From: a virus
Length of the DNA stretch: 64,000 nt
Reading direction: 5' to 3' (one strand)
Virus record (IMG/VR): IMGVR_UViG_3300047317_001031
Span: 64,001 to 128,000 of that record
Shown: one piece after another, positions 1-64,000 of the stretch
How the letters are laid out: the number at the start of each line of letters is the position of its first letter
Position numbering within the stretch: the first letter of the stretch is position 1
Program-made: the position numbers and the translations under genes
Notes under the pieces: generated by a model
What the model saw: the letters and a program-made list of their open reading frames with translations, nothing else
Database searches by the model: none
Told to the model about the DNA's origin: nothing

Positions 1-8
1 GGACGTGC

Positions 9-218
9 TCATGCATATCTCCGTTTGTAGTTACGTGGAAATTCGCCGTCGCATTTGCAAGGATGCCCATAGAGAGGACCGTGATCATAGCGTATCCCGC
101 ATGTACGGTTTCGATGCGGCGTATGTCCGCAGTGTGGGCAAATGCGTCCTTGTGCTAGGAGTTCTTGCTCATACTCCGGGTCGTCGCGCAGTTCATCCAT
201 CCTGCTTAAACGCCTCAT
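9..218 (-). CDS. small Cys-rich zinc-finger-like protein, hypothetical
   Basis: 69-residue protein at the downstream end of the minus-strand operon. The N-terminal third is acidic and helical. Cysteines at about residues 27, 30, 40, 54 and 56 (CPHCG, CKC) with nearby histidines could hold a zinc ion. An in-frame ATG at 200 lies in the stop region of the upstream gene (ATGGATGA) and may be the true start. Function unknown; small zinc-knuckle proteins are common in phage early regions. Confidence 0.5.
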   Translation of the reverse strand: MRRLSRMDELRDDPEYEQELLAQGRICPHCGHTPHRNRTCGIRYDHGPLYGHPCKCDGEFPRNYKRRYA

Positions 219-408
219 ACATGCGATTGAGAGTTTCCGGGATAGCTTTTTCGAGTTCTTCGTCTTCGCGTAGTAATCCCCCGATTTTCGCAGCGTTTTC
301 GGCGACGAACATTAGGAGTTTGCGTGCGGCAATCTGCATTTTCTCGGGATCTCCCGCCGCATGTGATAATTCATAAACGAGGGATGCGAACTCGTCGGAC
401 TTACCCAT
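193..408 (-). CDS. hypothetical helical protein
   Basis: 71 residues, charged, predicted mostly helical. The ATG at 408 is chosen over an upstream GTG (519) because it overlaps the preceding stop (ATGGGTAA) and has a GGAG ribosome site six bases upstream. Part of an overlapping chain of small genes read as one transcript. No family recognised. Confidence 0.55.
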   Translation of the reverse strand: MGKSDEFASLVYELSHAAGDPEKMQIAARKLLMFVAENAAKIGGLLREDEELEKAIPETLNRMYEAFKQDG

Positions 409-892
409 TCCCGTCTCCTTGCGGAACGCGCTGTAATGCTTTGTAAGCGGCATACTGATAGCTAAGGCCGTTGAAATCAGCCGCCCAAACCATCCGCCGC
501 CAAAGGGGATGAGGTCCACATTGGGGACGCAAGCAAATGCCGTTATTTGCTTCTTTGCCGTGTCCGATGTGGCCGCGATATGCCGCTGCTTCGGCGACTT
601 CGCGCTTTACCAAGAGAAGCGACGTATCTTTCCCGTCGCATAGCTTCTGTGCCAGAAGGTACTCTGCAATGTTGAATTGCCGTCCCAAATCATCAAGTAG
701 GATGATCTCCGTCGGCACTTCCTCGATGATCGGCGCTCCAATGGCTTTCGCAACACGCTGCCCAGGGATAGTAGCATGTCCAACCTTACGCCGTGTTATT
801 TCCACGCGAGCCACATAGCCGGAAGGCTCATATGTCGTTTCTTCGCCTGATTCTGCTATGATGCAAATCTTCTCAGGGGTTAGATTTAGCAA
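401..892 (-). CDS. hypothetical protein
   Basis: 163 residues from a TTG start preceded by GAGGA at good spacing; the start lies inside the 3' end of the upstream small membrane-protein gene, so the two are probably translationally coupled. The C-terminal part is aromatic-rich (WAADFNGLSYQYAAY). No catalytic motif or membrane segment seen, and no family recognised. Confidence 0.5.
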   Translation of the reverse strand: MLNLTPEKICIIAESGEETTYEPSGYVARVEITRRKVGHATIPGQRVAKAIGAPIIEEVPTEIILLDDLGRQFNIAEYLLAQKLCDGKDTSLLLVKREVAEAAAYRGHIGHGKEANNGICLRPQCGPHPLWRRMVWAADFNGLSYQYAAYKALQRVPQGDGNG

Positions 893-1019
893 GGCGTTCC
901 TCTAATTTCTCAATGCGAAGGCGATGTAATTCTAGATGCCGTGTCGTATTGATTGACGCCCATCCAAGCATTATTATGGACAATGCGAGAACGATGCCGA
1001 TAATTATAATATTTAGCAT
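873..1019 (-). CDS. 48-residue single-pass membrane protein
   Basis: Small ORF: ATG at 1019, stop at 873. Residues about 3-22 form one hydrophobic helix (IIIIGIVLALSIIML), followed by a charged helical tail (LRIEKLEERLAK). Its ATG overlaps the upstream stop (ATGCTAA), and the next gene starts within its 3' end, which supports translation. Function unknown. Confidence 0.5.
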   Translation of the reverse strand: MLNIIIIGIVLALSIIMLGWASINTTRHLELHRLRIEKLEERLAKSNP

Positions 1020-1210
1020 GATCTCTGCCTTTCTAAGCGGGCAAGATATTCTTTTTCGAAGTCGGCAAGTGATATGCCGCGCAAATCCGCAACTTCTTCC
1101 CTCAAATCTTTAAGCATATTCGTCTGGCGTTCGAAAGTTTCATTGGATTTCTCCACAACCAAAAAAATATCTGGATAAATAAGCCTTGCAATCGCTCGAC
1201 GGATACGCAT
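1013..1210 (-). CDS. hypothetical helical protein
   Basis: 65 residues with basic N-terminus and a heptad-like charged C-terminus (MLKDLREEVADLRG). Start codon overlaps the stop of the XRE gene by one base; its stop overlaps the start of the 48-residue membrane protein. No family recognised. Confidence 0.5.
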   Translation of the reverse strand: MRIRRAIARLIYPDIFLVVEKSNETFERQTNMLKDLREEVADLRGISLADFEKEYLARLERQRSC

Positions 1211-1578
1211 TAGAGTTCGGCGTCTTCCCCGTGCAGTTTTGGGATGGTTTTGAGAAGATCGGCAACGGTGCAGTTGAGCGCTTTAGCATAATCGTAGAGG
1301 CGGTGTATCGGAATGGATATATCCCCTGATTCGATGAGGTAAACGCTTCCTCGGTAGGCACCGACAAGTTTTGCGAGATCCGTTTGGGACATATTTTTTA
1401 TGGCGAGTCTTTTTTCGCGAATGACTTGTCCGATCGCGACGTAGCATGCATCGGCTTTGGGAGGCCTTTTACGGACGCGACTACGACGTTTTTCGGCGTT
1501 CGCTCGGCATTGAGCTTCCCTAAGAGCCTCTTTCGCTTGTGCAAGAGCGCGCTTCGCGTCGGCTACTGGATCATTCAT
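1210..1578 (-). CDS. XRE-family helix-turn-helix regulator
   Basis: 122 residues. A basic coiled-coil-like N-terminus (residues 1-40) precedes a Cro/CI-type HTH at about 48-112: VIREKRLAIKNMSQTDLAK, then LIESGDISIP and HRLYDYAKALNCTVADLL, the classic XRE pattern. Likely DNA-binding transcription regulator of phage genes. ATGA overlap with the upstream gene stop. Target operator not identified. Confidence 0.85.
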   Translation of the reverse strand: MNDPVADAKRALAQAKEALREAQCRANAEKRRSRVRKRPPKADACYVAIGQVIREKRLAIKNMSQTDLAKLVGAYRGSVYLIESGDISIPIHRLYDYAKALNCTVADLLKTIPKLHGEDAEL

Positions 1579-1880
1579 TTTGCTGGGTTTTCCCCGACTT
1601 GTGGGGACTCCTTGGGAGCAACGAGGGAGCGAGAGACTTCTGCCTCAAGCGTCCCTTCGAGTCCAAGCGCATCAATTATCATTTCCGTGAGATCATGTGC
1701 CATGACGCATAGCCGTTCGGCTTCGAAGACGGCCAGTCGTAGATAACTTTGCGCGGTCGCGAACAATCGCTGATCGTCGGGAGGCTGCTGTGGTGCATAG
1801 ATTGCCATGTCAAGCCCTTCGGCGAACGCTTCGATCCGGGCGCGATCGTACGATGGTTCGGGCGAGATTGGATCTTTCAT
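1575..1880 (-). CDS. hypothetical protein
   Basis: 101 residues, helical middle (RLFATAQSYLRLAVFEAERLC) and an unstructured tail. Starts with an ATGA overlap on the preceding gene and ends in an ATGA overlap with the XRE gene. Function unknown. Confidence 0.55.
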   Translation of the reverse strand: MKDPISPEPSYDRARIEAFAEGLDMAIYAPQQPPDDQRLFATAQSYLRLAVFEAERLCVMAHDLTEMIIDALGLEGTLEAEVSRSLVAPKESPQVGENPAK

Positions 1881-2338
1881 GCAGGACCTGCTTCAGAGGC
1901 TTGGCAGACCATGAGTACGTCGGCATAGGTCTGCGATATCTCCTCGGTCTCTATCCGGGGGACTTCGGAGGCCTCGGGGAAGGTCGGGGTCTTCATGATC
2001 CATTTGTAGAGCGCCCGCCATCCGGCGGCGAACGCGATGGCGGGAGACGCGCTAAACGATGACTCGCGCCATTTGTCGTATTCGTATTCGATCGTTTCCT
2101 TCGTCGGCGTACAATCGTTCACGCATCGCCGAGCGCGAAGTTTTTCTGCTTCTGCCGCAGCGCCGAGAAGAGCATAGCGCGCTTTCGCCAGGTATGAGAC
2201 GTTCTCCGCAATCGAACCGGGGTTGCGGATCTGCTGGTTGATTTCATCGGCGAGAGCAAGGATGTCTACGGAATCATAGCGCTCGAAGTCTTTTGGCTGC
2301 AAGCCGGAAATGCCGAATTTGGCGGATGGGTTATTCAT
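1877..2338 (-). CDS. hypothetical protein
   Basis: About 153 residues from the ATG at 2338 (MNNPSAKF...), chosen because it overlaps the stop of the upstream gene (ATGAATAA); an in-frame ATG at 2356 is possible. Contains repeated acidic and aromatic segments (YEYDKWRESS, ALYKWIMKTP) and two Cys near residue 80. No recognised domain. Confidence 0.55.
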   Translation of the reverse strand: MNNPSAKFGISGLQPKDFERYDSVDILALADEINQQIRNPGSIAENVSYLAKARYALLGAAAEAEKLRARRCVNDCTPTKETIEYEYDKWRESSFSASPAIAFAAGWRALYKWIMKTPTFPEASEVPRIETEEISQTYADVLMVCQASEAGPA

Positions 2339-2534
2339 GCGGTTGTGCTTGGACATTAGTAGTTTGTGGGCCGCCCGGTATTGAGCCGGTATAATGACCT
2401 AATGCAAACGCGATATAGGAACGATTAGCTAAAATGAGAGCAATAGCAGATTTTCTATCTGGATTTTTTGTGAGGGCCTCAAGCGCATCAAGTACTTCGC
2501 CTGATGCTTTAACCCACGAGGAAAACTCGCTCAT
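2331..2534 (-). CDS. hypothetical small protein
   Basis: 67 residues, weakly amphipathic helices in the first half and a Pro/Gly/Gln-rich tail. Starts in a four-base overlap with the upstream zinc-finger-like gene. Function unknown. Confidence 0.5.
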   Translation of the reverse strand: MSEFSSWVKASGEVLDALEALTKNPDRKSAIALILANRSYIAFALGHYTGSIPGGPQTTNVQAQPHE

Positions 2535-2698
2535 CGTTTGTTCTTATAAGCGTCAGAGCGTGCTCGCCTGCCGTAATTTTCGACGCGGTGAGGCTTGCAA
2601 TAGGAGCACGATAATACTTTCCCGCGTCTAATCTTCCAGTAGACGGTGGGATTTTCGGTTACGGCAAGTTCTTCCCCAAGGCGATGCAGTTGCATCAT
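2531..2698 (-). CDS. 55-residue zinc-knuckle-like protein
   Basis: Starts ATGATG at 2698 behind GGGAGAAA, stop at 2531. One CSYC pair followed by PHRxENYG and a basic tail (RRARSDAYKNKR); similar small Cys-pair proteins are frequent in phage genomes. Overlaps both neighbours by four bases, consistent with coupled translation. Confidence 0.55.
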   Translation of the reverse strand: MMQLHRLGEELAVTENPTVYWKIRRGKVLSCSYCKPHRVENYGRRARSDAYKNKR

Positions 2699-2916
2699 GG
2701 TTTCTCCCCCAATTGTAGATCACGATATACGCGACCCATGAGTTTCCCGTTCTTCATCGCGCAAACGGCATGACCGCGGGTCCCTTTTTTTGTAGAAAAA
2801 TAGACCGATATGGAATCAAACGGCTTTTTCAAGGTCATAAGCGCTACCTCGCATTCGCGTTGCGCTTGCCGGACGATCGTGAGCGGTGGAGCGTTCATCC
2901 CCTCCCTTTCCCGCAT
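2695..2916 (-). CDS. hypothetical protein
   Basis: 73 residues if started at the ATG at 2916, which has GACGAG six bases upstream; the open frame reaches 3048 but that region is better explained by the overlapping membrane-protein gene. Stop overlaps the next start (ATGATG). Mixed alpha/beta-looking sequence, no family recognised. Confidence 0.5.
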   Translation of the reverse strand: MREREGMNAPPLTIVRQAQRECEVALMTLKKPFDSISVYFSTKKGTRGHAVCAMKNGKLMGRVYRDLQLGEKP

Positions 2917-2947
2917 GGATTTCTCGTCTTCCTGTTCGGCGGCTAAC

Positions 2948-3055
2948 TCATATATCAAAGAATCCCGTAAAAAGCAGAATAAAATAGTATACGATAGGCG
3001 TTCCTGCGAGTTCAAGCACGGTATTGCATATTTCATGAACCGCGGCATCGCTCAT
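2948..3055 (-). CDS. 35-residue membrane protein
   Basis: ATG at 3055 forms an ATGA overlap with the stop of the upstream gene; stop TGA at 2948. Residues about 15-33 are strongly hydrophobic (PIVYYFILLFTGFF). The coupling, typical of this operon, favours this frame over the longer competing frame 2695-3048. Function unknown. Confidence 0.4.
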   Translation of the reverse strand: MSDAAVHEICNTVLELAGTPIVYYFILLFTGFFDI

Positions 3056-3351
3056 CCTATAACGACTCCCCTGGCTTTAAGTTCCCGCTCCCAAAGTACT
3101 TTCATTTCGTCGGTGCAGTGGGTCATGGCGTCTTTCCAGGTAGGCCAACGACCGTGCTCGCCATAGAACGCATACTGATAATAGAGGGATTGGGCATCGT
3201 GCGGCATCTCTAGCGGATGGGCGGGGGTCTTTCCGCAGACCTGGCAAGCGGATGGAGAGGGCGGAAGAAGGCCGACGTCTACCATGCGGTCCTCAGTCAC
3301 GTCTCCCGTTTGCATGTTGACCGTCTGCCTACGGATGGGAATACTTTTCAT
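3052..3351 (-). CDS. conserved phage protein with CxxC and aromatic-rich motif
   Basis: 99 residues from the ATG at 3351, nine bases after a GGAG in the conserved block TTTTGGAGCGCAA. Has ACQVCGKTPAHPLEMPHD, then SLYYQYAFYGEHGRWPTWKDAMTHC, a pattern I recall from widespread phage hypothetical proteins; the Cys/His residues could bind zinc. Exact role unknown. Confidence 0.6.
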   Translation of the reverse strand: MKSIPIRRQTVNMQTGDVTEDRMVDVGLLPPSPSACQVCGKTPAHPLEMPHDAQSLYYQYAFYGEHGRWPTWKDAMTHCTDEMKVLWERELKARGVVIG

Positions 3352-3737
3352 ATCCTTGCGCTCCAAAAGGCGGCATGGATTTTTGCGAGCGAGCGACAGC
3401 CTTGAGCGATGCCGTTTTCATCTCGTAATTGTATTTTCCATGGGATCATATGCCGTTCGATGCTTCGAACTAATAATGCTTCAGGATCATTGTTTTGGAT
3501 AAGCATAGCGCACGGTTTGCACGCAGTCCAGTCTCCCACAGATACGAAAGGTAGCCCTATCGTTTTAACTGTTATGTCGTTGGCTTTGAAGGTTTTCGCA
3601 CCGGACGGGACCGGCATTGAACAGAAGTCGCAAACGCCGTCTCCGATTTTTTCTATGCAAATATGGTCATCATGGTCTGCGATATGGCTAAATGGAATAT
3701 CGCGGCGCATGCTTTCAAGAAGCTCCAGATCGTTCAT
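3348..3737 (-). CDS. paired-Cys phage protein, paralog A
   Basis: 129 residues from the ATG at 3737. Has GVCDFCSMPVP, then GDWTACKPCAMLI, the layout of a small CDFC...GDWxACxxC family found in many phage and bacterial genomes, probably zinc-binding. Ends in HAAFWSARI. Paralogous to the gene at 3734-4123 (CDFC, DWGAC, HSMFWSAKI). The codons for the final FWSARI contain the ribosome site of the next gene. Role unknown. Confidence 0.65.
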   Translation of the reverse strand: MNDLELLESMRRDIPFSHIADHDDHICIEKIGDGVCDFCSMPVPSGAKTFKANDITVKTIGLPFVSVGDWTACKPCAMLIQNNDPEALLVRSIERHMIPWKIQLRDENGIAQGCRSLAKIHAAFWSARI

Positions 3738-4123
3738 ATTTTTGCGCTCCAAAACATGCTATGTGCCCAAATTACGCTTTCCCGAAGTTCCTCACGCACG
3801 CTCGGATATGCCGTGTTCTCTGGGCGCAGAATGGCGAAAACTTCAAGCGCTCGGTCAACTAGATCATCTTTTAAGCCTTTTTCGACGAGAGGAGCGCAAT
3901 CGTCGCAAGCCCCCCAGTCTTCAAGGGAATGATAGGGAAGTTGGCTTGAAACCATGACGGAAATTGTTCTCGCATGGAAGCGTTTTGACTTACGTAGGAG
4001 AGGAGCAGTGCAGAAATCGCAAACGCCCAAGCCTTTCCCTACGACGGTATATCGATTGCCTTCTTGAACGATGTCTGCGAACGGATTTGCACGTCGAAGT
4101 TCTTCTAGGTCTTCATTATTCAT
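3734..4123 (-). CDS. paired-Cys phage protein, paralog B
   Basis: 129 residues, tandem paralog of the gene at 3348-3737. Shared features: GVCDFCTAPLL, DWGACDDCAPLVE and a C-terminal HSMFWSAKI whose codons hold the ribosome site (GGAGCGCAA) of the next gene. Start in ATGA overlap. The four Cys likely bind zinc. Function not known. Confidence 0.65.
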   Translation of the reverse strand: MNNEDLEELRRANPFADIVQEGNRYTVVGKGLGVCDFCTAPLLRKSKRFHARTISVMVSSQLPYHSLEDWGACDDCAPLVEKGLKDDLVDRALEVFAILRPENTAYPSVREELRESVIWAHSMFWSAKI

Positions 4124-4446
4124 CGGAAATCTCCCATCCCGATTTCAAGTTTTGGCAGCATGCGTATCTTTCCATGAAGGACGACCTTATCGTGCATCAC
4201 CTTTTTACGAGCAGGCTCTATTTCATAAACAATGGTCCGCATGACTTCCTTTGGGAAAGCCTCTATTTCTTTAGACGTAGGAATACGTCTCGTGCAATCA
4301 TCGCAAAAAATGGATGGAGCGCCGCATCCCATGCAAATAATAACATCTCCCATCTTAGGTAATTTTTCGGCCTTAATTATTAAGCGTTCTTCTGTGACGA
4401 GCCCGCAATTCCAGCATGTGCCGGAAGGTAACATGATTTCTTTCAT
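4120..4446 (-). CDS. zinc-ribbon-like phage protein
   Basis: 108 residues with GTCWNCGLVTEE near the N-terminus and CMGCGAPSIFCDDCTRRIPTSKE around residues 38-62, resembling phage small proteins with a GDVxIC..CG..S.F.DD.T.R.PT.E pattern. Six Cys could form a treble-clef or ribbon. GAGGGGAA ribosome site upstream. Function unknown. Confidence 0.6.
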   Translation of the reverse strand: MKEIMLPSGTCWNCGLVTEERLIIKAEKLPKMGDVIICMGCGAPSIFCDDCTRRIPTSKEIEAFPKEVMRTIVYEIEPARKKVMHDKVVLHGKIRMLPKLEIGMGDFR

Positions 4447-4457
4447 AATTCCCCTCT

Positions 4458-4769
4458 TTAGGTTTTTTTGCCCGTACCGTTATGCGCTTTTCTGTGGATG
4501 AGATATTGCCGATAGGCTCTCCATCCCTCTTGGAAGCCGCGTCTAAGCGCCGAATTCGTTTCCTTATAGAGAGGAGCCAGGTTGACGACCGCATAGTTCT
4601 CTTCGTACTCGCGAAATACGCAGTCCTCATTCATTACGGCATCTTCCATGCGGAGAGCCCCTTCAATAAGGTCATGATCCCGACGAATCCTCTCAATGAA
4701 GTATTCGAGGTCCCGTTCATCCTTGATCTTCATCTTAAGTATCTGGATGAGTTCATTGCACTTATTCAT
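4458..4769 (-). CDS. hypothetical protein, first gene of the minus-strand operon
   Basis: 103 residues, strongly helical and acidic at the N-terminus (MKIKDERDLEYFIERIRRD), basic at the C-terminus. It is the 5'-most gene of the minus-strand block and lies only 11 bases from the divergent plus-strand gene, so the promoters for the two directions must overlap coding sequence. No family recognised. Confidence 0.5.
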   Translation of the reverse strand: MNKCNELIQILKMKIKDERDLEYFIERIRRDHDLIEGALRMEDAVMNEDCVFREYEENYAVVNLAPLYKETNSALRRGFQEGWRAYRQYLIHRKAHNGTGKKT

Positions 4770-4780
4770 TAGAACTTACA

Positions 4781-5020
4781 TTGACGATCGTGAATCTTCC
4801 GTCCTCCATTTCGGAAGCACGACGAAGACTCGGCTATTTCCGGGCTTTAGGCCGGGGAGCGCGTCAAGAACCTGCCTTGTCTCTCTTTGGGACTCCATGC
4901 AGCGAGGATCGCATATATAAGGAAGACGTGAGAACGGGCTACGATCCCCTTGAAACGGATATTGATTGCGTGCTAGCGTTTTTGTATGATTTCACGTTCG
5001 AAAAAGAAAAAGACCCGTAA
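4781..5020 (+). CDS. hypothetical protein
   Basis: 79 residues from a TTG; no convincing ribosome site. The second half (TGYDPLETDIDCVLAFLYDF) looks protein-like. It overlaps the start of the following basic-protein gene by 35 bases. Start and reality uncertain. Confidence 0.4.
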   Translation: MTIVNLPSSISEARRRLGYFRALGRGARQEPALSLFGTPCSEDRIYKEDVRTGYDPLETDIDCVLAFLYDFTFEKEKDP

Positions 5021-5288
5021 GCCTTCCGCAAAAAAGGCGGCAACCAAAAAGCGCATCCTGAAGAAGGCGGCTTTAAAGCCGGGGAAATTGCTCCGCTTTG
5101 ACGGGATAAAGGAGACCATCCAGGAGGCCCTGGACGAGCGTGATACCGTGCTTCTCGCGGAGATGGAGCGTATGCATCAGTCTCTTAAGCGCGTTGAGGA
5201 GATCCTCTCAAAGTGCGTCGTTGAGGAGACTGTAGCGACCGAGGGCGACGATAGCGAACCCTTAATCGAAAAGACGTATGAGGACTGA
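4986..5288 (+). CDS. Lys-rich (histone-like) N-terminus with coiled coil
   Basis: 100 residues. Residues 1-35 are extremely basic with Lys/Ala/Arg repeats (SKKKKTRKPSAKKAATKKR), like the tails of bacterial histone H1-like proteins; residues about 43-75 form a coiled coil (LAEMERMHQSLKRVEEIL), and the tail is acidic. Could bind DNA or form an oligomeric scaffold; the function is inference. Confidence 0.6.
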   Translation: MISRSKKKKTRKPSAKKAATKKRILKKAALKPGKLLRFDGIKETIQEALDERDTVLLAEMERMHQSLKRVEEILSKCVVEETVATEGDDSEPLIEKTYED

Positions 5289-5481
5289 GGATTCCGGGAT
5301 CGCTATTCGTGAAGAGATCCAAACGAGAATCGCCTCCGGGGACGTGATTTCATGGGATGCGCTTAAGTTCGCGCATGAGGCGGCGATGTATGCGGCTTCG
5401 CATGGAGACGAAGAGACGGCACATGAGGCGTCTCGCTTGCTTGTTATGATTTCGGCATATGCGATGCGGGATGTGACGTGA
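5278..5481 (+). CDS. hypothetical helical protein
   Basis: 67 residues, alanine-rich helices (AHEAAMYAASHGDEETAHEASRLLVMI). Overlaps the preceding gene by 11 bases and the glycosyltransferase gene by four. No family recognised. Confidence 0.5.
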   Translation: MRTEDSGIAIREEIQTRIASGDVISWDALKFAHEAAMYAASHGDEETAHEASRLLVMISAYAMRDVT

Positions 5482-6230
5482 TCTTTCTCTTACAGGGAGA
5501 TCTGGGGGATCAAATAACGATGCTCCCGGCGATAAATGCGTATCATGCACATACGGGTTATTGCGGTTGGATAATCGCGGACAAGCGAATAGATCAACTC
5601 ATTCCTGATTATTCCTGGCGCGAACCGCTAACCTCAATCCCGATCGCACAGGCGCATAGGGTCGTTTCTCTCAACGTATGGGATGCGGTAGAAAAATTCG
5701 GTAAGGACCTGCACCCCACGCGCATGTTCTTCAAGTACCTCGGACTTGACGATCCGGGCGATGGAGTGCGGCCTGAGATTGCGGTGGATGAGAACGCGCC
5801 TGTGTACGACTATGTGATTGCCCCATTTGCGAATGATCCGGCACGGGCTATGCCGTTTTCTGCCTTGAACGACATTCTCGTTTCTCTCAAGAAAGAAAAG
5901 TCAAGGATCTCCTTCGTTTGCGGGGGCAGTGCAGATGAATACAACCGATTCCAATACAAGGTTCACGGCGCGCTAGGAAACATGATTGATTTCTTTGGCG
6001 GGTCTCCTTTGCCTTACGTCGCGGGCCTCATGCGAAGCGCTCGCAAGGCCGTGATAACCGTCGATAGCATGGCGAACCGTCTTGCACATGCGGCGGGGAT
6101 AAAGAATCATATTCTGCTTTGTTCGGATGTGGTACCCGAAGTATGGGCAACCCATCCGAGCGCACGGGTTCTGTATGGGCCTCCCGATTCATGGACAATT
6201 GATAAGATATTGGAGTTGATCCCGGCATGA
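5478..6230 (+). CDS. glycosyltransferase family 9-like protein
   Basis: 250 residues from a GTG (GTGATC) overlapping the upstream stop. The opening (LLQGDLGDQITMLPAINAY) matches the GDLGD...LPA start of heptosyltransferase/GT9 proteins, and FFGGSPLPYVAGLMRSARKAVITVDSMANRLAHAAG matches the GT9 nucleotide-sugar motif with D-S-...-HLA. Shorter than typical GT9 (about 330 residues). Likely transfers a sugar to a glycan; first enzyme of the carbohydrate locus. Donor and acceptor unknown. Confidence 0.65.
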   Translation: MIFLLQGDLGDQITMLPAINAYHAHTGYCGWIIADKRIDQLIPDYSWREPLTSIPIAQAHRVVSLNVWDAVEKFGKDLHPTRMFFKYLGLDDPGDGVRPEIAVDENAPVYDYVIAPFANDPARAMPFSALNDILVSLKKEKSRISFVCGGSADEYNRFQYKVHGALGNMIDFFGGSPLPYVAGLMRSARKAVITVDSMANRLAHAAGIKNHILLCSDVVPEVWATHPSARVLYGPPDSWTIDKILELIPA

Positions 6231-6808
6231 GTTTCGAATGCGCGAAGGCGACGATACGGCGACTTCATCATCCGCTCTTTCATCAGAGGGTATTCGTTGG
6301 GCGAGGCCTGGATATCGGGTGCGGAGACGATCCGTTATCAAAATACGCATGCGTTTTCCCACAGATTACATCAGTTGATTCGTGGGATCGTGAGCAAGGG
6401 GATGGGCAGATACTCCTAGGCGTTCAAGACGGAGCGTATGACTTCGTTCACTCCTCGCATAGCCTGGAGCATATGGATGATCCGTATGCTTCTCTGAAAC
6501 GCTGGAGTCAGATCATCAAACATGACGGGCACATCGTCATAACCGTTCCTGATTTCGATTTGTATGAACATACGAATTGGCCTTCTCGTTTTAACGGAGA
6601 TCATAAGCATTCGTTTACGCTTAACGTACGTACCGTAGATCCCTGCGTAATATCCATCTTTGAACTCGTCTCTCATGCGGTTCCGAATATGGAAATCATA
6701 CGAGCGGAACTGATCGAATCTACATTTGATGATGTCGCGTTGGGAAGAATAGATCAAACGCAAGGGCGCATCGCAGAATGTGCTATTGAACTCGTTTTAA
6801 GGAAATAA
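6227..6808 (+). CDS. SAM-dependent methyltransferase (class I)
   Basis: 193 residues. SAM-binding motif GLDIGCGDDPLSKY at about residues 27-40, followed by YDFVHSSHSLEHMDDPYASLKRW, the D-x-V-...-LEH motif of Methyltransf_11-type enzymes, and HIVITVPDFD. Overlaps the GT9-like gene by four bases and sits in the sugar locus, so a sugar or glycan substrate is likely. Confidence 0.8.
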   Translation: MSFECAKATIRRLHHPLFHQRVFVGRGLDIGCGDDPLSKYACVFPQITSVDSWDREQGDGQILLGVQDGAYDFVHSSHSLEHMDDPYASLKRWSQIIKHDGHIVITVPDFDLYEHTNWPSRFNGDHKHSFTLNVRTVDPCVISIFELVSHAVPNMEIIRAELIESTFDDVALGRIDQTQGRIAECAIELVLRK

Positions 6809-6809
6809 T

Positions 6810-7370
6810 ATGATCCATCGTGATACTATCCATGTTGAGCCGACGAATTTCCACGAGGCGCGGTTGTTGCTCCCGATCGTCTATGATGATCACCGCGGTA
6901 CGTTCCAGGAAACATACTCGGAGAAGAAATACGAAGCGCTCGGCTTGAAAGATGTCTTCGTACAGGATTCTCTATCTGTTTCCGCTCGTAATGTTCTCCG
7001 CGGCCTTCACGGAGATACGAATATGAGCAAGCTAGTCACCTGCGTTCGAGGGCGCATATGGGATTGTATCGTTGATTTCCGACCATCGTCGCCGACATAT
7101 TTGCACTGGCAAGGGTTTTACCTGACGGATGCAAACCATCATCAGCTTTATGTTCCGCATGGGTTCGGTCATGGGTTTTTCGCGCTTACCGATGTTATCG
7201 TAGCGTATAAACAAAGTGCGCATCATAATCCCGCATCGGAGTTTTGCATAAGGTGGAACGATCCCGCCATTGGGATTAGATGGCCGGGAAATCCTCGTTA
7301 TCCGATCATCTCAGATAAGGATGCTAACGCGCCTCTAATTATTCGTCCAGAAAGAGAAATCGCTGCTTAA
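6810..7370 (+). CDS. dTDP-4-dehydrorhamnose 3,5-epimerase-like (RmlC family)
   Basis: 186 residues, the normal size of RmlC cupins. Visible family signs: DHRGTFQETY, QDSLSVSARNVLRGLHGD (catalytic His about 67) and VPHGFGHGFFAL. The usual RGLHYQ is RGLHGD, so substrate or reaction may differ from classical epimerisation. Likely acts on a nucleotide-linked keto-sugar made by the neighbouring enzymes. Confidence 0.8.
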   Translation: MIHRDTIHVEPTNFHEARLLLPIVYDDHRGTFQETYSEKKYEALGLKDVFVQDSLSVSARNVLRGLHGDTNMSKLVTCVRGRIWDCIVDFRPSSPTYLHWQGFYLTDANHHQLYVPHGFGHGFFALTDVIVAYKQSAHHNPASEFCIRWNDPAIGIRWPGNPRYPIISDKDANAPLIIRPEREIAA

Positions 7371-8422
7371 TGCGTATATTAGTAACTGGAGGAGGAGGAT
7401 ACATCGGAAGCGTCCTCATCCGTAAACTTATTGAACGTGGTCATGAACCCGTCATCCTTGATCGAATGTTTTTCGGAGACGAATCGATCAAAGGTTATGA
7501 ATGCATGACGATTCGCGAAGATATCCGGAACTTCCGTGATGAATGGCTAGACGGGATAGCCGGGGTAATTCATCTTGCCGGTTTGAGCAATGATCCGACT
7601 TCTGATTATAAACCTCATGCGAACCATCAGATGAACGTCGTCGCTACGAAGAATCTGGTGAAGGCTTGCATTAAGAAGAACATTCGGCGTTTCACCTTCG
7701 CATCAAGCGCATCCATATACGATGAGCAAAAGCATTATGGAGACGGCCCCCCGCCCATGCGGAAGGAACAGGATATCGTTTCTCCTAGAGGGGCATATTC
7801 TTGCTCGAAATATGAGGCAGAGAACATAATAAAAGATGCCTTTTCTCCAGATTTTTGTGCTGCGGTCTTTCGCCAGGGAACGGTTTATGGATATTCGCCT
7901 CGTATGCGTTTTGATCTTGTCGTAAATACTTTTGTGAAGGATGCGCTTACGAAGGGGAAGATTACGTTACATGATGGAGGGAGCATGTGGCGTCCGTTAA
8001 TTGACGTGGATGACGTTGCTAATTGCCACATTGATGCATTAGAAAAACGGAGATGCGGATTCATCAATTTGGTTGGAGAGAATCTAATGATCCGTGATGT
8101 TGCCGGCATGGTGGCCGGAGCTTATGACTTGTTTTTTGCCGGTCATGGGAATAGGCGTCTTGAAATTGAGCATTCCGCTATGTCCCCTGCGATAAAGAGA
8201 AATTATCGTATTAGCGGGAATATGGCAAATATGCTTGGATTTGTTCATTCTAGTACGGTCTTTAAATCCGCATACAATATGTTCGAGAAATTCTCCGAAT
8301 GGACTCCTGAGCAGCTTATGGCGCCGCAGTATTATAACGTACGCTATATGGAACTCTTGGAAAATGTGCATCGCGGGCAGTGCGATTTTAGCGGTATTTA
8401 CGACTTGAAAGTAAAGGCATGA
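7370..8422 (+). CDS. NAD-dependent sugar epimerase/dehydratase (extended SDR)
   Basis: 350 residues, usual length for extended SDRs. Rossmann motif VTGGGGYIGS at residues 5-14, TFASSASIYD near 109, and catalytic YSCSK (Tyr143, Lys147). One-base overlap (TAATG) with the RmlC-like gene. Converts a nucleotide sugar; the exact reaction cannot be read from sequence. Confidence 0.85.
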   Translation: MRILVTGGGGYIGSVLIRKLIERGHEPVILDRMFFGDESIKGYECMTIREDIRNFRDEWLDGIAGVIHLAGLSNDPTSDYKPHANHQMNVVATKNLVKACIKKNIRRFTFASSASIYDEQKHYGDGPPPMRKEQDIVSPRGAYSCSKYEAENIIKDAFSPDFCAAVFRQGTVYGYSPRMRFDLVVNTFVKDALTKGKITLHDGGSMWRPLIDVDDVANCHIDALEKRRCGFINLVGENLMIRDVAGMVAGAYDLFFAGHGNRRLEIEHSAMSPAIKRNYRISGNMANMLGFVHSSTVFKSAYNMFEKFSEWTPEQLMAPQYYNVRYMELLENVHRGQCDFSGIYDLKVKA

Positions 8423-9303
8423 ACCTACAGAAAATTCTTATTATTGGCGGAAGCGGGCAACTCGGAACCGCGCTCCGTGAAGTGTTCTCGGATAAGCAGA
8501 TTAAGTATCCGACGCATCAAGAACTTATGCTTAGTCTCGTTGATTATCCTGAAGACGGCGGAACGCCTTTCGAGAAAGCGATCCAAGGCGTTGATCTTGT
8601 TATCAACGCGGCAGCTTATCATAATGTACGTGAGTGTGAAGAAAACCCTAGCGTTAGTTTTCAGCTAAACGCTATCAAGGTCGGATACATGGCGAAGGCG
8701 TGTGCTAAACGCGATATGCCTTTCGTAACGGTATCAACGGATTATGTTTTTGAAGGCGAGAGGAGGGAATACTCCCCATATTCTCCTTGTAACCCGCTCA
8801 ACGTGTACGGTGTGTCCAAGTTGGCGGGAGAACACCTCGTATTGAATGCTAATTCGCGATCGACTATCATCCGAACTGCGGGGCTTTATGGGCCGAGCGG
8901 ATTCTCAGGGAAAGGCCCTCATTTCCTGGAACGCGTTCTTCGTATGACGGAATCCCGCGAAACGTTCCGAGCTGTGGATGATGTATTTTTCTCCCCGAGT
9001 TACGCTCCTTACGTAGCAACGGCCATGCGGGAGATAATCGAATCAGAAGATTACGGCGTTCGTCATGTTGCTGGCACAGGATGCGTTTCATGGTTTGAAT
9101 TCGCGAGATATGCTCGGTATGTTGCCTTTAGCGGAACGGCGTACGACATAGGAATTATTGAGCCGATCAAGATCGCAAGTTTGAACGAGCCGTTTACTCG
9201 CCCGGAAAAGGTTGATCTCGTTAGCAAAAAATCTTTTATGCCGCGATGGGAACGCGGAGTCGAAGAATACATACATCAACGATCTACAAGAAAGAATATG
9301 TGA
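8419..9303 (+). CDS. dTDP-4-dehydrorhamnose reductase-like (RmlD family)
   Basis: 294 residues, the RmlD length. GGSGQLGTAL at 10-19, VINAAAYHNV (family motif NAAAYT.V), VSTDYVFEG, and catalytic YGVSK (Tyr130, Lys134). With the RmlC-like and epimerase genes it suggests synthesis of a 6-deoxysugar nucleotide. RmlA and RmlB homologs are not in the window, so the pathway may draw on host intermediates. Confidence 0.82.
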   Translation: MNLQKILIIGGSGQLGTALREVFSDKQIKYPTHQELMLSLVDYPEDGGTPFEKAIQGVDLVINAAAYHNVRECEENPSVSFQLNAIKVGYMAKACAKRDMPFVTVSTDYVFEGERREYSPYSPCNPLNVYGVSKLAGEHLVLNANSRSTIIRTAGLYGPSGFSGKGPHFLERVLRMTESRETFRAVDDVFFSPSYAPYVATAMREIIESEDYGVRHVAGTGCVSWFEFARYARYVAFSGTAYDIGIIEPIKIASLNEPFTRPEKVDLVSKKSFMPRWERGVEEYIHQRSTRKNM

Positions 9304-9569
9304 GAGAAAAAGAATTGCCCAAGATATTCGAAACGGTTATCGCCCAGTGTAAGGGACAGTATCCTGATCACAACTGGGAAATGGAAGAAAAAGAAGTAAG
9401 TCGGTCAAGCATTGTTTACAAACTTATTGGGGAGGCTCATGGAGTAAGAACATTCGAGCCTATAAACCGCATGATGGATGATAAGTACATACTCGAACTT
9501 GCATGTTTCCATGCGAAAACAATAGTTGACCGTATAAAGCGTGTTTCAAAGGGGCATCATAAAAAATGA
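9300..9569 (+). CDS. hypothetical protein in sugar locus
   Basis: 89 residues from a GTG that overlaps the RmlD-like stop (ATGTGA). Charged, with a helical C-terminus rich in Lys. Overlaps the next glycosyltransferase by four bases. No family recognised. Confidence 0.5.
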   Translation: MREKELPKIFETVIAQCKGQYPDHNWEMEEKEVSRSSIVYKLIGEAHGVRTFEPINRMMDDKYILELACFHAKTIVDRIKRVSKGHHKK

Positions 9570-10657
9570 GGATAACTTTCATCCTGGCAGATTCATTCGG
9601 TTGCGGGTATTTCCGAGCGATCGTTCCGGGAAAGGCGTTGCGTGAAAAGGGCCATGAAGTCCATTTTATTAACGATTGGAGAGACCCTAATGGAGTTAAT
9701 TGCGATGTTCTTGTAATGCAAAGGCAAGATTCGCAAGAGGCTATTAACGCAATAGGAGTGGCGCGATCTCGCGGCATAAAAGTTGTTCATGAGTTTGATG
9801 ATTCTTTCCATGTTCTCCCTACGACCAACCCGAACTATAAAGTTTACAGAACGGGAAGCGAAAACACGAAGAAGATGGAGACCGTTTGCCGTATGGCAGA
9901 TGCATTAATCGTTTCTACTCCCCGCTTACGGGAAGAATATGTGAGGTTCAATCCAAATGCCCATATTTGCTATAATGCGATAAATGATAGCGACTTGAAG
10001 AGATTTGGATATAATGGATTATCATCAGATTTCAAGCGGGAAGGTCAAATTCGGATAGGTTTCGCCGGGAGCGATACGCATAGAGGGGACTTCTCCATGA
10101 TCGTCAAGCCTCTCATACGGATATTCGACGAATTCACGAATGTTCGCATGGTATTCGTCGGAGCGGATATGAGAACGATGTTCCCTTTGGAGTATCGGCA
10201 CTGTGATCAAGTCGAATTTGCCGGTATAACGACAGGAAAGGCCTATGATCGGATAGCGGATATCGAAACGAAAGATTTAGCGACGCAAAAATACTATGAT
10301 CTTATCCATAGATCGGATTTTGATATAGCGGTTGCTCCGATCGAGAGCACGTCCTTCAACGCTCAGAAATCTGCGTTGAAGGAAATGGAGTACGGCATGC
10401 TCGGCATTCCAAGCATAGCGAGTAACTTTGGGCCGTACCGGCAGTATGTGAAGGAAGCCTCTGATCGCATATGCTTGCTCGCAGACGATGAGAAGCAGTG
10501 GTATCGGCATATTAAGGCGCTTATTGAGGATGCGTCTTTACGTGAATCGCTTATCCGTGCTAATCTCGAATACGTGAAAAGCCGTCATCTCATATCGGAT
10601 CGTGTAGAACAATGGGAACGGGTTTTTGAATCGCTTCTTAAGAAGAATGTCGCATGA
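9566..10657 (+). CDS. glycosyltransferase, GT4/GT-B type
   Basis: 363 residues. N-domain begins MRITFILADSFGCGYFRA with KVVHEFDD; C-domain IRIGFAGSDTHRGDF (GT4 G-x-G region) and DIAVAPIESTSFNAQKSALKEMEYGMLGIPSIAS, matching the conserved donor-binding E-x-G/P block of GT4 enzymes. Probably adds a nucleotide-activated sugar to a phage or host glycan. Confidence 0.8.
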   Translation: MRITFILADSFGCGYFRAIVPGKALREKGHEVHFINDWRDPNGVNCDVLVMQRQDSQEAINAIGVARSRGIKVVHEFDDSFHVLPTTNPNYKVYRTGSENTKKMETVCRMADALIVSTPRLREEYVRFNPNAHICYNAINDSDLKRFGYNGLSSDFKREGQIRIGFAGSDTHRGDFSMIVKPLIRIFDEFTNVRMVFVGADMRTMFPLEYRHCDQVEFAGITTGKAYDRIADIETKDLATQKYYDLIHRSDFDIAVAPIESTSFNAQKSALKEMEYGMLGIPSIASNFGPYRQYVKEASDRICLLADDEKQWYRHIKALIEDASLRESLIRANLEYVKSRHLISDRVEQWERVFESLLKKNVA

Positions 10658-11121
10658 GTGAAATGCCTCTTCCCGATTTCAACTATATCACTGATCGCTT
10701 CCTTATAGGGGGGTATGTCAAGAGTCATGGTCAGGCGAAGGGATTGGTCGGACTTGGCGTGACGCATGTTGTGAATGTGGATGAAGAGACGATGCCGGAT
10801 GAACTGGAATATCCCGCATGGCGTAGGGTTTCTTATCTGTACGCTCCGACCCCGGATGACCATAAAGGGAAGCCGCTGGAGTGGTTCGCGAAGATCGTTC
10901 CTTTCGTTTTGCATGCAGTTTCGAAGCCGAGAACCAAGATATATGGACATTGTGCCGCCGGGATAAGTCGAAGCGCGCTTCTATGGTATTCGGTTTTCCG
11001 TGCTCTTGGAATGAAAAAGGAGGAGATAGAGCCATTTATGATTTCGAAGAGATCAGTCGCGTTTTGGCCTGAATATCGTAAGAGCGCGGAAGATGCACTC
11101 AAGCAATTGGGGTATACATAA
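10654..11121 (+). CDS. dual-specificity protein phosphatase-like
   Basis: 155 residues. The signature HCAAGISRSALL (Cys100, Arg106) is the HCx5R loop of cysteine phosphatases; the earlier TPDDH (Asp68/69) fits the general acid. N-terminal YITDRFLIGGYVKS matches DSP folds. ATGA overlap on the glycosyltransferase gene. In this context it could dephosphorylate a sugar phosphate or a protein; substrate unknown. Confidence 0.82.
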   Translation: MSEMPLPDFNYITDRFLIGGYVKSHGQAKGLVGLGVTHVVNVDEETMPDELEYPAWRRVSYLYAPTPDDHKGKPLEWFAKIVPFVLHAVSKPRTKIYGHCAAGISRSALLWYSVFRALGMKKEEIEPFMISKRSVAFWPEYRKSAEDALKQLGYT

Positions 11122-11714
11122 TGGGGAAATTCCCGGAGAGCGCGCTTGCGCATGAACTCCTTGACGGGCTAGACGGGGTTGAGATAGGCGGCGGCGCTCA
11201 CAACCCTTTCAGTATCCCTGGATGCAAAAACGTAAACTGGACGGATCAGCATAATCTCTGCACCGATGAGGAAATAAGGCTCTGCGGAGAATTTCTCCCG
11301 GTTGATATCGTCGCCGATGCCGGATCGCTTCCATTCAATGATGCGAGCCTCGGATATATTATCAGTTGTCATCAAATTGAGCATATGTGGGATACCATAG
11401 GGACTCTCAAGGAGTATTGGCGGGTTATCCGTCCAGGCGGCTATCTTTTCATGGTCGTGCCCCACAAGGATCGCTGCGAGCCGGATAGCACGATGGAGAC
11501 GACGACGATTGAGGAACTTGAGAAGCGGTATAACGGAGAGATCCCGGTCCCGGAAGACTATGGTCCGCATGGCTTTTATGGGCATCGTTCGTATTGGAGA
11601 ACGGCGGATTTCATTGCCTTAGTTGAGCATTTGGGGATGAAAGTTTATCGGTATTTAGAGATTTGCGATAAGGTACCGAACGGATTTACAGTAGTAATTA
11701 GAAAGCCTTATTGA
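11121..11714 (+). CDS. SAM-dependent methyltransferase (class I), second copy
   Basis: 197 residues. Motif I GVEIGGGAHNPF, then DIVADAGSLPFNDASLGYIISCHQIEHM and WRVIRPGGYLFMVVPHKD, the post-I and motif II/III layout of Methyltransf_11 proteins. Distinct from the enzyme at 6227-6808. Last gene of the carbohydrate locus, one-base overlap with the phosphatase gene. Confidence 0.8.
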   Translation: MGKFPESALAHELLDGLDGVEIGGGAHNPFSIPGCKNVNWTDQHNLCTDEEIRLCGEFLPVDIVADAGSLPFNDASLGYIISCHQIEHMWDTIGTLKEYWRVIRPGGYLFMVVPHKDRCEPDSTMETTTIEELEKRYNGEIPVPEDYGPHGFYGHRSYWRTADFIALVEHLGMKVYRYLEICDKVPNGFTVVIRKPY

Positions 11715-11739
11715 CGTAAGCATAAAAATGGCGTAACAT
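11711..11739 (+). promoter_or_regulatory. candidate sigma70-type promoter for the virion operon
   Basis: TTGACG, 17-base spacer, TAACAT. It lies in the 117-base gap between the carbohydrate locus and the terminase gene, the only sizeable break before the long run of structural genes, so it is a good candidate for late transcription. Confidence 0.55.
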
Positions 11740-11831
11740 TTGCCTGTAAGGGAACGCGCCGCAACTGCAACGTGAGCGACGTTTTTGTGACTAATTAGCG
11801 TCGTAATTATTGCGCTATCGGGGAAATTTGA

Positions 11832-13787
11832 TTGAGCGAAGTCGAGTATGCCGAAGAAGAAATTGCCATGCTCCCCATGCAAGAGAAGATGTTCTTCTAT
11901 GATGAAATTTGGGGAGGAATGCGAGGCGGACAAGGTTGCCAACCCGCAGGTTCGTTAGTTCTTCTCGCGAGCGGCAAATGGAAAGACGTTAAATATGTAA
12001 ACCCCGGCGACATGCTCTTGTCTCCGCAACATGACGGATCAATGATCCCGGCAACCGTTGAAGAAGTATATCGTTACGAAAATTCTCCTATTTATGAAGT
12101 AATTACGACGCACAGTGATATAGAAACATACCGTTATATTTGCTCGGGAGATCATATTCTTCCTATAAGGTTACGCCATGAAAAAGGTCTCTGCGAAATA
12201 GGCGTTAAGGCGTATTACGATATGCCTGATGCGAAGAAACCGCTAGGGAAGATATTTGGCATTTCTCATAGAGATAGCAAAAAGATAAAGCATTATAGGT
12301 TTTTGGTTCGTCCCGTTGGGAATTCTACGGTCTACGGATTCACGCTTAACTCTCCGTCAAGTTGGTACGTCACGGACGGGAACCTCATTACGCATAATAG
12401 CGGGAAGTCGCTTGTAAATGCATACTGGCTTTGGCTCCGTCGCATGGAAGAGTATCCGAAGAGCAACTTTGTAGCGGTCGGGGCTACCTATCAGCAGTTG
12501 CGTGAGGGGTTCTTCGCCGGGTTCGTCAACATGCTCGTGAAGCGCGGTCTTGAAGAAGATATCGACTTCATGTATCGGGGAAGCCCGAGGCCATGGATAA
12601 AACTTCTCTACTCCGGTGCAAAGTTACATAGTTGGTCTGCGGATATCGTCTCTCGCGTCCGCGGCACGAGCGTTCAAACTATTATTTTAGAAGAACCTCA
12701 GACATGGGGGAAAAACGCTGAAGCCGCTTGGATTTCCGTTCAGGGTCGGTTACGCCCCAACGAATTAACGAAGCAAATATATCCTGATTTAGTTCCGCAA
12801 GGTAGGTTATCGTTTAACCCTACGGACGTCGGTCCTGGGCATTGGTTATACGATATGCTCGAAAACCGTTGGCCGAAAGAAGGCTGGGTTTGCGAGCGTA
12901 TGAGCACGCGCGACAACACGCTGCTCCTTGACGATGACCCGGATTATATTCGCAAACTCGAAGCCTCCATGTCGCCCGATCGTTGGCCGATTGAAATCGA
13001 CGGCGAGTACGCGACGTTCGGCGGAGAAATATATCGCGGGTTCCGACCTGCTATCCACGGCGTATGGAAAGATGGGCTTCCGCTCATCGCGCTTGATAAA
13101 ACGAAGCCGATCTTGTGGACGTTGGACTTCAACATTGGTTGGATGTCGAGCGTCGTCGCTCAGGCGCACACGCAGACGCAAATCGTGACGGGATACGAGC
13201 CGAGGCTAAACTTGCCTCCGAACCCGATCATCGCGAATTTCATGCCGGATTGGCAGCGGAACATTTTCGTCGTCTTGGACGAATTCTTCTTGCGTAATTC
13301 TACGGTGCGCGATGCGACGAACGCATTCCTCTCCTCTCCATACGGAGAACATGCGAAAGAACTCTCTCGTCAAGGGCACGTCGGCGTACGCCTCTACGGC
13401 GACTCCACGGGCGGCAATCGCAATCAACAGACAGCGCTTTCCAATTGGGAAGTGGTCATGAGCGAATTGCACGATGCCGGCATTCGCATGGACGTCCGTG
13501 TCCCGCATAACCCGAGCGAACTAGATCGCGTCAATGCGATGAACGATCAGTTCCAAACGGGCGAAGGATACGGGTTGCTTGTTGATCTCAACAAATGTGA
13601 GAACCTCATACGAGACTGGCAAGGAGTCAAACGTAAAATCGGAACGAATGAAATAGATAAGAGTGATAAAAGCGAATCCGGGTTACGTTTAACGCATTTG
13701 AGCGATTCCATGGGGTATCTCGTCTATGTTGAAAGACGACTCGCAAAGCGTGAGCCGATCAAATTCCTTGATTTTATAAACAGATAA
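11832..13787 (+). CDS. terL: terminase large subunit precursor interrupted by an intein
   Basis: 651-residue precursor from a TTG start; 497 residues remain after removing the 154-residue intein, a normal TerL length. The split Walker A reads GGMRGGQG before and SGKS after the intein. Walker B-like TIILEEPQTW follows, and the C-terminal nuclease carries WTLDFNIGW and RLYGDSTGGN, consistent with the metal-binding aspartates. The ATPase/nuclease cuts and packages DNA at the portal. No small terminase gene was recognised next to it. Confidence 0.93.
   Translation: MSEVEYAEEEIAMLPMQEKMFFYDEIWGGMRGGQGCQPAGSLVLLASGKWKDVKYVNPGDMLLSPQHDGSMIPATVEEVYRYENSPIYEVITTHSDIETYRYICSGDHILPIRLRHEKGLCEIGVKAYYDMPDAKKPLGKIFGISHRDSKKIKHYRFLVRPVGNSTVYGFTLNSPSSWYVTDGNLITHNSGKSLVNAYWLWLRRMEEYPKSNFVAVGATYQQLREGFFAGFVNMLVKRGLEEDIDFMYRGSPRPWIKLLYSGAKLHSWSADIVSRVRGTSVQTIILEEPQTWGKNAEAAWISVQGRLRPNELTKQIYPDLVPQGRLSFNPTDVGPGHWLYDMLENRWPKEGWVCERMSTRDNTLLLDDDPDYIRKLEASMSPDRWPIEIDGEYATFGGEIYRGFRPAIHGVWKDGLPLIALDKTKPILWTLDFNIGWMSSVVAQAHTQTQIVTGYEPRLNLPPNPIIANFMPDWQRNIFVVLDEFFLRNSTVRDATNAFLSSPYGEHAKELSRQGHVGVRLYGDSTGGNRNQQTALSNWEVVMSELHDAGIRMDVRVPHNPSELDRVNAMNDQFQTGEGYGLLVDLNKCENLIRDWQGVKRKIGTNEIDKSDKSESGLRLTHLSDSMGYLVYVERRLAKREPIKFLDFINR
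11937..12398 (+). other. mini-intein in the TerL P-loop
   Basis: 154 residues beginning with Cys36 of the precursor (CQPAGS) and ending THN before Ser+1 (SGKS). Block-B-like YICSGDHILP and block-F-like VYGFTLNSPSSWYVTDGN are visible. Length and lack of LAGLIDADG or HNH motifs show a mini-intein without a homing endonuclease. The insertion falls exactly inside Walker A, so ATPase activity requires splicing. Confidence 0.92.
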
Positions 13788-13813
13788 AGAAATTTGTAAG
13801 TTGGAGATTAAAA

Positions 13814-14302
13814 TTGTTCGAAGAAATACTTAACGCAGAACTTGAGGCGGAAAATATCCTCAACAACATCATGCCGACGATCGAGCAGGGCGTTGAGAAC
13901 CATTTCCGACGCAATGCCCCCTCCTGTTCTCGCATGGAATGGGATCGTCATTCTATGACGGCATATGCAAAAATTCCCGGCAAGGAAGAAGTTCTCGTCT
14001 ATGCGACGAGTTCACATTATCAGTTTAACGAGGATGCTTCTCAAGAACGGATGCAGCTAGAGATTCTTCACCAAACTGCCGAGTATGCCGGAATGCTTTG
14101 CTTAAAGTATCTCGCACAAACGCTAGTGGACGAATCGGAACATCGCGGAGAAATTGACTGCTATTTCGAACGTCTTAGTTTCGGATATCATTTTCTTGGA
14201 GAACGTAGCGTTCCGATTTATGCGTCAATAACGGAGCCTAATGTTTTGAACCAACTTTCATTTCAGAAAAACCAGCATCTCCTAAAACATATCGTTTCCT
14301 AA
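13814..14302 (+). CDS. hypothetical protein
   Basis: 162 residues from a TTG with GGAG seven bases upstream. Helical and acidic N-terminus; sits between terminase and the head genes, so a virion or packaging role is possible. No family recognised. Confidence 0.6.
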   Translation: MFEEILNAELEAENILNNIMPTIEQGVENHFRRNAPSCSRMEWDRHSMTAYAKIPGKEEVLVYATSSHYQFNEDASQERMQLEILHQTAEYAGMLCLKYLAQTLVDESEHRGEIDCYFERLSFGYHFLGERSVPIYASITEPNVLNQLSFQKNQHLLKHIVS

Positions 14303-14355
14303 ACCACTAACTCGTGCGCCGATGAGCGCGCTTTCTTACTCCTGGAGGGAATACC

Positions 14356-15171
14356 GTGTCTCAGTCACCGCTCACCGGCCCATACAACGCGACCGAATAC
14401 CTCGGCACGACGCCTTGGTTCCCGCAGGGAATCGTAACTGATCCCAATACTACTGGAATCAAATATCTCTACGATGCGAGCACGTCGCCGGCCGCCGTAG
14501 GATCATTGCTCGTTCTCGGAAGTGCCGATACGTGGGCACAGAGTTCCGTAACGGGCGCTTCCTATGCTCCCAATACGTTCGGCATCGTGACGGTTGCCGC
14601 AACTGGCGTAGGAGCTCAGGCAACGCTACAAACCGGCGGGATGGTCAATGCGACTTGCACGACCCAATCCGTAGCGCTCGCTGCCGGTTCTCCGCTTATT
14701 TCCGATGGTTCCGGATACCTTACGACCCCATCGCCGAGTATCGCTCCGTCATCCGCGACGGCGACGGCACAAGTAACCGGCTCAAGCACCGTGACGTATC
14801 TCGCGTATGCACGCAATGCTTATACATTAGATTCCGTCGCCTCGTCAGGTATTACGACGACGACCGCTCCTGCGACGATTACTTCAGGTAACCCGATCGC
14901 CGTTGCGGGAACCGTCCCAGCCGGAACGACGAGCGTCATTATCGTCCGATCTGCCGGCGGCGCCTCACAGGGGGTTATCGGACAAGCGAGCGTCGCGCCT
15001 GGGCAAACGAAGTTCAATTTCTTGGATTGGGGACAGGCGGCTGGAGCAGCGACGTATACCCCGAACGCAACGCCGAGTTTCGTGCCGGGACAGCTTCTCG
15101 GGTTCTCGCTTGGAGCACTCGCTGGATCTTCGGCGGCGACAAGCGTTAGCGTCTTGATCGCGGGACGTTAA
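14356..15171 (+). CDS. putative virion surface or decoration protein
   Basis: 271 residues from GTG behind TGGAGGGA. Composition is rich in Ala, Ser, Thr, Val and Gly with few charges, typical of beta-rich capsid decoration or fiber proteins; residues about 155-220 (TSGNPIAVAGTVPAGTTSVIIVRSA) resemble an immunoglobulin-like sandwich. Placed just before the portal. Role is inference. Confidence 0.55.
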   Translation: MSQSPLTGPYNATEYLGTTPWFPQGIVTDPNTTGIKYLYDASTSPAAVGSLLVLGSADTWAQSSVTGASYAPNTFGIVTVAATGVGAQATLQTGGMVNATCTTQSVALAAGSPLISDGSGYLTTPSPSIAPSSATATAQVTGSSTVTYLAYARNAYTLDSVASSGITTTTAPATITSGNPIAVAGTVPAGTTSVIIVRSAGGASQGVIGQASVAPGQTKFNFLDWGQAAGAATYTPNATPSFVPGQLLGFSLGALAGSSAATSVSVLIAGR

Positions 15172-15179
15172 TCTCCCAG

Positions 15180-15572
15180 ATGCTGAAAAACATGCGCGTA
15201 GCGGCGGCTTCGGTCATCGCTACGCTTGTTTTGTCCATGCAGCCGGTAGCGGCTCAATACAATCAGCAAGGAGCCGGAGAACTTCCTGTTACGCTTGGCA
15301 TAAATGTAACGGTCATCGCGGCGGGGACAAATACGTCGTGCAAGGTCGAATACGTCTATCCGAAGACGATTCACAAGATCTTTAGCGCAGCGGTGAGCGA
15401 AACGGCGACGGTCTCGCTTTATAACGATCAGACATGCACTGCGGCTGATCTCATATGGAGCGGCGTTCCGAGTAATACGGTTCCGGTTTGGATCGACGTG
15501 CCGTTTTCAAATGCATGGTCGGTTAAAACAAGCGGAGCAACCGTCAATAATACGATCATAACAACGAATTGA
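15180..15572 (+). CDS. small exported protein in the head operon
   Basis: 130 residues with a clear Sec signal peptide: basic MLKNMRVAA, hydrophobic SVIATLVLSM, cleavage site likely after PVAA (about residue 25). The mature part is a small beta-rich domain with two Cys (about 55 and 86). A signal peptide is unusual for a gene between capsid genes. Function unknown. Confidence 0.65.
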   Translation: MLKNMRVAAASVIATLVLSMQPVAAQYNQQGAGELPVTLGINVTVIAAGTNTSCKVEYVYPKTIHKIFSAAVSETATVSLYNDQTCTAADLIWSGVPSNTVPVWIDVPFSNAWSVKTSGATVNNTIITTN

Positions 15573-15587
15573 TTCATCGAGGCATTT

Positions 15588-17225
15588 GTGGGCTATCGTG
15601 AGATAAAGGGGAAAATCAAGTACCCGAAAGGCACGACGGAACGATACAAGCGCCTTGACGCATATGATCGTCTCCGCGAAGGAACGCTCTACGACCATAT
15701 CCGCACGCCTTTTGATTGCGAAGAAGAGGGCGGACAGTATATCCGCATGCGTGAGCGCCGCCCTTCTATCATATGGCAATGCCCGCGGCTTATCGTTGAT
15801 CAGCTTTCCGGTCTGCTTTGGGGCGACGAGCAGATGCCGATCGTCCGTACGTATTACGGAGAAGAACCGACCGACGAAGACAAGGCAGCAGAAGACGGCA
15901 TTCAGCACCTCGTAGAAATTCTTAATCTTGACGCTGTTATGGACGAGATTACGGAAAAGGCTTCGTCTGGAAGCGCAGCCGTCGTTTTACGCGCAGTTGA
16001 AGGGATCGAGGGAGACGGAAACGATCCGTATATAGAGATCATTCCTGGTAAAGAATGCAAGCCGACATTTGATCCGAAAAATCCGAAGAAACTCGTAAAA
16101 ATAGAACAACTCTATCCGACGACGGGGCAAGCGCTTCGAGATATCGGATACGATAAGGATGTTATCCCGGACGAGGAACTTGATAAGGATTTTTGGTTCC
16201 GGTTGGAGATTGACGATAAAGAAGAAATCCGTTACTTCCCCATGCGTTCCGACCGTTACGAACGTCTTGGACAAATCGAAGGCGGCAAGAAAATAGAATG
16301 GGAAATTGATAAGGAAAATTCCATAGCGCACGAATGGCCCGCGCTTCCCGTTATCTGGGTAAAGGGTCCCAAGGGAAATCGTATCGACGGCGACTGCCTC
16401 TACGGTTCCATCATTGATATCCTAGTTGAAATTGACTACTCGCTCTCGCAGATCGGGCGAGGATACCGCTACACGGCAGATCCGATGCTCGCCTACAAGC
16501 GGGGAGAATTACGTCAAGGCGTTATCCCGGCAGCTTTTGATAATGTTGAGGATCGTACTCAGCGTGACGAAAACGGCCAAGTCATCAAGTCGCCGAACAA
16601 CGTGCTTGATATCGAACCGGGCGGCGATGCGAAGTACCTTGAGATAAGCGGCGACGGCCTTAAATCGTCTGGAGAATTCGTCAAGCTTCTTCGCGAGTGG
16701 GGGCTTGAAATCTGCGGCGGCATGAAGTCCGATGCGGAGACGACGAGCGGCGTCCAAAGCGGACGAGCTCTCGAAATTCTCTACCAAGCGCTGATCCTGG
16801 TCATCAAGCGGTGGCGCGTAGCGGTCGGCAATGGCGCTTTCCTCCCTCTTATCCGCATGTTGCTTACCGGGATGGAAGACGGCGTGATAACCGTCAACGG
16901 CGTTGATTCTCTTGATCCGAAAACGACCATGCGGCTTGTTTGGCCCCAGTGGATGACGCCTAGCGGCTCAGACCTCTTGGCATCGGCTCAAGCTTGGCAG
17001 TCGCTTGCGGGCGGCTCCGCTACGGCTCCCGTTCCGATCTTGCCGCGTATGACCGTGACGAGAATCGCGGGAAGCAACCTCGGCATGCCGGACGTTTCGA
17101 CGCTTATCAAGACGTTGGAAAAACAGAACAACGATGATGACGCAGATCAACTCGAATCCGAGGATCGCGCTCATCAGCGTCAAGTCGAGATTAAAAAAGT
17201 ATCCACAAAACCTAAGATCATATAG
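15588..17225 (+). CDS. portal protein
   Basis: 545 residues from GTG. The gene lies two genes after terminase and before the scaffold-like and capsid genes. Features fit SPP1/A118-type portals: YKRLDAYDRLREGTLYDH, RRPSIIWQCPRLIVDQLSGLLWG, ALEILYQAL, and an acidic C-terminus. The dodecameric portal would form the DNA entry channel and terminase docking site. Confidence 0.8.
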   Translation: MGYREIKGKIKYPKGTTERYKRLDAYDRLREGTLYDHIRTPFDCEEEGGQYIRMRERRPSIIWQCPRLIVDQLSGLLWGDEQMPIVRTYYGEEPTDEDKAAEDGIQHLVEILNLDAVMDEITEKASSGSAAVVLRAVEGIEGDGNDPYIEIIPGKECKPTFDPKNPKKLVKIEQLYPTTGQALRDIGYDKDVIPDEELDKDFWFRLEIDDKEEIRYFPMRSDRYERLGQIEGGKKIEWEIDKENSIAHEWPALPVIWVKGPKGNRIDGDCLYGSIIDILVEIDYSLSQIGRGYRYTADPMLAYKRGELRQGVIPAAFDNVEDRTQRDENGQVIKSPNNVLDIEPGGDAKYLEISGDGLKSSGEFVKLLREWGLEICGGMKSDAETTSGVQSGRALEILYQALILVIKRWRVAVGNGAFLPLIRMLLTGMEDGVITVNGVDSLDPKTTMRLVWPQWMTPSGSDLLASAQAWQSLAGGSATAPVPILPRMTVTRIAGSNLGMPDVSTLIKTLEKQNNDDDADQLESEDRAHQRQVEIKKVSTKPKII

Positions 17226-17242
17226 GAGATCAGAACTAACGT

Positions 17243-18022
17243 ATGGACCCCGAAAAAACTTCGTCCGAGACGACGGAAACAACGCAAGCTACTGAATCCA
17301 CGAAGGAGACGGGGCAAAAAGGCGCTGAGTCCGTAAAGCATGAGCAAGGGAAGACCGACTCTACCACTCAAGCCGCCACTACGACGAAAAAGACCGAAAC
17401 AGAATCGTCGGTTAGCGAATATGAGAAGCAACTCCGCAAAGAGAACGAAAATGAGCGTAAGAAACGCCAAGACGTAGAACGACGTGCGGATGATGCTGAA
17501 AAAGAACTTAAAGAACTCAAAAAGTACAAAGAAGATCAAGAAAACGCAGAACTCGCTGCGCAGAAGAAGCATGAGGAAATCGCCTCAAAGGAACGCAAAG
17601 CGCGCGAGAAAATCGAAAAAGAACTCGAAGAAGAACGGAAAGTCAACAAGCGAGAGAGACTCCTTGACCGCGCTGAAACGTTCGCCGCGAAACTCGGAAT
17701 CCTTGATGAGTATGTCGAGGATCTACGCGCATCGCTAGAGCGTAAGGCCGACAAGGAAGACATCACATTCGATGCGCTTTCCGAACTTGTCGAGGGATAT
17801 AAACAATCGAAACCCCGTTGGTTCAAAGACGAAGAAGTGAAAAACGAAACCACCAAAACCACGACCGAAACCAAAAGCAAGACCGAAGAAGAGAAAAAGA
17901 AAGCTACCTCTTCAGCAACTCCGTTACGGAAAGACGCCGGCACGGAAGCAAAAGTTGACCATAAGGCATTGGACAAGAATGATTGGACAAAACTTATGGC
18001 TTCCTACGGCGTAAGAGCCTAA
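17243..18022 (+). CDS. scaffolding-like coiled-coil protein
   Basis: 259 residues. Thr/Glu/Lys-rich disordered N-terminus, a long charged coiled coil (about residues 55-145, KELKELKKYKEDQENAELAAQ) and a helical C-terminus (DKNDWTKLMASYGVRA). Position between portal and capsid and this composition match head scaffolding proteins. No protease domain seen. Confidence 0.75.
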   Translation: MDPEKTSSETTETTQATESTKETGQKGAESVKHEQGKTDSTTQAATTTKKTETESSVSEYEKQLRKENENERKKRQDVERRADDAEKELKELKKYKEDQENAELAAQKKHEEIASKERKAREKIEKELEEERKVNKRERLLDRAETFAAKLGILDEYVEDLRASLERKADKEDITFDALSELVEGYKQSKPRWFKDEEVKNETTKTTTETKSKTEEEKKKATSSATPLRKDAGTEAKVDHKALDKNDWTKLMASYGVRA

Positions 18023-18241
18023 AGATAGATAACCCGTTCCTCTCAAAAGAAGAGGAACAGAGTGACGTTACGTTTTCGCCGTCAATGGGCGCAGAGTAAC
18101 GCAAAACCGACCATGCGAGCATAAGGGTGTTCGCATCATGCGTTGTAGCCGTTAGATACGGATTGCTTTCGCATGGAACCGATAAGCGGCTGATCCGATG
18201 AGGCTTTAACCCTGATTGATTTCTTCTCAGGAGTTTTCCTC
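18023..18241 (+). promoter_or_regulatory. structured 5' leader of the capsid gene
   Basis: 219 bases without an ORF. Contains a hairpin GTTCCTCT/AGAGGAAC (18033-18055) and an inverted pair of the genome-wide 8-mer, CCATGCGA at 18111 and TCGCATGG at 18169. The capsid gene has CAGGAG upstream. Could stabilise or boost capsid mRNA, or terminate or process the upstream transcript; no clear promoter. Confidence 0.4.
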
Positions 18242-19645
18242 ATGCCCATTGATAATGTGCCGGCCGTTCAAGACATCATCGAACAGCAGAACCTCTTGGA
18301 GCGGCTCTTCCACGACCCGCTAGAGGCGAATCTTGCCTATTCCAAGTTCGCGGACGATGAGATGTTTCCAAACGGCATCGGTGAAACGCTCACCAAGACA
18401 CGCCCGGCTCTGTTCCCGCTTTCGGCTGCGATGACGCCGATCAACCCGGCAAGCAATACCGGCTTGGATAACGGATTGACGAACAATTACTATGCGTTCG
18501 AGCAATACATCCTCCCGATCAATCTGTATGCATTGACGACCAACGTCAACATCATGCAAGATCGCACGCTCATCCGACGCATCTTCCTCCAGAACTATCA
18601 ACAGCTCGGAGAAAATGCCGGTCGTACGATGGACGGTCTCTGCTCGCAGTTCATCCATACGGCGTATGATTCCGGTAACACCTTCGCTACGCAAACGGTG
18701 AGTAGCGGAACGACGTTGACGGTTGATAACGCAGTCGGTTTCGATACGGCTTTCAATTCCAACGCAGGTCAGTCTCCGGGTTCTCCGACGACGACTTCCT
18801 CAAGCAACCCCGTGACGGTGACGGTCTACAACGGAACGAGCGGAGCGGTAAAGGGGACCTTGACGGTTACCGGCGTTGCGTTTGATTCGGTCAACACCTC
18901 AACGGCGAACGTCGGAACGGGTCCCACGGCTATCGCATACGGCAAATCCGGTACGCTCACGTTCTCGGCGACGATCGGGATCACGATTTCTGCGAACGAT
19001 AACATCGTTGCATCAGACGGATCATTCGTCGAACGCCCGAACGGAAAGCTCACGCGTGCGGCTCTCGTAAGTTCCGATACGCTAAAGCTTATTGACTTCG
19101 GAAACGCTGCGGCGAAGCTCCACTCGCGAAATGTTCCGAAACTCCCTAGCGGAATGTATGGGGCGATCATTGATCCGGCACTATGGCCGCAACTCTTGAG
19201 CGATAACGCGTTCAACTTCGCAACCATGGGCCAAATGGGCGAGGGATACTTCAAGAACGGTATGGTTTCTCGTACCCTCGGTATGGAATTCGTATCATCC
19301 AACATGATCCCGAATTACTCCATCCCGAGTTCCAACCTCCGTGCACGTCACTGCGTCGTCGGCGGAATGGGGATGCTCATCAAGGGGACCTTCCAAGGTT
19401 CGATTGATGCGGCTAGACAGGCGAACACGATGCAGAATGCCGATATACGGCTTATTGAGGACGCAAAGATCGCCCTCATTACCCGCGGACCGATCGACGT
19501 TCTCCAACAGGTCGTGTCGCAAACCTGGGAGTGGGTCGGCGGATTCGTTGTTCCGACAGACTTCACCTCAACGCCCGCGATCATCCCGACAACCGACTAC
19601 GCACGTTACAAGCGCGCCGTGGTCATCGAGGTCGCATCACTCTAA
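18242..19645 (+). CDS. major capsid protein
   Basis: 467 residues behind CAGGAGTTTTCC. Long helical N-terminal region (QNLLERLFHDPLEANLAYSKF), TRPALFPLSAAMTPINPASNTGLDNG, and DRTLIRRIFLQNYQQLGENAGRTMDGL, consistent with an HK97-fold capsid protein. Residues about 150-255 form a Thr/Ser/Val-rich insertion that looks Ig-like. Position after portal and scaffold supports the call. Confidence 0.82.
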   Translation: MPIDNVPAVQDIIEQQNLLERLFHDPLEANLAYSKFADDEMFPNGIGETLTKTRPALFPLSAAMTPINPASNTGLDNGLTNNYYAFEQYILPINLYALTTNVNIMQDRTLIRRIFLQNYQQLGENAGRTMDGLCSQFIHTAYDSGNTFATQTVSSGTTLTVDNAVGFDTAFNSNAGQSPGSPTTTSSSNPVTVTVYNGTSGAVKGTLTVTGVAFDSVNTSTANVGTGPTAIAYGKSGTLTFSATIGITISANDNIVASDGSFVERPNGKLTRAALVSSDTLKLIDFGNAAAKLHSRNVPKLPSGMYGAIIDPALWPQLLSDNAFNFATMGQMGEGYFKNGMVSRTLGMEFVSSNMIPNYSIPSSNLRARHCVVGGMGMLIKGTFQGSIDAARQANTMQNADIRLIEDAKIALITRGPIDVLQQVVSQTWEWVGGFVVPTDFTSTPAIIPTTDYARYKRAVVIEVASL

Positions 19646-19878
19646 TGCCTATCGTAAACCGCGGGGCGCACCAGGTTCAGCCTGAACGCCCCGCTACGGC
19701 GGTTCCAGTTAGGGAGGCGGAGAAAACGATCCCCAAGATCATTCGAATGGACGAGAAGCGTACCGTCGTGCGAGGGAACGGCATGATCGTATTCGAGCAA
19801 AATCAGGTCGTAAGCGATCCGTGGCTTATTTATGCCGCAGTTGATAATAAGGTTGGATTTCAAATCATAGAGGCATAA
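19645..19878 (+). CDS. small head-operon protein
   Basis: 77 residues; ATG overlaps the capsid stop (TAATG). Basic N-terminus and a beta-rich C-terminus. Likely a head accessory or head-tail protein by position only. Confidence 0.55.
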   Translation: MPIVNRGAHQVQPERPATAVPVREAEKTIPKIIRMDEKRTVVRGNGMIVFEQNQVVSDPWLIYAAVDNKVGFQIIEA

Positions 19879-19902
19879 TTACTAATAAGTTTGGAGCGCA
19901 AC

Positions 19903-20706
19903 ATGGTTCTGCCTGAGTACCTTAAGGACAGAGTGCGTATCCACCTTGATGTTCCGGTTATTGGGATTCAAGATTCTGGAAGCATGTTCGGTTACAGATT
20001 CCCAAATGTAATGGGTTTATTGGAAAACCGGATGAACATGCTACAACCCTTTGAATTCGCAACGATAACAGGAACGCCCACCGCATCGTTAAGCCTAATG
20101 CAAAACGGAACAATCCTCGCAGGCGGAACGATAACGATTTCGGTCAATAGCATTCCAGTCATCTACACGATAACGAGTGCGGATGCATCGGCTCCTGATC
20201 CGGTTCTTTCGATCGCGACGAACGCTTCAAATTTGATTTCTGCGACGTTGCCTTCTCTAGTGATCGCGAGTGCGCAGCCGACGATCGTCTTCCCTATCAC
20301 GACGATCGGGAGAAGCCCTTCGCAGTGGCAGGTTACGCTTTCGTCTACGAACGATTCGACGTTCACAGTAGCGATTTCGGGGAGCACGGGCAATCCGTAT
20401 GCCTATGTGAGCCTGCAAGGCATTATGCCGAAGCCGTCATATACATTTGTTGAGGATAGTTATACGGCTACGGGATATCTACCCATACTTGATTACCTGG
20501 AGTCAAAAGTTGCCGGATCAAGCGACTTGATGAAGTTCTCCAAGGCCGACGTGGTTGATTTCCGTCGTGACGAAATGGGCGCTCGTAGCGGGCTATACTG
20601 GTGGTGGAAGAAGCGTCTCTCCACGGTCTTCGGCGTTCCGATTCGTCCGTTGCCTATGGTCGGACGTTTTGGCGGTTCCGGCACGAATCTACGTATGACG
20701 TATTGA
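19903..20706 (+). CDS. putative head-tail or decoration protein
   Basis: 267 residues from the ATG at 19903, preceded by TTTGGAGCGCAA, the same ribosome-site block used in the minus operon. Middle part (residues about 45-165) is Thr/Ser/Ile-rich and Ig-like; the ends are more charged. Position suggests a head completion or decoration protein. Confidence 0.6.
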   Translation: MVLPEYLKDRVRIHLDVPVIGIQDSGSMFGYRFPNVMGLLENRMNMLQPFEFATITGTPTASLSLMQNGTILAGGTITISVNSIPVIYTITSADASAPDPVLSIATNASNLISATLPSLVIASAQPTIVFPITTIGRSPSQWQVTLSSTNDSTFTVAISGSTGNPYAYVSLQGIMPKPSYTFVEDSYTATGYLPILDYLESKVAGSSDLMKFSKADVVDFRRDEMGARSGLYWWWKKRLSTVFGVPIRPLPMVGRFGGSGTNLRMTY

Positions 20707-20716
20707 GGAAACCCTC

Positions 20717-21499
20717 ATGCCGATATTCTTCCCGTCATTCGGTACGATGCCGCTTATTGATTTTGCTATTCAGATCGGGCGTGGAGCGGCTGCGGGCGTT
20801 ATTGGTCAGACGTACGATATTCGCCGCCTAGATGACAATACGAACGGCGCTATTTCAAATAATCCCCCTATTTTTACTGCATACCCTGCGCGTGTACGCC
20901 GTACAACGAGTAAAGCGGCGATCGAGAACATAACATTTGATACCCTTATTTTCCAAGCGACATGCGATAATAGAGTTCTTCGTGACGGGGATTTATTAAC
21001 GCAGACCGGCTATGAGAATGACGGTTCTATCTTCACGATGGCCCAAGCGCGTCCAACGCGTGAGACGCTTTGGGTAAGAACTGAAGCGACGTGTTCCATT
21101 ACGCGTCCTATGCCGACTGCTGGTGCAGCCTCCCAGCAGCCGGCAAACGGAATCGTTGCGACGCAGGGATATAGCGGGTTTGCTAAGTCTACCGAAATAC
21201 CTTTAACGTTGCAGAACGGAATGTACTCATTTTCTTCTGATCCTAATGCGACGCAGGCATCCGTACAAGTCGGAATACAGCCGTTTAACCGCATACGAGA
21301 CGGCAATATAAAGCTCCCCACTGCTCTTTATCGTGAACATTTCATGATTTGGGTTCCGATGCTTCCGGGCGAGATCCTTAATGAATTGGATCGTGTTCGC
21401 TTTCAAAACATGGATGCATACGAGGTCGCTCTTATTTTCTCAACGGATACCGTTGGATTGTCCGGGCATATTTGCATTGTCGAGAGGATCAACGTTTGA
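20717..21499 (+). CDS. putative head closure/neck protein
   Basis: 260 residues. Starts MPIFFPSFGTMPLIDFAIQIGRGAAAGVIGQTYDIRRL, beta-rich body, and a C-terminal PMLPGEILNELDRVRFQNMDAYEVALI. Position before the tail genes fits a connector or closure protein; no firm family. Confidence 0.55.
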   Translation: MPIFFPSFGTMPLIDFAIQIGRGAAAGVIGQTYDIRRLDDNTNGAISNNPPIFTAYPARVRRTTSKAAIENITFDTLIFQATCDNRVLRDGDLLTQTGYENDGSIFTMAQARPTRETLWVRTEATCSITRPMPTAGAASQQPANGIVATQGYSGFAKSTEIPLTLQNGMYSFSSDPNATQASVQVGIQPFNRIRDGNIKLPTALYREHFMIWVPMLPGEILNELDRVRFQNMDAYEVALIFSTDTVGLSGHICIVERINV

Positions 21500-21852
21500 G
21501 AGTTGTTGTCGCAGATGATTCGCATCCGACCCTTTTATTTTTCCGACGTATCCTTATCGAAAATGGTCATGAAGTTGTCGCGATGGCAAATAATGGAAAA
21601 GAGGCATTAGATTTCTGCAAAATCCATAACCCTGATCTTGCATTACTTGATAGAACGATGCCGGGGCTAGGTGGAGAAGCCGTCGCAAAAGAAATTATTG
21701 ATAATAAGTATGCGTCCCATGTGATTATGGTAAGTTTGGATGCTCAACTTTCCGTTTTCAAGCCGCTACTCGAACGTGGTGTTCAAGTCCTCGGGAAACC
21801 TGTTCGGAAAGAGCAGATTCTCGCAGCTATCAATAAACTTCCGCGACAGTAG
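21496..21852 (+). CDS. stand-alone CheY-like response-regulator receiver
   Basis: 118 residues from a TTG in TTGA overlap with the preceding stop. All receiver landmarks are present: acid pair Asp7/Asp8 (VVADDSH), phosphoacceptor Asp52 (LLDRTMPG), Ser80 (MVSLDA) and Lys101-Pro102 (GKPV), with correct spacing. No output domain follows. It sits between neck and tail genes, so it is translated with virion proteins. It may bind or titrate host two-component partners, or have been recruited structurally. Confidence 0.93.
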   Translation: MRVVVADDSHPTLLFFRRILIENGHEVVAMANNGKEALDFCKIHNPDLALLDRTMPGLGGEAVAKEIIDNKYASHVIMVSLDAQLSVFKPLLERGVQVLGKPVRKEQILAAINKLPRQ

Positions 21853-21860
21853 GTTCTTCA

Positions 21861-22136
21861 TTGACAAGCGACGAGTATATTGATCGTGCTCGCGAGATAG
21901 AAGAACATGCGAATAGAAAAGCTGATGCGGCTAGGAAAAGCGTCGTCTGTTGGTTTGGCAGGCATGGGCGTTATACATACCTTGCCGATTGTATTCGTTC
22001 TCTCGCATGTTCTAGCGCGCTTTCAAATATAGAATCTGAAATGAACAAAGAGATGTCTGAATTAGATGCTGAATTTTACGGGATAACCGAAGAGGAGATG
22101 CGCTTAGATGAAGCCTCGCCTCGAAGATGTTCTTGA
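21861..22136 (+). CDS. hypothetical protein
   Basis: 91 residues from TTG. Charged, helical, with one short hydrophobic stretch (YLADCIRSLACSSAL). Follows the receiver gene by eight bases and overlaps the next gene by 29. A partner for the CheY-like protein is conceivable from position only. Confidence 0.5.
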   Translation: MTSDEYIDRAREIEEHANRKADAARKSVVCWFGRHGRYTYLADCIRSLACSSALSNIESEMNKEMSELDAEFYGITEEEMRLDEASPRRCS

Positions 22137-22974
22137 AACCATTCAGATTGCGGTTGCGAACGCGATACAAACGGGGATAAACGCCGGTAGGATCGTTGCG
22201 CCTCCTGCTCAGTGCGTTGTAGGATGGCCGACAACGCCGGAATTGGTTATGATTCTATCTCAAGGCCAATATCAAGTAAATATATTTCCGCTTCCTGACG
22301 GTCGTCAAACGTCGCGGTATACGCCGGTTCCTTTCCCGATAGAGAATCCGAACGTCACGCTTACGGCTACGATATCGGGCGGGACGATAAACTTCGGCGG
22401 ATCGGTTGTAACGGGACTGAATATCCATACGTTCGTTGGGGCGCTACTACGAGATGCCCATTATCAGACGGTTCCTATGGATACGTTGACGACGGTTGCC
22501 GCGGGCGTCAAGAACGCGATAAACGCACTTTCCTTGGCTGGGGTGTCCGCTTCGTCAAGCACGAGCTCCGTTTCCATTACCGGATCTCCGAACGTCATTT
22601 GCAATATCGGATCTTCCGGAACGGTTATGGCGGTTGAGGTTAATCGTGTGCAGCGCGGTATTCAAGTTACCGCATGGTGCCCGGAGCCGTTTTTACGATA
22701 TAGCGTGATTGAGCCGATCGTTGAGAATATCGGGACGACGGATTTTCCATTTTTGAAATTGTCTGACGGAACGCCTCTCCGAATTCAAAATAGCGGTCGT
22801 GATAATTTTAACATGGATCAATCGCAGTCAGCTTATTCATGTTATGAGTACCATTTGAATTTCGAAGTAGAATATGGCCTCATTCGTCTTCTCACCGGCG
22901 CGCAAGTCGAATCGGTTGAGCTAATAACCACCATTAACAATGAACCATCGGTCACTTACTACGCCGGAGGATAG
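22108..22974 (+). CDS. putative tail terminator/neck protein
   Basis: 288 residues. N-terminal helix (LEDVLETIQIAVANAIQTG) followed by APPAQCVVGWPTTPELVMIL and TRYTP-like tail-terminator features, then a beta domain (AWCPEPFLRYSVIEPIVENIG). Position between closure-like and sheath genes supports a tail-completion role. Confidence 0.6.
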   Translation: MKPRLEDVLETIQIAVANAIQTGINAGRIVAPPAQCVVGWPTTPELVMILSQGQYQVNIFPLPDGRQTSRYTPVPFPIENPNVTLTATISGGTINFGGSVVTGLNIHTFVGALLRDAHYQTVPMDTLTTVAAGVKNAINALSLAGVSASSSTSSVSITGSPNVICNIGSSGTVMAVEVNRVQRGIQVTAWCPEPFLRYSVIEPIVENIGTTDFPFLKLSDGTPLRIQNSGRDNFNMDQSQSAYSCYEYHLNFEVEYGLIRLLTGAQVESVELITTINNEPSVTYYAGG

Positions 22975-22978
22975 ACTT

Positions 22979-23185
22979 TTGTTTTCATATGTCGTGAAAA
23001 AGAGCGGCGACTTTCATAAGGACGGCGTTCTCCTTCGGCGCGGCGATGCGCTTACTGGGGAAGATGCACGTTGGTTGGAGTCGCCTGAGAATCATCATCT
23101 TTTGCTTCGTTGCAATCGTGTGCAGGCTCATCGGATAGACGAGTCTTCGCCTTATGTTATTTCAACTTCTAAGGCGGAGGGCTAA
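22979..23185 (+). CDS. small tail-operon protein
   Basis: 68 residues from a TTG at 22979, seven bases after a CGGAGG ribosome site; an upstream in-frame ATG lacks one. Basic, beta/helix mix (VVKKSGDFHKDGVLLRRGDAL). Function unknown. Confidence 0.55.
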   Translation: MFSYVVKKSGDFHKDGVLLRRGDALTGEDARWLESPENHHLLLRCNRVQAHRIDESSPYVISTSKAEG

Positions 23186-23188
23186 TCC

Positions 23189-25114
23189 ATGCCTATCGTA
23201 ACGAACACGCAGCCCGGCAATTTCGTTATTCCGGGGAGCTATATCCAGATCGCTCCAACGCCCCCTCCGGTCGCGCTAGGACCTAATACGTCGCTTATCG
23301 GGCTAAACGGATGTGCGGCTTATGGAGCGGTAAATTCGCCGACATATTTTACGCTTGCTACCGTCTATACGACGTTCGGGCGTAGTACGTCGGTTCCGTA
23401 TTCTATCGCTGATGCGGTGGTAAACGGCATGACGCCGGAATCGAATATATTCCTGGGCAACCGTGTAACGGACGGAACCGATACGGCAGCGAGCGTTCTT
23501 GTCGTTGACGGTTCGGGATTCGCGACGGAGACGATTACGATTTCGGGAGCCGCTGGTACGGGGCAAACGGTTATCGTAACGCTCGTCAACGGAAGCGTCA
23601 CGGTCAATACTCCGCTCTATACGATTCCGAATGGGCAAAGCGCGGCTCTGACGGCAACGGCCCTTTCGAATATCATCAATAACACGGTGGCGGTTCTCGG
23701 ATCAAATTCATTCATTCAAACGACGACCGCCTCAACGAATACGATCCCGATAAACGCCCTTGCATCAGGAACCGGCGGGAATTCGATTACTGCTTCGGTT
23801 GCGATCACGGGAAGCGGAACGAGTGCTACGCCGAATAGCCCGACTGCACTAAGCGGAGGGGCTGTGCCGGGAAGCATCGGAACGCTTACCGATATTCATA
23901 CCGGATCGTACCCGAACGCCTCCACGGCGAACAACATCATTTCGGGATACCGCCTTGATTACACGTCGCCTTCAGGATCGACGTCTCCGGTCGCGCGCCT
24001 TACCCTGTACCACCCCGATTCCGCCGCTCAGGTCTTCAACAATATCATCGCATATGCGACGGTCGGAGGCGGGTATAGCGCGGCTACCTTTAAGACGAAT
24101 CTCGCCGCCGCCATAAATACCGGATCAAGCGCTCAGGCTCCAGCGCAGTTCTGGACATTCACGAGCGGATCTTCAACCGCAGTTCCCCTCGTCGGCGTTT
24201 ATCAGGGTGCCTCGGGCGGTACGGACGGTACGACGAGTATCACGACTCAGGTTCTCCTCGGCCAAGATGCGACTGTTTCTTCGGCACGTACGGGGATCTA
24301 TGCGTTGCGTACGATGCTCGGAGCGGCTCAGGTCATTATTCCACAATTTGCCGACTGTACGGCTGCTCAAGCGCTCGCTTCATTCTGCGTGGAAGAAAAC
24401 TGCATCGGGTTCATTGATCTCGGCGGCATTGGGACATCGACGACGACGGCGGTCACGACGAAGACGAACAATAACGTCAATAGCAGTTCGCTCATCTCGT
24501 CAATGGAGTGGGGTTACTATCTTGATCCGTTCACGGGGGTCGAGAAACTTTGTTCTCCGTCAAACACGATTGCCGGTACGGTAGCGAGCCTCAATCCTTG
24601 GTTCTCGCCGCTTAATAAGCCGACAGGCGGAAAGAGCGGCCTGATCGCGACGGAGTGGAGCACGACCCAGTTTCCCGATTTTACGTCCCTCGAAGTGAAC
24701 AATATTTGCTTCATCGCTCGCGAAAACGGAAACTTCGTCGTATGGAACGATAATTGCTCGGACGGAACCCCGATCGCCGATGCACGTATGCGAAATTACA
24801 TCGCCTACCAAATCCAAGTTATCGGTTTTCCGTTCATCGGCATGTTGCAGTCTACGGCTCCGAACGATCCGACCCGAAACGACTACTTCAACGCGATTAA
24901 GGGATTCTTGTCGCCGATGGCTCCCCCGCCTTTTGGAAGCGCAACGACGCCGCAGATCAACGCCTTTAACGTGGATTCGTCGGGGAATACGCCCACGACG
25001 ATCCAAGGCGGATTCCTCATTGGAAAGACGACTGTCCAGACCCTCCGCGGCATCCGCTATGTCTTGAATATTATCTTGGTAGGGTCGCAAGTCGTCGTGC
25101 AACAGGCCGCATAA
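23189..25114 (+). CDS. contractile tail sheath protein
   Basis: 641 residues. N-terminal FVIPGSYIQIAPTPPPVALGPNTSLIGLNGCA is typical of sheath N-domains (V.vPG.Y....), and the C-terminus (YIAYQIQVIGFPFIGMLQS... GIRYVLNIILVGSQVVVQ) matches sheath C-domains with the terminal strand exchange. An Ala/Thr/Ser-rich insertion fills residues about 100-340. Followed by tube, chaperone and tape measure in canonical order. Drives tail contraction. Confidence 0.88.
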   Translation: MPIVTNTQPGNFVIPGSYIQIAPTPPPVALGPNTSLIGLNGCAAYGAVNSPTYFTLATVYTTFGRSTSVPYSIADAVVNGMTPESNIFLGNRVTDGTDTAASVLVVDGSGFATETITISGAAGTGQTVIVTLVNGSVTVNTPLYTIPNGQSAALTATALSNIINNTVAVLGSNSFIQTTTASTNTIPINALASGTGGNSITASVAITGSGTSATPNSPTALSGGAVPGSIGTLTDIHTGSYPNASTANNIISGYRLDYTSPSGSTSPVARLTLYHPDSAAQVFNNIIAYATVGGGYSAATFKTNLAAAINTGSSAQAPAQFWTFTSGSSTAVPLVGVYQGASGGTDGTTSITTQVLLGQDATVSSARTGIYALRTMLGAAQVIIPQFADCTAAQALASFCVEENCIGFIDLGGIGTSTTTAVTTKTNNNVNSSSLISSMEWGYYLDPFTGVEKLCSPSNTIAGTVASLNPWFSPLNKPTGGKSGLIATEWSTTQFPDFTSLEVNNICFIARENGNFVVWNDNCSDGTPIADARMRNYIAYQIQVIGFPFIGMLQSTAPNDPTRNDYFNAIKGFLSPMAPPPFGSATTPQINAFNVDSSGNTPTTIQGGFLIGKTTVQTLRGIRYVLNIILVGSQVVVQQAA

Positions 25115-25192
25115 GCGGTAGAAACCTCACCCTGATCATTCTCGCATGGCCGCTCACTTTTTGGGCGGCTTTCCCTATTTGAGGAGCCGCAA

Positions 25193-25645
25193 ATGGCGAT
25201 TGTTCCCGGCACATACAACCTTGGGCCGGATAATTCTATTACGATCACGCGTAACGATACGAATTCCGTGGTGACGCTTGACGGCGTTCGAACGAAGTTC
25301 ATGTCTAAGTATGACGATGAAATCGTAAAGGGTTCTCCGATTGACCTTGGCGGAATCGTTATCGCTACGCGCATCCCTGGAGGATTGTCGGGATCTATTG
25401 AGGTTGAACGTGCAACCAACGATTTCGACTTACTTACCCAGTTCCTTGATCAAAACTATTATGCACAAGGTCCGCATCTTCGATTCACGATTACGGAGAC
25501 GGTGCTCCAAGCGGATAGACTCTCTTCAGATTCGGCACAATTCACGCTTGCAGTTTTCCATGGATACAATCGTGGATCATACGAGAGAACCGGAATCGTT
25601 AAAACCACAGTGGAATTTTTCGCTTCAACTCTAGTCGCTGTATAG
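25193..25645 (+). CDS. tail tube protein
   Basis: 150 residues, the usual size for myovirus tubes, directly after the sheath gene. Beta-rich (MAIVPGTYNLGPDNSITITRN, LSGSIEVERATNDFDLLTQFLDQNY). GAGGAG upstream. Forms the inner tube through which DNA passes. Confidence 0.72.
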   Translation: MAIVPGTYNLGPDNSITITRNDTNSVVTLDGVRTKFMSKYDDEIVKGSPIDLGGIVIATRIPGGLSGSIEVERATNDFDLLTQFLDQNYYAQGPHLRFTITETVLQADRLSSDSAQFTLAVFHGYNRGSYERTGIVKTTVEFFASTLVAV

Positions 25646-25667
25646 CGCGTATAAATAGGAGATCCCC

Positions 25668-26063
25668 TTGATTGGAGAGAAACAGACTCTCGTACTTAGC
25701 GACCGCGTAACGGTTGAGGTAGGAGAATTGGACGGATACGAAGAGGACCTCGCCGATTCGCGTCTAGCAGAAGTCGTAAGCATCGGCGGAGATCCGAAGC
25801 GAATGGAAAAACCTGAAGAGCAAAGTTCTCTTATGGCGAAGATGATGCTTTCTACTGCTAAGGTTTTTTCTATTTGTAGTATACGCAAAGTTAATGACAA
25901 TCTGGTATTCCCGCTTAAAAATGCTGGAATGTACGCTAGCACGGCGAAGATGCTAAAAATTTCCGAGAAGAGAACGCTTACTGAATGGGGCGCTCCGATT
26001 TATTCTCCTCCCCAGGAGAAGGTGGGAAACGCGCAGGCCGTCGAGGATTCCGAACATCCGTAA
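25668..26063 (+). CDS. tail assembly chaperone, short (G-like) product
   Basis: 131 residues from TTG behind AGGAGATCCCC. Acidic start (ELDGYEEDLADSRLAEV) and helical middle. The position between tube and tape measure matches gpG-like chaperones. Its 3' part overlaps a second frame and carries the slippery site described separately. Confidence 0.72.
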   Translation: MIGEKQTLVLSDRVTVEVGELDGYEEDLADSRLAEVVSIGGDPKRMEKPEEQSSLMAKMMLSTAKVFSICSIRKVNDNLVFPLKNAGMYASTAKMLKISEKRTLTEWGAPIYSPPQEKVGNAQAVEDSEHP

Positions 26064-26233
26064 CGCTCGCTCGTGTTTCTCGTGGCGGCATATCTATGCA
26101 CGATGCCCGTATGATGTCTCAAGTTGATCGTAGAGCCGCACTCCAAATTCTTGCAGAGCTTGAAGGCGGGATCGTGGATGAGAAGACGGGTGAGGTGACA
26201 TGGCCTGATCGCTCTAAGTCTGAGGAGAAATGA
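25668..26233 (+). CDS. tail assembly chaperone, frameshifted (GT-like) product
   Basis: Produced by -1 frameshifting at 26024-26030: reading moves from frame V-G-N to G-K-R and continues through TLARVSRGGISMHDARMMSQVDRRA to a stop at 26233. The extension has no good start of its own (only an internal ATG at 26096). G/GT pairs coat the tape measure during tail assembly in lambda and many other phages. Confidence 0.7.
26024..26030 (+). promoter_or_regulatory. -1 programmed frameshift site GGGAAAC
   Basis: Heptamer in the exact register X XXY YYZ (codons GGA AAC in the zero frame), near the end of the first chaperone frame and within the overlap with the second. A possible weak hairpin (GGAT/ATCC, 26045-26059) lies downstream. 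Matches the lambda G-T arrangement. Confidence 0.8.
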
Positions 26234-26742
26234 TGAGCATTGAACGTGTGTTTCATAGTTTAGAGTCTTTCTCGCGGTTCTTGGAGCGTGCGGCAGTAAC
26301 GGCAGAAATCCCAATGGTCATCGCTGCTCGGGAATCTGCTCGCGTACTTCAAAAAAACATAAAGAACGTTTATGGTAAAGGGTATAAATTCGAACATAAT
26401 CTTGCGGGATCAGGAGATCTAGCCCCATCAACTCAAGCGGAGCGTACGGCACTTAATTATACGCCCAATGATCCGCTTCTTCGAGACGGTCGTCTCTTAC
26501 GTGATAATGTTGAACGCTTTAGTGAACCTGGGATAGCGGCATCAGGAACCCCCGAAATCATAAACGCTTATCATGAATTTGGGTACCTGTCATTTAGGTC
26601 AGGGAAAAGCGTACCACCGCGTCCGACGTTCAAGATCGGGCTCCAGGATTCAGAAGCGGAAGTTATCGAGATCGTTGAATTAGCATGCGGAAGTATACTT
26701 GGTTTTAGCCCAATAGCAACGGTTATCAGAGAGGGATACTAA
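26230..26742 (+). CDS. tail completion-like protein (HK97 gp10-like, tentative)
   Basis: 170 residues, ATGATG start overlapping the chaperone-extension stop. Contains ESARVLQKNIKNVYGKG and NAYHEFGY...VPPRPTFKIGL, the HEFG...PPRPF pattern of phage gp10/tail-completion or minor tail proteins. Located between chaperone and tape measure. Confidence 0.6.
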   Translation: MMSIERVFHSLESFSRFLERAAVTAEIPMVIAARESARVLQKNIKNVYGKGYKFEHNLAGSGDLAPSTQAERTALNYTPNDPLLRDGRLLRDNVERFSEPGIAASGTPEIINAYHEFGYLSFRSGKSVPPRPTFKIGLQDSEAEVIEIVELACGSILGFSPIATVIREGY

Positions 26743-26743
26743 A

Positions 26744-29047
26744 ATTCTCGGAAGCTGGACCGTCGCAAGCATTATTCGTTTTTCTTCGAATGCGGATGTT
26801 GTTATGTCCCGCATAGCCTCGTCGACTGCGATGGCATCGGGAGCACTTGATCGTCAAAAGAAGCAATTAGATGCTAATCAATTAGCCACGCTCCGTTATC
26901 AGCAACGAATAGCTGCTCTTCGCGCAGAACAGATGCGTTTCGTACAGATGGGAGCAGGGTTTGCCGCAGTTGGAGGATTCCTTGCTATAGGAACTGCTGT
27001 GGCTGATGCATCTAAGTTCCAGCTAGTGATGACCAGTATCCAGAACGTCACCGAAGCATCGGCATCACAGATGGAGCGTCTCTACAACGCAACGTTCAAC
27101 GTCGGGAATAAAACGGCGATGAACGCAACCGAGGTTGCAGAAATGTTCCGGGAAATCGCGCGTAGCGCACAAGGCTCTACGTTGGGATTTCAGGGGATGT
27201 TAAACATTCTTCCCTATGCAGCGAAAATGCAGACGGTTCTAGGGCCTACTCGTGGAATGTCACCTGAACAAACGGTTGATACCACAATGGCGCTTGTCCA
27301 TCTCTTCCGCCAATATTACGAAGCCGGAACTCCAAAGATGATGGATACCGTTCTTCGCATGTTTGAACTGTCCCCAATTTCGCCCGCCCAAATGTTACGG
27401 CAAATGACGTATTTCGTGCCGATGCTCAAGGCGCTCAATACGCCTAATGAGCAAGCAGCAACGATGATGACGTTCCTTGCACGCGCTGGGTTCGGAAGCG
27501 GAAAAGGCGGCACGGGCGTTGCCATGCAAACATTACAATCATTAGGGCCTCTACAAATAACATCTTTCGCTCAAGCACATAAACACGAAATGTTAGTCAA
27601 GCTCGGATTGCTTAATAAAGATGGAACAAGTCCGTTCGTACATCCTGGAGGACCTGGCGGAAAACCGTATTACGATCTCTTCCAAGAACTGGCGCAGGTT
27701 TCCAAGGCTTCGCAACTCGTAGGCGGCGGAGCGAATGCGGTAAAGACTCTTACGAGCATCTTTGGGACAACCGGCGGCAGAGTCGCTATGCTTATGGCAG
27801 ATCCTGATCTTGTCAAGCAATTACAGTCCCTCGAAAAGATCATGACGACCCAAGCCTCGCTCGGGCTTAAACCACAGTCCGAGAAGATCATGGATACTGT
27901 ATCATCTCAGTGGAAACGTATGATCGCGAACTTCAATTCGCTAATGATTGAAATGGGCGTTCCGTGGTTGCGTGCGTTAACAGATTTATTCCGATCAATC
28001 GGTGATGCCTTACATAATGCACAGGCATGGATGCACCAACATCCGCGTGCGGAAAAGGCTATTGGTGCAGGTGCCGCAGTTGGATCAACGGTTCTTGCGG
28101 GTGTCGCTCTTTCAGGAATTATCGGTGCTGCCGGAAAGATACTCGGTTTTGGGGGCGGGATAGGCATTTTAGGAGGCGGTGCCGGGGGGCTATTCGGTGG
28201 GGTTCTCGGATCATTACGTAGAGCGGGAACAGATATTGCGAAAATTTTCACATTCTCTCCAGGAGGGAAAGGGATTATCGGTCAGGGTGTTTCCGGGATG
28301 ATGAAGCCTGATTTTCTCCGTGATCTAGGTATGGGATTACGAAACATACCAGGAATACGGCAACTCCTTACGGCTCTTGATCATCTTGGAGGAGTCGGAA
28401 AACTCATCGCCGGCATAATGAATATTCTCGTTCATAGTTCCGGGCTTCTTATCAGGACTCTTTTCGCGTTTGGATTGCGCTTGCTCAACGTCGTTGGATG
28501 GGCATTGCTTGTTAAGGATGCCTTACAATTCTTTCTTGACCATCCGAAAGAAATCGGGGCTTGGGTTGCGAAAATCATATGGTTTTTCCGTGCAACGCTA
28601 ATACCGCAGACGATCAAGGCCATGCAGACATTCGTTCCGCTTATACTCGGGGCATTTTGGAATATGCTCAAAGGGATGTTGGATATGATCTTGCATCCCG
28701 GTCGTTTTGTCGCAGCAGCAAAGGACATGATGAAGGCCATAAACGATTACAATTGGCAGCAACAGCATATAAACGATATAGCCGCTGCACGGGCATCGGC
28801 ACAACATGCGAAAGAAAATGAACAGCGTTACGCAGATGAACAGCGTAAGCGAGCATTTGCAAATGACCGCGTAAGACGTCAAGAAGGAACTAATATAACC
28901 ATACAGAGCCTCGTTCTCCCTGGCGTGAAAACAGCGAAAGACATACATCCAGCACTTATGAATGTTGATAAGCTAACGCAGGGAAGCCCCCGCATTCCAA
29001 CTGATCCTCGCATTGCATTCCCGCTGAATTCTTCATTCGCTATCTAA
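26744..29047 (+). CDS. tail tape measure protein
   Basis: About 767 residues if initiated at the ATT at 26744; the first standard start is ATG 26804 (747 residues). The upstream 20 codons read GSWTVASIIRFSSNADVVM, a plausible tape-measure N-terminus, with AGAGGGA eight bases before ATT and a stop only at 26714. The protein has an N-terminal helical region, Gly/Ala-rich hydrophobic stretches (about 400-460 and 530-580) and a long helical C-terminus. It sets tail length. Confidence 0.85.
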   Translation: MLGSWTVASIIRFSSNADVVMSRIASSTAMASGALDRQKKQLDANQLATLRYQQRIAALRAEQMRFVQMGAGFAAVGGFLAIGTAVADASKFQLVMTSIQNVTEASASQMERLYNATFNVGNKTAMNATEVAEMFREIARSAQGSTLGFQGMLNILPYAAKMQTVLGPTRGMSPEQTVDTTMALVHLFRQYYEAGTPKMMDTVLRMFELSPISPAQMLRQMTYFVPMLKALNTPNEQAATMMTFLARAGFGSGKGGTGVAMQTLQSLGPLQITSFAQAHKHEMLVKLGLLNKDGTSPFVHPGGPGGKPYYDLFQELAQVSKASQLVGGGANAVKTLTSIFGTTGGRVAMLMADPDLVKQLQSLEKIMTTQASLGLKPQSEKIMDTVSSQWKRMIANFNSLMIEMGVPWLRALTDLFRSIGDALHNAQAWMHQHPRAEKAIGAGAAVGSTVLAGVALSGIIGAAGKILGFGGGIGILGGGAGGLFGGVLGSLRRAGTDIAKIFTFSPGGKGIIGQGVSGMMKPDFLRDLGMGLRNIPGIRQLLTALDHLGGVGKLIAGIMNILVHSSGLLIRTLFAFGLRLLNVVGWALLVKDALQFFLDHPKEIGAWVAKIIWFFRATLIPQTIKAMQTFVPLILGAFWNMLKGMLDMILHPGRFVAAAKDMMKAINDYNWQQQHINDIAAARASAQHAKENEQRYADEQRKRAFANDRVRRQEGTNITIQSLVLPGVKTAKDIHPALMNVDKLTQGSPRIPTDPRIAFPLNSSFAI

Positions 29048-29065
29048 TCCGCATGGGGAGTCGTT

Positions 29066-29998
29066 ATGGCTTTTACTGTCGCAACGATCCCTCCAACAGG
29101 ACCTCAACATCCAGGCCCTGCGCCTCTTACATTCGGTTCGGTTGCATTCAATTCTGAGGAATGCCCGTCACATTTACCGATAGGTCCAGGGACGCAGAAA
29201 TTAACGGTATGTGAATTGATCGGGGGAGGGCGAGTTTTACAATCATTCGGCTCTCAGCCGCAACCCGTGACGTTTTCCGGTACGTTCTGGAATGTGAACG
29301 TCGCTCCTCGTGTTACGCTTTTACGTTCATACAATGTTGCCGGAAGCGAACAACCGTTAACATGGAATTTCGAAAAATATTACGGAATTCTCACAAAATT
29401 CGAGCCGAATTATCATAATGTAAATCGATGCGAATATACGCTCACGATTGAAATAACTCGTGATGCGAACGGTTCATTTTCATCAACAACTCCGACTTCC
29501 GTTGATTCGCAAGTTTCCGCTCTTCAGAATAATGCAACTCTTGCATATGGACAACTCCTCGGTCAAGCATCAGCGGTCGGAGATACACAGCCGGCAAGCT
29601 GGCAGTCTGATTGGAGTAACGAGCAGCAGGCGATTCAACAAGGTGCTCCTCTTTCCCAAGCAAGCCCGCAAACCGCTCAGAATATAACGAATACGGTGCA
29701 GGCATTGACGGGCCAGGTTTCACCGTATATCTCAGGGCTTAATCCCCTTGACCCTCGTATAATTCCAGCTACGCAGTTCTTGAATGCCCTCATCCTTGTT
29801 TCAAGGAATGTCCAACAAGGTCAAGCTCCTAGAACGGTTCAGGTGATCGGCGGATCTCTCGCGACCGTTGCGGCAAAGTATTATGGTGATGTTTCGCTTA
29901 CGATGCAATTAGCTCAGGCAAACGGTCTATCAACGGCGCAGCTTCCAAGCGGAGTTTTCAAGACGATCATCCTTCCGCCGTTCCCAATGGTTGCATAG
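29066..29998 (+). CDS. baseplate/tail protein with C-terminal LysM-like domain
   Basis: 310 residues behind GGGGAG. Beta-rich N-domain, Gln/Ala-rich linker, and a C-terminal VIGGSLATVAAKYYGDVSLTMQLAQANGL that fits a LysM repeat, as in T4 gp53-like or P2-type hub accessory proteins. Links tube and hub, possibly contacting peptidoglycan. Confidence 0.7.
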   Translation: MAFTVATIPPTGPQHPGPAPLTFGSVAFNSEECPSHLPIGPGTQKLTVCELIGGGRVLQSFGSQPQPVTFSGTFWNVNVAPRVTLLRSYNVAGSEQPLTWNFEKYYGILTKFEPNYHNVNRCEYTLTIEITRDANGSFSSTTPTSVDSQVSALQNNATLAYGQLLGQASAVGDTQPASWQSDWSNEQQAIQQGAPLSQASPQTAQNITNTVQALTGQVSPYISGLNPLDPRIIPATQFLNALILVSRNVQQGQAPRTVQVIGGSLATVAAKYYGDVSLTMQLAQANGLSTAQLPSGVFKTIILPPFPMVA

Positions 29999-30007
29999 GA
30001 ATAAAAT

Positions 30008-31468
30008 ATGGCCGCATTCCCAACCCCAATGTCAACGGCTTTGCAGCCCGTCGTTTATACACCAACATTCGAGACCAATCAGGTTGCGTGCGTCGTAGTT
30101 ATTGAAGGCGTTCCATATCTTCCGGTTCATGCAACGATTGAGCATAATGCACATGGGGCTACGGACTCTGCTGAATGTACGCTCCCCGTAAGTAGTAATC
30201 CTGATTTCTCGGTAATGTTTGCCCGAAGTGATGGGACTGGAGGAACGCCTAACAATGCCCTCGTCCCTGTCTATGTAAGCATTTATGCTGGATTCCCGGC
30301 GAACCGTGTTCCTGAATCTCTTGATTTCTCTCAATTGTCGCAGCGATTCTTCGGTATCGTTGATTTGTACTCGGCGCAAATCGGAGCGAATGAAGTAACT
30401 TTTAAGTGCCGTAGTATGGCGGCTCCTCTTGTTGATTTCCCAGTAACATCGCTCGCGATGAACGTAACGACGACGCAACTCGTTACAGCACTCGCTCAGA
30501 GCGTAGGGCTTACGCCGAATATCCTCCTCAATCCGAATAATCCGCCACTATACGTGCAGGAAGTATTCGCGAATGAATTTGTCGGAGGTCAGAACTTCGC
30601 CTCAACCGTAGTGAATGAACGTGCATGGGATTTGCTTTTGAAGTGTGCTCTCTTTGACGATGTGGATGTTTGGGTAAGCCAGATCGGCGGAATTTCTTTC
30701 CTTAATTATTGTGCGCCTGGTCTTATCCCTAGGACGACGGTCGGGCTTACATATGGAACGGATATAGAAGAAATAACCGTTGAGCACTCAATCCAATATG
30801 CGAAAAATATACACGTTGAAGTACATAGTTATAATAAACGAATAAAGCAATCGACGTCATTTTCTGTTGATAGTAATGATCCAGGAGGCATAACGAGTAC
30901 GCCTACAACGAAAACCGTGACTTCATCTCCTATATTCGGGACTTCCGGCCAAGTATCAACGAGCGTATCTCCTACTGGAGTTTCAACAACGACGCAGACT
31001 TCTTTTAGTGGCGGATCTACAACGGCGAGCACTTCTCCAGGAAGAGAATCGGCTAAAGAACGATATGTTGTATATCCTAGAAATCTATCTCCCATAGCTT
31101 GCCAACAATTAGCGCAATCCATGTGGAGGCAGATTTCCATGCAAGAATATCGCATGACGCTAACGATCCCCATGACGACACTATTTCTTTTCGCTTTTGA
31201 CACTAGCGGCATAAGTATTCTCCTGAACGTAATGGGTCTTCCCTATCGTAATGCCAATAGCGTTTTTAGCGGAACGGCTCCGATAACGAATACGGCCACT
31301 CTCTCATACGCAGGTTCTCCTGTTGTGACCTCAAATACGGTAACAACAACGAGAACGGATACACGCTATTGGCCTCGTCGGATTACTGAGACGATTGATC
31401 CTAGCGGTGCCGGGTGGAAGCTAGTAGTGGAAAGTGTGAATCACTCGTTGCCGCAGGGTCAAATTTGA
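30008..31468 (+). CDS. baseplate hub protein (gpD/gp27-like)
   Basis: 486 residues. Position after tape measure and LysM-like protein, and mixed beta domains (FFGIVDLYSAQIGANEVTFKCRS, YVVYPRNLSPIACQQLAQSMWRQISMQEYRMTLTIP) fit phage late-control/hub proteins. A Ser/Thr-rich linker occupies about 285-340. Forms the trimeric hub holding the spike. Confidence 0.68.
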   Translation: MAAFPTPMSTALQPVVYTPTFETNQVACVVVIEGVPYLPVHATIEHNAHGATDSAECTLPVSSNPDFSVMFARSDGTGGTPNNALVPVYVSIYAGFPANRVPESLDFSQLSQRFFGIVDLYSAQIGANEVTFKCRSMAAPLVDFPVTSLAMNVTTTQLVTALAQSVGLTPNILLNPNNPPLYVQEVFANEFVGGQNFASTVVNERAWDLLLKCALFDDVDVWVSQIGGISFLNYCAPGLIPRTTVGLTYGTDIEEITVEHSIQYAKNIHVEVHSYNKRIKQSTSFSVDSNDPGGITSTPTTKTVTSSPIFGTSGQVSTSVSPTGVSTTTQTSFSGGSTTASTSPGRESAKERYVVYPRNLSPIACQQLAQSMWRQISMQEYRMTLTIPMTTLFLFAFDTSGISILLNVMGLPYRNANSVFSGTAPITNTATLSYAGSPVVTSNTVTTTRTDTRYWPRRITETIDPSGAGWKLVVESVNHSLPQGQI

Positions 31469-32232
31469 TGGAGAGAATGAAGCGAGGAACATTCCCTGCG
31501 TGCCCTGGGATATATCTTATCAAGAATTCCGTAAACGGGAAGAAGTATGTTGGGTCAGCGGTAAATATTAGAATGCGCATAAGGAATCATAGGACAACAT
31601 TAAATAGAGGGAAGCATACAAACCATATATTGCAAAGGTCTTGGGACAAATATGGAGCAGAAGCGTTTGAATATTTTGTTCTTGAGTATGTTGAAGATAA
31701 AAGTGAACTTATTCCACGAGAGCAATCTTGGATTGACAGAATTTCTCCTGAATATAATATATGTAAAGTCGCAGGGAGCCGTTTAGGGCGTGGGCATACG
31801 CAGGAATCTAAAGATAAGGTAGGAGCGGCAAGCAGGGCGAGGGGGGCCGGGAACAAAAAAGGATTAAAACTCTCACTTGAAACACGTCAAAAAATATCTG
31901 TAGCACGCATGGGGAAGAAATTATCGCGTGAATCTATTGAGAAGCGTGAAAAAACACGACGCGAAAATGCACAAAGTCTTCGAGCTATGGGTATCCCTGC
32001 TTGGAATAGTGGAAAGCAATTTCTTTCTCCAGAGAAACTTCGTGAGGTTGTGGATAACAATCGTGGAGAGAAAAACAAAACTGCAAGATTGACGGAAGTA
32101 GAAGTTCGAGAAATAAAGAGGCGCGTTTTAGCTGGCGAAGTGCAGCAGCGTATCGCCGATGAACTGGGAGTCCCACAGTCCCATATCTCGCGTATAAAGC
32201 TCGGAAAGTCTTGGAGCCATGTGATAGTCTGA
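31468..32232 (+). CDS. GIY-YIG homing endonuclease
   Basis: 254 residues; ATG overlaps the hub stop (TGATG). N-terminal CPGIYLIKNSVNGKKYVGSA (GIY...YVG) with a downstream Arg and Glu, then NUMOD3-like repeats (SKDKVGAASRARGAG, TRQKISVARMGKKLS) and a C-terminal HTH (QQRIADELGVPQSHISRIKLGKSW). A mobile gene inserted between hub and spike genes without disrupting them. More A-rich than its neighbours. Confidence 0.92.
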   Translation: MERMKRGTFPACPGIYLIKNSVNGKKYVGSAVNIRMRIRNHRTTLNRGKHTNHILQRSWDKYGAEAFEYFVLEYVEDKSELIPREQSWIDRISPEYNICKVAGSRLGRGHTQESKDKVGAASRARGAGNKKGLKLSLETRQKISVARMGKKLSRESIEKREKTRRENAQSLRAMGIPAWNSGKQFLSPEKLREVVDNNRGEKNKTARLTEVEVREIKRRVLAGEVQQRIADELGVPQSHISRIKLGKSWSHVIV

Positions 32233-32861
32233 TGACGCTACAAGAAGAGCAATACATCCGCACAATCCTCTCCATCGTCTCGACCATGATAGCGCGTATT
32301 CCTCATCCGGTCGCTATTGAGGGCATTCTCGCTAGCGGAAGTTACAACCCGCAAAATAGTTCGGCGATGTCCATACGTGGTGATACCTTCGCCTCGACGA
32401 GCGCAGAAGAGCAACTTACACATAGAAATATTTCGATCGCGACGGCAGCGCATGGCGACCAATATGGGCCTGTCGGAGACGAACGGACGATCTTGATTCC
32501 TACGCAATCTGGGTACGTTATGCTCTTCGAACATGGAGAAGATGACTCTCCAGGAGCGCCTTCGGGTTGGCGGTACATAAATGTTCCATACGGATTCCGT
32601 CTCAAAACGACAAACGGCTTAATATTCCAAATGGACGATCCGACCGGGTATGCACAAATGGGCGCAATCGGCCTAGATGCAACGCAAGATGCGGTCGTGA
32701 CGTATCGTTATCTCCATGCGGCTATAGAGGCCCTTCGCGCGACCGTACAGACCGCTTTCAATGCGCTCGCGGGAAGCGTGGCCGGAGGCTCCGGGATCAC
32801 GCCCCCGACCGTTGCAGACGTGAGCGTTTCAGGATCTTCAAAATTCAAAGCGGCCCCTTGA
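32232..32861 (+). CDS. baseplate spike/assembly protein (gpV-like)
   Basis: 210 residues; ATG overlaps the endonuclease stop. An OB-like N-terminal region (RTILIPTQSGYVMLFEHGEDDSPGAPSGWRYINVPYGFRL) and a helical/Ala-Gly C-terminus. Position between hub and gp25-like wedge matches spike proteins. Confidence 0.62.
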   Translation: MTLQEEQYIRTILSIVSTMIARIPHPVAIEGILASGSYNPQNSSAMSIRGDTFASTSAEEQLTHRNISIATAAHGDQYGPVGDERTILIPTQSGYVMLFEHGEDDSPGAPSGWRYINVPYGFRLKTTNGLIFQMDDPTGYAQMGAIGLDATQDAVVTYRYLHAAIEALRATVQTAFNALAGSVAGGSGITPPTVADVSVSGSSKFKAAP

Positions 32862-32870
32862 GGTAGATCT

Positions 32871-33314
32871 ATGCCCTATGTTGATGCCTTAAGAGCATGG
32901 GGGGCGGATTTTTCCATAACCTCGACTGGAGACCTCGCGCTTCTCCAAGATTCACCTGCAAGCCCTGCCGCAACGCAACAGCGCGTGATCCGACTAATCC
33001 AATATGTTCCTTTGATTCTTGACGATGCCGGCAACCCGATCACGGAACCGGATGATATTTTTAACACATCATATGGGAGCGGAGCGAGAACGCTCATCGG
33101 GCAGAATCCAGTAAACGATATCATCTCCGGGATGAAAAATCGCATTCTATCCGGTTTGGCACTTGATCCATATATCACGACGTTCCCGACCCCCGTCATT
33201 TCAATCGTTGCCGGACCTACGAACGGAATCGTGACGGTGAGCGTTTCGTGCATGACGACCACGGGGCAACCCGTTACCATTCCACCTCAACAAATTCAGC
33301 TAGCAACGCAGTAA
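32871..33314 (+). CDS. baseplate wedge protein (gp25/gpW-like)
   Basis: 147 residues. Pattern AATQQRVIRLIQYVPLILDD...GARTLIGQNPVNDIISGMKNRIL resembles gp25/LysM-less wedge proteins (Q.I...L.T..GE...dp.YG). Precedes the gpJ-like gene as in P2/Mu baseplates. Confidence 0.7.
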   Translation: MPYVDALRAWGADFSITSTGDLALLQDSPASPAATQQRVIRLIQYVPLILDDAGNPITEPDDIFNTSYGSGARTLIGQNPVNDIISGMKNRILSGLALDPYITTFPTPVISIVAGPTNGIVTVSVSCMTTTGQPVTIPPQQIQLATQ

Positions 33315-33327
33315 GAGGGAGACCGAT

Positions 33328-34566
33328 TTGAGTTTCTTGTCGCCTCTTACGCTAGCACAGATTCAGCTTACTATTACGACGGGCTATAACGCTGCCGCAG
33401 TCGCGAATGGGTCTCTCATCGCGGATACGGGGGCTGGATCAAGCTTCGGCCCCGCATTCAATGCAGTTGCCTTCGCGATCTTTCAGCAGCAGAATCAGAT
33501 TCTCTATGTCGCCGCGATTTCTCGGCTAGCAACGATCCCGGCGAATCAAAACGGTACGCCGAATCCCGACGTCGATTCTTTTGTCGCTCCTTGGGGATTC
33601 ACGCGGCTAGGAGCATCGGCCTCAAGCGGATTGGCTACGTTCTCAACTCCGAGCAATGTCCTCGTACAGATCGTCGTCCCGGTCGGCGCTATCGTACAAA
33701 CGCCAGGGGGCTTACAATTCGCCGTTATCGCTGATCCGAATAATACCGCCTACAATGCAGGGCTCAACGGCTATCCGATAATCGTAAGCACCTCCTCCGT
33801 AAACGCGACCGTCCAATGCCTCACGACCGGAACGATCGGAAACGTCCAGGCAGGACAGATAACGCAGCTTTTCGGAGGAGTCGGAGCAACGCAGATCCCG
33901 GCGCCCGTAAATGCCGTGACGAATACGCTAGCCTTCACGAACGGCATCAATTTCGAATCCGATGCCGCGCTCAAAGCACGCTTTACCTCTGGGCAGTCTA
34001 CGGGAAGAAATGCAGGAACGGGATTTGCGGTACGGGCGGCGGCTCTCGGGGTACAGCCCGGCCTCATCGTATCGTACGGGGATCGCATCAATGTGGACGG
34101 GTCACCTCATTCCGCATGGTTTACGTTGGTCGTAGCCGTTGCCGGTTCTTCCACGACGACGCCCTCTTCGATCATCAACAACGTCATCGCGGCGTTGGAA
34201 GGAAATCCTTTAGCGATTCCCCCCATTCCGCCCGCTCGCCCTGCCGGGATAGCATACAACGTCGTTAGCCCGACCACGTTTACCGGAGTCAACGTCTCCG
34301 CACTTCTAACGCTTATAAGCGGAGCGGTTCCGGCAACCGTCGTTGCTTTAGCCCAAGCCTCCGTAACCGCCTATATTAGCGGAATCGGCCTTGATCCGTA
34401 CGGCAAGCCGACAACCGTCTCTTATACGAAGGTTGCAGCTATTCTTTGGAGTATCAGCGGAATCGCGAACGTCGATAATATCCTGCTAAATTCCGGGACT
34501 TCCGACGTAACCGCTCCGTTTGCGCAGATGCTCATCCCCGGAACCATGACGTTCACGACGGCGTAA
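33328..34566 (+). CDS. baseplate J-like protein
   Basis: 412 residues from TTG. A characteristic N-term (FNAVAFAIFQQQNQILYVAAISRLATI), NGINFESDAALKARFTSGQSTGRNAGTGFAVRAAAL and TAYISGIGLDPYGKPTTVSYTKVAAILWSISGIANVDNILLN, the last matching the gpJ C-terminus. Forms the wedge joining sheath to hub. Confidence 0.88.
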   Translation: MSFLSPLTLAQIQLTITTGYNAAAVANGSLIADTGAGSSFGPAFNAVAFAIFQQQNQILYVAAISRLATIPANQNGTPNPDVDSFVAPWGFTRLGASASSGLATFSTPSNVLVQIVVPVGAIVQTPGGLQFAVIADPNNTAYNAGLNGYPIIVSTSSVNATVQCLTTGTIGNVQAGQITQLFGGVGATQIPAPVNAVTNTLAFTNGINFESDAALKARFTSGQSTGRNAGTGFAVRAAALGVQPGLIVSYGDRINVDGSPHSAWFTLVVAVAGSSTTTPSSIINNVIAALEGNPLAIPPIPPARPAGIAYNVVSPTTFTGVNVSALLTLISGAVPATVVALAQASVTAYISGIGLDPYGKPTTVSYTKVAAILWSISGIANVDNILLNSGTSDVTAPFAQMLIPGTMTFTTA

Positions 34567-34567
34567 T

Positions 34568-35536
34568 ATGGCGACGACGCAAACGACGATCACATTTTTT
34601 GACGAAACGGGAACAAATCCGTTTCCTCCGGGCGTAAAAGTAACGATCGTCAATACATCCGCCGCCCTTATCGCCGTTGCCTATACGACGGTCGGAGGCG
34701 TAATAACCGTTGCACTTCAAACGGGGACGACATATGCGGCAAGTTTTGTCGGAACGCAAGCGGTAAGTGCGCAACCCGTCATTTTTGTATCCTCACCGAC
34801 AACGAATATTACCGTTCCTAATTATCGCTCGCCGGCTCTTTCTGCGACCGGGTACGCGCAAACGCAGATGGAAGTCTTACCGAACGAAGATTTTCCCGCA
34901 TCCGCGCTAACAGTCGGCGGCATCGCCTATACGATAGGATACGGTTTTGGTTCCGGTGCGTTCCAGACGGATTACGAAACGCAACAAACGCTTGCCGCGA
35001 ACCGTCTTCAATCATGCCAAAATAACATGGTTGATTCTTGGGCGACTGATTTTATCGGTTACGGCGTTTTCCCTCGATGGTCGGATACTGACGCCGCATA
35101 CATTGCACGGATCATGCAATGGTTACAACTTCCATGCGAAACATTGTCGGCTATTGCGTACGTCGTGCAAGTTTTCTTCAAGTATTTTCCCGATACGTCT
35201 ACCGTCGTTGATGTTTTCGATACGGTGAGCGATCCGGCTCGTGCGGGATATTATGGGATTGTTCCTGGTCAAGTCGCTATTATCGCTTACTATCCGCTTG
35301 AAGGCCAATTCGATGGATGGTATCTCGGGCAGTCCTTCCTCGGGCAGAATACGTTCTTCGCTGATCCATACGGATTCTCCGAGGGAGATATGTCGATCTA
35401 TCCTGAGTTACAAGCGCTCGTGAACGCCGTGAAGCCTGTCGGCGTGGAGCCTGTATATATCGCATCCCGCGGCGAGTTCCCGAACTTCTCGGGCTGGGGT
35501 GCATTGTGGCGTAATGTTATCTGGGAACCGGCGTAA
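34568..35536 (+). CDS. baseplate/tail protein I-like
   Basis: 322 residues directly after gpJ. A beta-rich N-domain then helical QTQMEVLPNEDFPASAL and aromatic-rich C-terminus (LEGQFDGWYLGQSFLGQN, GEFPNFSGWGALWRNVIWEPA). Position fits gpI; the sequence family is less clear. Confidence 0.6.
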   Translation: MATTQTTITFFDETGTNPFPPGVKVTIVNTSAALIAVAYTTVGGVITVALQTGTTYAASFVGTQAVSAQPVIFVSSPTTNITVPNYRSPALSATGYAQTQMEVLPNEDFPASALTVGGIAYTIGYGFGSGAFQTDYETQQTLAANRLQSCQNNMVDSWATDFIGYGVFPRWSDTDAAYIARIMQWLQLPCETLSAIAYVVQVFFKYFPDTSTVVDVFDTVSDPARAGYYGIVPGQVAIIAYYPLEGQFDGWYLGQSFLGQNTFFADPYGFSEGDMSIYPELQALVNAVKPVGVEPVYIASRGEFPNFSGWGALWRNVIWEPA

Positions 35537-35545
35537 GGAGTTTGG

Positions 35546-37699
35546 ATGCCTGATCTCACTCAAACCACAGAGATCCTCTTAGCGACGGAAGGATTACTCT
35601 TCACGCCGTCCATGCGTCTTATCGACCAATCCGTTCTTGATAATCAAGTAGGTCGAATTCTTGATTCTCTAGGCGGTCCTAACTTTCTACCGTATACGAA
35701 TTATGCCCAGATCGTTCCGACGAGCGGCCTCAACTTGCAAGCGGGCGGTCCTGGTCAAACGGTTATTGCTCAGGGGCGTCTCCTCGATTCATGCCCAACG
35801 ACGACGCTCACGGTTGCAACGGCCGGAGTCTCCGATCGCGTTGATCTTATCGCGATTCAGGCTACGCGCACGACGGGATCGGTTGCGATTACCGGGTTCG
35901 TACGTTCTGACGCCGCAACTCCGCAACTCGTCGTTCTGACAGGCACCCTCGTCTCCGGCGCGGCCACGGTCGGGTTGCCGGCAGGCTATACCGTCGCTCC
36001 GCGTATCGTCGGTCCATTCCCGGTAGGGATTGATAGCACGGCGGACCTTCGTCTTGTCTCCGTCTCCACGACGCAAGCTATCTTCCAGAGCGACGACAAC
36101 ACCGATACGCGCGCATTTGCATTCCTCGTTGCGGGAGTCGCGCCAGATCCCACGGGGAATTCCGGGGTTCCGACGACGCTCTATCTCCAAGAGAATCGTC
36201 CCGCATGGATTTACGTGCAGAACACGTCGGGGACGCCGCTTGTCGCTCCGCCTGCGCCGAGCGGATATGATCAATACGCGACGGTATACGTCCATGCGAA
36301 TGAGACCTCGATTTCCGGCGGCGATATCACGTATCTGTTTCCGCAATTGCCCGCTCTTTCCACGCAACTTATTCTCGCTGGATTAAACGTCGCCGGAAGC
36401 GCAGTTATCCAACAAACGCTTACCGTTGATCAAGCGACGACGCTTGCGGCACTGACTGCTGCGGCTACGATACTTGCCTCGCTTACTGTTACTGGAAATA
36501 CGACTCTTGATGGAACTCTTACGCTTGGGGGCTTGGCATCCTTTGGCGGATCAGTCAATATCGGGAACGCGCTTACGGTCGCTGGGGCGACAATCCTTGA
36601 TACGACGCTCAATGTCTTAGGGAATACCGATCTCGAAGGTACGCTCAACGTAGACGGAGCGACGACGCTCGCGGCTCTTGTTGCGACTGCGTCAACGCTT
36701 CTTTCGCTTGCCGTCACGAACAATGCGACGATCGGCGGAACATTAGGCGTTACGGGAAACGGTAATTTTACTTCAAGCGTGGCGATAACAGGAAATGCGA
36801 CTATCGGGGGTACGCTTGGGGTTACGGGAGCGACAACGGGTTCACTTGCGTCTTATACGAGCGCGGTAACGGCAGGATCAGGAACCGCTCCTGTGGGACC
36901 GGCGGCGGGCGACTTGCAAGCTTCACGCTCAACGACGACAGGTGCTCTTATCCTCGGCGGAACGAGCTCGAATTCGTCATTAGATTATGGGGTTAACCAT
37001 GCGGGCGCATTCACGCTTGGGGCTCTCCTCTATTGTGCAGAGATATTCGGGTCAAGTGCAATTACGGCAGGATCAGGAACGGCTCCGGGAAGTCCGGCTG
37101 CGGGGGATTTGCAGGCATCTCGTTCAACCACGACGGGCGCTCTCGTATTAGGCGGGAGCAGTTCGAGCGCGGCGCTAGATTACGGAGTAAATCATGCGAG
37201 CGCGTTTACTCTCGGGGCTGCGCTATATGGCATTAGCATTGTGCTTTCGGGTGCGATTACCGCTTCGCAATTCAACGGTTCCGGCGCTGGCTTGACGAGC
37301 GGGACGGTCCCTACGGCGGCGCTTGTGAGCATTCCGATCGGCGGAACAGTCCAGAGACAGATACGCCTTGATCAGACGGCCCCGAGTCAAACCTTAACGC
37401 TGCTCGCTCCTCTGCCTGCCGGGAATTGGATTGTTCGTGCGCATGCGAATTTCAATACAAATTCAACTTCAACGACGACCTTAGCGGGGGTAGACGGCGG
37501 AACAACATGGGAAGCGACTAGCCCGAACGGGACAACGACCGATACGCAACAACCGAACAATGCTGATCTTTATCTCATGGGAACGGCAGTAGGGGGAAAT
37601 CAGCCATCAGTTACGCTTGCAACGGATGCAAGCACTTCGCCTAATCCCTATATTGGTTACGGTGGAATCTACGAGATTACGTGTGTACGTTCGAGCTAA
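35546..37699 (+). CDS. tail fiber protein with repetitive shaft
   Basis: 717 residues. N-terminal baseplate-attachment-like region, then residues about 280-430 with Thr/Leu/Gly repeats (TLDGTLTLGGLAS, TIGGTLGVTGNG) typical of trimeric fiber shafts. A 65-residue block starting TAGSGTAP is tandemly duplicated (DNA about 36865-37060 and 37060-37255). The C-terminal 150 residues are a beta-rich tip. Likely receptor binding. Confidence 0.85.
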   Translation: MPDLTQTTEILLATEGLLFTPSMRLIDQSVLDNQVGRILDSLGGPNFLPYTNYAQIVPTSGLNLQAGGPGQTVIAQGRLLDSCPTTTLTVATAGVSDRVDLIAIQATRTTGSVAITGFVRSDAATPQLVVLTGTLVSGAATVGLPAGYTVAPRIVGPFPVGIDSTADLRLVSVSTTQAIFQSDDNTDTRAFAFLVAGVAPDPTGNSGVPTTLYLQENRPAWIYVQNTSGTPLVAPPAPSGYDQYATVYVHANETSISGGDITYLFPQLPALSTQLILAGLNVAGSAVIQQTLTVDQATTLAALTAAATILASLTVTGNTTLDGTLTLGGLASFGGSVNIGNALTVAGATILDTTLNVLGNTDLEGTLNVDGATTLAALVATASTLLSLAVTNNATIGGTLGVTGNGNFTSSVAITGNATIGGTLGVTGATTGSLASYTSAVTAGSGTAPVGPAAGDLQASRSTTTGALILGGTSSNSSLDYGVNHAGAFTLGALLYCAEIFGSSAITAGSGTAPGSPAAGDLQASRSTTTGALVLGGSSSSAALDYGVNHASAFTLGAALYGISIVLSGAITASQFNGSGAGLTSGTVPTAALVSIPIGGTVQRQIRLDQTAPSQTLTLLAPLPAGNWIVRAHANFNTNSTSTTTLAGVDGGTTWEATSPNGTTTDTQQPNNADLYLMGTAVGGNQPSVTLATDASTSPNPYIGYGGIYEITCVRSS

Positions 37700-37703
37700 A
37701 GAG

Positions 37704-37735
37704 AGAAGCCCCCAAAATTGGGGGCTTCTTATTAT
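37704..37735. terminator. bidirectional intrinsic terminator
   Basis: AGAAGCCCCC, six-base loop AAAATT, GGGGGCTTCT followed by TATTAT; the reverse strand reads equally well. Separates the fiber gene (plus) from the convergent lipoprotein gene (minus). Confidence 0.9.
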
Positions 37736-38580
37736 GTTCTCGAATTAGGAGAAACGCTAAAGGACGTAACATCTTGCGGTCCTCCGACCCAAAAATGTGT
37801 GAATCCGATCCCAGGAGCAAATCGAGTATCGTCTTGACCTCCGCCTCCTGGAACATTGATAATCGTAGCGGCAACATTTTGCACGGTTTGCGATCCTATG
37901 ACTTGAGTGGCCCCAGTGCTTAGTATTCCGCTAACAATGGGGAAATAATAACTTGTCACGCCGAGCGATGCCGTAAGCGTAAAAGTTTCCCCGGTCGTTG
38001 GACTATCGTCAATTTGCGGGACTCCAGGAATCATTCCGTCATTGGAATAGAACAATATCGGTTTTATAGTGTTCCCGCCTCCGCTCCCAATATAATATGT
38101 TATGCGATGTGTACTAAACGCATCTGCAAAAGGCCAGCCCGATTTAGTGTAGAACATTGAATAATTACCATAACTACTGCTTGTCATATCAAATCGTTCT
38201 GCTTGCACATTATTGATCGGACATGAACATGCGAGCATAAATGCTCCGGCATCAGTAATCTTCGCTCCGTTAGCAAAGATCCAATAATTCCCGGCAAGAA
38301 ACGGCAAGTATGATTGAGAAACGCTTTCGGCAGAGGTAGACGGAGCATAATCCGGCTGTACGGTAATCGTTGCAACGGGGAGAACTACTGAAGAAGGACT
38401 CCCAGGAGTCGGAGACGGCAAATCTCCCGGATTGGCCGAAATGCCTGCTGGAGAATTCCCGGCTGCCTTGGGTGATGCTTGAGCGTTTACGGCTACGGAT
38501 TGAGGTACAGGCGACGACCCCCCGCCTCCGCATGCAGAGAGAGAGAGCGCGACGATGATCGCGGCAATGATGGGTTTCAA
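37732..38580 (-). CDS. secreted lipoprotein
   Basis: 282 residues from the TTG at 38580 with AGGAAG five bases upstream. The N-terminus is basic then hydrophobic (KPIIAAIIVALSLSAC), and LSAC is a lipobox; Gly/Ser/Pro-rich spacer follows. The mature domain is beta-rich with CSCP motif and no recognised enzyme signature. Flanked by a terminator and reading opposite to the virion operon, it looks like a moron gene, possibly acting in superinfection exclusion or host surface alteration. Confidence 0.75.
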   Translation of the reverse strand: MKPIIAAIIVALSLSACGGGGSSPVPQSVAVNAQASPKAAGNSPAGISANPGDLPSPTPGSPSSVVLPVATITVQPDYAPSTSAESVSQSYLPFLAGNYWIFANGAKITDAGAFMLACSCPINNVQAERFDMTSSSYGNYSMFYTKSGWPFADAFSTHRITYYIGSGGGNTIKPILFYSNDGMIPGVPQIDDSPTTGETFTLTASLGVTSYYFPIVSGILSTGATQVIGSQTVQNVAATIINVPGGGGQDDTRFAPGIGFTHFWVGGPQDVTSFSVSPNSRT

Positions 38581-38711
38581 GTTCTTCCTACCTTTCAGGG
38601 ATAGCCTGCCATGCTTATTGCATCCAGGCAAGTGATTCCTGGGTAGGCAAGAGTCAAATGGGGAGGAGGTAGTCCCCGGAAGTCCTTAAAGACCCGGAGG
38701 CTTCCTTGCGG

Positions 38712-38717
38712 TATACT
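38712..38717 (+). promoter_or_regulatory. -10 box TATACT of a leaderless antitoxin promoter
   Basis: TATACT ends six bases before the ATG at 38724, so transcription would start at or next to the start codon. No convincing -35 at 17 bases. Same spacing as at three other genes in the window. Confidence 0.5.
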
Positions 38718-38723
38718 CCGAGC

Positions 38724-38963
38724 ATGACTCGTAGCGCACTCCATGAACTCGTTGACAAGGTTCCCGATGCCCAGATTGACCGCATGGCCGAACTGGTACG
38801 GGCTGTCAACGCAAACGATCGCTTAGGCATTCAGCTTGCCCTAGCCCCCGAAGTCGATCCTGAACCGGATGAAATCGCCACCGACGAAGATCGTCAAGAT
38901 GCTATTCCCATGAAGGAATTCCTCGCAGAACTGGGCTTAACTGAGCGCGACCTCGTAGCGTGA
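38724..38963 (+). CDS. putative antitoxin of a RelE-type module
   Basis: 79 residues, acidic C-terminal half (EPDEIATDEDRQDAIPMKEFLAEL) typical of antitoxin toxin-binding tails. No ribosome site; -10 TATACT is six bases upstream, suggesting a leaderless mRNA. Stop overlaps the GTG of the toxin gene. DNA-binding domain not obvious. Confidence 0.7.
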   Translation: MTRSALHELVDKVPDAQIDRMAELVRAVNANDRLGIQLALAPEVDPEPDEIATDEDRQDAIPMKEFLAELGLTERDLVA

Positions 38964-39211
38964 CGGTCAAGTTTGAGTCACATGCCCGTAAAGACACGAT
39001 CCGCCTGCCTGAAGCTGATCGGAAGGCGATACTGAAGGCCATCTATGCGTTCGCCAACGGGAATTTGGAGAACGCCGATATTAAGAAGCTCAAGGGTCGG
39101 AATCCTCCCGAATATCGGCTCCGTATTGGAGACTGGAGGATCATCTTTAGCCAAAATTCGGACATCCTAATTGTTCGCCGCATTGTGGATCGCAAGGAAG
39201 CGTACCGTTAG
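38960..39211 (+). CDS. RelE/ParE-family toxin
   Basis: 83 residues from GTG in four-base overlap with the antitoxin. Pattern KFESHARKDTIRLPEADRKAILKAIYAFA, LKGRNPPEYRLRIGDWRIIFSQ and DILIVRRIVDRKEAYR is the RelE/ParE layout (R.R.G.WRI.F). Probably an mRNA interferase or gyrase inhibitor; may serve plasmid-like maintenance or anti-phage defence. Confidence 0.88.
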   Translation: MTVKFESHARKDTIRLPEADRKAILKAIYAFANGNLENADIKKLKGRNPPEYRLRIGDWRIIFSQNSDILIVRRIVDRKEAYR

Positions 39212-39777
39212 CCTCCTCCAGATATGCTGGTGGTATAGGTGGAAAAAGATTCGTCCTCTTGAATTGCGGACTTTCGGTAATCGGCCATGCGGATGACGAT
39301 TCGCGGTTTTTCCACGGTCTTCGGTGGAGCAGAAACCTTTTTGGCACGGACCTTTCGCATGGGAGGCACCGAGAAGGCTTCATCCTGATAAGCGAGATCC
39401 GCCTCTTTCCCTGCGAATCCATACATCGTATTGAGCCGATATAGCGTTTTCGTTCCTTCCTTGCCAACAGGAAAGATGAGCGAGCAAGCCTTCAAGCGTG
39501 TAATTTCGCGGCTAACATTTTCTCGCCTCATCCCCGTTATCTGAGCGATATCTTCAGCGGTACATCCGATAATATTATCCATGCGGATGAAACACTCCAT
39601 CGCGAGGAGCACTGACCCTGCTGCCGGGTTCTTGAGATTGAAGCGTGCGAGGAACTGCTTCCCGGCGATGCGATTCTGCACGTAGTTCATCCCATCAAAG
39701 GCGAACGGTCTTTTTTTCTCCAGGGCAGGAGGAAACTTGCGGGATCTGCCTAACTTTTTCATTCGTCCGAAGAGCAT
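39208..39777 (-). CDS. winged-helix protein resembling RepL-type replication initiator
   Basis: 189 residues. Core: NPAAGSVLLAMECFIRMDNIIGCTAEDIAQITGMRRENVSREITRL, then LIFPVGKEGTKTLYRLNTMYGFAGK. The HTH with a wing and the YRLN..Y...GK motif are like RepL-type plasmid initiators, though a Crp/MarR-type regulator remains possible. Reads convergently with the toxin gene. Tandem palindromes lie about 240 bases upstream. Confidence 0.55.
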   Translation of the reverse strand: MLFGRMKKLGRSRKFPPALEKKRPFAFDGMNYVQNRIAGKQFLARFNLKNPAAGSVLLAMECFIRMDNIIGCTAEDIAQITGMRRENVSREITRLKACSLIFPVGKEGTKTLYRLNTMYGFAGKEADLAYQDEAFSVPPMRKVRAKKVSAPPKTVEKPRIVIRMADYRKSAIQEDESFSTYTTSISGGG

Positions 39778-40495
39778 TCTAGCCGTGCAACCGGCAGATG
39801 TGGGAAAGAATCGTCAACTTTAGAAGAGGGCTGACGATTTTTTCTTTTCCCTTTGTAAAGAAAAATCCCTACCTGCCGATACAAGCAGGAACATTTTCAC
39901 TAGCACGGGAAATGTCAGGGACCCGGCCTGATAACCCGGATGCGATACCCGATGTCACGAGAAAAGTAACACCCGCTACTGGCGAGGTGTATTTTGCTAT
40001 TCCCATGGTGAATTATTCGAAAAGTGTGTTGCACGTTACACACTTTTGCCTGGAAAGTGTGTTGCGGGTGATACACTTTCGGGATAAATGTTTTAGCCGT
40101 TTTCGCCTTATCCCATAAGGTCTTTCGCCCATTTTTGAGCCAATCTCGCTATTCTAATGATTCTAAGTCGTCTATTTGCCCCGGCACCGATATTGAGGAT
40201 AAGCGCCTACGCGGCGGGCGGATAGGGCGACCCCGATAATCCGATAAAGGGAACCTTAAAAATCAAACGTGGGGCGGCGGAGCCGTCACACAAGCGGTCC
40301 CAGAACAAGACTATCCCCCGTCCTCCTTTGCACGACGGATCAAGATTGGGAAAGAGGCCCATAGGTTGCCCTAGGAGGCCCGTTCCCTGATTCCCGAGCC
40401 TTGGAGTGCATCAAGATGCCTTCCACGCGCTCCACAGGCCATTCTTGGGGCTTTTGCGCGGAAGGCGACCCATGCGAAGAGATGTCGGGTGAACC
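39778..40495. other. long noncoding region with tandem palindromes
   Basis: About 718 bases with no convincing gene (one ORF at 39798-40118 is dubious). It holds two spaced 28-bp palindromes (40020-40080). The rest shows no clear promoter or terminator to me. It may be a control region or an origin. Confidence 0.5.
40020..40080. repeat. two tandem 28-bp palindromes, 33 bp apart
   Basis: Copy 1: AAAAGTGTGT, 8 bases, ACACACTTTT (40020-40047). Copy 2: GAAAGTGTGT, 8 bases, ATACACTTTC (40053-40080). Arms are almost identical, and the 33-bp phase is about three helical turns, as expected for a cooperatively bound operator or iterons. Confidence 0.85.
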
Positions 40496-40912
40496 ATGAA
40501 GCTAACGACTGATCAGCGATCTCTCCCGCGGCGATTGGCTCTCTTGGGTTTTTCCTCGTATGCAGAGTATCTTGATTCGGAGCATTGGAAGAGCGTTCGG
40601 GCTCGGTATCGTGCCTCAAAGGTTCCGGATTATTGCGCTCGGTGCGGCGGGCCGGGGGAAAACCTGCACCATAAGACCTACGAGCGGCTTGGGCGGGAAT
40701 GGTTACGGGATCTCGTTCTGCTTTGCCGGCCGCATCACGAGGCGGTTCATCGGCATCAACGGGAACAGATGGAGAACGGAACCTATCGGGGTCTTGCCGC
40801 AGCGACTCGCGACGTCGTGAACGGGCCTAGGAAGCCGAGAAGGCCGAAGAAGAAGCCTGCGGATTCGAAAGCATCCTTTCTCGCATGGTATCGTCGTCGG
40901 GCATTTTCTTAA
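40496..40912 (+). CDS. HNH endonuclease
   Basis: 138 residues. YCARCG (Cys47, Cys50), NLHHKTYERLG (His58-His59), LVLLCRPHHEAVH (Cys77, His80-81): the classic zinc HNH core. Could be a free-standing homing or packaging-associated nuclease; the terminase is far away, so a mobile element is likelier. Start behind GGTGAACC. Confidence 0.9.
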   Translation: MKLTTDQRSLPRRLALLGFSSYAEYLDSEHWKSVRARYRASKVPDYCARCGGPGENLHHKTYERLGREWLRDLVLLCRPHHEAVHRHQREQMENGTYRGLAAATRDVVNGPRKPRRPKKKPADSKASFLAWYRRRAFS

Positions 40913-40949
40913 GAAGACATCCGGGAGCGAGGCCAAGAATACCCGGATC

Positions 40950-41345
40950 ATGATGAAAAAGAAATCCCGTTCTTTAGCCGCTTGCTTAATCGCCGTCATT
41001 TTCGCATGCCCGGCTCTCTCAGAGGGGAGCCTCGGTAACGAGAGAGTTCTCCATGCGAAAAGTGCGTGCGTGGAATCGTTGCAATCGGAAATTATCGTGC
41101 AGAACGGCCAACCTGCGCCCCCAAGGCATAATCACATAGCTAGCGAGATGCGTTTCCCCGGTGTCGGAGCGCAGACGACCGAAGCAATCTATACCCGTTT
41201 CCGCAACGAACCGATCCAAGTACGACCGGGCTATACGATGTGGTCAACGTATGACGATGTTCACACGGTTTGCGGCTACGATGACCAAGGCAAGCTTTAC
41301 GTTCGGCTTGATACCGCGAAGCAGATCCCCGTGAGGACATGGTAG
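40950..41345 (+). CDS. exported hypothetical protein
   Basis: 131 residues with signal peptide: MMKKKSRS, hydrophobic LAACLIAVIFACPAL, cleavage near residue 25. Mature part with two Cys (about 38 and 114) that could form a disulfide in the periplasm or outside. No family recognised. Confidence 0.6.
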   Translation: MMKKKSRSLAACLIAVIFACPALSEGSLGNERVLHAKSACVESLQSEIIVQNGQPAPPRHNHIASEMRFPGVGAQTTEAIYTRFRNEPIQVRPGYTMWSTYDDVHTVCGYDDQGKLYVRLDTAKQIPVRTW

Positions 41346-41365
41346 GGGGAGACGAATATTTTTCA

Positions 41366-41734
41366 TTAGGTCTGCCTTAGATGGTGTTCGCGAAAAAGCT
41401 TCATGAAGAAGGCGATTTGGGGGATGTTGAGCGATCGGCTTTCTCCAGTTTGGTCCGAGTAGCCGATCGCGAAGATATCTCCCCGGAGCGTAGCATCCGT
41501 CGTCATGGGAACGAACTTTTCAGGGGCGACGATGTTCCTGGGCAAGTTTTTAATAAATCCTTCATCATTTAAGAATATGTAGGATCGATCGTCCCATTTT
41601 AGGCATTCAAAGTGCCCCCCGACGATCTGTTGTATGGCCTCGAAATCGTCTTCGACTTCCTCTATGACCGGCAACTGATTGACGCGCTTCACGACGATGC
41701 GAAAGCGCTTTTTGGGCATATCGGTCTTCATCAA
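41366..41734 (-). CDS. DUF3846-like protein
   Basis: 122 residues. IEEVEDDFEAIQQIVGGHFECL, FLNDEGFIKNLPRN and LRGDIFAIGY follow the DUF3846 pattern (LQ..VGG, N.eG...LP.N, G.i...). A widespread phage/plasmid protein of unknown function. Confidence 0.65.
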   Translation of the reverse strand: MMKTDMPKKRFRIVVKRVNQLPVIEEVEDDFEAIQQIVGGHFECLKWDDRSYIFLNDEGFIKNLPRNIVAPEKFVPMTTDATLRGDIFAIGYSDQTGESRSLNIPQIAFFMKLFREHHLRQT

Positions 41735-42078
41735 TTTTCTTTAGTCCCAACAATTGCGGCGTAACGCATAACTGCATTCCCGGAGAGCACCTGCGCTCCT
41801 AACCCGACCTTGATGATCTCAAACGCATATTCGAGTTGAGCGGTGCAGCATCGATATTCCCACCAGGATTCGGGATCAATCTTATCACGGAACATCGTAT
41901 CCTCGGCCATGCGACGTGAAGCAAGCGCCGACGTAATTTCCGCAGGCGTGTTCATCTTCGAGATCAGTTCAAACCCGGCGAGGCATCCGCGAATCTTCTC
42001 CGGACGCTTTTCATTCGCATGGACGCTCTTTATCCCGTCCTCGACGATGCGGTCTCGTAGTTCTTGGAACGTCATCAT
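41731..42078 (-). CDS. hypothetical protein
   Basis: 115 residues from ATG 42078 (ATGATG); a GTG at 42099 is possible. MTFQELRDRIVEDGIKSV...GCLAGFELI resembles a recurrent small phage protein. Stop overlaps the DUF3846-like start by four bases. Function unknown. Confidence 0.55.
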   Translation of the reverse strand: MMTFQELRDRIVEDGIKSVHANEKRPEKIRGCLAGFELISKMNTPAEITSALASRRMAEDTMFRDKIDPESWWEYRCCTAQLEYAFEIIKVGLGAQVLSGNAVMRYAAIVGTKEN

Positions 42079-42133
42079 ACTACTAGCATTTTCACGCACA
42101 ACCTAAGAATCCATTCTGTTGGAGGGTCTCGTT

Positions 42134-42601
42134 TTGAAGAATTTAAGGCTGCTTTTAGCGGCTTTTTTCATTTTTGCGGCCCTGTTCTTCGCCCCGCGAC
42201 AGGCAGATGCCACGACATGCGTCCTCCCCTACCCGAACGCTCCGCCGCTTTATACCTCCGCTGATCCGAACGTCGTATGGGGAAATTTCAATGCCCTTGC
42301 TGCGTGTTTGCTTATAACGCCGCAATCGGCTACGGCGACGTTAAGTACCGTCGCGTCAAGCGCCTCGTCGGTTACGCTGCTCGCCTCAAATAGTATCCGA
42401 AAGGGCATGATCATCTACAATAACTCAACGCAGTTTTTGTATTTGGCGTTTGCCGCTTCCGCTTCGACAAGTGTTTTTACTTATCCGATTCCGCCCGGCG
42501 CGATCTATGAGAACAGCGGTCTTGACACGCTTTATACCGGCAAAGTAACGGGCATATGGCCGAGTGCGAACGGTAGCGCGATTATAACGGAGGAGAAGTA
42601 A
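42134..42601 (+). CDS. exported beta-rich protein
   Basis: 155 residues from TTG with GGAGGG seven bases upstream. Signal peptide MKNLRLLLAAFFIFAALFFA, cleavage near QADA (about 26). Mature part Ala/Ser/Thr-rich, beta-rich (SSVTLLASNSIRKGMIIYNNS). First of four consecutive exported proteins. Confidence 0.65.
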   Translation: MKNLRLLLAAFFIFAALFFAPRQADATTCVLPYPNAPPLYTSADPNVVWGNFNALAACLLITPQSATATLSTVASSASSVTLLASNSIRKGMIIYNNSTQFLYLAFAASASTSVFTYPIPPGAIYENSGLDTLYTGKVTGIWPSANGSAIITEEK

Positions 42602-42605
42602 TAAC

Positions 42606-43646
42606 GTGAAACGCTTCTTAGCAACGGCAATGTTTGTGCTTTGCTTTACCGGCACAGCGCTAGCGAATATTATCCAGCCGTATCCCGCTCCTGTTACAAT
42701 CCCTGCGTCAAACCCGCTAGCCGTCGCGCCGGCAGTCCCCACTCCCGGCGCGACGGCTATCCCGCTTACATCCACAAGCACGGGAAAGTATGTTTATTCG
42801 GTCGGGAATAACGGATACACGCAGATATCATGCAATATCAACGGTCTTACGGCTGGGGCAGCGACGATCACGAGTTATGTCGCCTATGATGCGGCAAACG
42901 CTTTAACACAGACCGTTAACGGATACGAATGGAATACAGGGGAGTATGATTCTATTCTTAACGACGACGGAAATTACACCTTTGTCATAAACGGCGCCGC
43001 ATTTTTTGATCTTTACGTAACGAGCATCGGAACGGGAAGCGCGAGTATTGTTTGTAATCCGCGATATAGCGGCCCAAATGCCGACAATATTGACGGGAGC
43101 GGAAATCACGGCATCATTATCAATGGGCAATCCGGTCTTGTCAATGTCCCGACGCCCGCTCCGGCTCCCACAGGCGCGCATAGCGTCGTAGCGGTTGAGG
43201 GAATTTCGTCCGGAACGAATGTCAATGTTGCTGGATCACGTAATTCAACGACGGTCGGAATTCAAGGAATAATCGCCGACAATCCTGCGAATGCCGCATG
43301 CAACGGGTCCATTGCTCAAATTATGTGCGGTCTTACGCTGACTGGAACATCCATAACGAATATCGTCACGGGAGTTACGAGCAAACAAATTTACCTCATG
43401 TTCCTTTCGGCGACAAATACAAGCGGAACGGCGGTCACTATGCAGCTTTCATATGGAACAAGCGGAAGTTGCGGAACCGGGAATACGCCGATCGGAGCGC
43501 CTATTCTTGTCCCTCCCGGCGGCGGATTTGTCTGGCCGATGGGGCAAGTCCCATATGCCGTTACACCTGTTACGAACGGACTCTGTGCGCAATTGTCGGG
43601 ATCGGCGACGAGCGTTTATATTAACTCGGACGTGGCGATATTCTAA
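42606..43646 (+). CDS. exported beta-rich protein
   Basis: 346 residues from GTG behind GGAGGAGA. Signal peptide KRFLATAMFVLCFTGTALA. The body is Thr/Asn/Gly/Ser-rich with repeated beta strands, like secreted adhesins or fiber-like proteins. Function unknown; the neighbouring GH26-like enzyme suggests a surface-glycan context. Confidence 0.6.
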   Translation: MKRFLATAMFVLCFTGTALANIIQPYPAPVTIPASNPLAVAPAVPTPGATAIPLTSTSTGKYVYSVGNNGYTQISCNINGLTAGAATITSYVAYDAANALTQTVNGYEWNTGEYDSILNDDGNYTFVINGAAFFDLYVTSIGTGSASIVCNPRYSGPNADNIDGSGNHGIIINGQSGLVNVPTPAPAPTGAHSVVAVEGISSGTNVNVAGSRNSTTVGIQGIIADNPANAACNGSIAQIMCGLTLTGTSITNIVTGVTSKQIYLMFLSATNTSGTAVTMQLSYGTSGSCGTGNTPIGAPILVPPGGGFVWPMGQVPYAVTPVTNGLCAQLSGSATSVYINSDVAIF

Positions 43647-44401
43647 TGTTGAAGAGTATGGCGTTCCCAAGGTGGTTGCTTTTTATTATCTTGATGCTTT
43701 CATCATGTGATGCAATAGCGACGGTCGGAACCGATCATATGCAAACCTTCGGATCTGGCACGAGCATTCCAATTACGGCATTACAAACTCCAGCATCCGG
43801 GAATCAAATAGTCGTAGCCGCGATTTTTGGCATTTCCTCTCCCGCTCCGTCTCCGCCCGCTGGATTCACGCAAAGATGCACAGATTTCGCAGGAGGCTCA
43901 TGGTGGATATGGACGCACACGGTATCCGGCACGGAAAATCCCGCATACGGAAACCTCACCTTCGCATCTTCCGGCGGAGCGGTTTTCATCGGCGAGCGTA
44001 GCGGCATGAATTCGACGACCCCGATAGATACGAACGGAACATGCGTACATATCAGCCCGGTAGGAAGCAATCTCACGCCGACGCTCGCTCTCGGCGGCAC
44101 GACTTATCAAAACGAATTACCGGAATCGCTATTTGAAACAAATCAACTTGGACGTTGTACGGGCGGAGCAGGAACCTGTAATCAAGCCGGGTGGACGGAG
44201 CGAGGTTATGGAAATACCGGGGTTTTCGGGGAAGAACAGGTAGATAATTCCGTATCGCCTCGTGCGGGCGTTTCTACGCTTATGAATTTGAACAACACGA
44301 GTGCGAATACTATGCGCGTTCTCGGATGGTACGATGAACCCGCAACCCTCACTTCCTGGTGCCTTGCCGGCGCTATGCTTATGGGGATGATAGGATGCTA
44401 A
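43646..44401 (+). CDS. exported protein, possible lipoprotein
   Basis: 251 residues; ATG overlaps the previous stop. N-term FPRWLLFIILMLSSCDAIA has a lipobox-like LSSC. Mature part beta-rich with GSWWIWTHTVSGTENPAYGNLTF, a carbohydrate-binding-like aromatic-rich pattern. Function unknown. Confidence 0.55.
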   Translation: MLKSMAFPRWLLFIILMLSSCDAIATVGTDHMQTFGSGTSIPITALQTPASGNQIVVAAIFGISSPAPSPPAGFTQRCTDFAGGSWWIWTHTVSGTENPAYGNLTFASSGGAVFIGERSGMNSTTPIDTNGTCVHISPVGSNLTPTLALGGTTYQNELPESLFETNQLGRCTGGAGTCNQAGWTERGYGNTGVFGEEQVDNSVSPRAGVSTLMNLNNTSANTMRVLGWYDEPATLTSWCLAGAMLMGMIGC

Positions 44402-45462
44402 AACTAAAAATTGCTTTCGCGAGCGTTCTTTTCTTCCTATGCGCATCCCCGGCGTTCGCGGGACTTTATGGATATGCTATCCACAACCCGCCTCCGATCC
44501 CAAGCGGCGCATATATCGGATGTTTCGCGAATACGCACGGTCACATATCGGATAGAAAAACTGCGTTGCAGCAGCATGAAACAGACCTTGAAACACAAGA
44601 GGCTGCGATAGGTAGAAGATGTGCAATTCAGTTGAGTTATTATGGATTCAGGGGAATAACTTCAAGTAATATTAAAACCGATGCGATGATTCAGGGGGAT
44701 ATAACATATCACCGCATTCCCTTGATCGCATGGTCATGCGGCGCTCCTCTCACAGATATTGCAAGCGGACTTTATGACGTATCCGTTATTAAGCCCGCTG
44801 CGCTTCTTCTTAAAGCGCTCAATATCCCGATCATGGTTCGCCCATTCCATGAATTTAATTTATGCTTTGCGCCAGGGCATTGCGCGAACGGCGATTATGG
44901 ATCTTGCTTTTCGCAACCGTTTAGTAACGATACGGCTGAAGGGGCGGAGTATATCGCGTATTTCGAGCATCTTTACAACGTATTTCAAAGTCTCGGAGCG
45001 ACGAACGTAAGTTTTGTCTTTTGTCCGAATGCGAATGCACAAGACGTTATTATTAACGATCTTACGAAGTATCTTCCCCCAGCTCCATACGCTGCATGGA
45101 TTGCCGGAGACGGTTACGACAAACTCATAAATTCATCAGGGACAAAGGTTCCGTCAGAAGGGTTTCAGGCAGCATTAGCCCCTTTTTACAATACATTCTC
45201 CTTTGATGGGCGACCGATGATGATCGGAGAAACGGGAGAATATAATAGTTCTGTTCCTCCGACCGCACCGTGGACGCAGGCGCAATACTGGACAGATATT
45301 TCCACGACGGCCAATCCTAGCGGAGCTTTTCCGTTGCTCCATGCAGTGAATTATTTTTCGTCCGAGGCCGCTTCGCCGTTTGATTGGATTCTTGATTCAG
45401 GCGGATTAACGGAAATGGCGGCAGTAGGAGCGACGCCGTATTTTTCTTATATGGGGTTTTAA
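44395..45462 (+). CDS. exported glycoside hydrolase, GH26-like
   Basis: 355 residues; ATG overlaps previous stop (ATGCTAA). Signal peptide to about residue 22 (ASPAFA). Motifs: IMVRPFHEFN (catalytic acid Glu153) and RPMMIGETGEYNS (nucleophile Glu279), the two-Glu pattern of GH26 mannanase-like enzymes. It could degrade host or competitor surface polysaccharide. Location just before the lysis genes and the signal peptide are atypical for a tail-bound depolymerase. Confidence 0.75.
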   Translation: MLKLKIAFASVLFFLCASPAFAGLYGYAIHNPPPIPSGAYIGCFANTHGHISDRKTALQQHETDLETQEAAIGRRCAIQLSYYGFRGITSSNIKTDAMIQGDITYHRIPLIAWSCGAPLTDIASGLYDVSVIKPAALLLKALNIPIMVRPFHEFNLCFAPGHCANGDYGSCFSQPFSNDTAEGAEYIAYFEHLYNVFQSLGATNVSFVFCPNANAQDVIINDLTKYLPPAPYAAWIAGDGYDKLINSSGTKVPSEGFQAALAPFYNTFSFDGRPMMIGETGEYNSSVPPTAPWTQAQYWTDISTTANPSGAFPLLHAVNYFSSEAASPFDWILDSGGLTEMAAVGATPYFSYMGF

Positions 45463-45472
45463 GGAATAATTG

Positions 45473-45898
45473 ATGGCTCTCGACAACAATGAACTTCGGG
45501 AACTCTACCAAACTTTCGCGACGAGAGCGGACATAAACAACATACAAAATATGCTCGGAGCGATCATCGCGAAGCTTGATATCGTTGTGCCAAAAGATAC
45601 GCACGAGATGATATGGAAGAATGATGCGGAGTGGAAGAGGACAACGGAAGAACGACTTGATTCCATGAGAAATTCCGTGGAAATAGTAAAAGGCGGCGAA
45701 TGCGCATGGGCTATTGAGATGAAAAAAGATGTAAAAACCCTGCGCGAAGATATTGATACCGGCAAGATTCAATGGGCAACGAACCTGCAAAAAGATGTTG
45801 AAACATTGAAGTCTTCTCGCATCCCCGAGCGTGTTTTCATCGCTATAGGATGGATCATAACCGCTCTCATTGCTTATTTCGCTCCGCACGCTCATTGA
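45473..45898 (+). CDS. XhlA-like membrane-anchored coiled-coil protein
   Basis: 141 residues. A long charged helix (EMIWKNDAEWKRTTEERLDSM, KKDVKTLREDI) ends in one C-terminal membrane segment (VFIAIGWIITALIAYFA). The architecture is like XhlA-type holin partners. Directly upstream of the endolysin gene, so a lysis function is likely. Confidence 0.6.
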   Translation: MALDNNELRELYQTFATRADINNIQNMLGAIIAKLDIVVPKDTHEMIWKNDAEWKRTTEERLDSMRNSVEIVKGGECAWAIEMKKDVKTLREDIDTGKIQWATNLQKDVETLKSSRIPERVFIAIGWIITALIAYFAPHAH

Positions 45899-45909
45899 TC
45901 GGAGAATAT

Positions 45910-46479
45910 ATGACTCGTCAAGAATGGCTATCTGAGGTTGAACGACGCTTAAAAATAAATGAAGGTTCAGAACCATACGTCTATACGGATTCGATGGGAA
46001 TCCCCACGATAGGGATTGGGTTTAATTTGGATCGAGTGGACGCTCGTGCGGCGCTCGCCAAGATCGGCGTTTCGGATTTCGAAGGTATTTTGTCCGGAGA
46101 CATATGCCTTACGCAACCGCAGATTGACGCGCTCTTTGATTATGCGTTCGCTCCAATTGAGAGAAACGCAAACATTTCGCTAGGTGCCGGGATTTTCGAT
46201 GCTCTCTCCGACGCTCGCCGGTTTGTGTTGTGTGACTTAGAATATAACTTAGGGCAACGAGGATGGTTAGGATTCACGGCCACGAGAGCGATCATCAATG
46301 AAGCCCAGGCATCCAAGAACGCTGGGAGATTTGAGCAGGCGAGCGCGCTATTCGGGATTGCAGCGGATCACCTACGCGCTTCCGCATGGGACGGTCAGGT
46401 CGTGGATCGCGCCCGACGTGACGAGGCAATGATGCGTTCGAGCGTATGGGTAGATGCAAACGGAAACGGCTTCAATTAA
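45910..46479 (+). CDS. endolysin, T4-type lysozyme (GH24)
   Basis: 189 residues. The catalytic triad spacing is exact: Glu18 (INEG), Asp27 (YTDSMG), Thr33 (PTIGIG). Cleaves peptidoglycan between MurNAc and GlcNAc after the holin opens the membrane. No signal peptide, so export depends on a holin. Confidence 0.92.
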   Translation: MTRQEWLSEVERRLKINEGSEPYVYTDSMGIPTIGIGFNLDRVDARAALAKIGVSDFEGILSGDICLTQPQIDALFDYAFAPIERNANISLGAGIFDALSDARRFVLCDLEYNLGQRGWLGFTATRAIINEAQASKNAGRFEQASALFGIAADHLRASAWDGQVVDRARRDEAMMRSSVWVDANGNGFN

Positions 46480-46491
46480 GTAAGGAGAGAC

Positions 46492-46689
46492 ATGGGAGAT
46501 TGGTCGATTACTATCATCGGTACGGGATGTCACCATAACGACAAGCCTGAGATTGACGCAAACGAGGCGACGAAATACTTCGTGAAACGTCTCAAGGAAC
46601 AGGGGCATACGATTCACCATGCGTCGTTCGTGAGCGGCGGTCGTGATCATACGATCCTTGATGACGACGGGCATAAGGCTTGGGCTTGA
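46492..46689 (+). CDS. hypothetical small protein
   Basis: 65 residues behind AAGGAGAG. MGDWSITIIGTGCHHN then a helix (ANEATKYFVKRLKEQGH) and HHASFVSGG; possibly a small alpha/beta domain. I recall similar short phage proteins of unknown function. Confidence 0.6.
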   Translation: MGDWSITIIGTGCHHNDKPEIDANEATKYFVKRLKEQGHTIHHASFVSGGRDHTILDDDGHKAWA

Positions 46690-46914
46690 CCTGCATGCTA
46701 TGATGCCGGAAAGCAGCGTTGAGGTGCCATTAGCGTTGCTTTGGGTCCCCGGAGAGCGTGGGAGACTGTGGGTGATGGTCGCTATCGCGAGATCGTCGCC
46801 TCGAAAACCTGTCGTCTGAAAAACCGGGAGCGGGTCTTCACAAACTGATCCGGACAGGAGAGGGACGACGTAGATGCTCCCTAGCGGGGACCGATTGGTC
46901 TCCGTTTTTCGTTG
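46690..46914 (+). ncRNA. candidate structured noncoding RNA
   Basis: 225 bases without an ORF between the small gene and the first paralog. A -10-like TATGAT (46699-46704) near the 5' end and a strong terminator at the 3' end would give about a 200-nt transcript. Internal complementary blocks such as AGGGA/TCCCT (46861-46882) and GTCGTC/GACGAC suggest folding. Fails to match any class I know. Confidence 0.45.
46886..46909 (+). terminator. intrinsic terminator
   Basis: GGGGACC, loop GATT, GGTCTCC then GTTTTT. Ends the candidate noncoding RNA and insulates the next leaderless promoter. Confidence 0.85.
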
Positions 46915-46918
46915 TGTC

Positions 46919-46947
46919 TTGACTTTGTAAAGATTCCGTGGTTTAAG
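46919..46947 (+). promoter_or_regulatory. leaderless promoter A
   Basis: TTGACT, 17 bases, TTTAAG, then six bases to the ATG at 46954. Shares TTGACTTTGTAAAG with promoter B at 47658, so the pair was duplicated with its genes. Confidence 0.7.
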
Positions 46948-46953
46948 TTCCTT

Positions 46954-47598
46954 ATGAAGAAAAAAGGCCCTGGGAAAATGGTCTCTGAGGCGTTACGGAT
47001 GCCTCTCGCGAAGATCAGCGACTTCGTGAACCCTGAGGATTTTCCGCATGACGCAGATCCGAAATTGATAAAGATAAGCAAAAGCGGATACATACGAAGT
47101 CATCTTATTGCTCGCAGATACGCAGTCGGATTGCAGTCTCCGATAGGGAGATCCGGCAAGCCGTCCATTTTTAGGCTCTACCCGGACGGGGATGCTCCAG
47201 CCCTTACGAACGCCAGCAAAGGCTCAAGAAAGAGAAAGCAAGCGAGAAGGAAGTATGTAGCGCAGACGACTGCTGCCGCCGTCATCGCGATCGAAAAGAA
47301 GCCGCAGTCAAAGAATGGGAAAATTCTCCCAACGATTGAGGATCTCGCGGCGATCATCGCACGCGTTAGAGAAATTGAAGGCCCTGTCACAAGAGATTCC
47401 ATTGATGCTGAAATGCTCAAAATGCGAAATAGAATCAGCATTGCGAGTATTGAGGACATCCTTTCGCTTTCCAAGGAACTTTCGGAACTCGCCCAGTCAC
47501 GGAATGAGCAATCCCTTCGAAGAAAAGAAGCGCTTACTCAACTCTCGCAAGACGAGACGTTTCAGCAGAGAGACTTCCTCCATCTTATCGCCGTTTAA
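46954..47598 (+). CDS. paralog A of a two-gene family in the lysis region
   Basis: 214 residues from ATG with no ribosome site but a -10 box six bases upstream. Shared with paralog B: an N-terminal LIARRYAVGLQSPIGRSGKPSIF...YPDG block, a basic linker, LPTIEDLAAIIARV, and a C-terminal QQRDFLHLIAV. Helical C-terminal half. Own promoter and terminator. Function unknown; possibly a regulatory or nucleic-acid-binding pair. Confidence 0.65.
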   Translation: MKKKGPGKMVSEALRMPLAKISDFVNPEDFPHDADPKLIKISKSGYIRSHLIARRYAVGLQSPIGRSGKPSIFRLYPDGDAPALTNASKGSRKRKQARRKYVAQTTAAAVIAIEKKPQSKNGKILPTIEDLAAIIARVREIEGPVTRDSIDAEMLKMRNRISIASIEDILSLSKELSELAQSRNEQSLRRKEALTQLSQDETFQQRDFLHLIAV

Positions 47599-47613
47599 AA
47601 ACCCAAATTGGGA

Positions 47614-47652
47614 ATCAGGAAAAGACCGCCGATCAAACGGTCTTTTCCTGAT
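47614..47652 (+). terminator. intrinsic terminator after paralog A
   Basis: 15-bp perfect inverted repeat ATCAGGAAAAGACCG/CGGTCTTTTCCTGAT with a nine-base loop, followed by TTG. It abuts the next promoter. Confidence 0.8.
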
Positions 47653-47657
47653 TTGTC

Positions 47658-47686
47658 TTGACTTTGTAAAGTTCTGTGGTTAAACT
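47658..47686 (+). promoter_or_regulatory. leaderless promoter B
   Basis: TTGACT, 17 bases, TAAACT, seven bases to the ATG at 47694. Repeats the TTGACTTTGTAAAG block of promoter A. Confidence 0.7.
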
Positions 47687-47693
47687 GGAATAT

Positions 47694-48302
47694 ATGAAAA
47701 CCAAAGGCGTTAGAAACGCACTCGCTGCGGTTTATAATATGCCGCTAGCGACGGAAGAGCATTTCCGAAACAAAACCGACATGCCTAATGAGGTTGATCC
47801 GAGCCTCCTGCGAGTTAGCACGGACTCCAACGTACGGCATCAGCTTATTTCTAAGGGATATGCTCACTCAATCCAATCACCGATCGGGCGAGACGGGTAT
47901 AAAAGTATTTTACACGTTTATCCCGATGGCGGAGCCCCTGAAACCCTTAAAAAAGGAGAACGCATTCGTAAAAATAGCGAATCCGTATATAGCGGATCAT
48001 ATAAGAATACAAAGCGGCTTCCAACGCTTGATGATTTGAAAGCGATTATAACGCGCGTGGATGCCGTCGAGGGCCACCTCGCTAGAGAATTGAGCATGAA
48101 GACGGAAGCAGAAATGCTTCAGCTCCAAGCGAAAATAGCATCTGCGACGGTAAACGAAATATATGCATTATCGTCAGAATTAGCGGAAATCGCTAAAAAA
48201 CGAGAAAACGCGCGATTGTACGTAAGGGAAGAAGCCCTTCGAAATGTTCAGCGAGATCCAGATTTCCTCCAAAGAGATTTCATTTCGCTCATCGCCGTGT
48301 AG
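47694..48302 (+). CDS. paralog B of the two-gene family
   Basis: 202 residues. Shares with paralog A LISKGYAHSIQSPIGRDGYKSI...YPDG, LPTLDDLKAIITRV and the C-terminal FLQRDFISLIAV; spacing and order are identical. Leaderless start. Function unknown, but duplication and separate transcription suggest independent expression levels matter. Confidence 0.65.
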   Translation: MKTKGVRNALAAVYNMPLATEEHFRNKTDMPNEVDPSLLRVSTDSNVRHQLISKGYAHSIQSPIGRDGYKSILHVYPDGGAPETLKKGERIRKNSESVYSGSYKNTKRLPTLDDLKAIITRVDAVEGHLARELSMKTEAEMLQLQAKIASATVNEIYALSSELAEIAKKRENARLYVREEALRNVQRDPDFLQRDFISLIAV

Positions 48303-48324
48303 AGACGCGATTGTATCCAACCCG

Positions 48325-48355
48325 AAAAAGACCGTCATGATGATGGTCTTTTTTT
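48325..48355 (+). terminator. intrinsic terminator after paralog B
   Basis: AAAGACC(G)TCAT / ATGATGGTCTTT hairpin then TTTTTG. Separates paralog B from the holin gene. Confidence 0.85.
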
Positions 48356-48375
48356 GTTCCTTGTGAGGTCCGATC

Positions 48376-48609
48376 ATGAAACCTCTGCACCCTGGAATAA
48401 CAATATCCGCAATCTTGGGAGCGATTATTTCCATGGGGATTTCCCTCACGGCCCTAAGCGCGCCCCTTCATACGCTTTTTGGGGAGAACGCAGATAAGAT
48501 CGTTTCGGTTTCTGCTATCGTAAGTGCGCTACTCGCATGCGTTGCCGGCATCGGAAAGAGTCCCTTATCTTCTGATTCTGCGCCTGCCGAGAAAGAACCC
48601 AAGCAATGA
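48376..48609 (+). CDS. holin-like small membrane protein
   Basis: 77 residues with two membrane helices (about 6-28 TISAILGAIISMGISLTALS and 42-60 IVSVSAIVSALLACVAG) and a charged tail. Typical class II holin shape; one of three likely lysis membrane proteins in the cassette. Would permeabilise the inner membrane for the endolysin. Confidence 0.72.
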   Translation: MKPLHPGITISAILGAIISMGISLTALSAPLHTLFGENADKIVSVSAIVSALLACVAGIGKSPLSSDSAPAEKEPKQ

Positions 48610-49013
48610 ATATAGCCCAGATTCTTCTATCTGCCGCGAATATTATAAAAATACTTGGAGATTTGGGGACCCCCGTCCCGGTTTCTATTGTAAATACTGC
48701 CGCGAAAGCGATCCCCATTATTTCCGCCGTGCAGAATATTTCGGTGAGCCCGCCTATGAATCTCGTGCAAACGGTGAATGATTTCGCTACTATTGCGGCA
48801 ACCATAGCCCCGATTGGGATAGCCGCCGCCGACTCGGAAATCCAAACGATTCTCGGCGAAGTTTCGAAGTATGCCGCTTCGATCGCGAACCTCCAGGCGG
48901 GGCAAGCGGTAATCGTCGGGTCTTCAATGATCTCCATCAACGGGAAGACCGAAAAGGTTTCCTTAGCGATGTTCATTGAGGGCGGCGCTGCGGCTCAGTC
49001 CCTTGGGCTTTGA
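48606..49013 (+). CDS. hypothetical hydrophobic protein
   Basis: 135 residues, ATGA overlap on the holin gene. Ala/Ile/Val-rich helices (LLSAANIIKILGDLG, DFATIAATIAPIGIAAA) that may associate with membrane. No family recognised. Confidence 0.55.
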   Translation: MNIAQILLSAANIIKILGDLGTPVPVSIVNTAAKAIPIISAVQNISVSPPMNLVQTVNDFATIAATIAPIGIAAADSEIQTILGEVSKYAASIANLQAGQAVIVGSSMISINGKTEKVSLAMFIEGGAAAQSLGL

Positions 49014-49037
49014 GGCATTGCGCTTTTCCGTAATTGC

Positions 49038-49610
49038 ATGGTAGCGTTTGATATGCCGATGAATTGGGCAAAAAATCTCCTGCGAGAACTTCTCGTGGAA
49101 GAACTCGCGCCCATAAAAACATTGCTCACTCGCATCGAAGGGAATATAGAGATAATCATGACGCAAGTCGATACCGCAATCGCCTTAATCCAAGCAGACG
49201 TTCAGAAACTCGGCGCAGATCTCCTCGCCGAAATTGCCGCACTCAAGGCCGAAATCGCCGCAGGAGTAGATACCGCCCCACGATTGGCCGCTCTTAGCAA
49301 TATCGCGACGCAACTACAGCAAATTGATGCGGAAACCATCGCCGCTACGCCTATCATCATCGTCGCAACGCCCGCGAGCATTTCTCTTAGCGTGACGAAT
49401 CCGTCCCAAGTCGTGACCGTTTCCGAAGCGGCCAACGCATCGGCGACATTCACGGCAGCAAGTTCGAATACCGCCGTAGCAACCGTTGCCCCAGGTTCGG
49501 CACCCGATTCGTTCACGGTAACGGAAGTCGCTGCCGGCACCGCGACGATTACGATTTCCGATAATGCAACGCCCCCGAATACGCTTTCGGTAAACGTAAC
49601 CGCAACCTAA
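49038..49610 (+). CDS. coiled-coil protein with C-terminal Ig-like (BIg2-type) domain
   Basis: 190 residues. Residues about 8-100 are a charged then Ala/Leu-rich coiled coil; from about 112 IVATPASISLSVTNPSQVVTVSEA...VTEVAAGTATITISDN is a BIg2-like domain. Could be a virion decoration or secreted adhesive protein. No signal peptide. Followed by a strong terminator. Confidence 0.65.
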   Translation: MVAFDMPMNWAKNLLRELLVEELAPIKTLLTRIEGNIEIIMTQVDTAIALIQADVQKLGADLLAEIAALKAEIAAGVDTAPRLAALSNIATQLQQIDAETIAATPIIIVATPASISLSVTNPSQVVTVSEAANASATFTAASSNTAVATVAPGSAPDSFTVTEVAAGTATITISDNATPPNTLSVNVTAT

Positions 49611-49654
49611 AAGCGTGGAATGATCGCGGTTTTCCTTTTCCCGCGATCATGAAC

Positions 49655-49700
49655 GAAAAAAGCCGCGAGGGCTCGCCGTCCTTCCCCCTCGCGGCTTTTT
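49655..49700. terminator. bidirectional terminator
   Basis: AAAAAA-GCCGCGAGGG, loop, CCCTCGCGGC-TTTTT. Separates the plus operon from the minus genes starting at 49701. A second hairpin TGATCGCGG/CCGCGATCA precedes it at 49621-49649. Confidence 0.9.
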
Positions 49701-49907
49701 CTATTCGCTCGTTTTCGTGGGCATCGCTGATCGGCTTTTTAGCTTTCGCATGGCCCGCCTAATCTCTAATGCACATTTATCACACTCAAGAGGGGATTTC
49801 GTTCCGTCGCCATTGACAAGCAAGGCGGAACATCTACAACGGCATTCCGCCTTTGTTTTATGGAAGACGAACGCTCCCGTCTTCGAGCAGCACCGGCAAC
49901 GGATCAA
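49701..49907 (-). CDS. Cys-rich small protein
   Basis: 68 residues from TTG in TTGA overlap. Seven Cys near the N-terminus and middle (CRCCSKTG, CRCRC, CDKC) suggest a zinc or treble-clef fold. C-terminal tail basic. Function unknown. Confidence 0.5.
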   Translation of the reverse strand: MIRCRCCSKTGAFVFHKTKAECRCRCSALLVNGDGTKSPLECDKCALEIRRAMRKLKSRSAMPTKTSE

Positions 49908-50134
49908 TGCGCCAAAGCGCTCGTAAGCGTCACGAATGCATGGGCCAATTTCCCAACATTTTTTGATGTTTCCATATTCGCGTTCGCTATTAAAACGAGC
50001 GTATCGGATATTTGAAAGGTCGCCCTCTCTTCACGAGAGAGACGACCGCCCAATGATGCGATCTGAAATGTATTCCAGAGGCAAAGGAAGAAGACTATTA
50101 ACAATGCATGATTTCTGAAATCAGTCGTGCCCAT
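49904..50134 (-). CDS. small membrane protein
   Basis: 76 residues from ATG 50134 (TTG 50143 possible). One membrane helix near the N-terminus (HALLIVFFLCLWNTFQIA), then a helical cytoplasmic or periplasmic tail. Function unknown. Confidence 0.5.
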   Translation of the reverse strand: MGTTDFRNHALLIVFFLCLWNTFQIASLGGRLSREERATFQISDTLVLIANANMETSKNVGKLAHAFVTLTSALAH

Positions 50135-50591
50135 ATTCGTCAATTTCGCTAGTCCCGTCGCGATACATTGTCACCTGTACGCCGTCTCCATAGATGCCTT
50201 CCATGAACTGCTCAAGCCCGCGGACTCCTTTATCTAGGGCGCTTGCCGCTTCACAGACTTCTTTCGCTCGCGGAGAAATATATTTCCGTTCGTCTCCATA
50301 TCCGCTAAAGATATCGTATAAATCGCCTTCACAGTAATCTTCCTCATCGTCATCTTCGTCTATCGGATCAAGCCCAAAAGAAAGACGCCCTTCATTTGTG
50401 AGATGCGTGAAAACATCATGAACGCTGAATGTGCAGGGATCTCCGTCGTTGAAATGCGGCGTATACTGCGTCCAATGCACATGCGATACTTCCGGGAATT
50501 CCGTGAAGAACGTATGGAAAGTCTCGCTTAGAGCGGCTTTCGCTTTCTCCTTGAAGGATTCCAGTTCGTTAGTCAACTCTTGCAAGTTCAT
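50121..50591 (-). CDS. acidic hypothetical protein
   Basis: 156 residues, very acidic (DPIDEDDDEEDYCEGD) with helical N-terminus and HVHWTQYTPHFNDGDPC. ATG at 50591 lies inside the upstream gene. Acidic phage proteins can mimic DNA, but this is only a thought; no family recognised. Confidence 0.55.
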   Translation of the reverse strand: MNLQELTNELESFKEKAKAALSETFHTFFTEFPEVSHVHWTQYTPHFNDGDPCTFSVHDVFTHLTNEGRLSFGLDPIDEDDDEEDYCEGDLYDIFSGYGDERKYISPRAKEVCEAASALDKGVRGLEQFMEGIYGDGVQVTMYRDGTSEIDEYGHD

Positions 50592-50949
50592 CGTTTGCTT
50601 CTCCTATGATCGGTCGTCCGGCATGTTTACGTTTCCTACCTCCGAGCCATGCGTAAAAAGGCATCCCCTGAAGATAGTCCGTTATTGATGGGATTCTCCC
50701 CATGTCTTCTATGATATGTTCTTCCGCTATGTCGCGAACGGAAATAATCTTCCCGCCGCTATTCGTGATATTATGTCCGAATATTCGTTCGCAAATGTAG
50801 ATCCCCCAAGAATTATGAAGCATAGCGCGATGCCGCATATCGGCATGATGCGCTTTCGATTCGTCAATGAAGTCGTGGATCGGCAGATAGTCTTCCGGGA
50901 CACCTCCCCAACGACGAACCGATGCTTTCGCATGGAGGTATGGCTTCAT
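50569..50949 (-). CDS. DUF6915-like protein
   Basis: 126 residues; ATGA overlap. Matches a recurrent phage pattern: SVRRWGGVPEDYLPIHDFIDESKAHHADMRHRAMLHNSWGIYICERIFG, then VRDIAEEHIIEDMGRIPSITDYL. His/Asp-rich; possible metal site. Function not known. Confidence 0.72.
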   Translation of the reverse strand: MKPYLHAKASVRRWGGVPEDYLPIHDFIDESKAHHADMRHRAMLHNSWGIYICERIFGHNITNSGGKIISVRDIAEEHIIEDMGRIPSITDYLQGMPFYAWLGGRKRKHAGRPIIGEANDELARVD

Positions 50950-51485
50950 TCTCCGCGCGCTTTTCGGATTTCTTCATGGGTAGCGTGGCGCATGGAAATT
51001 ATGTTCCACTTATGACCCTTGAGGGCTCCTCTCAAATTATCACCGGGAATCTCATGGATTTCTTGAAGCCCCATGTAATCGACGTCGTTACTAAGGATAA
51101 CCGCTAAAAGTTTCGGGGCGTTCTTATCGGCCCCAAGAAGCGTGAGATCCTGAACGACAAAATCCCCGAGCTTGAATTTAGGCTTCGGCCGCAAGGCTTT
51201 TACGCGAGGATCGCCTTCACCGTAGAGGGCCGCTCCGAGGTCCGCCATTTTCTTTTTGTGAAGAAAAGGTTCGCGACACTCATCACACGAGAATATCTCT
51301 CCCGCTACGACTCGAAGGTCCTCTTGATTCCGTAGTCTTATAACTGCGGTGGCAATACATCTCTCGTAATATGACCCAAGTTCAAGCTTCACGTTCTCAC
51401 TCAAAATAAATTTACAAAAAGTTTCAAGTTCTTTCGCCAAACTAGCATTCGTGAGAATATCGGGGATTCCAGCCTCTTGAATCAT
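50946..51485 (-). CDS. hypothetical protein
   Basis: 179 residues from ATG 51485 (GAGGA eight bases upstream; longer starts up to 51521 possible). CDECREPF Cys pair near 70 and GDFVVQDLTLLGADKNAPKLLAVILSNDVDYMG. No recognised family. Confidence 0.55.
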   Translation of the reverse strand: MIQEAGIPDILTNASLAKELETFCKFILSENVKLELGSYYERCIATAVIRLRNQEDLRVVAGEIFSCDECREPFLHKKKMADLGAALYGEGDPRVKALRPKPKFKLGDFVVQDLTLLGADKNAPKLLAVILSNDVDYMGLQEIHEIPGDNLRGALKGHKWNIISMRHATHEEIRKARGE

Positions 51486-51555
51486 GGACATATCCTCGCA
51501 CGGATTATCGGGAAAATGCAAGAACTACAGGGGAACATCCAGATAGAATTCGCGA

Positions 51556-51593
51556 GCAATGCAAGGGGGCGAAAACGGCTCATCTTGCATTGC
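51556..51593. repeat. inverted repeat upstream of the KGG-repeat gene
   Basis: GCAATGCAAG at 51556-51565 and CTTGCATTGC at 51584-51593, a perfect 10-bp inverted repeat with an 18-base centre, 27 bases before the ATG of the next gene and in the divergent gap. An operator or stem-loop. Confidence 0.6.
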
Positions 51594-51620
51594 GAGCACA
51601 TTCCGTGTTTGACTGTTGAC

Positions 51621-51947
51621 ATGGAACCGAAAGAAAAGAAAACCGGCATAACGGTGCGGGAAGCGGGAAGACTCGGCGGACAAAAAGTCCTAAAAGAGCG
51701 TGGTCGGGATTTCTATAAGGAAATCGGGCAGAAGGGCGGACAAGCGACGAGGAATGCATATGGGATAGATTTTTATAAGGATATCGGACGGCGCGGAGGA
51801 ACGAAGGGCGGAGAAAAAACGCGTGATACGTACGGTCATACCTTTTATAAGGAAATCGGCGAAAAGGGCGGACAAGTAGTTCGTGATCTGATTAGGAAAG
51901 GGAAAGAAGCAAAACTCAAGGAGCAGGAAAACCAACATGATGAATAA
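51621..51947 (+). CDS. KGG-repeat protein (stress-protein-like)
   Basis: 108 residues. Three repeats of about 22-24 residues with FYK(E/D)IGxxGG and GGQ.xR, as in KGG/GsiB-type stress proteins. Basic and highly hydrophilic, likely unstructured. No ribosome site; GTTGAC lies just before the ATG. Function in a phage is unknown; an upstream in-frame ATG at 51516 is possible. Confidence 0.6.
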   Translation: MEPKEKKTGITVREAGRLGGQKVLKERGRDFYKEIGQKGGQATRNAYGIDFYKDIGRRGGTKGGEKTRDTYGHTFYKEIGEKGGQVVRDLIRKGKEAKLKEQENQHDE

Positions 51948-52128
51948 TCTCGCATGGATCGTCCTATTCTTCGCGGCGCTCTCCGTCTTTATAGGAACGA
52001 TCGGATTTATTTTCGGGCACGGATTAGTGAATTTTCTCGCATGCGTCGCTTGTTCAATAGTCTTATTATGGGCTCTTCGCGAGGTTTCTCGGACACGAAC
52101 TTTCGGAGATATCGATAGAGGCGATTGA
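51937..52128 (+). CDS. small two-helix membrane protein
   Basis: 63 residues with two hydrophobic stretches (AWIVLFFAALSVFIGTIGFIFG and LVNFLACVACSIVLLWAL), a holin- or transporter-like shape. Starts ATGATG in overlap with the KGG gene. Function unknown. Confidence 0.55.
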   Translation: MMNNLAWIVLFFAALSVFIGTIGFIFGHGLVNFLACVACSIVLLWALREVSRTRTFGDIDRGD

Positions 52129-52141
52129 TCATGAGTCTCTT

Positions 52142-52246
52142 ATGGTAAAGCCCGTCCCATTATTTTTCGTTATCGTTTTAGGCATAACGATAGGGGTCGT
52201 CTTGGCGGTATGGATTTTTGGGATTCCGGTTCCGCGTCTCTTATAA
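52142..52246 (+). CDS. 34-residue membrane peptide
   Basis: ATG at 52142, stop at 52246; nearly the whole sequence is hydrophobic (LFFVIVLGITIGVVLAVWIF). Follows the two-helix protein closely. Small phage membrane peptides can act in lysis or exclusion; this is unknown here. Confidence 0.4.
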   Translation: MVKPVPLFFVIVLGITIGVVLAVWIFGIPVPRLL

Positions 52247-52274
52247 AAAAGCAAAAGAAGCGCCGGAGCGCTCC
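52244..52274 (-). terminator. minus-strand intrinsic terminator
   Basis: Reading minus: GGAGCGC, TCCG, GCGCTTC, then TTTTGCTTTTTT. Placed just after the minus gene 52301-52507. Confidence 0.75.
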
Positions 52275-52300
52275 TCCCCTTCAGTTCGGGCTTAATATCA

Positions 52301-52507
52301 TCATGTAAAACACAATTCTCTCTCAGAATTGAAGCACACAACTTCCGCATCGACGCGCGGGCCTATACGAGTCGCGATTCCATTGCAAATACGCATCTCT
52401 CCGGAGAACGAATCAAACCATGCGAGAGCGGGGCATTGAAGTTCGGAGGCGTTTGTCATCGCACGGAAAACGTGACCGCGAGAGCAGCTAAATTCAAAGG
52501 TGTCCAT
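52301..52507 (-). CDS. hypothetical small protein
   Basis: 68 residues with CSRGHVF and several Cys (LQCPALAWF, RICNG, VVCFN). A possible beta-rich zinc-binding module. Followed by its own terminator. Confidence 0.5.
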   Translation of the reverse strand: MDTFEFSCSRGHVFRAMTNASELQCPALAWFDSFSGEMRICNGIATRIGPRVDAEVVCFNSERELCFT

Positions 52508-52585
52508 GATGTTATCCTATTGCTTCCATGTTAAGGTTAAAGAAAGAACGTCTAGTATACCATAAGAAAGCAAGAAAAACGCAAA

Positions 52586-52616
52586 AGCCCCTTGCCTACT
52601 GTGGATAAGGAGGGGC
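52586..52616. promoter_or_regulatory. stem-loop carrying a DnaA-box in its loop
   Basis: GCCCCT/AGGGGC stem encloses TGTGGATAA (52600-52608), the complement of the DnaA consensus TTATCCACA. On the minus strand the stem is followed by TTTTGCGTTTTT. It lies about 530 bases before the replication genes. Either a terminator or an origin element. Confidence 0.5.
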
Positions 52617-52749
52617 CTTAACGCACGACGACTACTATCGCTTCGTATTGAGAAAAACCATGACTCAATACTCTCGCATGCTAGCGCGTATTCTTTTAAG
52701 AAGTCAAGGGAAAGAGGTTCTCGTTCAATAGGACGGCGAACCAGCGGGC

Positions 52750-53034
52750 ATGGTCGTTTTTACGCGCGTCATGTGGGCTATGACTTTCATTATTGTAATA
52801 ATAGGGGTTACTTCTAGCATCAGGATGCACCAATTACGAGCGGAAGATGTGAAAGAAAAGGCATGGGAAAAAACCGTTGTTGGTCGCTGTCCGCATACGC
52901 CGATCGTCGCTCGCTCATGTTTCAACCCTGACGGAAGCATCGAAGTGATATGGCCGCATCAAAGCGCGGAAATCATGATCCCGGTGCCTATGATGCCGAT
53001 TCCGGCAACAATCTCGCCGTCACAGAGAACCTAA
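52750..53034 (+). CDS. membrane-anchored hypothetical protein
   Basis: 94 residues. N-terminal membrane helix (VMWAMTFIIVIIGVTSS), then a small exported-looking domain with two Cys (RCPHTP, SCFNPDG) and a Pro/Met-rich tail. Function unknown. Confidence 0.5.
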   Translation: MVVFTRVMWAMTFIIVIIGVTSSIRMHQLRAEDVKEKAWEKTVVGRCPHTPIVARSCFNPDGSIEVIWPHQSAEIMIPVPMMPIPATISPSQRT

Positions 53035-53140
53035 AAACGCCATGCGAAAGATAATATAACCTCTCCCACGAAGTAATCAATTCCGATCTGCGGCAACGCG
53101 GTACGGTTAATAAGTAGACCAAGCATATTATGGTGTAGAA

Positions 53141-53761
53141 TTGAAGGAGAGCACGCTCGCGTTCCCTTTTTATGCCGCCGATTGGTTAGGCGACGAGCAG
53201 ATCATGGCGATGTCTTCCGCCGAACGCGGGGTGTATATCACCTTGCTTGCTTTCGTATGTCGTGACGGTAATCTCCCGAATGATTCTAACGTGTTAGCTC
53301 GCCTGGTTGGAGAGCCGCACGACATATTCAAAAAAGTATGGTTAAAAATTCTTCCGTTCTTCGTTGAGCAAGAAGACGGACGCCTAGTAAGTTCATTTTT
53401 AGAAAAAGGACGAAAGAGGGCGGCGGTTTCTTGCGTGCTTCCCTTGTTGCCGGCAGACGTGAACTTCGGAGATATCGAACCGGACGTCGCCTGCTATGTT
53501 GCGAATGCTGCGGCGGGAAATAAAAGCGGCAAAATATTCCCCGGTCGCATCCTCTCGCTTCGGCGTGATTTGTTTCGGGTGCTTGAAGAAGTGCAAGACC
53601 GCGACGCGTTCGCTTATGGATTACGTGCGGCCAATAGCAGAAACGCCGTCAATCCGAATTACGTAAAAGCCGCCGCTCTTACCAAAAAAAACAATTCGCA
53701 GCCGTCGTTACTCCGTATCCCTTCTCTCCAATATCGCCAAGGATCGGTCCCCCCCCAATGA
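53141..53761 (+). CDS. DUF1376-type replication protein
   Basis: 206 residues from TTG; no clear ribosome site. N-terminal LAFPFYAADWLGDEQIMAMSSAERGVYITLLAFVCRDGNLPNDSNVLARLVGE is the DUF1376/phage-replisome-organiser pattern; the C-terminus is basic. ATGA overlap with the helicase gene, so it likely loads or assists the helicase at the origin. Confidence 0.78.
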   Translation: MKESTLAFPFYAADWLGDEQIMAMSSAERGVYITLLAFVCRDGNLPNDSNVLARLVGEPHDIFKKVWLKILPFFVEQEDGRLVSSFLEKGRKRAAVSCVLPLLPADVNFGDIEPDVACYVANAAAGNKSGKIFPGRILSLRRDLFRVLEEVQDRDAFAYGLRAANSRNAVNPNYVKAAALTKKNNSQPSLLRIPSLQYRQGSVPPQ

Positions 53762-55167
53762 GTTCAGATATCTCCCAACTGGTTCCCCCGCATAATATAG
53801 AGGCGGAAATGACCGTTCTAGGCTCTATCCTCACGGATCAAGCCCTGATCCATGAAATCATCGGGGTGATCCAGCCGGAAGATTTCTATAGCGCCATGCA
53901 CGAGAGAATTTTCTCCTCGATGCTCATACTCGCGAATAGTTTGTCTCCGATTGACGCAATCACCCTTGCGGAAAAAGCACATCATCTTAAACCGGAAGAG
54001 CAAGCGAACGAGTTTGCCTATTATGCAAAACTGCTTGATATCGTTCCGAGCGCCGATAACATACGTCATTATGCGGCTATCGTAAAAGAGAAGTCTGCGT
54101 TACGGGCGATTCTCCGGGCCGCATCGGGGATGACTCGGCTTGCCTATCTCGGAGAAGACAATGTAGAACGCACGTTCTCCGAGGCAGAAGCGCTATGGAA
54201 GAAAGCATGTGATCAAAAATGCAGGGTACGAGGCGCGCTCAATCTCGCAGAGGCCATTAAGGAGAATTACTACCGTGTCACGGATCTTGCGTACGGGCAA
54301 GCCGTTAGCGCCGTACAGAAGACCCCCTGGAGAGCCGTCAACGAGTACTTAGGGGGGTTCTGCCCAGGAAACCTCATCGTATGGGCGGGAGCCCCCAAGG
54401 CGGGCAAGAGCGGCGCCGTTCTTACGCTGGCGGATTATGTCGCGGCAACGTACGGCACGGTCATGTATTGCAGCATGGAACTTACCCTCGCCGAAATGGT
54501 CATGCGGTACGTAGCGCTCTATAGCGGCGTATCCGTGAAACGGCAGCTTGAGGGGAATTTGAGCGAAAAAGAACTCATGGATATGTCCGACGTCCAAGGG
54601 CAAGTCGCAGAACGTTCTATGAGCTTCTACGGGCGAGAATCATGCAAGAGCCTCCCGCTTATCCGATCAGAACTACGGGATCTCAAACGCAAGGAGCATG
54701 TCGTCGCGATGGTTATCGACGGCGTGAACTTTCTAAGCGAAGTGGATGCTTCCAGTTCAAGCGACCGATCAAGCAAGAATGATCGCATGGATCGGGTATA
54801 TCGGGACATCCTAAGCCTTGGTAGCGAGAATCAGGTTGTAAGTCATGTCGTCACGCACATCAATCGCGAGGGACAAAAAAACGGGCACCCCAAAATGTCC
54901 GATATCCGAGACGGCGGAAACCCCGAGGGACATGCCCATGCGGTGATTATGCCGTATCGGGAAAACGCCTTGTCCAATGTCGAGGCCGATCGTGAAGAAG
55001 GTCAATTCGTTATCGCCGCTACGCGTACGGGATCTGCCGGGGTTCTTGATATGAGTTTCAAACTCGGCCGCGGATTATGGCTTGGGAGAGATGATAAACG
55101 TCCCTGGTTCGAAATAAAATCAACGAATAATGCACATAACGGATTGAAAGAAGCATCCGGGTTTTAG
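53758..55167 (+). CDS. replicative DNA helicase, DnaB-like
   Basis: 469 residues. N-domain VPPHNIEAEMTVLGSILTDQALIHEIIGVIQPEDFYSAMHERIF is the DnaB N-term; Walker A GAPKAGKS at 211-218; VMYCSMELTLAEMVMRY and VAMVIDGVNFLSE (Walker-B-like D) match DnaB motifs. Ring helicase unwinding the fork. The P-loop is GAPKAGKS, a tolerated variant of GxxxxGK(S/T). Confidence 0.9.
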   Translation: MSSDISQLVPPHNIEAEMTVLGSILTDQALIHEIIGVIQPEDFYSAMHERIFSSMLILANSLSPIDAITLAEKAHHLKPEEQANEFAYYAKLLDIVPSADNIRHYAAIVKEKSALRAILRAASGMTRLAYLGEDNVERTFSEAEALWKKACDQKCRVRGALNLAEAIKENYYRVTDLAYGQAVSAVQKTPWRAVNEYLGGFCPGNLIVWAGAPKAGKSGAVLTLADYVAATYGTVMYCSMELTLAEMVMRYVALYSGVSVKRQLEGNLSEKELMDMSDVQGQVAERSMSFYGRESCKSLPLIRSELRDLKRKEHVVAMVIDGVNFLSEVDASSSSDRSSKNDRMDRVYRDILSLGSENQVVSHVVTHINREGQKNGHPKMSDIRDGGNPEGHAHAVIMPYRENALSNVEADREEGQFVIAATRTGSAGVLDMSFKLGRGLWLGRDDKRPWFEIKSTNNAHNGLKEASGF

Positions 55168-55279
55168 CCTCCATATCCCCTTGACGGGGACGCTCATTGC
55201 GTGGGATTATTCTCATGAAACGATGATTTTGTGGTATTTTATTACTGGTTTGAATGTAGTATCTAATGCAGGAGGCATT

Positions 55280-55816
55280 ATGGGAAGACCTATTGTCGAT
55301 ATGGTTGGACGTAAGTATGGGAGGCTAACGGTGGAGTCTCGCGCTCCCATAAAGAGGCAACGATTTGACCAGGCAACCTGGAATTGTATCTGTGAATGCG
55401 GAAACAAAATCGTCTTGCCGGGGAGCTTTCTTCGGGGAGGTTCATATAAAAGCTGTGGTTGTTTCCGACGCGATAGGATGGGGCAAGTTTTCAGGAAGCA
55501 TGGCAAGTCAAAAACCCCGCAGTATTGCGCTTTCTATGATGCTCGCAAGAGATCCATAGAATATAGTCTCCCATTTGATATTGAGCCGGAAGATATCATT
55601 ATACCTGAAACGTGTCCGGTTCTTGGTGTCAAACTTGTAAGCGGTGGCCCGCGAGACAATGCTCCATCACTAGATCGTGTTATCCCTGAACTTGGGTATA
55701 CGCGCGGGAATATACGGGTCATATCATTTCGCGCAAATCGCATAAAATCGGATGCGAGAATCATTGATCTTGAGGCAGTTATAAAGTATATTCGTGAGGC
55801 AACTTGCGATATCTAA
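55280..55816 (+). CDS. HNH-type homing endonuclease
   Basis: 178 residues; start chosen at ATG 55280 behind AGGAGG. N-terminal module GRKYGRLTVESRA...WNCICECGNKIVLPGSFLRGGSYKSCGC is the recurrent DNA-binding domain of phage endonucleases; C-terminal CPVLGVKL...APSLDRVIPELGYTRGNIRVISFRANRIKS fits an EndoVII/HNH-like nuclease (D-R-x-x-P...GN...N..K). Lies between helicase and methyltransferase and overlaps the latter by 13 bases. Confidence 0.85.
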   Translation: MGRPIVDMVGRKYGRLTVESRAPIKRQRFDQATWNCICECGNKIVLPGSFLRGGSYKSCGCFRRDRMGQVFRKHGKSKTPQYCAFYDARKRSIEYSLPFDIEPEDIIIPETCPVLGVKLVSGGPRDNAPSLDRVIPELGYTRGNIRVISFRANRIKSDARIIDLEAVIKYIREATCDI

Positions 55817-58263
55817 GTGTATGCTCTGGAATCGAAAGCGCGAGCGTAGCTTTTGAACCTTTAGGTTGGGTCCCCGTAGCATTCGCAGAGATCGATCCGT
55901 TTGCATGCGCTGTTCTCAAACACCGTTTTCCGCATGTACCGAATCTCGGCGATTTTACAAAGATAGGATTAGATGATGTCGGAGCAGTTGACCTTATTGT
56001 CGGAGGAACGCCTTGTTTCGGAGCAGGAACCCTGATACTCACGAAACAGGGATTCCATCCTATTGAGGAAGTCAAAATCGGCGATATGGTTTTAACTCAC
56101 AAGGGCCGATATCGCCCCGTTACAGCAGTTGGATCGAAAATTGCACCAACAGTCAAGCTATGCGCTCAAGGAACAAGCGGAACAATAACGACAAAGGAAC
56201 ATCGGTTTCTCGTTGCGGATGTTCAACGTTGGGCTACTCATGAAAACGGGAAAAGTATTCGAAAACTTGAACGACACAAAGAAGAGTGGAGAGAGATCAG
56301 CAAGAGCATAGGATCGTACGTCGCTTCTCCGCAGGAATTTCCGTCGCTGATCATTCCGCCGATTTCGCTTAAAGGACGTGAGTTTCCATTTGAGATAAAA
56401 AACAAGCAAGACTTCTTTTGGATCATCGGGGCTTGGGTTGGAAATGGATGGGTTCAGATAGACCGGCGACGCGGACGAGCCGTTATATCTGCACGCAAAG
56501 GGAAGAAGGCTCAGGAAATGGCAGAGCACCTTTCCGCAGGGATCTATAATTTCTGCGAGGTCAGTGAATCCACGTCGCAGAAATTTCACATTGCGTCACG
56601 CCCATTGGCTCGATGGCTTTCACAAGAGTTTGGATCAGGCGCCGTTAATAAACAAATTCCGTCGTGGCTTTTGGGCTCCGAAAAAGAATTACGTGGGGCG
56701 TTTATGGAGGGTTATCTTGCGACGGACGGATGTATTCCGTTGGGAAAGCCCTATATGTCGTTCACAACGGTCTCACGGAAATTGGCTTTCGGGATTCGCA
56801 TGCTTGCACAGTCGCTTGGTTTTTCCGTAAGTGTTCATCTGCATATTCCTCCGACTACATGCATCATCGAGGGACGAACCGTTAATCAGCGACCTCTCTA
56901 CACGATTCGCGTCCCTAAAGATGCACGATCATCGTGGGCGCGGGACAGTTATCGTTTTGGGTTGGTTCGGAAAGTTGAAGAAACCGGATCATTGGATCGT
57001 GTATATGACATCACCGTGGAAGAGGATCATTCGTATGTCGCAGATGGATTTTGCGTTCACAACTGCCAAGACTTCTCCGTTGCGGGACTCCGAGCGGGGA
57101 TGGATGGAAAGCGTGGTCAACTCACGATCGAATTCATTCATCTTCTTGAGCGAATTCGGCCCCGCTGGGTGGTTTGGGAAAACGTCCCCGGCGTCTTGTC
57201 AAGTGACGACGGACGGGCGTTTGGAACCTTTCTCGGAGCGTTGGGGAAACTCGGGTATGGGTTCGCTTACCGGATTCTTAACGCTGAATACTTCGGTGTT
57301 CCACAACGACGCAACCGCGTCTTCGTTGTCGGATATCTTGGAGACTGGCGACCTCCCGCAGCGGTATTATTTAACAAAGATAGCTTGTGCCGGAATCCTC
57401 CGCCGAGCAGAAAAACGGGGGAGATCGCTGCCCCCCTCCTTGCGAGCGGCGTTGGAGCAGGCGGCGGGGCTTCCGACAACTCCGCAATAGCGAATCACCT
57501 CGTAGCGAATGCCTTGACGGGGAATGCCTACGCAGATCGCGCCGGAGAAGAAACGAATCTCATCGCGCATACGCTTCGAGGCGAAGGCTTTGATGCATCA
57601 GAAGATGGGACGGGGCGCGGAATTCCGCTCGTCGCCGCATTTTTAGGAGGCCAATCTTCACAAGCAAGAAGCCTCGCCTATAGCGAATCGGTTTTCCCTA
57701 CGCTTAAGGCCGCTTCAAGCGGAACGAATCAAGTCCCGAGTATAGTTGCGGTCGTAAATGGAAATAGCACGCCCGAAGTTTCCATGGATATCGCTATGCC
57801 CTTACGAGCGAACGACGGAAGCGGGAATCGACAAGCGATTTTAGCGTTTGATACGACGCAGATTACCTCGCCTCAAAGCAGAAGCCATCCGAAGCCGGGA
57901 GATCCATGTCATCCGCTAGCAGCGGCAGCGCACGCCCCCGCAATCGCTTTTCAGCCAAAAGCATCCGTCACGCAAAGTATGAGCATCGGCGAAACGTGCC
58001 CGACGATCGGAACGACGAAAGAACCGGGAGTTTATACTCGCATGGCGATACGGAGATTAACTCCTACTGAGTGCGAAAGACTACAGAATTTTCCTGATAA
58101 TTTTACGTTAGTCCCTTATCGCAGGAAACTCGCAAAAGATGGCCCACGATATAGGGCGATCGGGAATAGCATGTGTACTTCCGTTATGTCTTGGATCGGA
58201 AAACGTATTCAACTGGTAGAGGAAATACGAAATGCGAAAGAAAGTTGCTCCACAGAATGTTAA
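55804..58263 (+). CDS. DNA (cytosine-5) methyltransferase precursor with intein
   Basis: 819-residue precursor from TTG; 469 after removal of the 350-residue intein. Motif I YLSVCSGIESASVAFEPLGW, motif II AFAEIDPFAC, GGTP|CQDFS split by the intein, ENVPG (motif VI), VPQRRNRVF (VIII), TECERLQNFPDNF and RAIGNSM (IX/X). A long target-recognition region sits between VIII and IX. Methylates cytosine to protect phage DNA from host restriction, or self-marks it. Confidence 0.92.
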   Translation: MRYLSVCSGIESASVAFEPLGWVPVAFAEIDPFACAVLKHRFPHVPNLGDFTKIGLDDVGAVDLIVGGTPCFGAGTLILTKQGFHPIEEVKIGDMVLTHKGRYRPVTAVGSKIAPTVKLCAQGTSGTITTKEHRFLVADVQRWATHENGKSIRKLERHKEEWREISKSIGSYVASPQEFPSLIIPPISLKGREFPFEIKNKQDFFWIIGAWVGNGWVQIDRRRGRAVISARKGKKAQEMAEHLSAGIYNFCEVSESTSQKFHIASRPLARWLSQEFGSGAVNKQIPSWLLGSEKELRGAFMEGYLATDGCIPLGKPYMSFTTVSRKLAFGIRMLAQSLGFSVSVHLHIPPTTCIIEGRTVNQRPLYTIRVPKDARSSWARDSYRFGLVRKVEETGSLDRVYDITVEEDHSYVADGFCVHNCQDFSVAGLRAGMDGKRGQLTIEFIHLLERIRPRWVVWENVPGVLSSDDGRAFGTFLGALGKLGYGFAYRILNAEYFGVPQRRNRVFVVGYLGDWRPPAAVLFNKDSLCRNPPPSRKTGEIAAPLLASGVGAGGGASDNSAIANHLVANALTGNAYADRAGEETNLIAHTLRGEGFDASEDGTGRGIPLVAAFLGGQSSQARSLAYSESVFPTLKAASSGTNQVPSIVAVVNGNSTPEVSMDIAMPLRANDGSGNRQAILAFDTTQITSPQSRSHPKPGDPCHPLAAAAHAPAIAFQPKASVTQSMSIGETCPTIGTTKEPGVYTRMAIRRLTPTECERLQNFPDNFTLVPYRRKLAKDGPRYRAIGNSMCTSVMSWIGKRIQLVEEIRNAKESCSTEC
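56014..57063 (+). other. intein with degenerate LAGLIDADG nuclease in the methyltransferase
   Basis: 350 residues, from Cys71 (CFGAGT) to VHN before Cys421 (CQDFS). Block B TITTKEHRFLV, block F VYDITVEEDHSYVADG. Two LAGLIDADG-like helices: FFWIIGAWVGNGWV (about residues 204-217; catalytic Asp replaced by Asn) and AFMEGYLATDGCI (about 299-311; Asp kept). Cys+1 is also the enzyme's catalytic Cys, so only spliced protein is active. Confidence 0.9.
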
Positions 58264-58460
58264 TCCTTGAGCTCGTAAAGACATCCGATCAGGCATTCGC
58301 TGCGGCGGCGTTTATCGGTGATTGGATTTTAGCACATGGAGAAGATGGGCTTGGTGATCGCGCTTATTTCCAATCAAAGATGCTTGTCTTTAATCCAGAC
58401 TCAAAACTTGTCGGGGTCGTCGTGAAGGTAGGGATGGATCAATGGAGACTTCTCCAATAA
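58257..58460 (+). CDS. hypothetical small protein
   Basis: 67 residues; ATG overlaps the methyltransferase stop (ATGTTAA). A helix (TSDQAFAAAAFIGDWILAHG) then beta strands. Function unknown. Confidence 0.55.
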   Translation: MLILELVKTSDQAFAAAAFIGDWILAHGEDGLGDRAYFQSKMLVFNPDSKLVGVVVKVGMDQWRLLQ

Positions 58461-58687
58461 AAATGAAGCGCGCGGAGAACCGGCATCAATGCGAACGAAG
58501 CAAGGGGCGATCGAAGCGCTTATGGGCTTTATGGAAATCTCGATCCATTGACGATATGGCGCCGAACCCTAAGCAAATTGGATTCTGGGCACGTACCCGC
58601 AAGCCGTGTTCTTGCTCCATGTGCGGGCATCAACGGAAATGGTTCGGGCCGAAGTTTTCCGAGATGCGGCATCTAGCGGAGGACTAA
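58442..58687 (+). CDS. small protein with CSCSMCG motif
   Basis: 81 residues (alternative ATG at 58463). Basic N-terminus and C-terminal RTRKPCSCSMCGHQRKWFGPKF, a Cys-Cys-Cys motif seen in several short phage and bacterial proteins, probably zinc-binding. Overlaps the preceding gene by 19 bases. Confidence 0.6.
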   Translation: METSPIKMKRAENRHQCERSKGRSKRLWALWKSRSIDDMAPNPKQIGFWARTRKPCSCSMCGHQRKWFGPKFSEMRHLAED

Positions 58688-58691
58688 GCAC

Positions 58692-59213
58692 CTGAGAAGT
58701 ACGGGACCATGCGATTTCTGCGGGACAAACCGAAACCTGCGCCCTTCCGATTGGAAGAAGGCCTCCCCCAAAATACATGCGCTTCGTCATCGCGACGGCG
58801 ACGATTGCTATTTATGTGATCTCCCGATACTTTTTGAAGTCCAGGAAAGGAATCCGTGCGCTCCTAGTGTTGAGCATGTCGTCCCGAAGTATCTCGGCGG
58901 GTGCTCTTGCCTATCGAATATAAAACTAGCGCATTATTTTTGCAATCATTGCAAGGGCGGAGGAACCGTAGAAGATTTTTTGCAAGGTAAAATTATCCAT
59001 GCGAGAAAATATATTCTTTGGGTTCTTGTGAATAGTACAAAGAAAACTGATCCGCGTCGCTCCGCATGGCTTATCGCTTCTAAAAGGAATGGAGAATCAA
59101 GAGGATCAAAGGCTTCTATTAAGAGAGAAGAACGCGCTAGGAGGATGTATGAAGGGCGAAATCTATCCGGGGCTATGGTCTTCGAAGTGGGATCATTGGA
59201 CGGGAAAAGTTAA
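58692..59213 (+). CDS. HNH endonuclease with no ATG/GTG/TTG near its N-terminus
   Basis: About 173 residues if a CTG at 58692 starts translation; GGAGGA lies nine bases before it. CDFCG near residue 7-11, then CYLCD, PSVEHVVPKYLGGCSCLSNIKLAHYFCNHCKGGGTVEDFL: the HNH zinc core (H-x-...-N...H..C..C). The first standard start in frame (TTG 58980) would cut off the core, so either CTG initiates, or a frameshift joins it to the previous ORF, or the gene is decayed. Coordinates uncertain. Confidence 0.55.
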   Translation: MRSTGPCDFCGTNRNLRPSDWKKASPKIHALRHRDGDDCYLCDLPILFEVQERNPCAPSVEHVVPKYLGGCSCLSNIKLAHYFCNHCKGGGTVEDFLQGKIIHARKYILWVLVNSTKKTDPRRSAWLIASKRNGESRGSKASIKREERARRMYEGRNLSGAMVFEVGSLDGKS

Positions 59214-59277
59214 GGGCTTCGGTAAGCGATACATCCGGCGTTGGCAGCGGCGGAATGCGAATCGGGATAAGCAATGA
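59149..59277 (+). CDS. hypothetical basic peptide
   Basis: 42 residues from ATG 59149 with AGGAGG four bases upstream; the frame starts earlier at 59089. W-rich and basic (WSSKWDHWTG, KRYIRRWQRR). Overlaps the HNH and the next gene. Low certainty. Confidence 0.4.
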   Translation: MKGEIYPGLWSSKWDHWTGKVKGFGKRYIRRWQRRNANRDKQ

Positions 59278-59585
59278 AGATCGCGATCAACACGCAATCC
59301 CCTGGAACCTTCGCACTATCCGATGAGGCCATGGATGAGATTCATAAACGCGGCCTTGATCTAGAACATGATGACTATTTCCTCTGCCGCGATGTTCGTA
59401 CTCATTCCATCGTTATTAAAGCGATAGAGTTGCTAGGGGATCAAGCGAATCGGAAGGATCTGTTCGGTGAACGCCCGATGTGCGAAATTAAGATCGTGGA
59501 AATTCCCGACGACGTAATCAACTGGTACATTATGGAAGACGATGCCGGCGTTGAGTCCATCCATGAAGGACGCATATGGAAATGA
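59274..59585 (+). CDS. conserved phage protein (KIVEIPDD family)
   Basis: 103 residues. MKIAINTQSPGTFALSDEAMDEI...KIVEIPDDVINWYIMEDDAGVESIHE fits a widespread phage small protein with an IVEIPDDV...DDG...E pattern. Function not known; ATGA overlap with the preceding gene. Confidence 0.7.
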   Translation: MKIAINTQSPGTFALSDEAMDEIHKRGLDLEHDDYFLCRDVRTHSIVIKAIELLGDQANRKDLFGERPMCEIKIVEIPDDVINWYIMEDDAGVESIHEGRIWK

Positions 59586-59839
59586 ATACGTACGATCCCA
59601 GGCATCTCCTGATAAAGGCATCCGAGCAATACGGGGAAGAATGGTGGAGCGATCCTGTTGATGCGGATGGGTCTTCCTTATGGGATAAGCGTCTTGCCCA
59701 TATGCGTCATCAGGCCTATATTGATCTATGGTCCCGATACCTTGAATTATATGTTCCCTATTTGAGGAAACTTCTGAAGAAGCATGGTCCGTTTCTCGCG
59801 TATCTTATGATGAGGGAAACTCAGCGTGCGAAAAAGTGA
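59576..59839 (+). CDS. hypothetical protein
   Basis: 87 residues behind AAGGA. Aromatic/basic helical protein (QYGEEWWSDPVDADGSSLWDKR, YIDLWSRYLELYVPYLRKLLKK). Overlaps the previous gene by 10 bases. Function unknown. Confidence 0.55.
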   Translation: MEMNTYDPRHLLIKASEQYGEEWWSDPVDADGSSLWDKRLAHMRHQAYIDLWSRYLELYVPYLRKLLKKHGPFLAYLMMRETQRAKK

Positions 59840-59963
59840 AGTATTCCCTGATTCCATGAACGTGTTCCCCGATTTCCCAAGTCCGCCTACAAAGCGTTGG
59901 TGCAAGCGCTACCGCTGCCGTTGGTTACGACGACGTGCAAGACGAAGCGTATTCTCAGATTAA
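59827..59963 (+). CDS. small basic peptide
   Basis: About 45 residues from GTG 59827 (or ATG 59856, 35 residues). Arg-rich C-terminus with CKRYRCRW. Overlaps the previous stop. Could be noise. Confidence 0.3.
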
Positions 59964-59991
59964 AATCTTTGTTCGGAAATAAGAACAAGGC

Positions 59992-60021
59992 TTGACAAAA
60001 CATATGACGACAGGATACGCT
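59992..60021 (+). promoter_or_regulatory. promoter upstream of the tRNA array
   Basis: TTGACA, 18 bases, TACGCT, then six bases to the ATG at 60028. First perfect -35 hexamer seen. May drive the short ORF and, if the terminator at 60200 is read through, the tRNA array. Confidence 0.6.
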
Positions 60022-60027
60022 CTAGGC

Positions 60028-60168
60028 ATGAGAACCGTAGGCATAGTCTCAGAACAGCCCAAGCCGTCCGCAAAAACAGCGGATTGCTTTAGCTATGCCC
60101 GCCAATCGTGGAATATTATGACCTTGAATTTCGGGAACACGCACGGTTGGAGCGGAACAGGCGGCTAA
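60028..60168 (+). CDS. 46-residue leaderless ORF
   Basis: ATG six bases after the -10 box; no ribosome site. Ends in a Gly/Ser/Thr-rich tail (NTHGWSGTGG). No family recognised. The promoter spacing matches the other leaderless genes, which is its main support. Confidence 0.4.
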   Translation: MRTVGIVSEQPKPSAKTADCFSYARQSWNIMTLNFGNTHGWSGTGG

Positions 60169-60199
60169 GTCGGAAGGTAGTCTCAATCAAGTTTGAGAG

Positions 60200-60231
60200 C
60201 ACCTCTCGGCAATAGCCGGGGGGTGTTTCTC
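60200..60231 (+). terminator. intrinsic terminator or attenuator before the tRNA array
   Basis: CACCTCTCGGC, loop AATA, GCCGGGGGGTG (11 bp with G-U pairs) then TTTCTCTT. A weaker hairpin TCTCAA/TTGAGA is at 60181-60198. It sits between the promoter and tRNA-His, so it may attenuate or process tRNA transcription. Confidence 0.65.
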
Positions 60232-60238
60232 TTATATG

Positions 60239-60314
60239 GGGTCGGATGCCGAAGCGTCGAGGCGCATGCCTGTGAAGCATGATCAAGCGGATTCGAGTTC
60301 CGCTCGACCCACCA
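60239..60314 (+). tRNA. tRNA-His (GTG)
   Basis: Loop CTGTGAA between CATGC and GCATG, acceptor GGGTCGG/TCGACCC, A73, CCA encoded. G at 60238 could serve as G-1. Confidence 0.85.
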
Positions 60315-60350
60315 AGTTTGAACCTTGAAAATTGAATACGAAACAAAATC

Positions 60351-60442
60351 GCCTGCTTAATGTAACGATAGCATGGCCTGTTTGCTCATGGGATTCTCAT
60401 GCGCAAACAGGAGAGAGACGTTCAACTCGTCAGCGGGCGCCA
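60351..60442 (+). tRNA. tRNA-like element, no readable anticodon
   Basis: 92 bases. Acceptor-like GCCTGCT/AGCGGGC, G, CCA; D-arm-like ATGT...GCAT; T-loop TTCAACT. Instead of an anticodon arm, CCTGTTTGC pairs with GCAAACAGG (nine bp) and CATG with CATG around loop GGATTCT. Class II variable-arm interpretations were tried and do not give a standard anticodon. A degenerate tRNA, a tRNA mimic, or a tRNA with an insertion. Confidence 0.45.
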
Positions 60443-60447
60443 ATTTT

Positions 60448-60536
60448 GGAGAGATGGCCGAATCAGGTAAGGCAACGCACTGCTAAGGCGTCGAGTCCGT
60501 AAGGATGTATGGGTTCAAATCCCATTCTCTCCGCCA
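60448..60536 (+). tRNA. tRNA-Ser (GCT)
   Basis: Loop CTGCTAA, class II long variable arm (GAGTCCGTAAGGATGT), acceptor GGAGAGA/TTCTCTCC, G73, CCA encoded. Confidence 0.92.
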
Positions 60537-60540
60537 ATAT

Positions 60541-60612
60541 GCCGGGGGTTCCAGTGAACAGCGAAGTCTCCAAAACTTCGCGCGCTCAGATCAGCACTGA
60601 GACCCGGTGCCA
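60541..60612 (+). tRNA. tRNA-Trp (CCA), atypical
   Basis: Anticodon stem CGAAGT/ACTTCG, loop CTCCAAA. Acceptor GCCGGG/CCCGGT, G73, CCA. The D-arm is very short (GTTC, CAGT, GAAC) and the T loop is ATCAGCA, lacking TTC. Functional state uncertain. Confidence 0.6.
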
Positions 60613-60613
60613 T

Positions 60614-60689
60614 CCCAGGATAGCTCAGACGGAAGAGCACTTGTTTGAAGCACAAGGGGTCGCGGGCTCGAAATCCGCTCCTGGGGCCA
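60614..60689 (+). tRNA. tRNA-Phe (GAA)
   Basis: CTTGT, TTGAAGC, ACAAG; acceptor CCCAGGA/TCCTGGG, G73, CCA encoded; T-loop CTCGAAA-like. Confidence 0.88.
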
Positions 60690-60708
60690 ATAAAATCGGA
60701 GAACATGC

Positions 60709-60888
60709 ATGACCGGAGATCGCACACGATACTTTCCGAGTATCCTGTACGTTGACTTGATTCAGTATATCGACTTCGCAACAACGAAACGATGGAAACG
60801 CCGTCGCGTTCGTCGGGATTCAAAGCGGTACACGCAAGAGGGGTCTGCGGAACTTGCGTGTGGGATATCGTCAACCTCGCAGCGATGA
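60709..60888 (+). CDS. 59-residue ORF inside the tRNA array
   Basis: ATG 60709 behind CGGAGA; hydrophilic and basic (TKRWKRRRVRRDSKRYTQEGS). Stop in the gap before tRNA-Arg. No family recognised; may be chance, but the ribosome site is reasonable. Confidence 0.35.
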   Translation: MTGDRTRYFPSILYVDLIQYIDFATTKRWKRRRVRRDSKRYTQEGSAELACGISSTSQR

Positions 60889-60911
60889 TCGCGAAAAATG
60901 CGAGGAAACAT

Positions 60912-60987
60912 ATCCCCGTAGCTCAGTGAATAGAGCGTCTGGCTACGAACTAGAAGGCCGCGAGTTTGATCCTCGCCGGGGATTCCA
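60912..60987 (+). tRNA. tRNA-Arg (ACG)
   Basis: TCTGG, CTACGAA, CTAGA; acceptor ATCCCCG/CGGGGAT, T73, CCA encoded; T arm GCGAG/CTCGC. Confidence 0.88.
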
Positions 60988-60991
60988 TAAC

Positions 60992-61065
60992 GGGGATGTC
61001 GCCAAGCGGCCAAGGCAATCGGTTTGCACCCGATCATTTCGAGAGTTCGAGTCTCTCCATCTCCA
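60992..61065 (+). tRNA. tRNA-Ala (TGC)
   Basis: ATCGG, TTTGCAC, CCGAT. The acceptor GGGGATG/CATCTCC contains the G3-U70 wobble that identifies alanine tRNAs, and A73. CCA not encoded. Confidence 0.85.
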
Positions 61066-61078
61066 CAAGAAAGGGACT

Positions 61079-61255
61079 ATGATGATCGGCTACGGCGTCG
61101 AGAGACAAATCCCATGTTGCCCCGGCCATGACAAAACGGTATGGCCCGGTAACGCAAGACGTAAAAGAGAAACTGTAGAACGCTTACATCGTATCGCTAA
61201 AAAGCGCGGGCGACGTGAGGGGAAAAGACAAGTTGAAGAACAGATAAATGGATAA
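61079..61255 (+). CDS. 58-residue basic protein in the tRNA array
   Basis: MMIGYGVERQIPCCPGHDKTVW then a charged helix. Starts behind AAAGGGA. CCPGHDK recalls short phage proteins near tRNA clusters. Function unknown. Confidence 0.45.
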   Translation: MMIGYGVERQIPCCPGHDKTVWPGNARRKRETVERLHRIAKKRGRREGKRQVEEQING

Positions 61256-61259
61256 TCAT

Positions 61260-61333
61260 TCCTCGCTCGTTCAAAGGTAGGACGGCTGGTTGTTACCCAG
61301 CGAATCGGTGTTCGAGTCACTGGCGAGGAGCCA
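61260..61333 (+). tRNA. tRNA-Asn (GTT)
   Basis: GCTGG, TTGTTAC, CCAGC; acceptor TCCTCGC/GCGAGGA, G73, CCA encoded. Confidence 0.9.
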
Positions 61334-61339
61334 ATCTTC

Positions 61340-61414
61340 GTGCGCGTGAAGGGAATCGGTATACCTCCGTCGCTTAAAACGATGGGCTTGCAAGTTCGAG
61401 GCTTGTCGCGCACA
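61340..61414 (+). tRNA. tRNA-Leu (TAA) with short variable loop
   Basis: CGTCG, CTTAAAA, CGATG; acceptor GTGCGCG/CGCGCAC, A73. The variable region is only five bases (GGCTT) instead of the long leucine arm; the D stem is weak. CCA not encoded. Confidence 0.75.
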
Positions 61415-61419
61415 TTATT

Positions 61420-61797
61420 CTAGATAACCCCAAACTGATTCTTCACTTCTTGAAGTTGTTTCCCAATCTCCTCAATAATTTCGTCTTTAAGGCCGATTTG
61501 AAAATGAAGGGCATTGACGATACGGCCTCGCTCCTCAAGTAGCGCGTCTAAGAGACGAAACGTGTCTTCTTTAAGGGAAATAATTTCTTGTTGAGAAGAA
61601 ATTGTTTGCTTGTTCGCAGAAATGGTCTCTTCCAATAATGCCAAATGCGTAATAAGATCATCGTTTGATTTGAGTATATCTTCCCCCGTCTTAATCGTAT
61701 CTTTTAATATGTTGTTTGTTTTTACGAGAAAGTAATAATTCCCGATCCCATACATGAGAAGAAGAACCATGACCGAAACGATGGAGATTTCGTACAT
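61420..61797 (-). CDS. membrane-anchored coiled-coil protein
   Basis: 125 residues from ATG 61797 (an upstream ATG at 61860 would start at the edge of a tRNA). N-terminal membrane helix (ISIVSVMVLLLMYGIGNYYFL), then a long charged coiled coil (LLEETISANKQTISSQQEIISLKEDTF). Opposite strand within the tRNA array. Function unknown. Confidence 0.65.
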   Translation of the reverse strand: MYEISIVSVMVLLLMYGIGNYYFLVKTNNILKDTIKTGEDILKSNDDLITHLALLEETISANKQTISSQQEIISLKEDTFRLLDALLEERGRIVNALHFQIGLKDEIIEEIGKQLQEVKNQFGVI

Positions 61798-61860
61798 GCG
61801 AGAATAGTTCGTACAAGGGATGCCCGATCCTATCGAGGATATGATGAAATTAGGAAGCAT

Positions 61861-61934
61861 GCTCCACTAGCACAATTGGTAGATGCAGCGGATTCAAGTC
61901 CCGCGTGTTCTCCGTTCGAGTCGGAGGTGGAGCA
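61861..61934 (+). tRNA. tRNA-Leu (CAA) with short variable loop
   Basis: GCGGA, TTCAAGT, CCCGC; acceptor GCTCCAC/GTGGAGC, A73. Variable loop GTGTT (five bases). CCA not encoded. Confidence 0.8.
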
Positions 61935-61941
61935 TAATCTT

Positions 61942-62016
61942 CTCGGTGTAGCAGAGCGGTACATGCGGCAGGTTTAGGCCCTGCGTCTTCGGGAGGTTCG
62001 AATCCTCTCACCGAGA
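61942..62016 (+). tRNA. tRNA-Leu (TAG) with short variable loop
   Basis: GCAGG, TTTAGGC, CCTGC; acceptor CTCGGTG/CACCGAG, A73; variable loop GTCTTCG (seven bases). CCA not encoded. Confidence 0.8.
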
Positions 62017-62019
62017 TAT

Positions 62020-62094
62020 GGGGATGTAGCAGAACGGTATATGCGCTACCTTGAGGAGGTAGGTCTCTTGCTGGTTCGAGTCCAGTCTTCCCCA
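62020..62094 (+). tRNA. tRNA-Leu (GAG) with short variable loop
   Basis: CTACC, TTGAGGA, GGTAG; acceptor GGGGATG/CTTCCCC (one mismatch), A73; variable loop GTCTCTT. Very similar to the TAG copy. CCA not encoded. Confidence 0.78.
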
Positions 62095-62109
62095 TTTGAC
62101 AAAATACAT

Positions 62110-62188
62110 GAGCGGATGCGTGAGAGGTTGAAACGGATGGGCTGTAACCCCATTGGAAACCGCGTTGGTTCGAATCCAACTCCGCTCA
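62110..62188 (+). tRNA. tRNA-Tyr (GTA)
   Basis: ATGGG, CTGTAAC, CCCAT; acceptor GAGCGGA/TCCGCTC, A73; class II variable region TGGAAACCGC present, unlike the leucine tRNAs. Confidence 0.9.
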
Positions 62189-62195
62189 TATTCCA

Positions 62196-62267
62196 CTCCC
62201 AGTAACTCAGTGGTAGAGTGCCTTCCTCATAAGAAGATCGGCGCATGTTCGAATCATGCCTGGGAGA
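62196..62267 (+). tRNA. tRNA-Met/Ile (CAT), copy 1
   Basis: Loop CTCATAA, acceptor CTCCCAG/CTGGGAG, A73; the first anticodon-stem pair is weak. Could be Met or lysidine-modified Ile. Confidence 0.82.
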
Positions 62268-62271
62268 CTAT

Positions 62272-62344
62272 GCGAGAGTATATCAGTTGGCAGATAGTTT
62301 CCCTCATAAGGAAAAGGTCGGCGGTTCAATTCCGCTCTCTCGCT
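62272..62344 (+). tRNA. tRNA-Met/Ile (CAT), copy 2
   Basis: TTTCC, CTCATAA, GGAAA; acceptor GCGAGAG/CTCTCGC, T73. Its 3' end overlaps the 3' end of the convergent HNH gene. One of the two CAT tRNAs may be tRNA-Ile2. Confidence 0.82.
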
Positions 62345-62856
62345 CTTTCCATTGCGCGTTGCCAAACTCGTCCGCATAATACTTGAGAAGCGTGATGCGG
62401 CGTAACATTGTAATATCTCGCGATTACACCAACTCTTACACCTGCTGCACGTTTTTCAAACATCTCTAAAACTTGCTTCTCCGTGAGTTTCGAGGATTTA
62501 TGGTTCTCACCACAAGCGATAGATGCATCTGGCATCTTCATGCCTCTAGTATAAAAAAGTCTTCCTTTATCGCGACAATCTATCATGTTTGCGCTTGGCG
62601 TTCCGCTAAAAAGATGAAGCGGATTCACGCAAGAAGGATTATCACACGTATGGCATACAAAAAGTGATGGATCAATCCATCTTCCCCTATGTAGGGCCAA
62701 AGAAACTCGGGTTGCTTGATAGAGTCTCCCCTGAATTTTTATTCGACCATATCCATTGGATGTTGCTCTCCGCCAAATCCAGCATTCTCCTACGACGATA
62801 TATGCACGATTGAAATTTTCACGTAATGCGTCCGTAATAATAAATGGAATTTCCAT
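62326..62856 (-). CDS. HNH homing endonuclease in the tRNA array
   Basis: 176 residues. FVCHTCDNPSCVNPLHLFSGTPSANMIDCRDKGR (Cys68, Cys71, Cys76, His81) is the HNH_3-type homing-nuclease core; the C-terminus has an HTH-like region (VGVIARYYNVTPHHASQVLCG). Its last six codons overlap the end of a tRNA gene, so its downstream boundary is the tRNA itself. Confidence 0.92.
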   Translation of the reverse strand: MEIPFIITDALRENFNRAYIVVGECWIWRRATSNGYGRIKIQGRLYQATRVSLALHRGRWIDPSLFVCHTCDNPSCVNPLHLFSGTPSANMIDCRDKGRLFYTRGMKMPDASIACGENHKSSKLTEKQVLEMFEKRAAGVRVGVIARYYNVTPHHASQVLCGRVWQRAMERARERN

Positions 62857-62910
62857 GTGTTAATTTTCTCACGCAATTAACAAAGATGTCAACACGTTGC
62901 TTTTCACTAT

Positions 62911-62987
62911 CGAGATGTAGTTCAGCTTGGTAGAACGCCGACTTCGGGAGCCGGAGGCCGCAGGTTCGATTCCTGTCATCTCGACCA
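62911..62987 (+). tRNA. tRNA-Pro (CGG)
   Basis: CCGAC, TTCGGGA, GCCGG (one mismatch); acceptor CGAGATG/CATCTCG, A73, CCA encoded. Confidence 0.88.
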
Positions 62988-62997
62988 TTTCTTTTAC

Positions 62998-63073
62998 GCC
63001 GACGTAGCTCATGTGGTAGAGTACCGCCCTTGTAATGCGGATGTGATCGGTTCGAGCCCGATCGTCGGCTCCA
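62998..63073 (+). tRNA. tRNA-Thr (TGT)
   Basis: CCGCC, CTTGTAA, TGCGG; acceptor GCCGACG/CGTCGGC, T73, CCA encoded. Confidence 0.88.
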
Positions 63074-63078
63074 ATCAT

Positions 63079-63152
63079 CGAGGAGTGGTGTAACGGTAAC
63101 ACGGGTGCTTTGGGAGCATTTGATCGGAGTTCAATTCTCCGCTCTTCGACCA
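63079..63152 (+). tRNA. tRNA-Pro (TGG)
   Basis: GGTGC, TTTGGGA, GCATT (two G-U pairs); acceptor CGAGGAG/CTCTTCG with a G-T pair, A73, CCA encoded. Confidence 0.8.
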
Positions 63153-63168
63153 TTTATCCGCCGTCGTA

Positions 63169-63234
63169 GGGACCGTGGCGCGGATGTATACATGGCTGCA
63201 TAAGGCGCGTCGAGTGCAGTGCAAAACGGTCTCA
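63169..63234 (+). tRNA. tRNA-like element or remnant
   Basis: An 8-bp acceptor-like helix GGGACCGT/ACGGTCTC encloses about 50 bases, but no standard anticodon arm or TTC T loop can be drawn (GCA is present near the middle). 66 bases, no CCA. Degenerate tRNA or unrelated hairpin. Confidence 0.35.
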
Positions 63235-63237
63235 CTT

Positions 63238-63313
63238 GTCGGTGTAGTTTAGCGGCCAAAATCGGTGACTTTTAATCACCTTATCGTGGGTTCGAGTCCC
63301 ACCACCGACCCCA
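63238..63313 (+). tRNA. tRNA-Lys (TTT)
   Basis: GGTGA, CTTTTAA, TCACC; acceptor GTCGGTG/CACCGAC; C73 rather than the usual A73; CCA encoded. Confidence 0.85.
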
Positions 63314-63319
63314 ATCTTT

Positions 63320-63392
63320 ACCCCCGTAGCGAAACGGATAACGCATCCCTTTCCTAGAGGGAAGATACTCGGTTCAATTCCGAGCGGGGGTT
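63320..63392 (+). tRNA. tRNA-Arg (CCT)
   Basis: TCCCT, TTCCTAG, AGGGA; acceptor ACCCCCG/CGGGGGT, T73; CCA only partly encoded. Confidence 0.85.
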
Positions 63393-63414
63393 CATCATCA
63401 AGGAGAAGATAGAA

Positions 63415-63471
63415 ATGTGTGAACATGGCGTTGCCGTTCATGTCCCTTGCGTGGAGTGCGAATCACAATAG
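63415..63471 (+). CDS. 18-residue Cys/His mini-ORF
   Basis: MCEHGVAVHVPCVECESQ behind AAGGAG; CxHG...PCxxC could bind zinc. Very short, so tentative; similar CxHG-PCxxC peptides occur in phage genomes. Confidence 0.35.
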   Translation: MCEHGVAVHVPCVECESQ

Positions 63472-63486
63472 CTCCGCGCTTCATAA

Positions 63487-63560
63487 TCCCGAGTCGTCTA
63501 ACGGTAGGACGGAACCCTCTGAAGGTTCTTATCGGTGTTCGAATCACTGCTCGGGAGCCA
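63487..63560 (+). tRNA. tRNA-Gln (CTG)
   Basis: GAACC, CTCTGAA, GGTTC; acceptor TCCCGAG/CTCGGGA, G73, CCA encoded. Confidence 0.9.
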
Positions 63561-63564
63561 ATTC

Positions 63565-63638
63565 GCGCGGGTAGCCTAGTGGATTCAGGCATCGAGCTTC
63601 TACCTCGAACGACGGGAGTTCAAATCTCCCTCCGCGCT
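63565..63638 (+). tRNA. tRNA-Arg (TCT)
   Basis: TCGAG, CTTCTAC, CTCGA; acceptor GCGCGGG/TCCGCGC with one G-T pair, T73; CCA not fully encoded. Confidence 0.88.
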
Positions 63639-63641
63639 CAT

Positions 63642-63712
63642 TCCGGGTTCGGCTAATGGTAAGCCGATGGTTTTTGGTACCATCTATCGGAGTTCGAGTC
63701 TCTGGCCCGGAG
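63642..63712 (+). tRNA. tRNA-Gln (TTG)
   Basis: ATGGT, TTTTGGT, ACCAT; acceptor TCCGGGT/GCCCGGA, G73; CCA replaced by TCA. Confidence 0.82.
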
Positions 63713-63716
63713 TCAT

Positions 63717-63790
63717 GCACCCGTAGTTTAGTGATAGAATTCCTGATTGGTATTCAGAGGGCGCGGTTTTGATTACCGCCGGGTGCTCCA
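63717..63790 (+). tRNA. tRNA-Thr (GGT)
   Basis: CTGA, TTGGTAT, TCAG; acceptor GCACCCG/CGGGTGC, T73, CCA encoded. Confidence 0.85.
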
Positions 63791-63814
63791 TCTTTCACGA
63801 TATAATTGCTTCAT

Positions 63815-63892
63815 GCTTCCGTAGCTCAGTTTGGTAGAGCGTCTCATTCGTAACGAGAAGGTTCATCGGTTCGATCCCGATCGGAAGCTCCA
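63815..63892 (+). tRNA. tRNA-Thr (CGT)
   Basis: TCTCA, TTCGTAA, CGAGA (one mismatch); acceptor GCTTCCG/CGGAAGC, T73, CCA encoded. Third threonine isoacceptor in the array. Confidence 0.85.
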
Positions 63893-63893
63893 T

Positions 63894-63965
63894 GCGTTCG
63901 TGGCCTAACGGACAAGGCGACAGTCTTCGAAATTGTTGATGGCGGTTCAACTCCGCCCGAACGCT
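63894..63965 (+). tRNA. tRNA-Arg (TCG)
   Basis: ACAGT, CTTCGAA, ATTGT; acceptor GCGTTCG/CGAACGC, T73. With ACG, CCT and TCT it makes four arginine isoacceptors. Confidence 0.86.
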
Positions 63966-63976
63966 TTGAAATAAAT

Positions 63977-64000
63977 GACGGTGTGGTGAAATGGGAACGC
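63977..64000 (+). tRNA. partial tRNA at window edge
   Basis: GACGGTGTGGTGAAATGGGAACGC looks like an acceptor strand plus D arm of another tRNA cut by the window end. Isotype cannot be read. Confidence 0.4.

Follow-up and report, generated by a model that had tools for sequence, protein, structure and literature searches.

A single-domain CheY-like receiver conserved in the virion operon of uncultured contractile-tailed phages

A 64,000-nucleotide stretch of viral DNA (hereafter the window; bases 64001-128000 of the 128,918-bp record IMGVR_UViG_3300047317_001031) encodes, among its virion genes, a single-domain response regulator of the CheY/Spo0F type that consists of a receiver alone. Judged from comparative sequence analysis, this receiver appears to be an old, functional, near-core gene of a clade of uncultured contractile-tailed phages, because it occupies the same operon slot across lineages, keeps its active site, forms one clade, has diverged at the pace of the adjacent gene neck1 and bears the mark of purifying selection. 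The explanation that we favor, at roughly even odds when taken as a whole, is that of a receiver acquired once, phosphorylated by the host and acting on a host partner.

Results

The receiver gene lies in a myophage structural operon that includes genes for the terminase large subunit (TerL; 11832-13787, phrog_2), the portal protein (15588-17225, phrog_64), the major capsid protein (18242-19645, phrog_1357), the tail sheath (23189-25114) and the tape measure protein (26804-29047, phrog_28), all on the + strand, together with a baseplate wedge gene (phrog_6) and a 150-aa phrog_12993 gene in the usual place of the tail tube gene. The sheath was called from its 33% identity to the product of positions 14053-15624 of a related contig, L012, which itself matches the phrog_23 tail sheath. 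Two more + strand genes, neck1 (20717-21499, 260 aa) and neck2 (22108-22974, 288 aa), occupy the head-tail-joining region. The neck1 protein has no annotated function and matches weakly phrog_14605, itself without assigned function; we use the label because the gene sits between the major capsid and sheath genes. The neck2 protein belongs to phrog_13532, also a PHROG without assigned function. Profile searches of the PDB with the neck1 and neck2 alignments returned nothing reliable, so the exact structural roles of both proteins are read from gene order, and an AlphaFold2 model of neck1 (four sequences) was discarded at a pLDDT of 37.6. Promoter and terminator signals in 18000-26000 did not exceed chance, and the operon structure is therefore deduced from gene overlap only.

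Elsewhere in the window, TerL contains an intein-like N-terminal insert (approximately residues 36-190) ending in ...GNLITHN-SGKS ahead of the Walker A region, and a C5 cytosine DNA methyltransferase (55804-58263) is split by an intein in which Hint and LAGLIDADG domains are found. The terminase gene is closely preceded by a nucleotide-sugar cassette (5478-10657) that encodes an RmlC-like epimerase, an NAD-dependent epimerase, an RmlD-like reductase, a glycosyltransferase and a methyltransferase. A GIY-YIG/NUMOD3 homing endonuclease gene (31414-32232) is inserted in the tail gene region, a pair of small genes that includes one for a ParE-like toxin (38706-39211) may be a type II toxin-antitoxin module, and 24 tRNA genes, one of them with an odd two-base anticodon call, are clustered at 60350-63965.

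The receiver itself (21496-21852, + strand, 118 aa) matches Pfam PF00072 (Response_reg) over residues 3-113 with 63.4 bits (E 2.6e-17; cut-off 30.2 bits), covering profile positions 1-111 of 111. The domain thus fills the protein, leaving no output domain; a C-terminal ANTAR domain is likewise absent. The translation contains the active-site residues D7, D8, D52, S80, K101 and P102, while the aromatic switch position, three residues before the Lys, is occupied by V. The AlphaFold2 model shows a complete (beta-alpha)5 fold with a mean pLDDT of 93.5, for which Foldseek found the EutV receiver and Thermotoga maritima CheY as the best solved structures (TM 0.88-0.90) and also matched the receivers of Spo0A and PhoP. 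The TTG start at 21496 is preceded closely by GAGAGG and overlaps the TGA of neck1 (21497-21499) by 4 nt. These results bear out the first-pass annotation, which had described an intact, stand-alone receiver with no output domain in the virion operon. It had also described translation as coupled to the stop of a neck gene; the overlap is confirmed, and the identity of the upstream gene as a neck gene, which has no annotated function, is assigned from position. This is the sole receiver in the whole 128.9-kb record, in which no HATPase_c or Hpt domain of a histidine kinase or phosphotransfer protein was recognized.

IMG/VR viral contigs were searched with neck1 or the receiver, yielding the lineages L004/L005, L008, L011, L012, L013, L102, L103 and L104, all metagenomic fragments. 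The last three (IMGVR 3300050821_002018, 3300010396_000048 and 3300010371_000069, respectively; 25-68 kb) are further members of the uncultured myophage clade. Each fetched contig except L013 has one receiver, and with the window this makes eight lineages in which the receiver occupies one and the same slot, flanked by neck1 and neck2. The receivers of all seven relatives exceed the PF00072 cut-off. When only the lineages fetched by neck1 alone are considered (L004/L005, L011, L012, L013, L102, L103 and L104), six of the seven have the receiver, a count that is unbiased by searching for receivers. L013 has none anywhere in its 35.9 kb, and there neck1 and neck2 overlap directly. Nor is there a receiver in the 53 kb of Komagataeibacter phage phiKX1, whose coat protein is 34% identical to the major capsid protein of the window and whose neck2 protein falls in the same PHROG. 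No prophage turned up when bacterial genomes were searched with the neck1 alignment.

Pairwise identities among the eight lineages are 27-65% for the receivers and 38-64% for the neck1 proteins. About nine tenths of the receiver alignment columns vary, and the phospho-acceptor site belongs to the small invariant remainder: D7, D8, D52, K101 and P102 are the same in all eight lineages, and position 80 is Ser in five and Thr in three. The inactivated receivers that the first-pass annotation had named as a possible sign against its reading were thus not found. The residue at the switch position is aromatic in two of the eight lineages and non-aromatic in the other six.

In seven of the eight lineages the receiver is directly followed by neck2, its stop falling anywhere from 17 nt within neck2 to 1 nt ahead of the start of that gene. 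The exception is the window, where a 91-aa ORF without a family match (21861-22136, + strand), not seen among the other lineages, intervenes. In L012 it is neck1 that is set apart from the receiver, by a block of 3.9 kb (L012 8754-12643) that includes a gene for a pectate-lyase-like spike, and the receiver still overlaps neck2. In L011 and L103, extra genes of other kinds lie between neck2 and the sheath gene; taken with the L012 block, they make this spot look like an insertion hot spot.

For the history of the gene we used a tree of 54 receivers, among them the best-scoring bacterial and archaeal hits in 84,980 genomes. The eight phage receivers form one clade (support 98/92) next to a group that contains T. 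maritima CheY, the branch joining the two being supported at 87/86. Distances between the receivers follow those between the neck1 proteins (Mantel r 0.84, p 0.0004) and those between the neck2 proteins (r 0.73, p 0.003); single-gene trees of the receivers lack the strength to tell travel with neck1 from travel with neck2. The GC content of each receiver tracks that of its phage over the range 0.44-0.68. For L011 versus L103, dN/dS is about 0.24/1.48 = 0.16, with dS near saturation, a value that points to purifying selection on the gene. The simplest history would be that the ancestor of the clade captured a CheY-like gene once and passed it on vertically, with a possible loss in L013, which may be either an outgroup or a member of the clade.

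A recent random insertion from a host, the other outcome against which the first-pass annotation had weighed its reading, is ruled out by the shared slot across deeply diverged lineages, the single clade, the divergence in step with neck1 and the GC match. Two sets of candidates were rejected as relatives. The receiver matches in INPHARED were mostly unannotated contigs labelled as Listeria, Staphylococcus or faecal phage, together with full response regulators (phoB, uvrY, ypdB), and are probably bacterial sequence. A receiver on another viral contig, L015, is NarL-like and belongs to a different phage type.

Discussion

The near-core status of the gene and the retention of its phospho-acceptor site suggest that these phages need it for some phosphate-dependent task. 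In our preferred reading, Asp52 would be phosphorylated by host histidine kinases or by acetyl phosphate, sources to which we are led because the record encodes no kinase of its own, although the IMG/VR records are fragmentary and a kinase could lie elsewhere in the genome. The phosphorylated receiver would then dock on a partner protein, as CheY, Spo0F or EpsW do, the likeliest partner being a host signaling or cell-surface/motility protein, and the phage may in this way divert or mimic a host two-component pathway late in infection. The position of the gene beside neck2 would mainly set the timing and dose of the product. The targets of stand-alone receivers in bacteria are motors, phosphorelays or enzymes. 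The lack of the switch aromatic from six of the eight lineages, and an alpha4-beta5 loop one residue shorter than that of T. maritima CheY, argue against a plain copy of CheY and suggest that signal output may differ from that of CheY.

The partner is more likely a host target than a part of the virion. We give a host partner a probability of about 50% and a neck2 assembly partner one well below that, most of the remainder being shared between a virion component and an adaptor. Counting against the host partner is the link to neck2, which holds even where 3.9 kb separate the receiver from neck1; so tight a link could equally mean a partner in virion assembly. The receiver might, more tentatively, pair with neck2 or another joint protein, aspartyl phosphorylation gating head-tail joining or sheath docking. 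In all lineages but the window the receiver abuts or overlaps the start of neck2 (-17 to +1 nt), L012 with its spike/fibre block included, which fits such a switch, as does the fact that both phage families with receivers, this clade and the Alteromonas phages described below, place them in structural modules. On the other hand, homologous neck1-neck2 pairs do without a receiver in L013 and, more remotely, in phiKX1; the 91-aa ORF separates receiver and neck2 in the window; and gene overlap, common in phage operons, needs no physical contact. Somewhat more doubtful is the narrower proposal that phosphorylation-dependent binding of the receiver to neck2 lets the host kinase or acetyl-phosphate state gate head-tail joining or sheath assembly. 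If such gating were true, it would link virion assembly to host physiology.

It is rather unlikely that the receiver serves as an adaptor to direct a protease or a polysaccharide enzyme of the host. Stand-alone receivers do play such roles in bacteria, EpsW being one that activates the phosphoglycosyl transferase EpsZ through direct contact (PMC12802240). The cassette of dTDP-sugar and glycosyltransferase genes that precedes the terminase would make surface polysaccharide already a target of the phage, but no direct link connects the receiver to that cassette. CpdR is a stand-alone receiver that steers a protease, and the phage protein could resemble it or EpsW. Just as unlikely, or slightly more so, is a receiver fold that forms part of the neck, or that travels in the particle and is injected. 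The gene is encoded between virion genes and its order matches in all lineages; however, a purely structural use leaves the invariant catalytic residues unexplained in a protein that otherwise varies so widely, and relatives dispense with the gene. That the receiver is a passenger, caught by chance from a host and without phage function, is highly improbable: bacteria are rich in receivers, and neither L013 nor phiKX1 has one, but eight lineages at 27-65% identity share its slot and intact active site, its divergence keeps pace with that of neck1, and dN/dS is about 0.16 for L011 versus L103.

Two-component receivers of phages have mostly been noted singly and filed as auxiliary metabolic genes. 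Here, instead, the receiver is near-core in a clade of diverse phages, and its place in the virion operon is fixed. The open-access papers searched describe no receiver gene within the neck operon of a phage, an absence that is weak evidence. The kind of protein is known; the phage-specific family and its conserved setting are new. The conservation of these proteins suggests that these phages tap host phosphate signals during assembly, and raises the question of whether, late in infection, phages sense or redirect the phosphorelay signals of the host and have virion assembly wired to them.

Among cellular receivers, the CheY proteins of T. maritima and Pyrococcus are among the best PDB profile matches (85-89 bits) and fall in the nearest group of the tree. 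They too are single-domain receivers with all catalytic residues, T. maritima CheY being about 29% identical to the window receiver over the structure alignment. Unlike them, the phage receivers are phage-borne, mostly lack the CheY switch aromatic and are shortened by the one residue in the alpha4-beta5 loop, which is the output face of CheY. The top Foldseek match is the receiver part of EutV (6wsh; TM 0.90, 34% identity); response regulators of the EutV/PdtaR type carry an ANTAR RNA-binding domain, which the window protein does not. Spo0F and EpsW share with it the lack of an output domain and act by phosphotransfer or protein-protein contact (EpsW: PMC12802240), whereas the window receiver is encoded in a phage virion operon with no kinase in the record.

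The closest precedent is found in the Alteromonas phages V22 (gp30) and A5 (gp11), which encode CheY-like proteins (IPR001789) of 147-149 aa inside the tail-fibre module, following tail fibre and chaperone genes, and termed class II auxiliary metabolic genes (PMC7289586, PMC10579305). They too are stand-alone receivers in a virion structural module of a tailed phage, which tempers the suggestion of the first-pass annotation that such receivers are unusual in phage structural operons. They also keep the D-D, D, S and K residues, but their genes lie in the tail-fibre module rather than at the head-tail joint between neck genes; L012 alone of the neck-receiver lineages has a spike gene directly upstream of its receiver. 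The NarL-like receiver of L015 (7980-8366) directly follows a 1331-aa pectate-lyase-like spike gene, so that L015, L012 and the Alteromonas phages present a recurring spike/fibre-receiver neighborhood. V22 gp30 is about 22% identical to the window receiver (Foldseek), and the V22 and A5 proteins fall outside the neck-receiver clade in the best tree, although the AU test does not reject a joint clade (p 0.16). The Alteromonas phages are a second, probably independent case, which suggests that tailed phages have recruited receivers recurrently.

Follow-up and report, generated by a model that had tools for sequence, protein, structure and literature searches.

Two paralogous genes, each predicted to have its own promoter and terminator, lie in tandem between the endolysin gene and a holin-like gene of an uncultured, probably alphaproteobacterial phage. 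That they form a tandem-duplicated, self-transcribed and moron-like pair, with leaderless mRNAs and DNA-binding (auto)regulators as products, is a reading to which we give about even chances. Paralogy, promoter identity, the spacing between -10 element and ATG, the terminators and the position can all be read directly from the sequence, whereas leaderless translation, DNA binding, autoregulation and a history of insertion are inferred. The DNA analysed, here called the window, is a stretch of 64,000 nucleotides (positions 64001-128000) of a 128,918-base IMG/VR virus record, and positions refer to the window unless the record is named.

We hypothesize that tandem duplication of an ancestral promoter-gene-terminator unit, within the late lysis region, gave rise to two diverged genes. 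Each would be transcribed alone by the host's RNA polymerase of sigma-70 type, from a CTTGACT promoter whose -10 element adjoins the start codon. The mRNAs would start at or beside the AUG and be translated as leaderless messages, and the terminators T0, T1 and T2 would shield each unit from the other and from late transcription. The paralogs probably bind DNA via a winged-helix-like N-terminus and oligomerise via a helical C-terminus, with the conserved imperfect palindrome ACTTTGTAAAGT, which overlaps both -35 elements, as the likely common operator for auto- or cross-regulation.

Two paralogous genes in the lysis region

On the plus strand the order is endolysin, 65-aa orphan, ORF-poor segment, T0, promoter 1 and gene 1, followed by T1, promoter 2, gene 2, T2 and a 77-aa gene (Table 1). 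The original prediction had placed the cassette in the lysis region, and this location is supported by the Phage_lysozyme endolysin and the 77-aa two-TM protein that flank it. Upstream of the cassette, the last gene that can be recognised is that of the endolysin, in which hydropathy revealed no signal or TM segment; the 65-aa gene is the final one ahead of the ORF-poor segment, and the 77-aa gene is the first one downstream. Neither of these two small proteins matched a family in Pfam, NCBIfam or PHROGs.

Table 1. Features of the cassette and its neighbours (window positions)
Feature	Position	Strand	Basis and remarks
Endolysin (Phage_lysozyme)	45910..46479	+	Pfam PF00959, E 3e-5
65-aa orphan protein	46492..46689	+	ORF list, codon score; SD AAGGAG
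ORF-poor segment	46690..46882	+	ORF scan, folds; two good hairpins, 46710-46742 and 46770-46801
Extended -10-like TGCTATGAT	46696..46704	+	Sequence; weak promoter candidate
Terminator T0	46883..46906	+	Fold z-score -2.7
Promoter 1	46915..46948	+	-35 TTGACT 46919-46924, 18-nt spacer, -10 TTAAGT 46943-46948
Gene 1	46954..47598	+	214 aa, pI 10.1; paralog alignment, codon score
Terminator T1	47613..47653	+	16-bp perfect stem, bidirectional; fold z-score -5.8
Promoter 2	47654..47686	+	-35 TTGACT 47658-47663, 17-nt spacer, -10 TAAACT 47681-47686
Gene 2	47694..48302	+	202 aa, pI 9.2; paralog of gene 1
Terminator T2	48324..48354	+	Bidirectional; fold z-score -4.8
77-aa holin-like protein	48376..48609	+	Hydropathy: two TM-like segments

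The two proteins had been proposed as paralogs, and in fact they align over their full length with 40% identity and 56% positives (BLASTP E 5e-49). Because their codon usage resembles that of the phage's known genes (in-frame scores of 0.11 and 0.15 bits/codon for genes 1 and 2, respectively, against strongly negative scores in the other frames), both are regarded as real genes, and both start codons are supported because the alignment begins at residue 1 of each protein.

The terminators predicted around both units were also recovered, with T0 ahead of gene 1, T1 after gene 1 and T2 after gene 2. Since the stretch from T0 through promoter 1 aligns with that from T1 through promoter 2 as a single block, the duplicated unit is probably terminator-promoter-gene. 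The same three terminators, all located between the endolysin gene and the 77-aa gene, might instead lower or delay the expression of a holin that the cassette proteins would tune, but a role in lysis timing of this kind seems very improbable to us, given that the 77-aa protein is holin-like by hydropathy alone and that nothing ties the cassette proteins to lysis. The decision or timing switch that had been suggested for the cassette is a conjecture, helped indirectly by the winged-helix-like N-terminus of the proteins, by the operator-like block common to both promoters and by the position of the three terminators. A toxin-antitoxin or defence reading was rejected, as PADLOC returned no match and two insulated paralogs do not make a toxin-antitoxin operon.

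Promoters and predicted leaderless layout

A promoter right ahead of each paralog is predicted by consensus. The -10 element ends 5 nt from the ATG in gene 1 and 7 nt in gene 2, and no SD was found upstream of either ATG; because of this proximity and the missing SD, the mRNAs of both genes should be leaderless. The absence of an SD alone says little, since no more than 54 of the phage's 129 ORFs have one, a moderate share against a background of 16%.

The layout itself was counted over the 129-kb genome. With the -10 element required to lie 5-7 nt ahead of the ATG of an ORF of at least 40 aa, it was found at 5 of the 93 CTTGAC sites, whereas the 179 hexamer permutations used as controls gave a mean of 0.22 (sd 0.48, max 3). 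At all five sites the C of CTTGAC is located 36-37 nt upstream of the ATG. A test on distance only (36-38 nt) yielded six sites, a number reached by 1 of the 179 control motifs, and is weaker than the test that includes the -10 element. The other three sites with the leaderless layout precede ORFs of 607, 417 and 46 aa, and the start of the 417-aa ORF is supported because the alignment of its product with phrog_2319 (E 5e-60) begins at residue 1. If our reading is true, leaderless translation would therefore become something that can be tested for a single promoter class of this phage, because unrelated genes have the leaderless spacing in common.

By E. coli standards, the -10 elements TTAAGT and TAAACT are poor. 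The combination of CTTGAC with a poor -10 element fits alphaproteobacterial promoters (PMC2573895, PMC9320726).

Two of the other genes with this layout have features of their own. The 607-aa protein, encoded outside the window (record 15655-17515, plus strand), is transposase/TnpB-like and related to OrfB_IS605/TnpB, with RuvC-like DxGxS, ENLS and CxxC motifs and matches to PHROG 506 (E 1e-15) and Pfam PF01385 (E 1e-3); among solved structures no match was found. The 46-aa frame (window 59992-60240) is situated just ahead of the tRNA block and is followed by a hairpin-like T-rich stretch. On the minus strand a family of strong promoters, CTTGACT-N17/18-TAATAT/CATAAT, was observed at record positions 42600, 44414, 46634, 48181 and 49203, some of them near-identical across 30 nt, and these are probably early promoters.

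Shared promoter block and candidate operator

A promoter sequence common to both units had been noted, and the identity proved longer than noted, covering the 18 nt of TGTCTTGACTTTGTAAAG at 46915-46932 and 47654-47671; most of the following 12 nt also agree between the copies. Window-wide, TGTCTTGACTTTGTAAAG has 11 matches at no more than 3 mismatches versus 4.4 expected, and these two are the only exact copies. The coding sequences of the paralogs are strongly diverged: identity at third positions is down to 34%, only 11 of 25 fourfold sites match, and no identical run exceeds 8 nt. Because the promoter block is intact while the third coding positions are nearly saturated, it appears to be under selection and to have been kept beyond the -35 and -10 hexamers.

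The block contains an imperfect palindrome, ACTTTGTAAAGT at 47661-47672 in the promoter of gene 2, and CTTTGTAAAG is present in both promoters, the gene 1 copy being located at 46923-46932, in the block ahead of the -10 element. The palindrome is short, and CTTTNNAAAG occurs at 3 sites in the whole record (two here and one at 39851) versus about 2 expected. A shared operator would be the simplest reading of the common block. Its rival is a recent gene conversion or partial re-duplication, for which two copies lying 739 nt apart could indeed have exchanged sequence; nevertheless, the strong divergence of the downstream coding sequence, and the coincidence needed for a tract limited to about 30 nt around the promoter, make this explanation quite unlikely, and we keep the shared operator as the preferred reading.

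The ORF-poor segment upstream of the cassette

The stretch preceding promoter 1 had been described as an ORF-free segment of 225 bases and as the source of the cassette's own RNA. With a cutoff of 60 aa, positions 46690-46880 are free of ORFs and constitute one of six such stretches of at least 150 nt in the first 60 kb, but with a cutoff of 40 aa only 46820-46880 is free, and a 58-aa frame (46643-46819) enters the segment from the preceding gene. Likewise, the predicted -10 element TATGAT is present at 46699-46704 and, with a TG one base upstream, has the form of an extended -10 (TGCTATGAT), but it is not paired with a -35 element: none was found at usable spacing, and a nearby TTGACC is only 7 nt off.

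Two frames overlapping the segment were rejected as genes. A 39-aa frame (46700-46819) scores -0.09 bits/codon, below the genes, and is not preceded by an SD. A minus-strand frame (window 46372-46992), stop-free for 206 codons and running opposite the 65-aa gene and the ORF-poor segment, lacks a start over that segment; it is probably a coincidence.

Most likely the segment is a 3' UTR, belonging to the transcript of the lysozyme and 65-aa genes, which would end at T0. We prefer this reading because such a 3' UTR, closed by the terminator at the boundary of the cassette, accounts for the segment with fewer assumptions. An alternative is that 46705-46908 is a phage small RNA, started from TGCTATGAT and ended by T0, that acts on phage or host mRNA or on a protein. 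In 225 nt of a single strand, the sequence TGnTATnAT is expected just 0.018 times; the segment is also ORF-poor, and a strong hairpin at its 5' end (46708-46745, z -3.6) accompanies the terminator (z -2.7). However, besides the missing -35 element, the fold of the whole segment, scored along the region and compared with background windows, is unexceptional, its z-scores being -1.8 to -2.3 when the terminator is included and -0.9, no better than chance, without it. No match at the gathering threshold was obtained in two modes of Rfam searching, which gave chance-level matches up to E 10, and no similar DNA was found in phage and plasmid collections. Against 209 gene 5' regions the best duplex reached -60.6, compared with a mean shuffle minimum of -57.8, and no convincing target emerged. 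As a late 3' UTR with a terminator accounts for the same features, we consider the small RNA unlikely. A noncoding RNA gene in 46690-46882 is thus not established. Of the proposed self-contained cassette with its own RNA, the duplicated promoter-gene-terminator units stand, with their paralogy, shared promoter and terminators, and the RNA is not supported, having no significant fold beyond the terminator, no Rfam family, no relative other than an identical copy and no target that beats shuffled sequences.

Predicted fold of the paralogs

AlphaFold2 models of genes 1 and 2, built from two sequences, have mean pLDDT values of 65 and 56, respectively, and display a fairly confident N-terminal region followed by a disordered linker and a helical C-terminus. 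In the N-terminal 80 residues pLDDT is mostly 80-89 for gene 1 and 66-82 for gene 2, except in the loop near residues 61-70. The linker of gene 1 (about residues 85-120) is disordered and basic, and its helical C-terminus ends in QRDFLHLIAV.

For residues 1-80 of gene 2, most of the listed structural neighbours are winged-helix regulators (MarR, SlyA, MecI/BlaI, Fur) with Z values of 2.8-4.0, and Foldseek listed PadR, MarR and forkhead folds for the N-terminus, all with E above 0.5 and without significance. The N-terminal 80 residues therefore resemble winged-helix regulators weakly but consistently, which is a hint and not a proof, and no regulator-family profile in Pfam, NCBIfam or PHROGs matched either protein. 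The C-terminus gave many helical-bundle matches, which were discarded as uninformative for identity. The paralogs are probably DNA-binding (auto)regulators.

They could also be early host-takeover or accessory proteins with no role in DNA binding, in which case the basic linker would bind either RNA or some host protein. The high pI values of both proteins and their disordered linker, basic in gene 1, are compatible with such a function, as is the fact that they are orphans in all collections searched, and promoters of the CTTGACT class occur on the minus strand as well, in the genome's other half. By itself, host takeover explains neither the winged-helix-like N-terminus nor the conserved promoter spacer, and we regard it as a possible but rather doubtful alternative to DNA-binding regulators. 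Far more demanding is the view that the phage has a dedicated class of leaderless, monocistronic genes read by the host polymerase, CTTGAC-N17/18-(-10)-ATG, with this pair among them as a new DNA-binding family, and that through the operator shared by both promoters the two proteins make up an auto- and cross-regulatory circuit, placed between endolysin and holin, that sets the timing of lysis or lysogeny; this we hold to be highly improbable.

Distribution of the paralogs

The only further copy of the locus that was found is on a second contig, which is identical over a stretch of 9.8 kb and evidently derives from this same virus. Searches of viral and genome collections with exact and degenerate 8-residue peptide patterns, taken from the whole, the middle and the C-terminal half of the proteins, found no homologs elsewhere, distant homologs lacking these patterns being liable to be missed, and tblastn found none in phages and plasmids. 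A profile search of 50 capsid-related viral records, most of them short and none known to span the lysis region, gave no match, and neither protein matched Pfam, NCBIfam, PHROGs or PADLOC. The paralogs, having no known relatives, would define a new family.

The sequence TCTTGACTTTGTAAAG is found elsewhere at 63 viral loci, and a profile search of these loci detected no homologs of the paralogs outside the same virus. Some of the loci (L080, L082, L092, L101, L104 and L107) display a terminator (GCCACCTTCGGGTGGC and a T-run) that immediately precedes TCTTGACTTTGTAAAG with its TAnGAT -10 element, that is, a back-to-back terminator-promoter with the same 16-nt -35 block as the paralogs, ahead of unrelated genes. 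No relative shows the site without the cassette, which may have been inserted.

Comparison with known systems

Phage morons are autonomous accessory genes of temperate phages (PMC7067206). The cassette resembles them in being stand-alone, with its own predicted promoter and terminator, among late or lysis genes and with orphan content, but differs in comprising two tandem paralogs with predicted leaderless mRNAs and in belonging to a phage for which a search for tyrosine integrases gave nothing and a single resolvase-family recombinase was detected. If our reading is true, the cassette would show in compact natural form how a stand-alone gene can persist within a late operon, with promoter, start codon and insulators fused into one unit of about 750 nt that lends itself to being copied as a whole.

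Leaderless initiation is known for lambda cI, a phage regulator whose mRNA is leaderless (Shean & Gottesman 1992, as cited in PMC12340547), and for bacterial genes with a -10 element adjacent to the ORF (PMC12340547). As in these cases, the -10 element lies 5-7 nt from the AUG, no SD is found and the product is putatively DNA-binding; in contrast, the sequences are unrelated, a CTTGACT -35 element is present here, and the layout is common to a few unrelated genes of the same phage. The predicted leaderless, duplicated and insulated unit, with its preserved promoter block, is in our opinion the part worth keeping.

The sigma-70 promoter consensus of S. meliloti is CTTGAC-N17-CTATAT (PMC2573895). 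The promoters of the cassette share with alphaproteobacterial sigma-70 promoters the CTTGAC -35 element, the 17-18-nt spacing and a weak -10 element, although TTAAGT and TAAACT deviate from this consensus. Similarly, the predicted order of helices and strands and the weak structural neighbours of residues 1-80 liken the paralogs to winged-helix regulators such as MarR, PadR and BlaI/MecI, from which they differ by a long helical C-terminus without known counterpart and by the lack of a profile match.

The phage and its host

The genome encodes a contractile-tail gene set and carries a large tRNA block at 60.3-64 kb; a tyrosine integrase was looked for in the phage and not found, and one protein of the resolvase family was detected. 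With the Komagataeibacter phages phiKX1/2 the phage shares about 34% identity in the major capsid protein and 29% in the portal protein, and capsid relatives at 60-70% identity are known from short metagenome contigs only. The host probably belongs to the Alphaproteobacteria, the pointer being only the capsid relatives in the Komagataeibacter phages. Elsewhere in the window, a terminase-like ORF (11832-13787) contains an apparent intein, CQPAGSLVLLASGKWK ... VTDGNLITHN as read from its translation, and an 819-aa methyltransferase-like ORF (55804-58263) likewise has an intein-bearing look in translation, CFGAGTLILTKQGF ... YVADGFCVHN.
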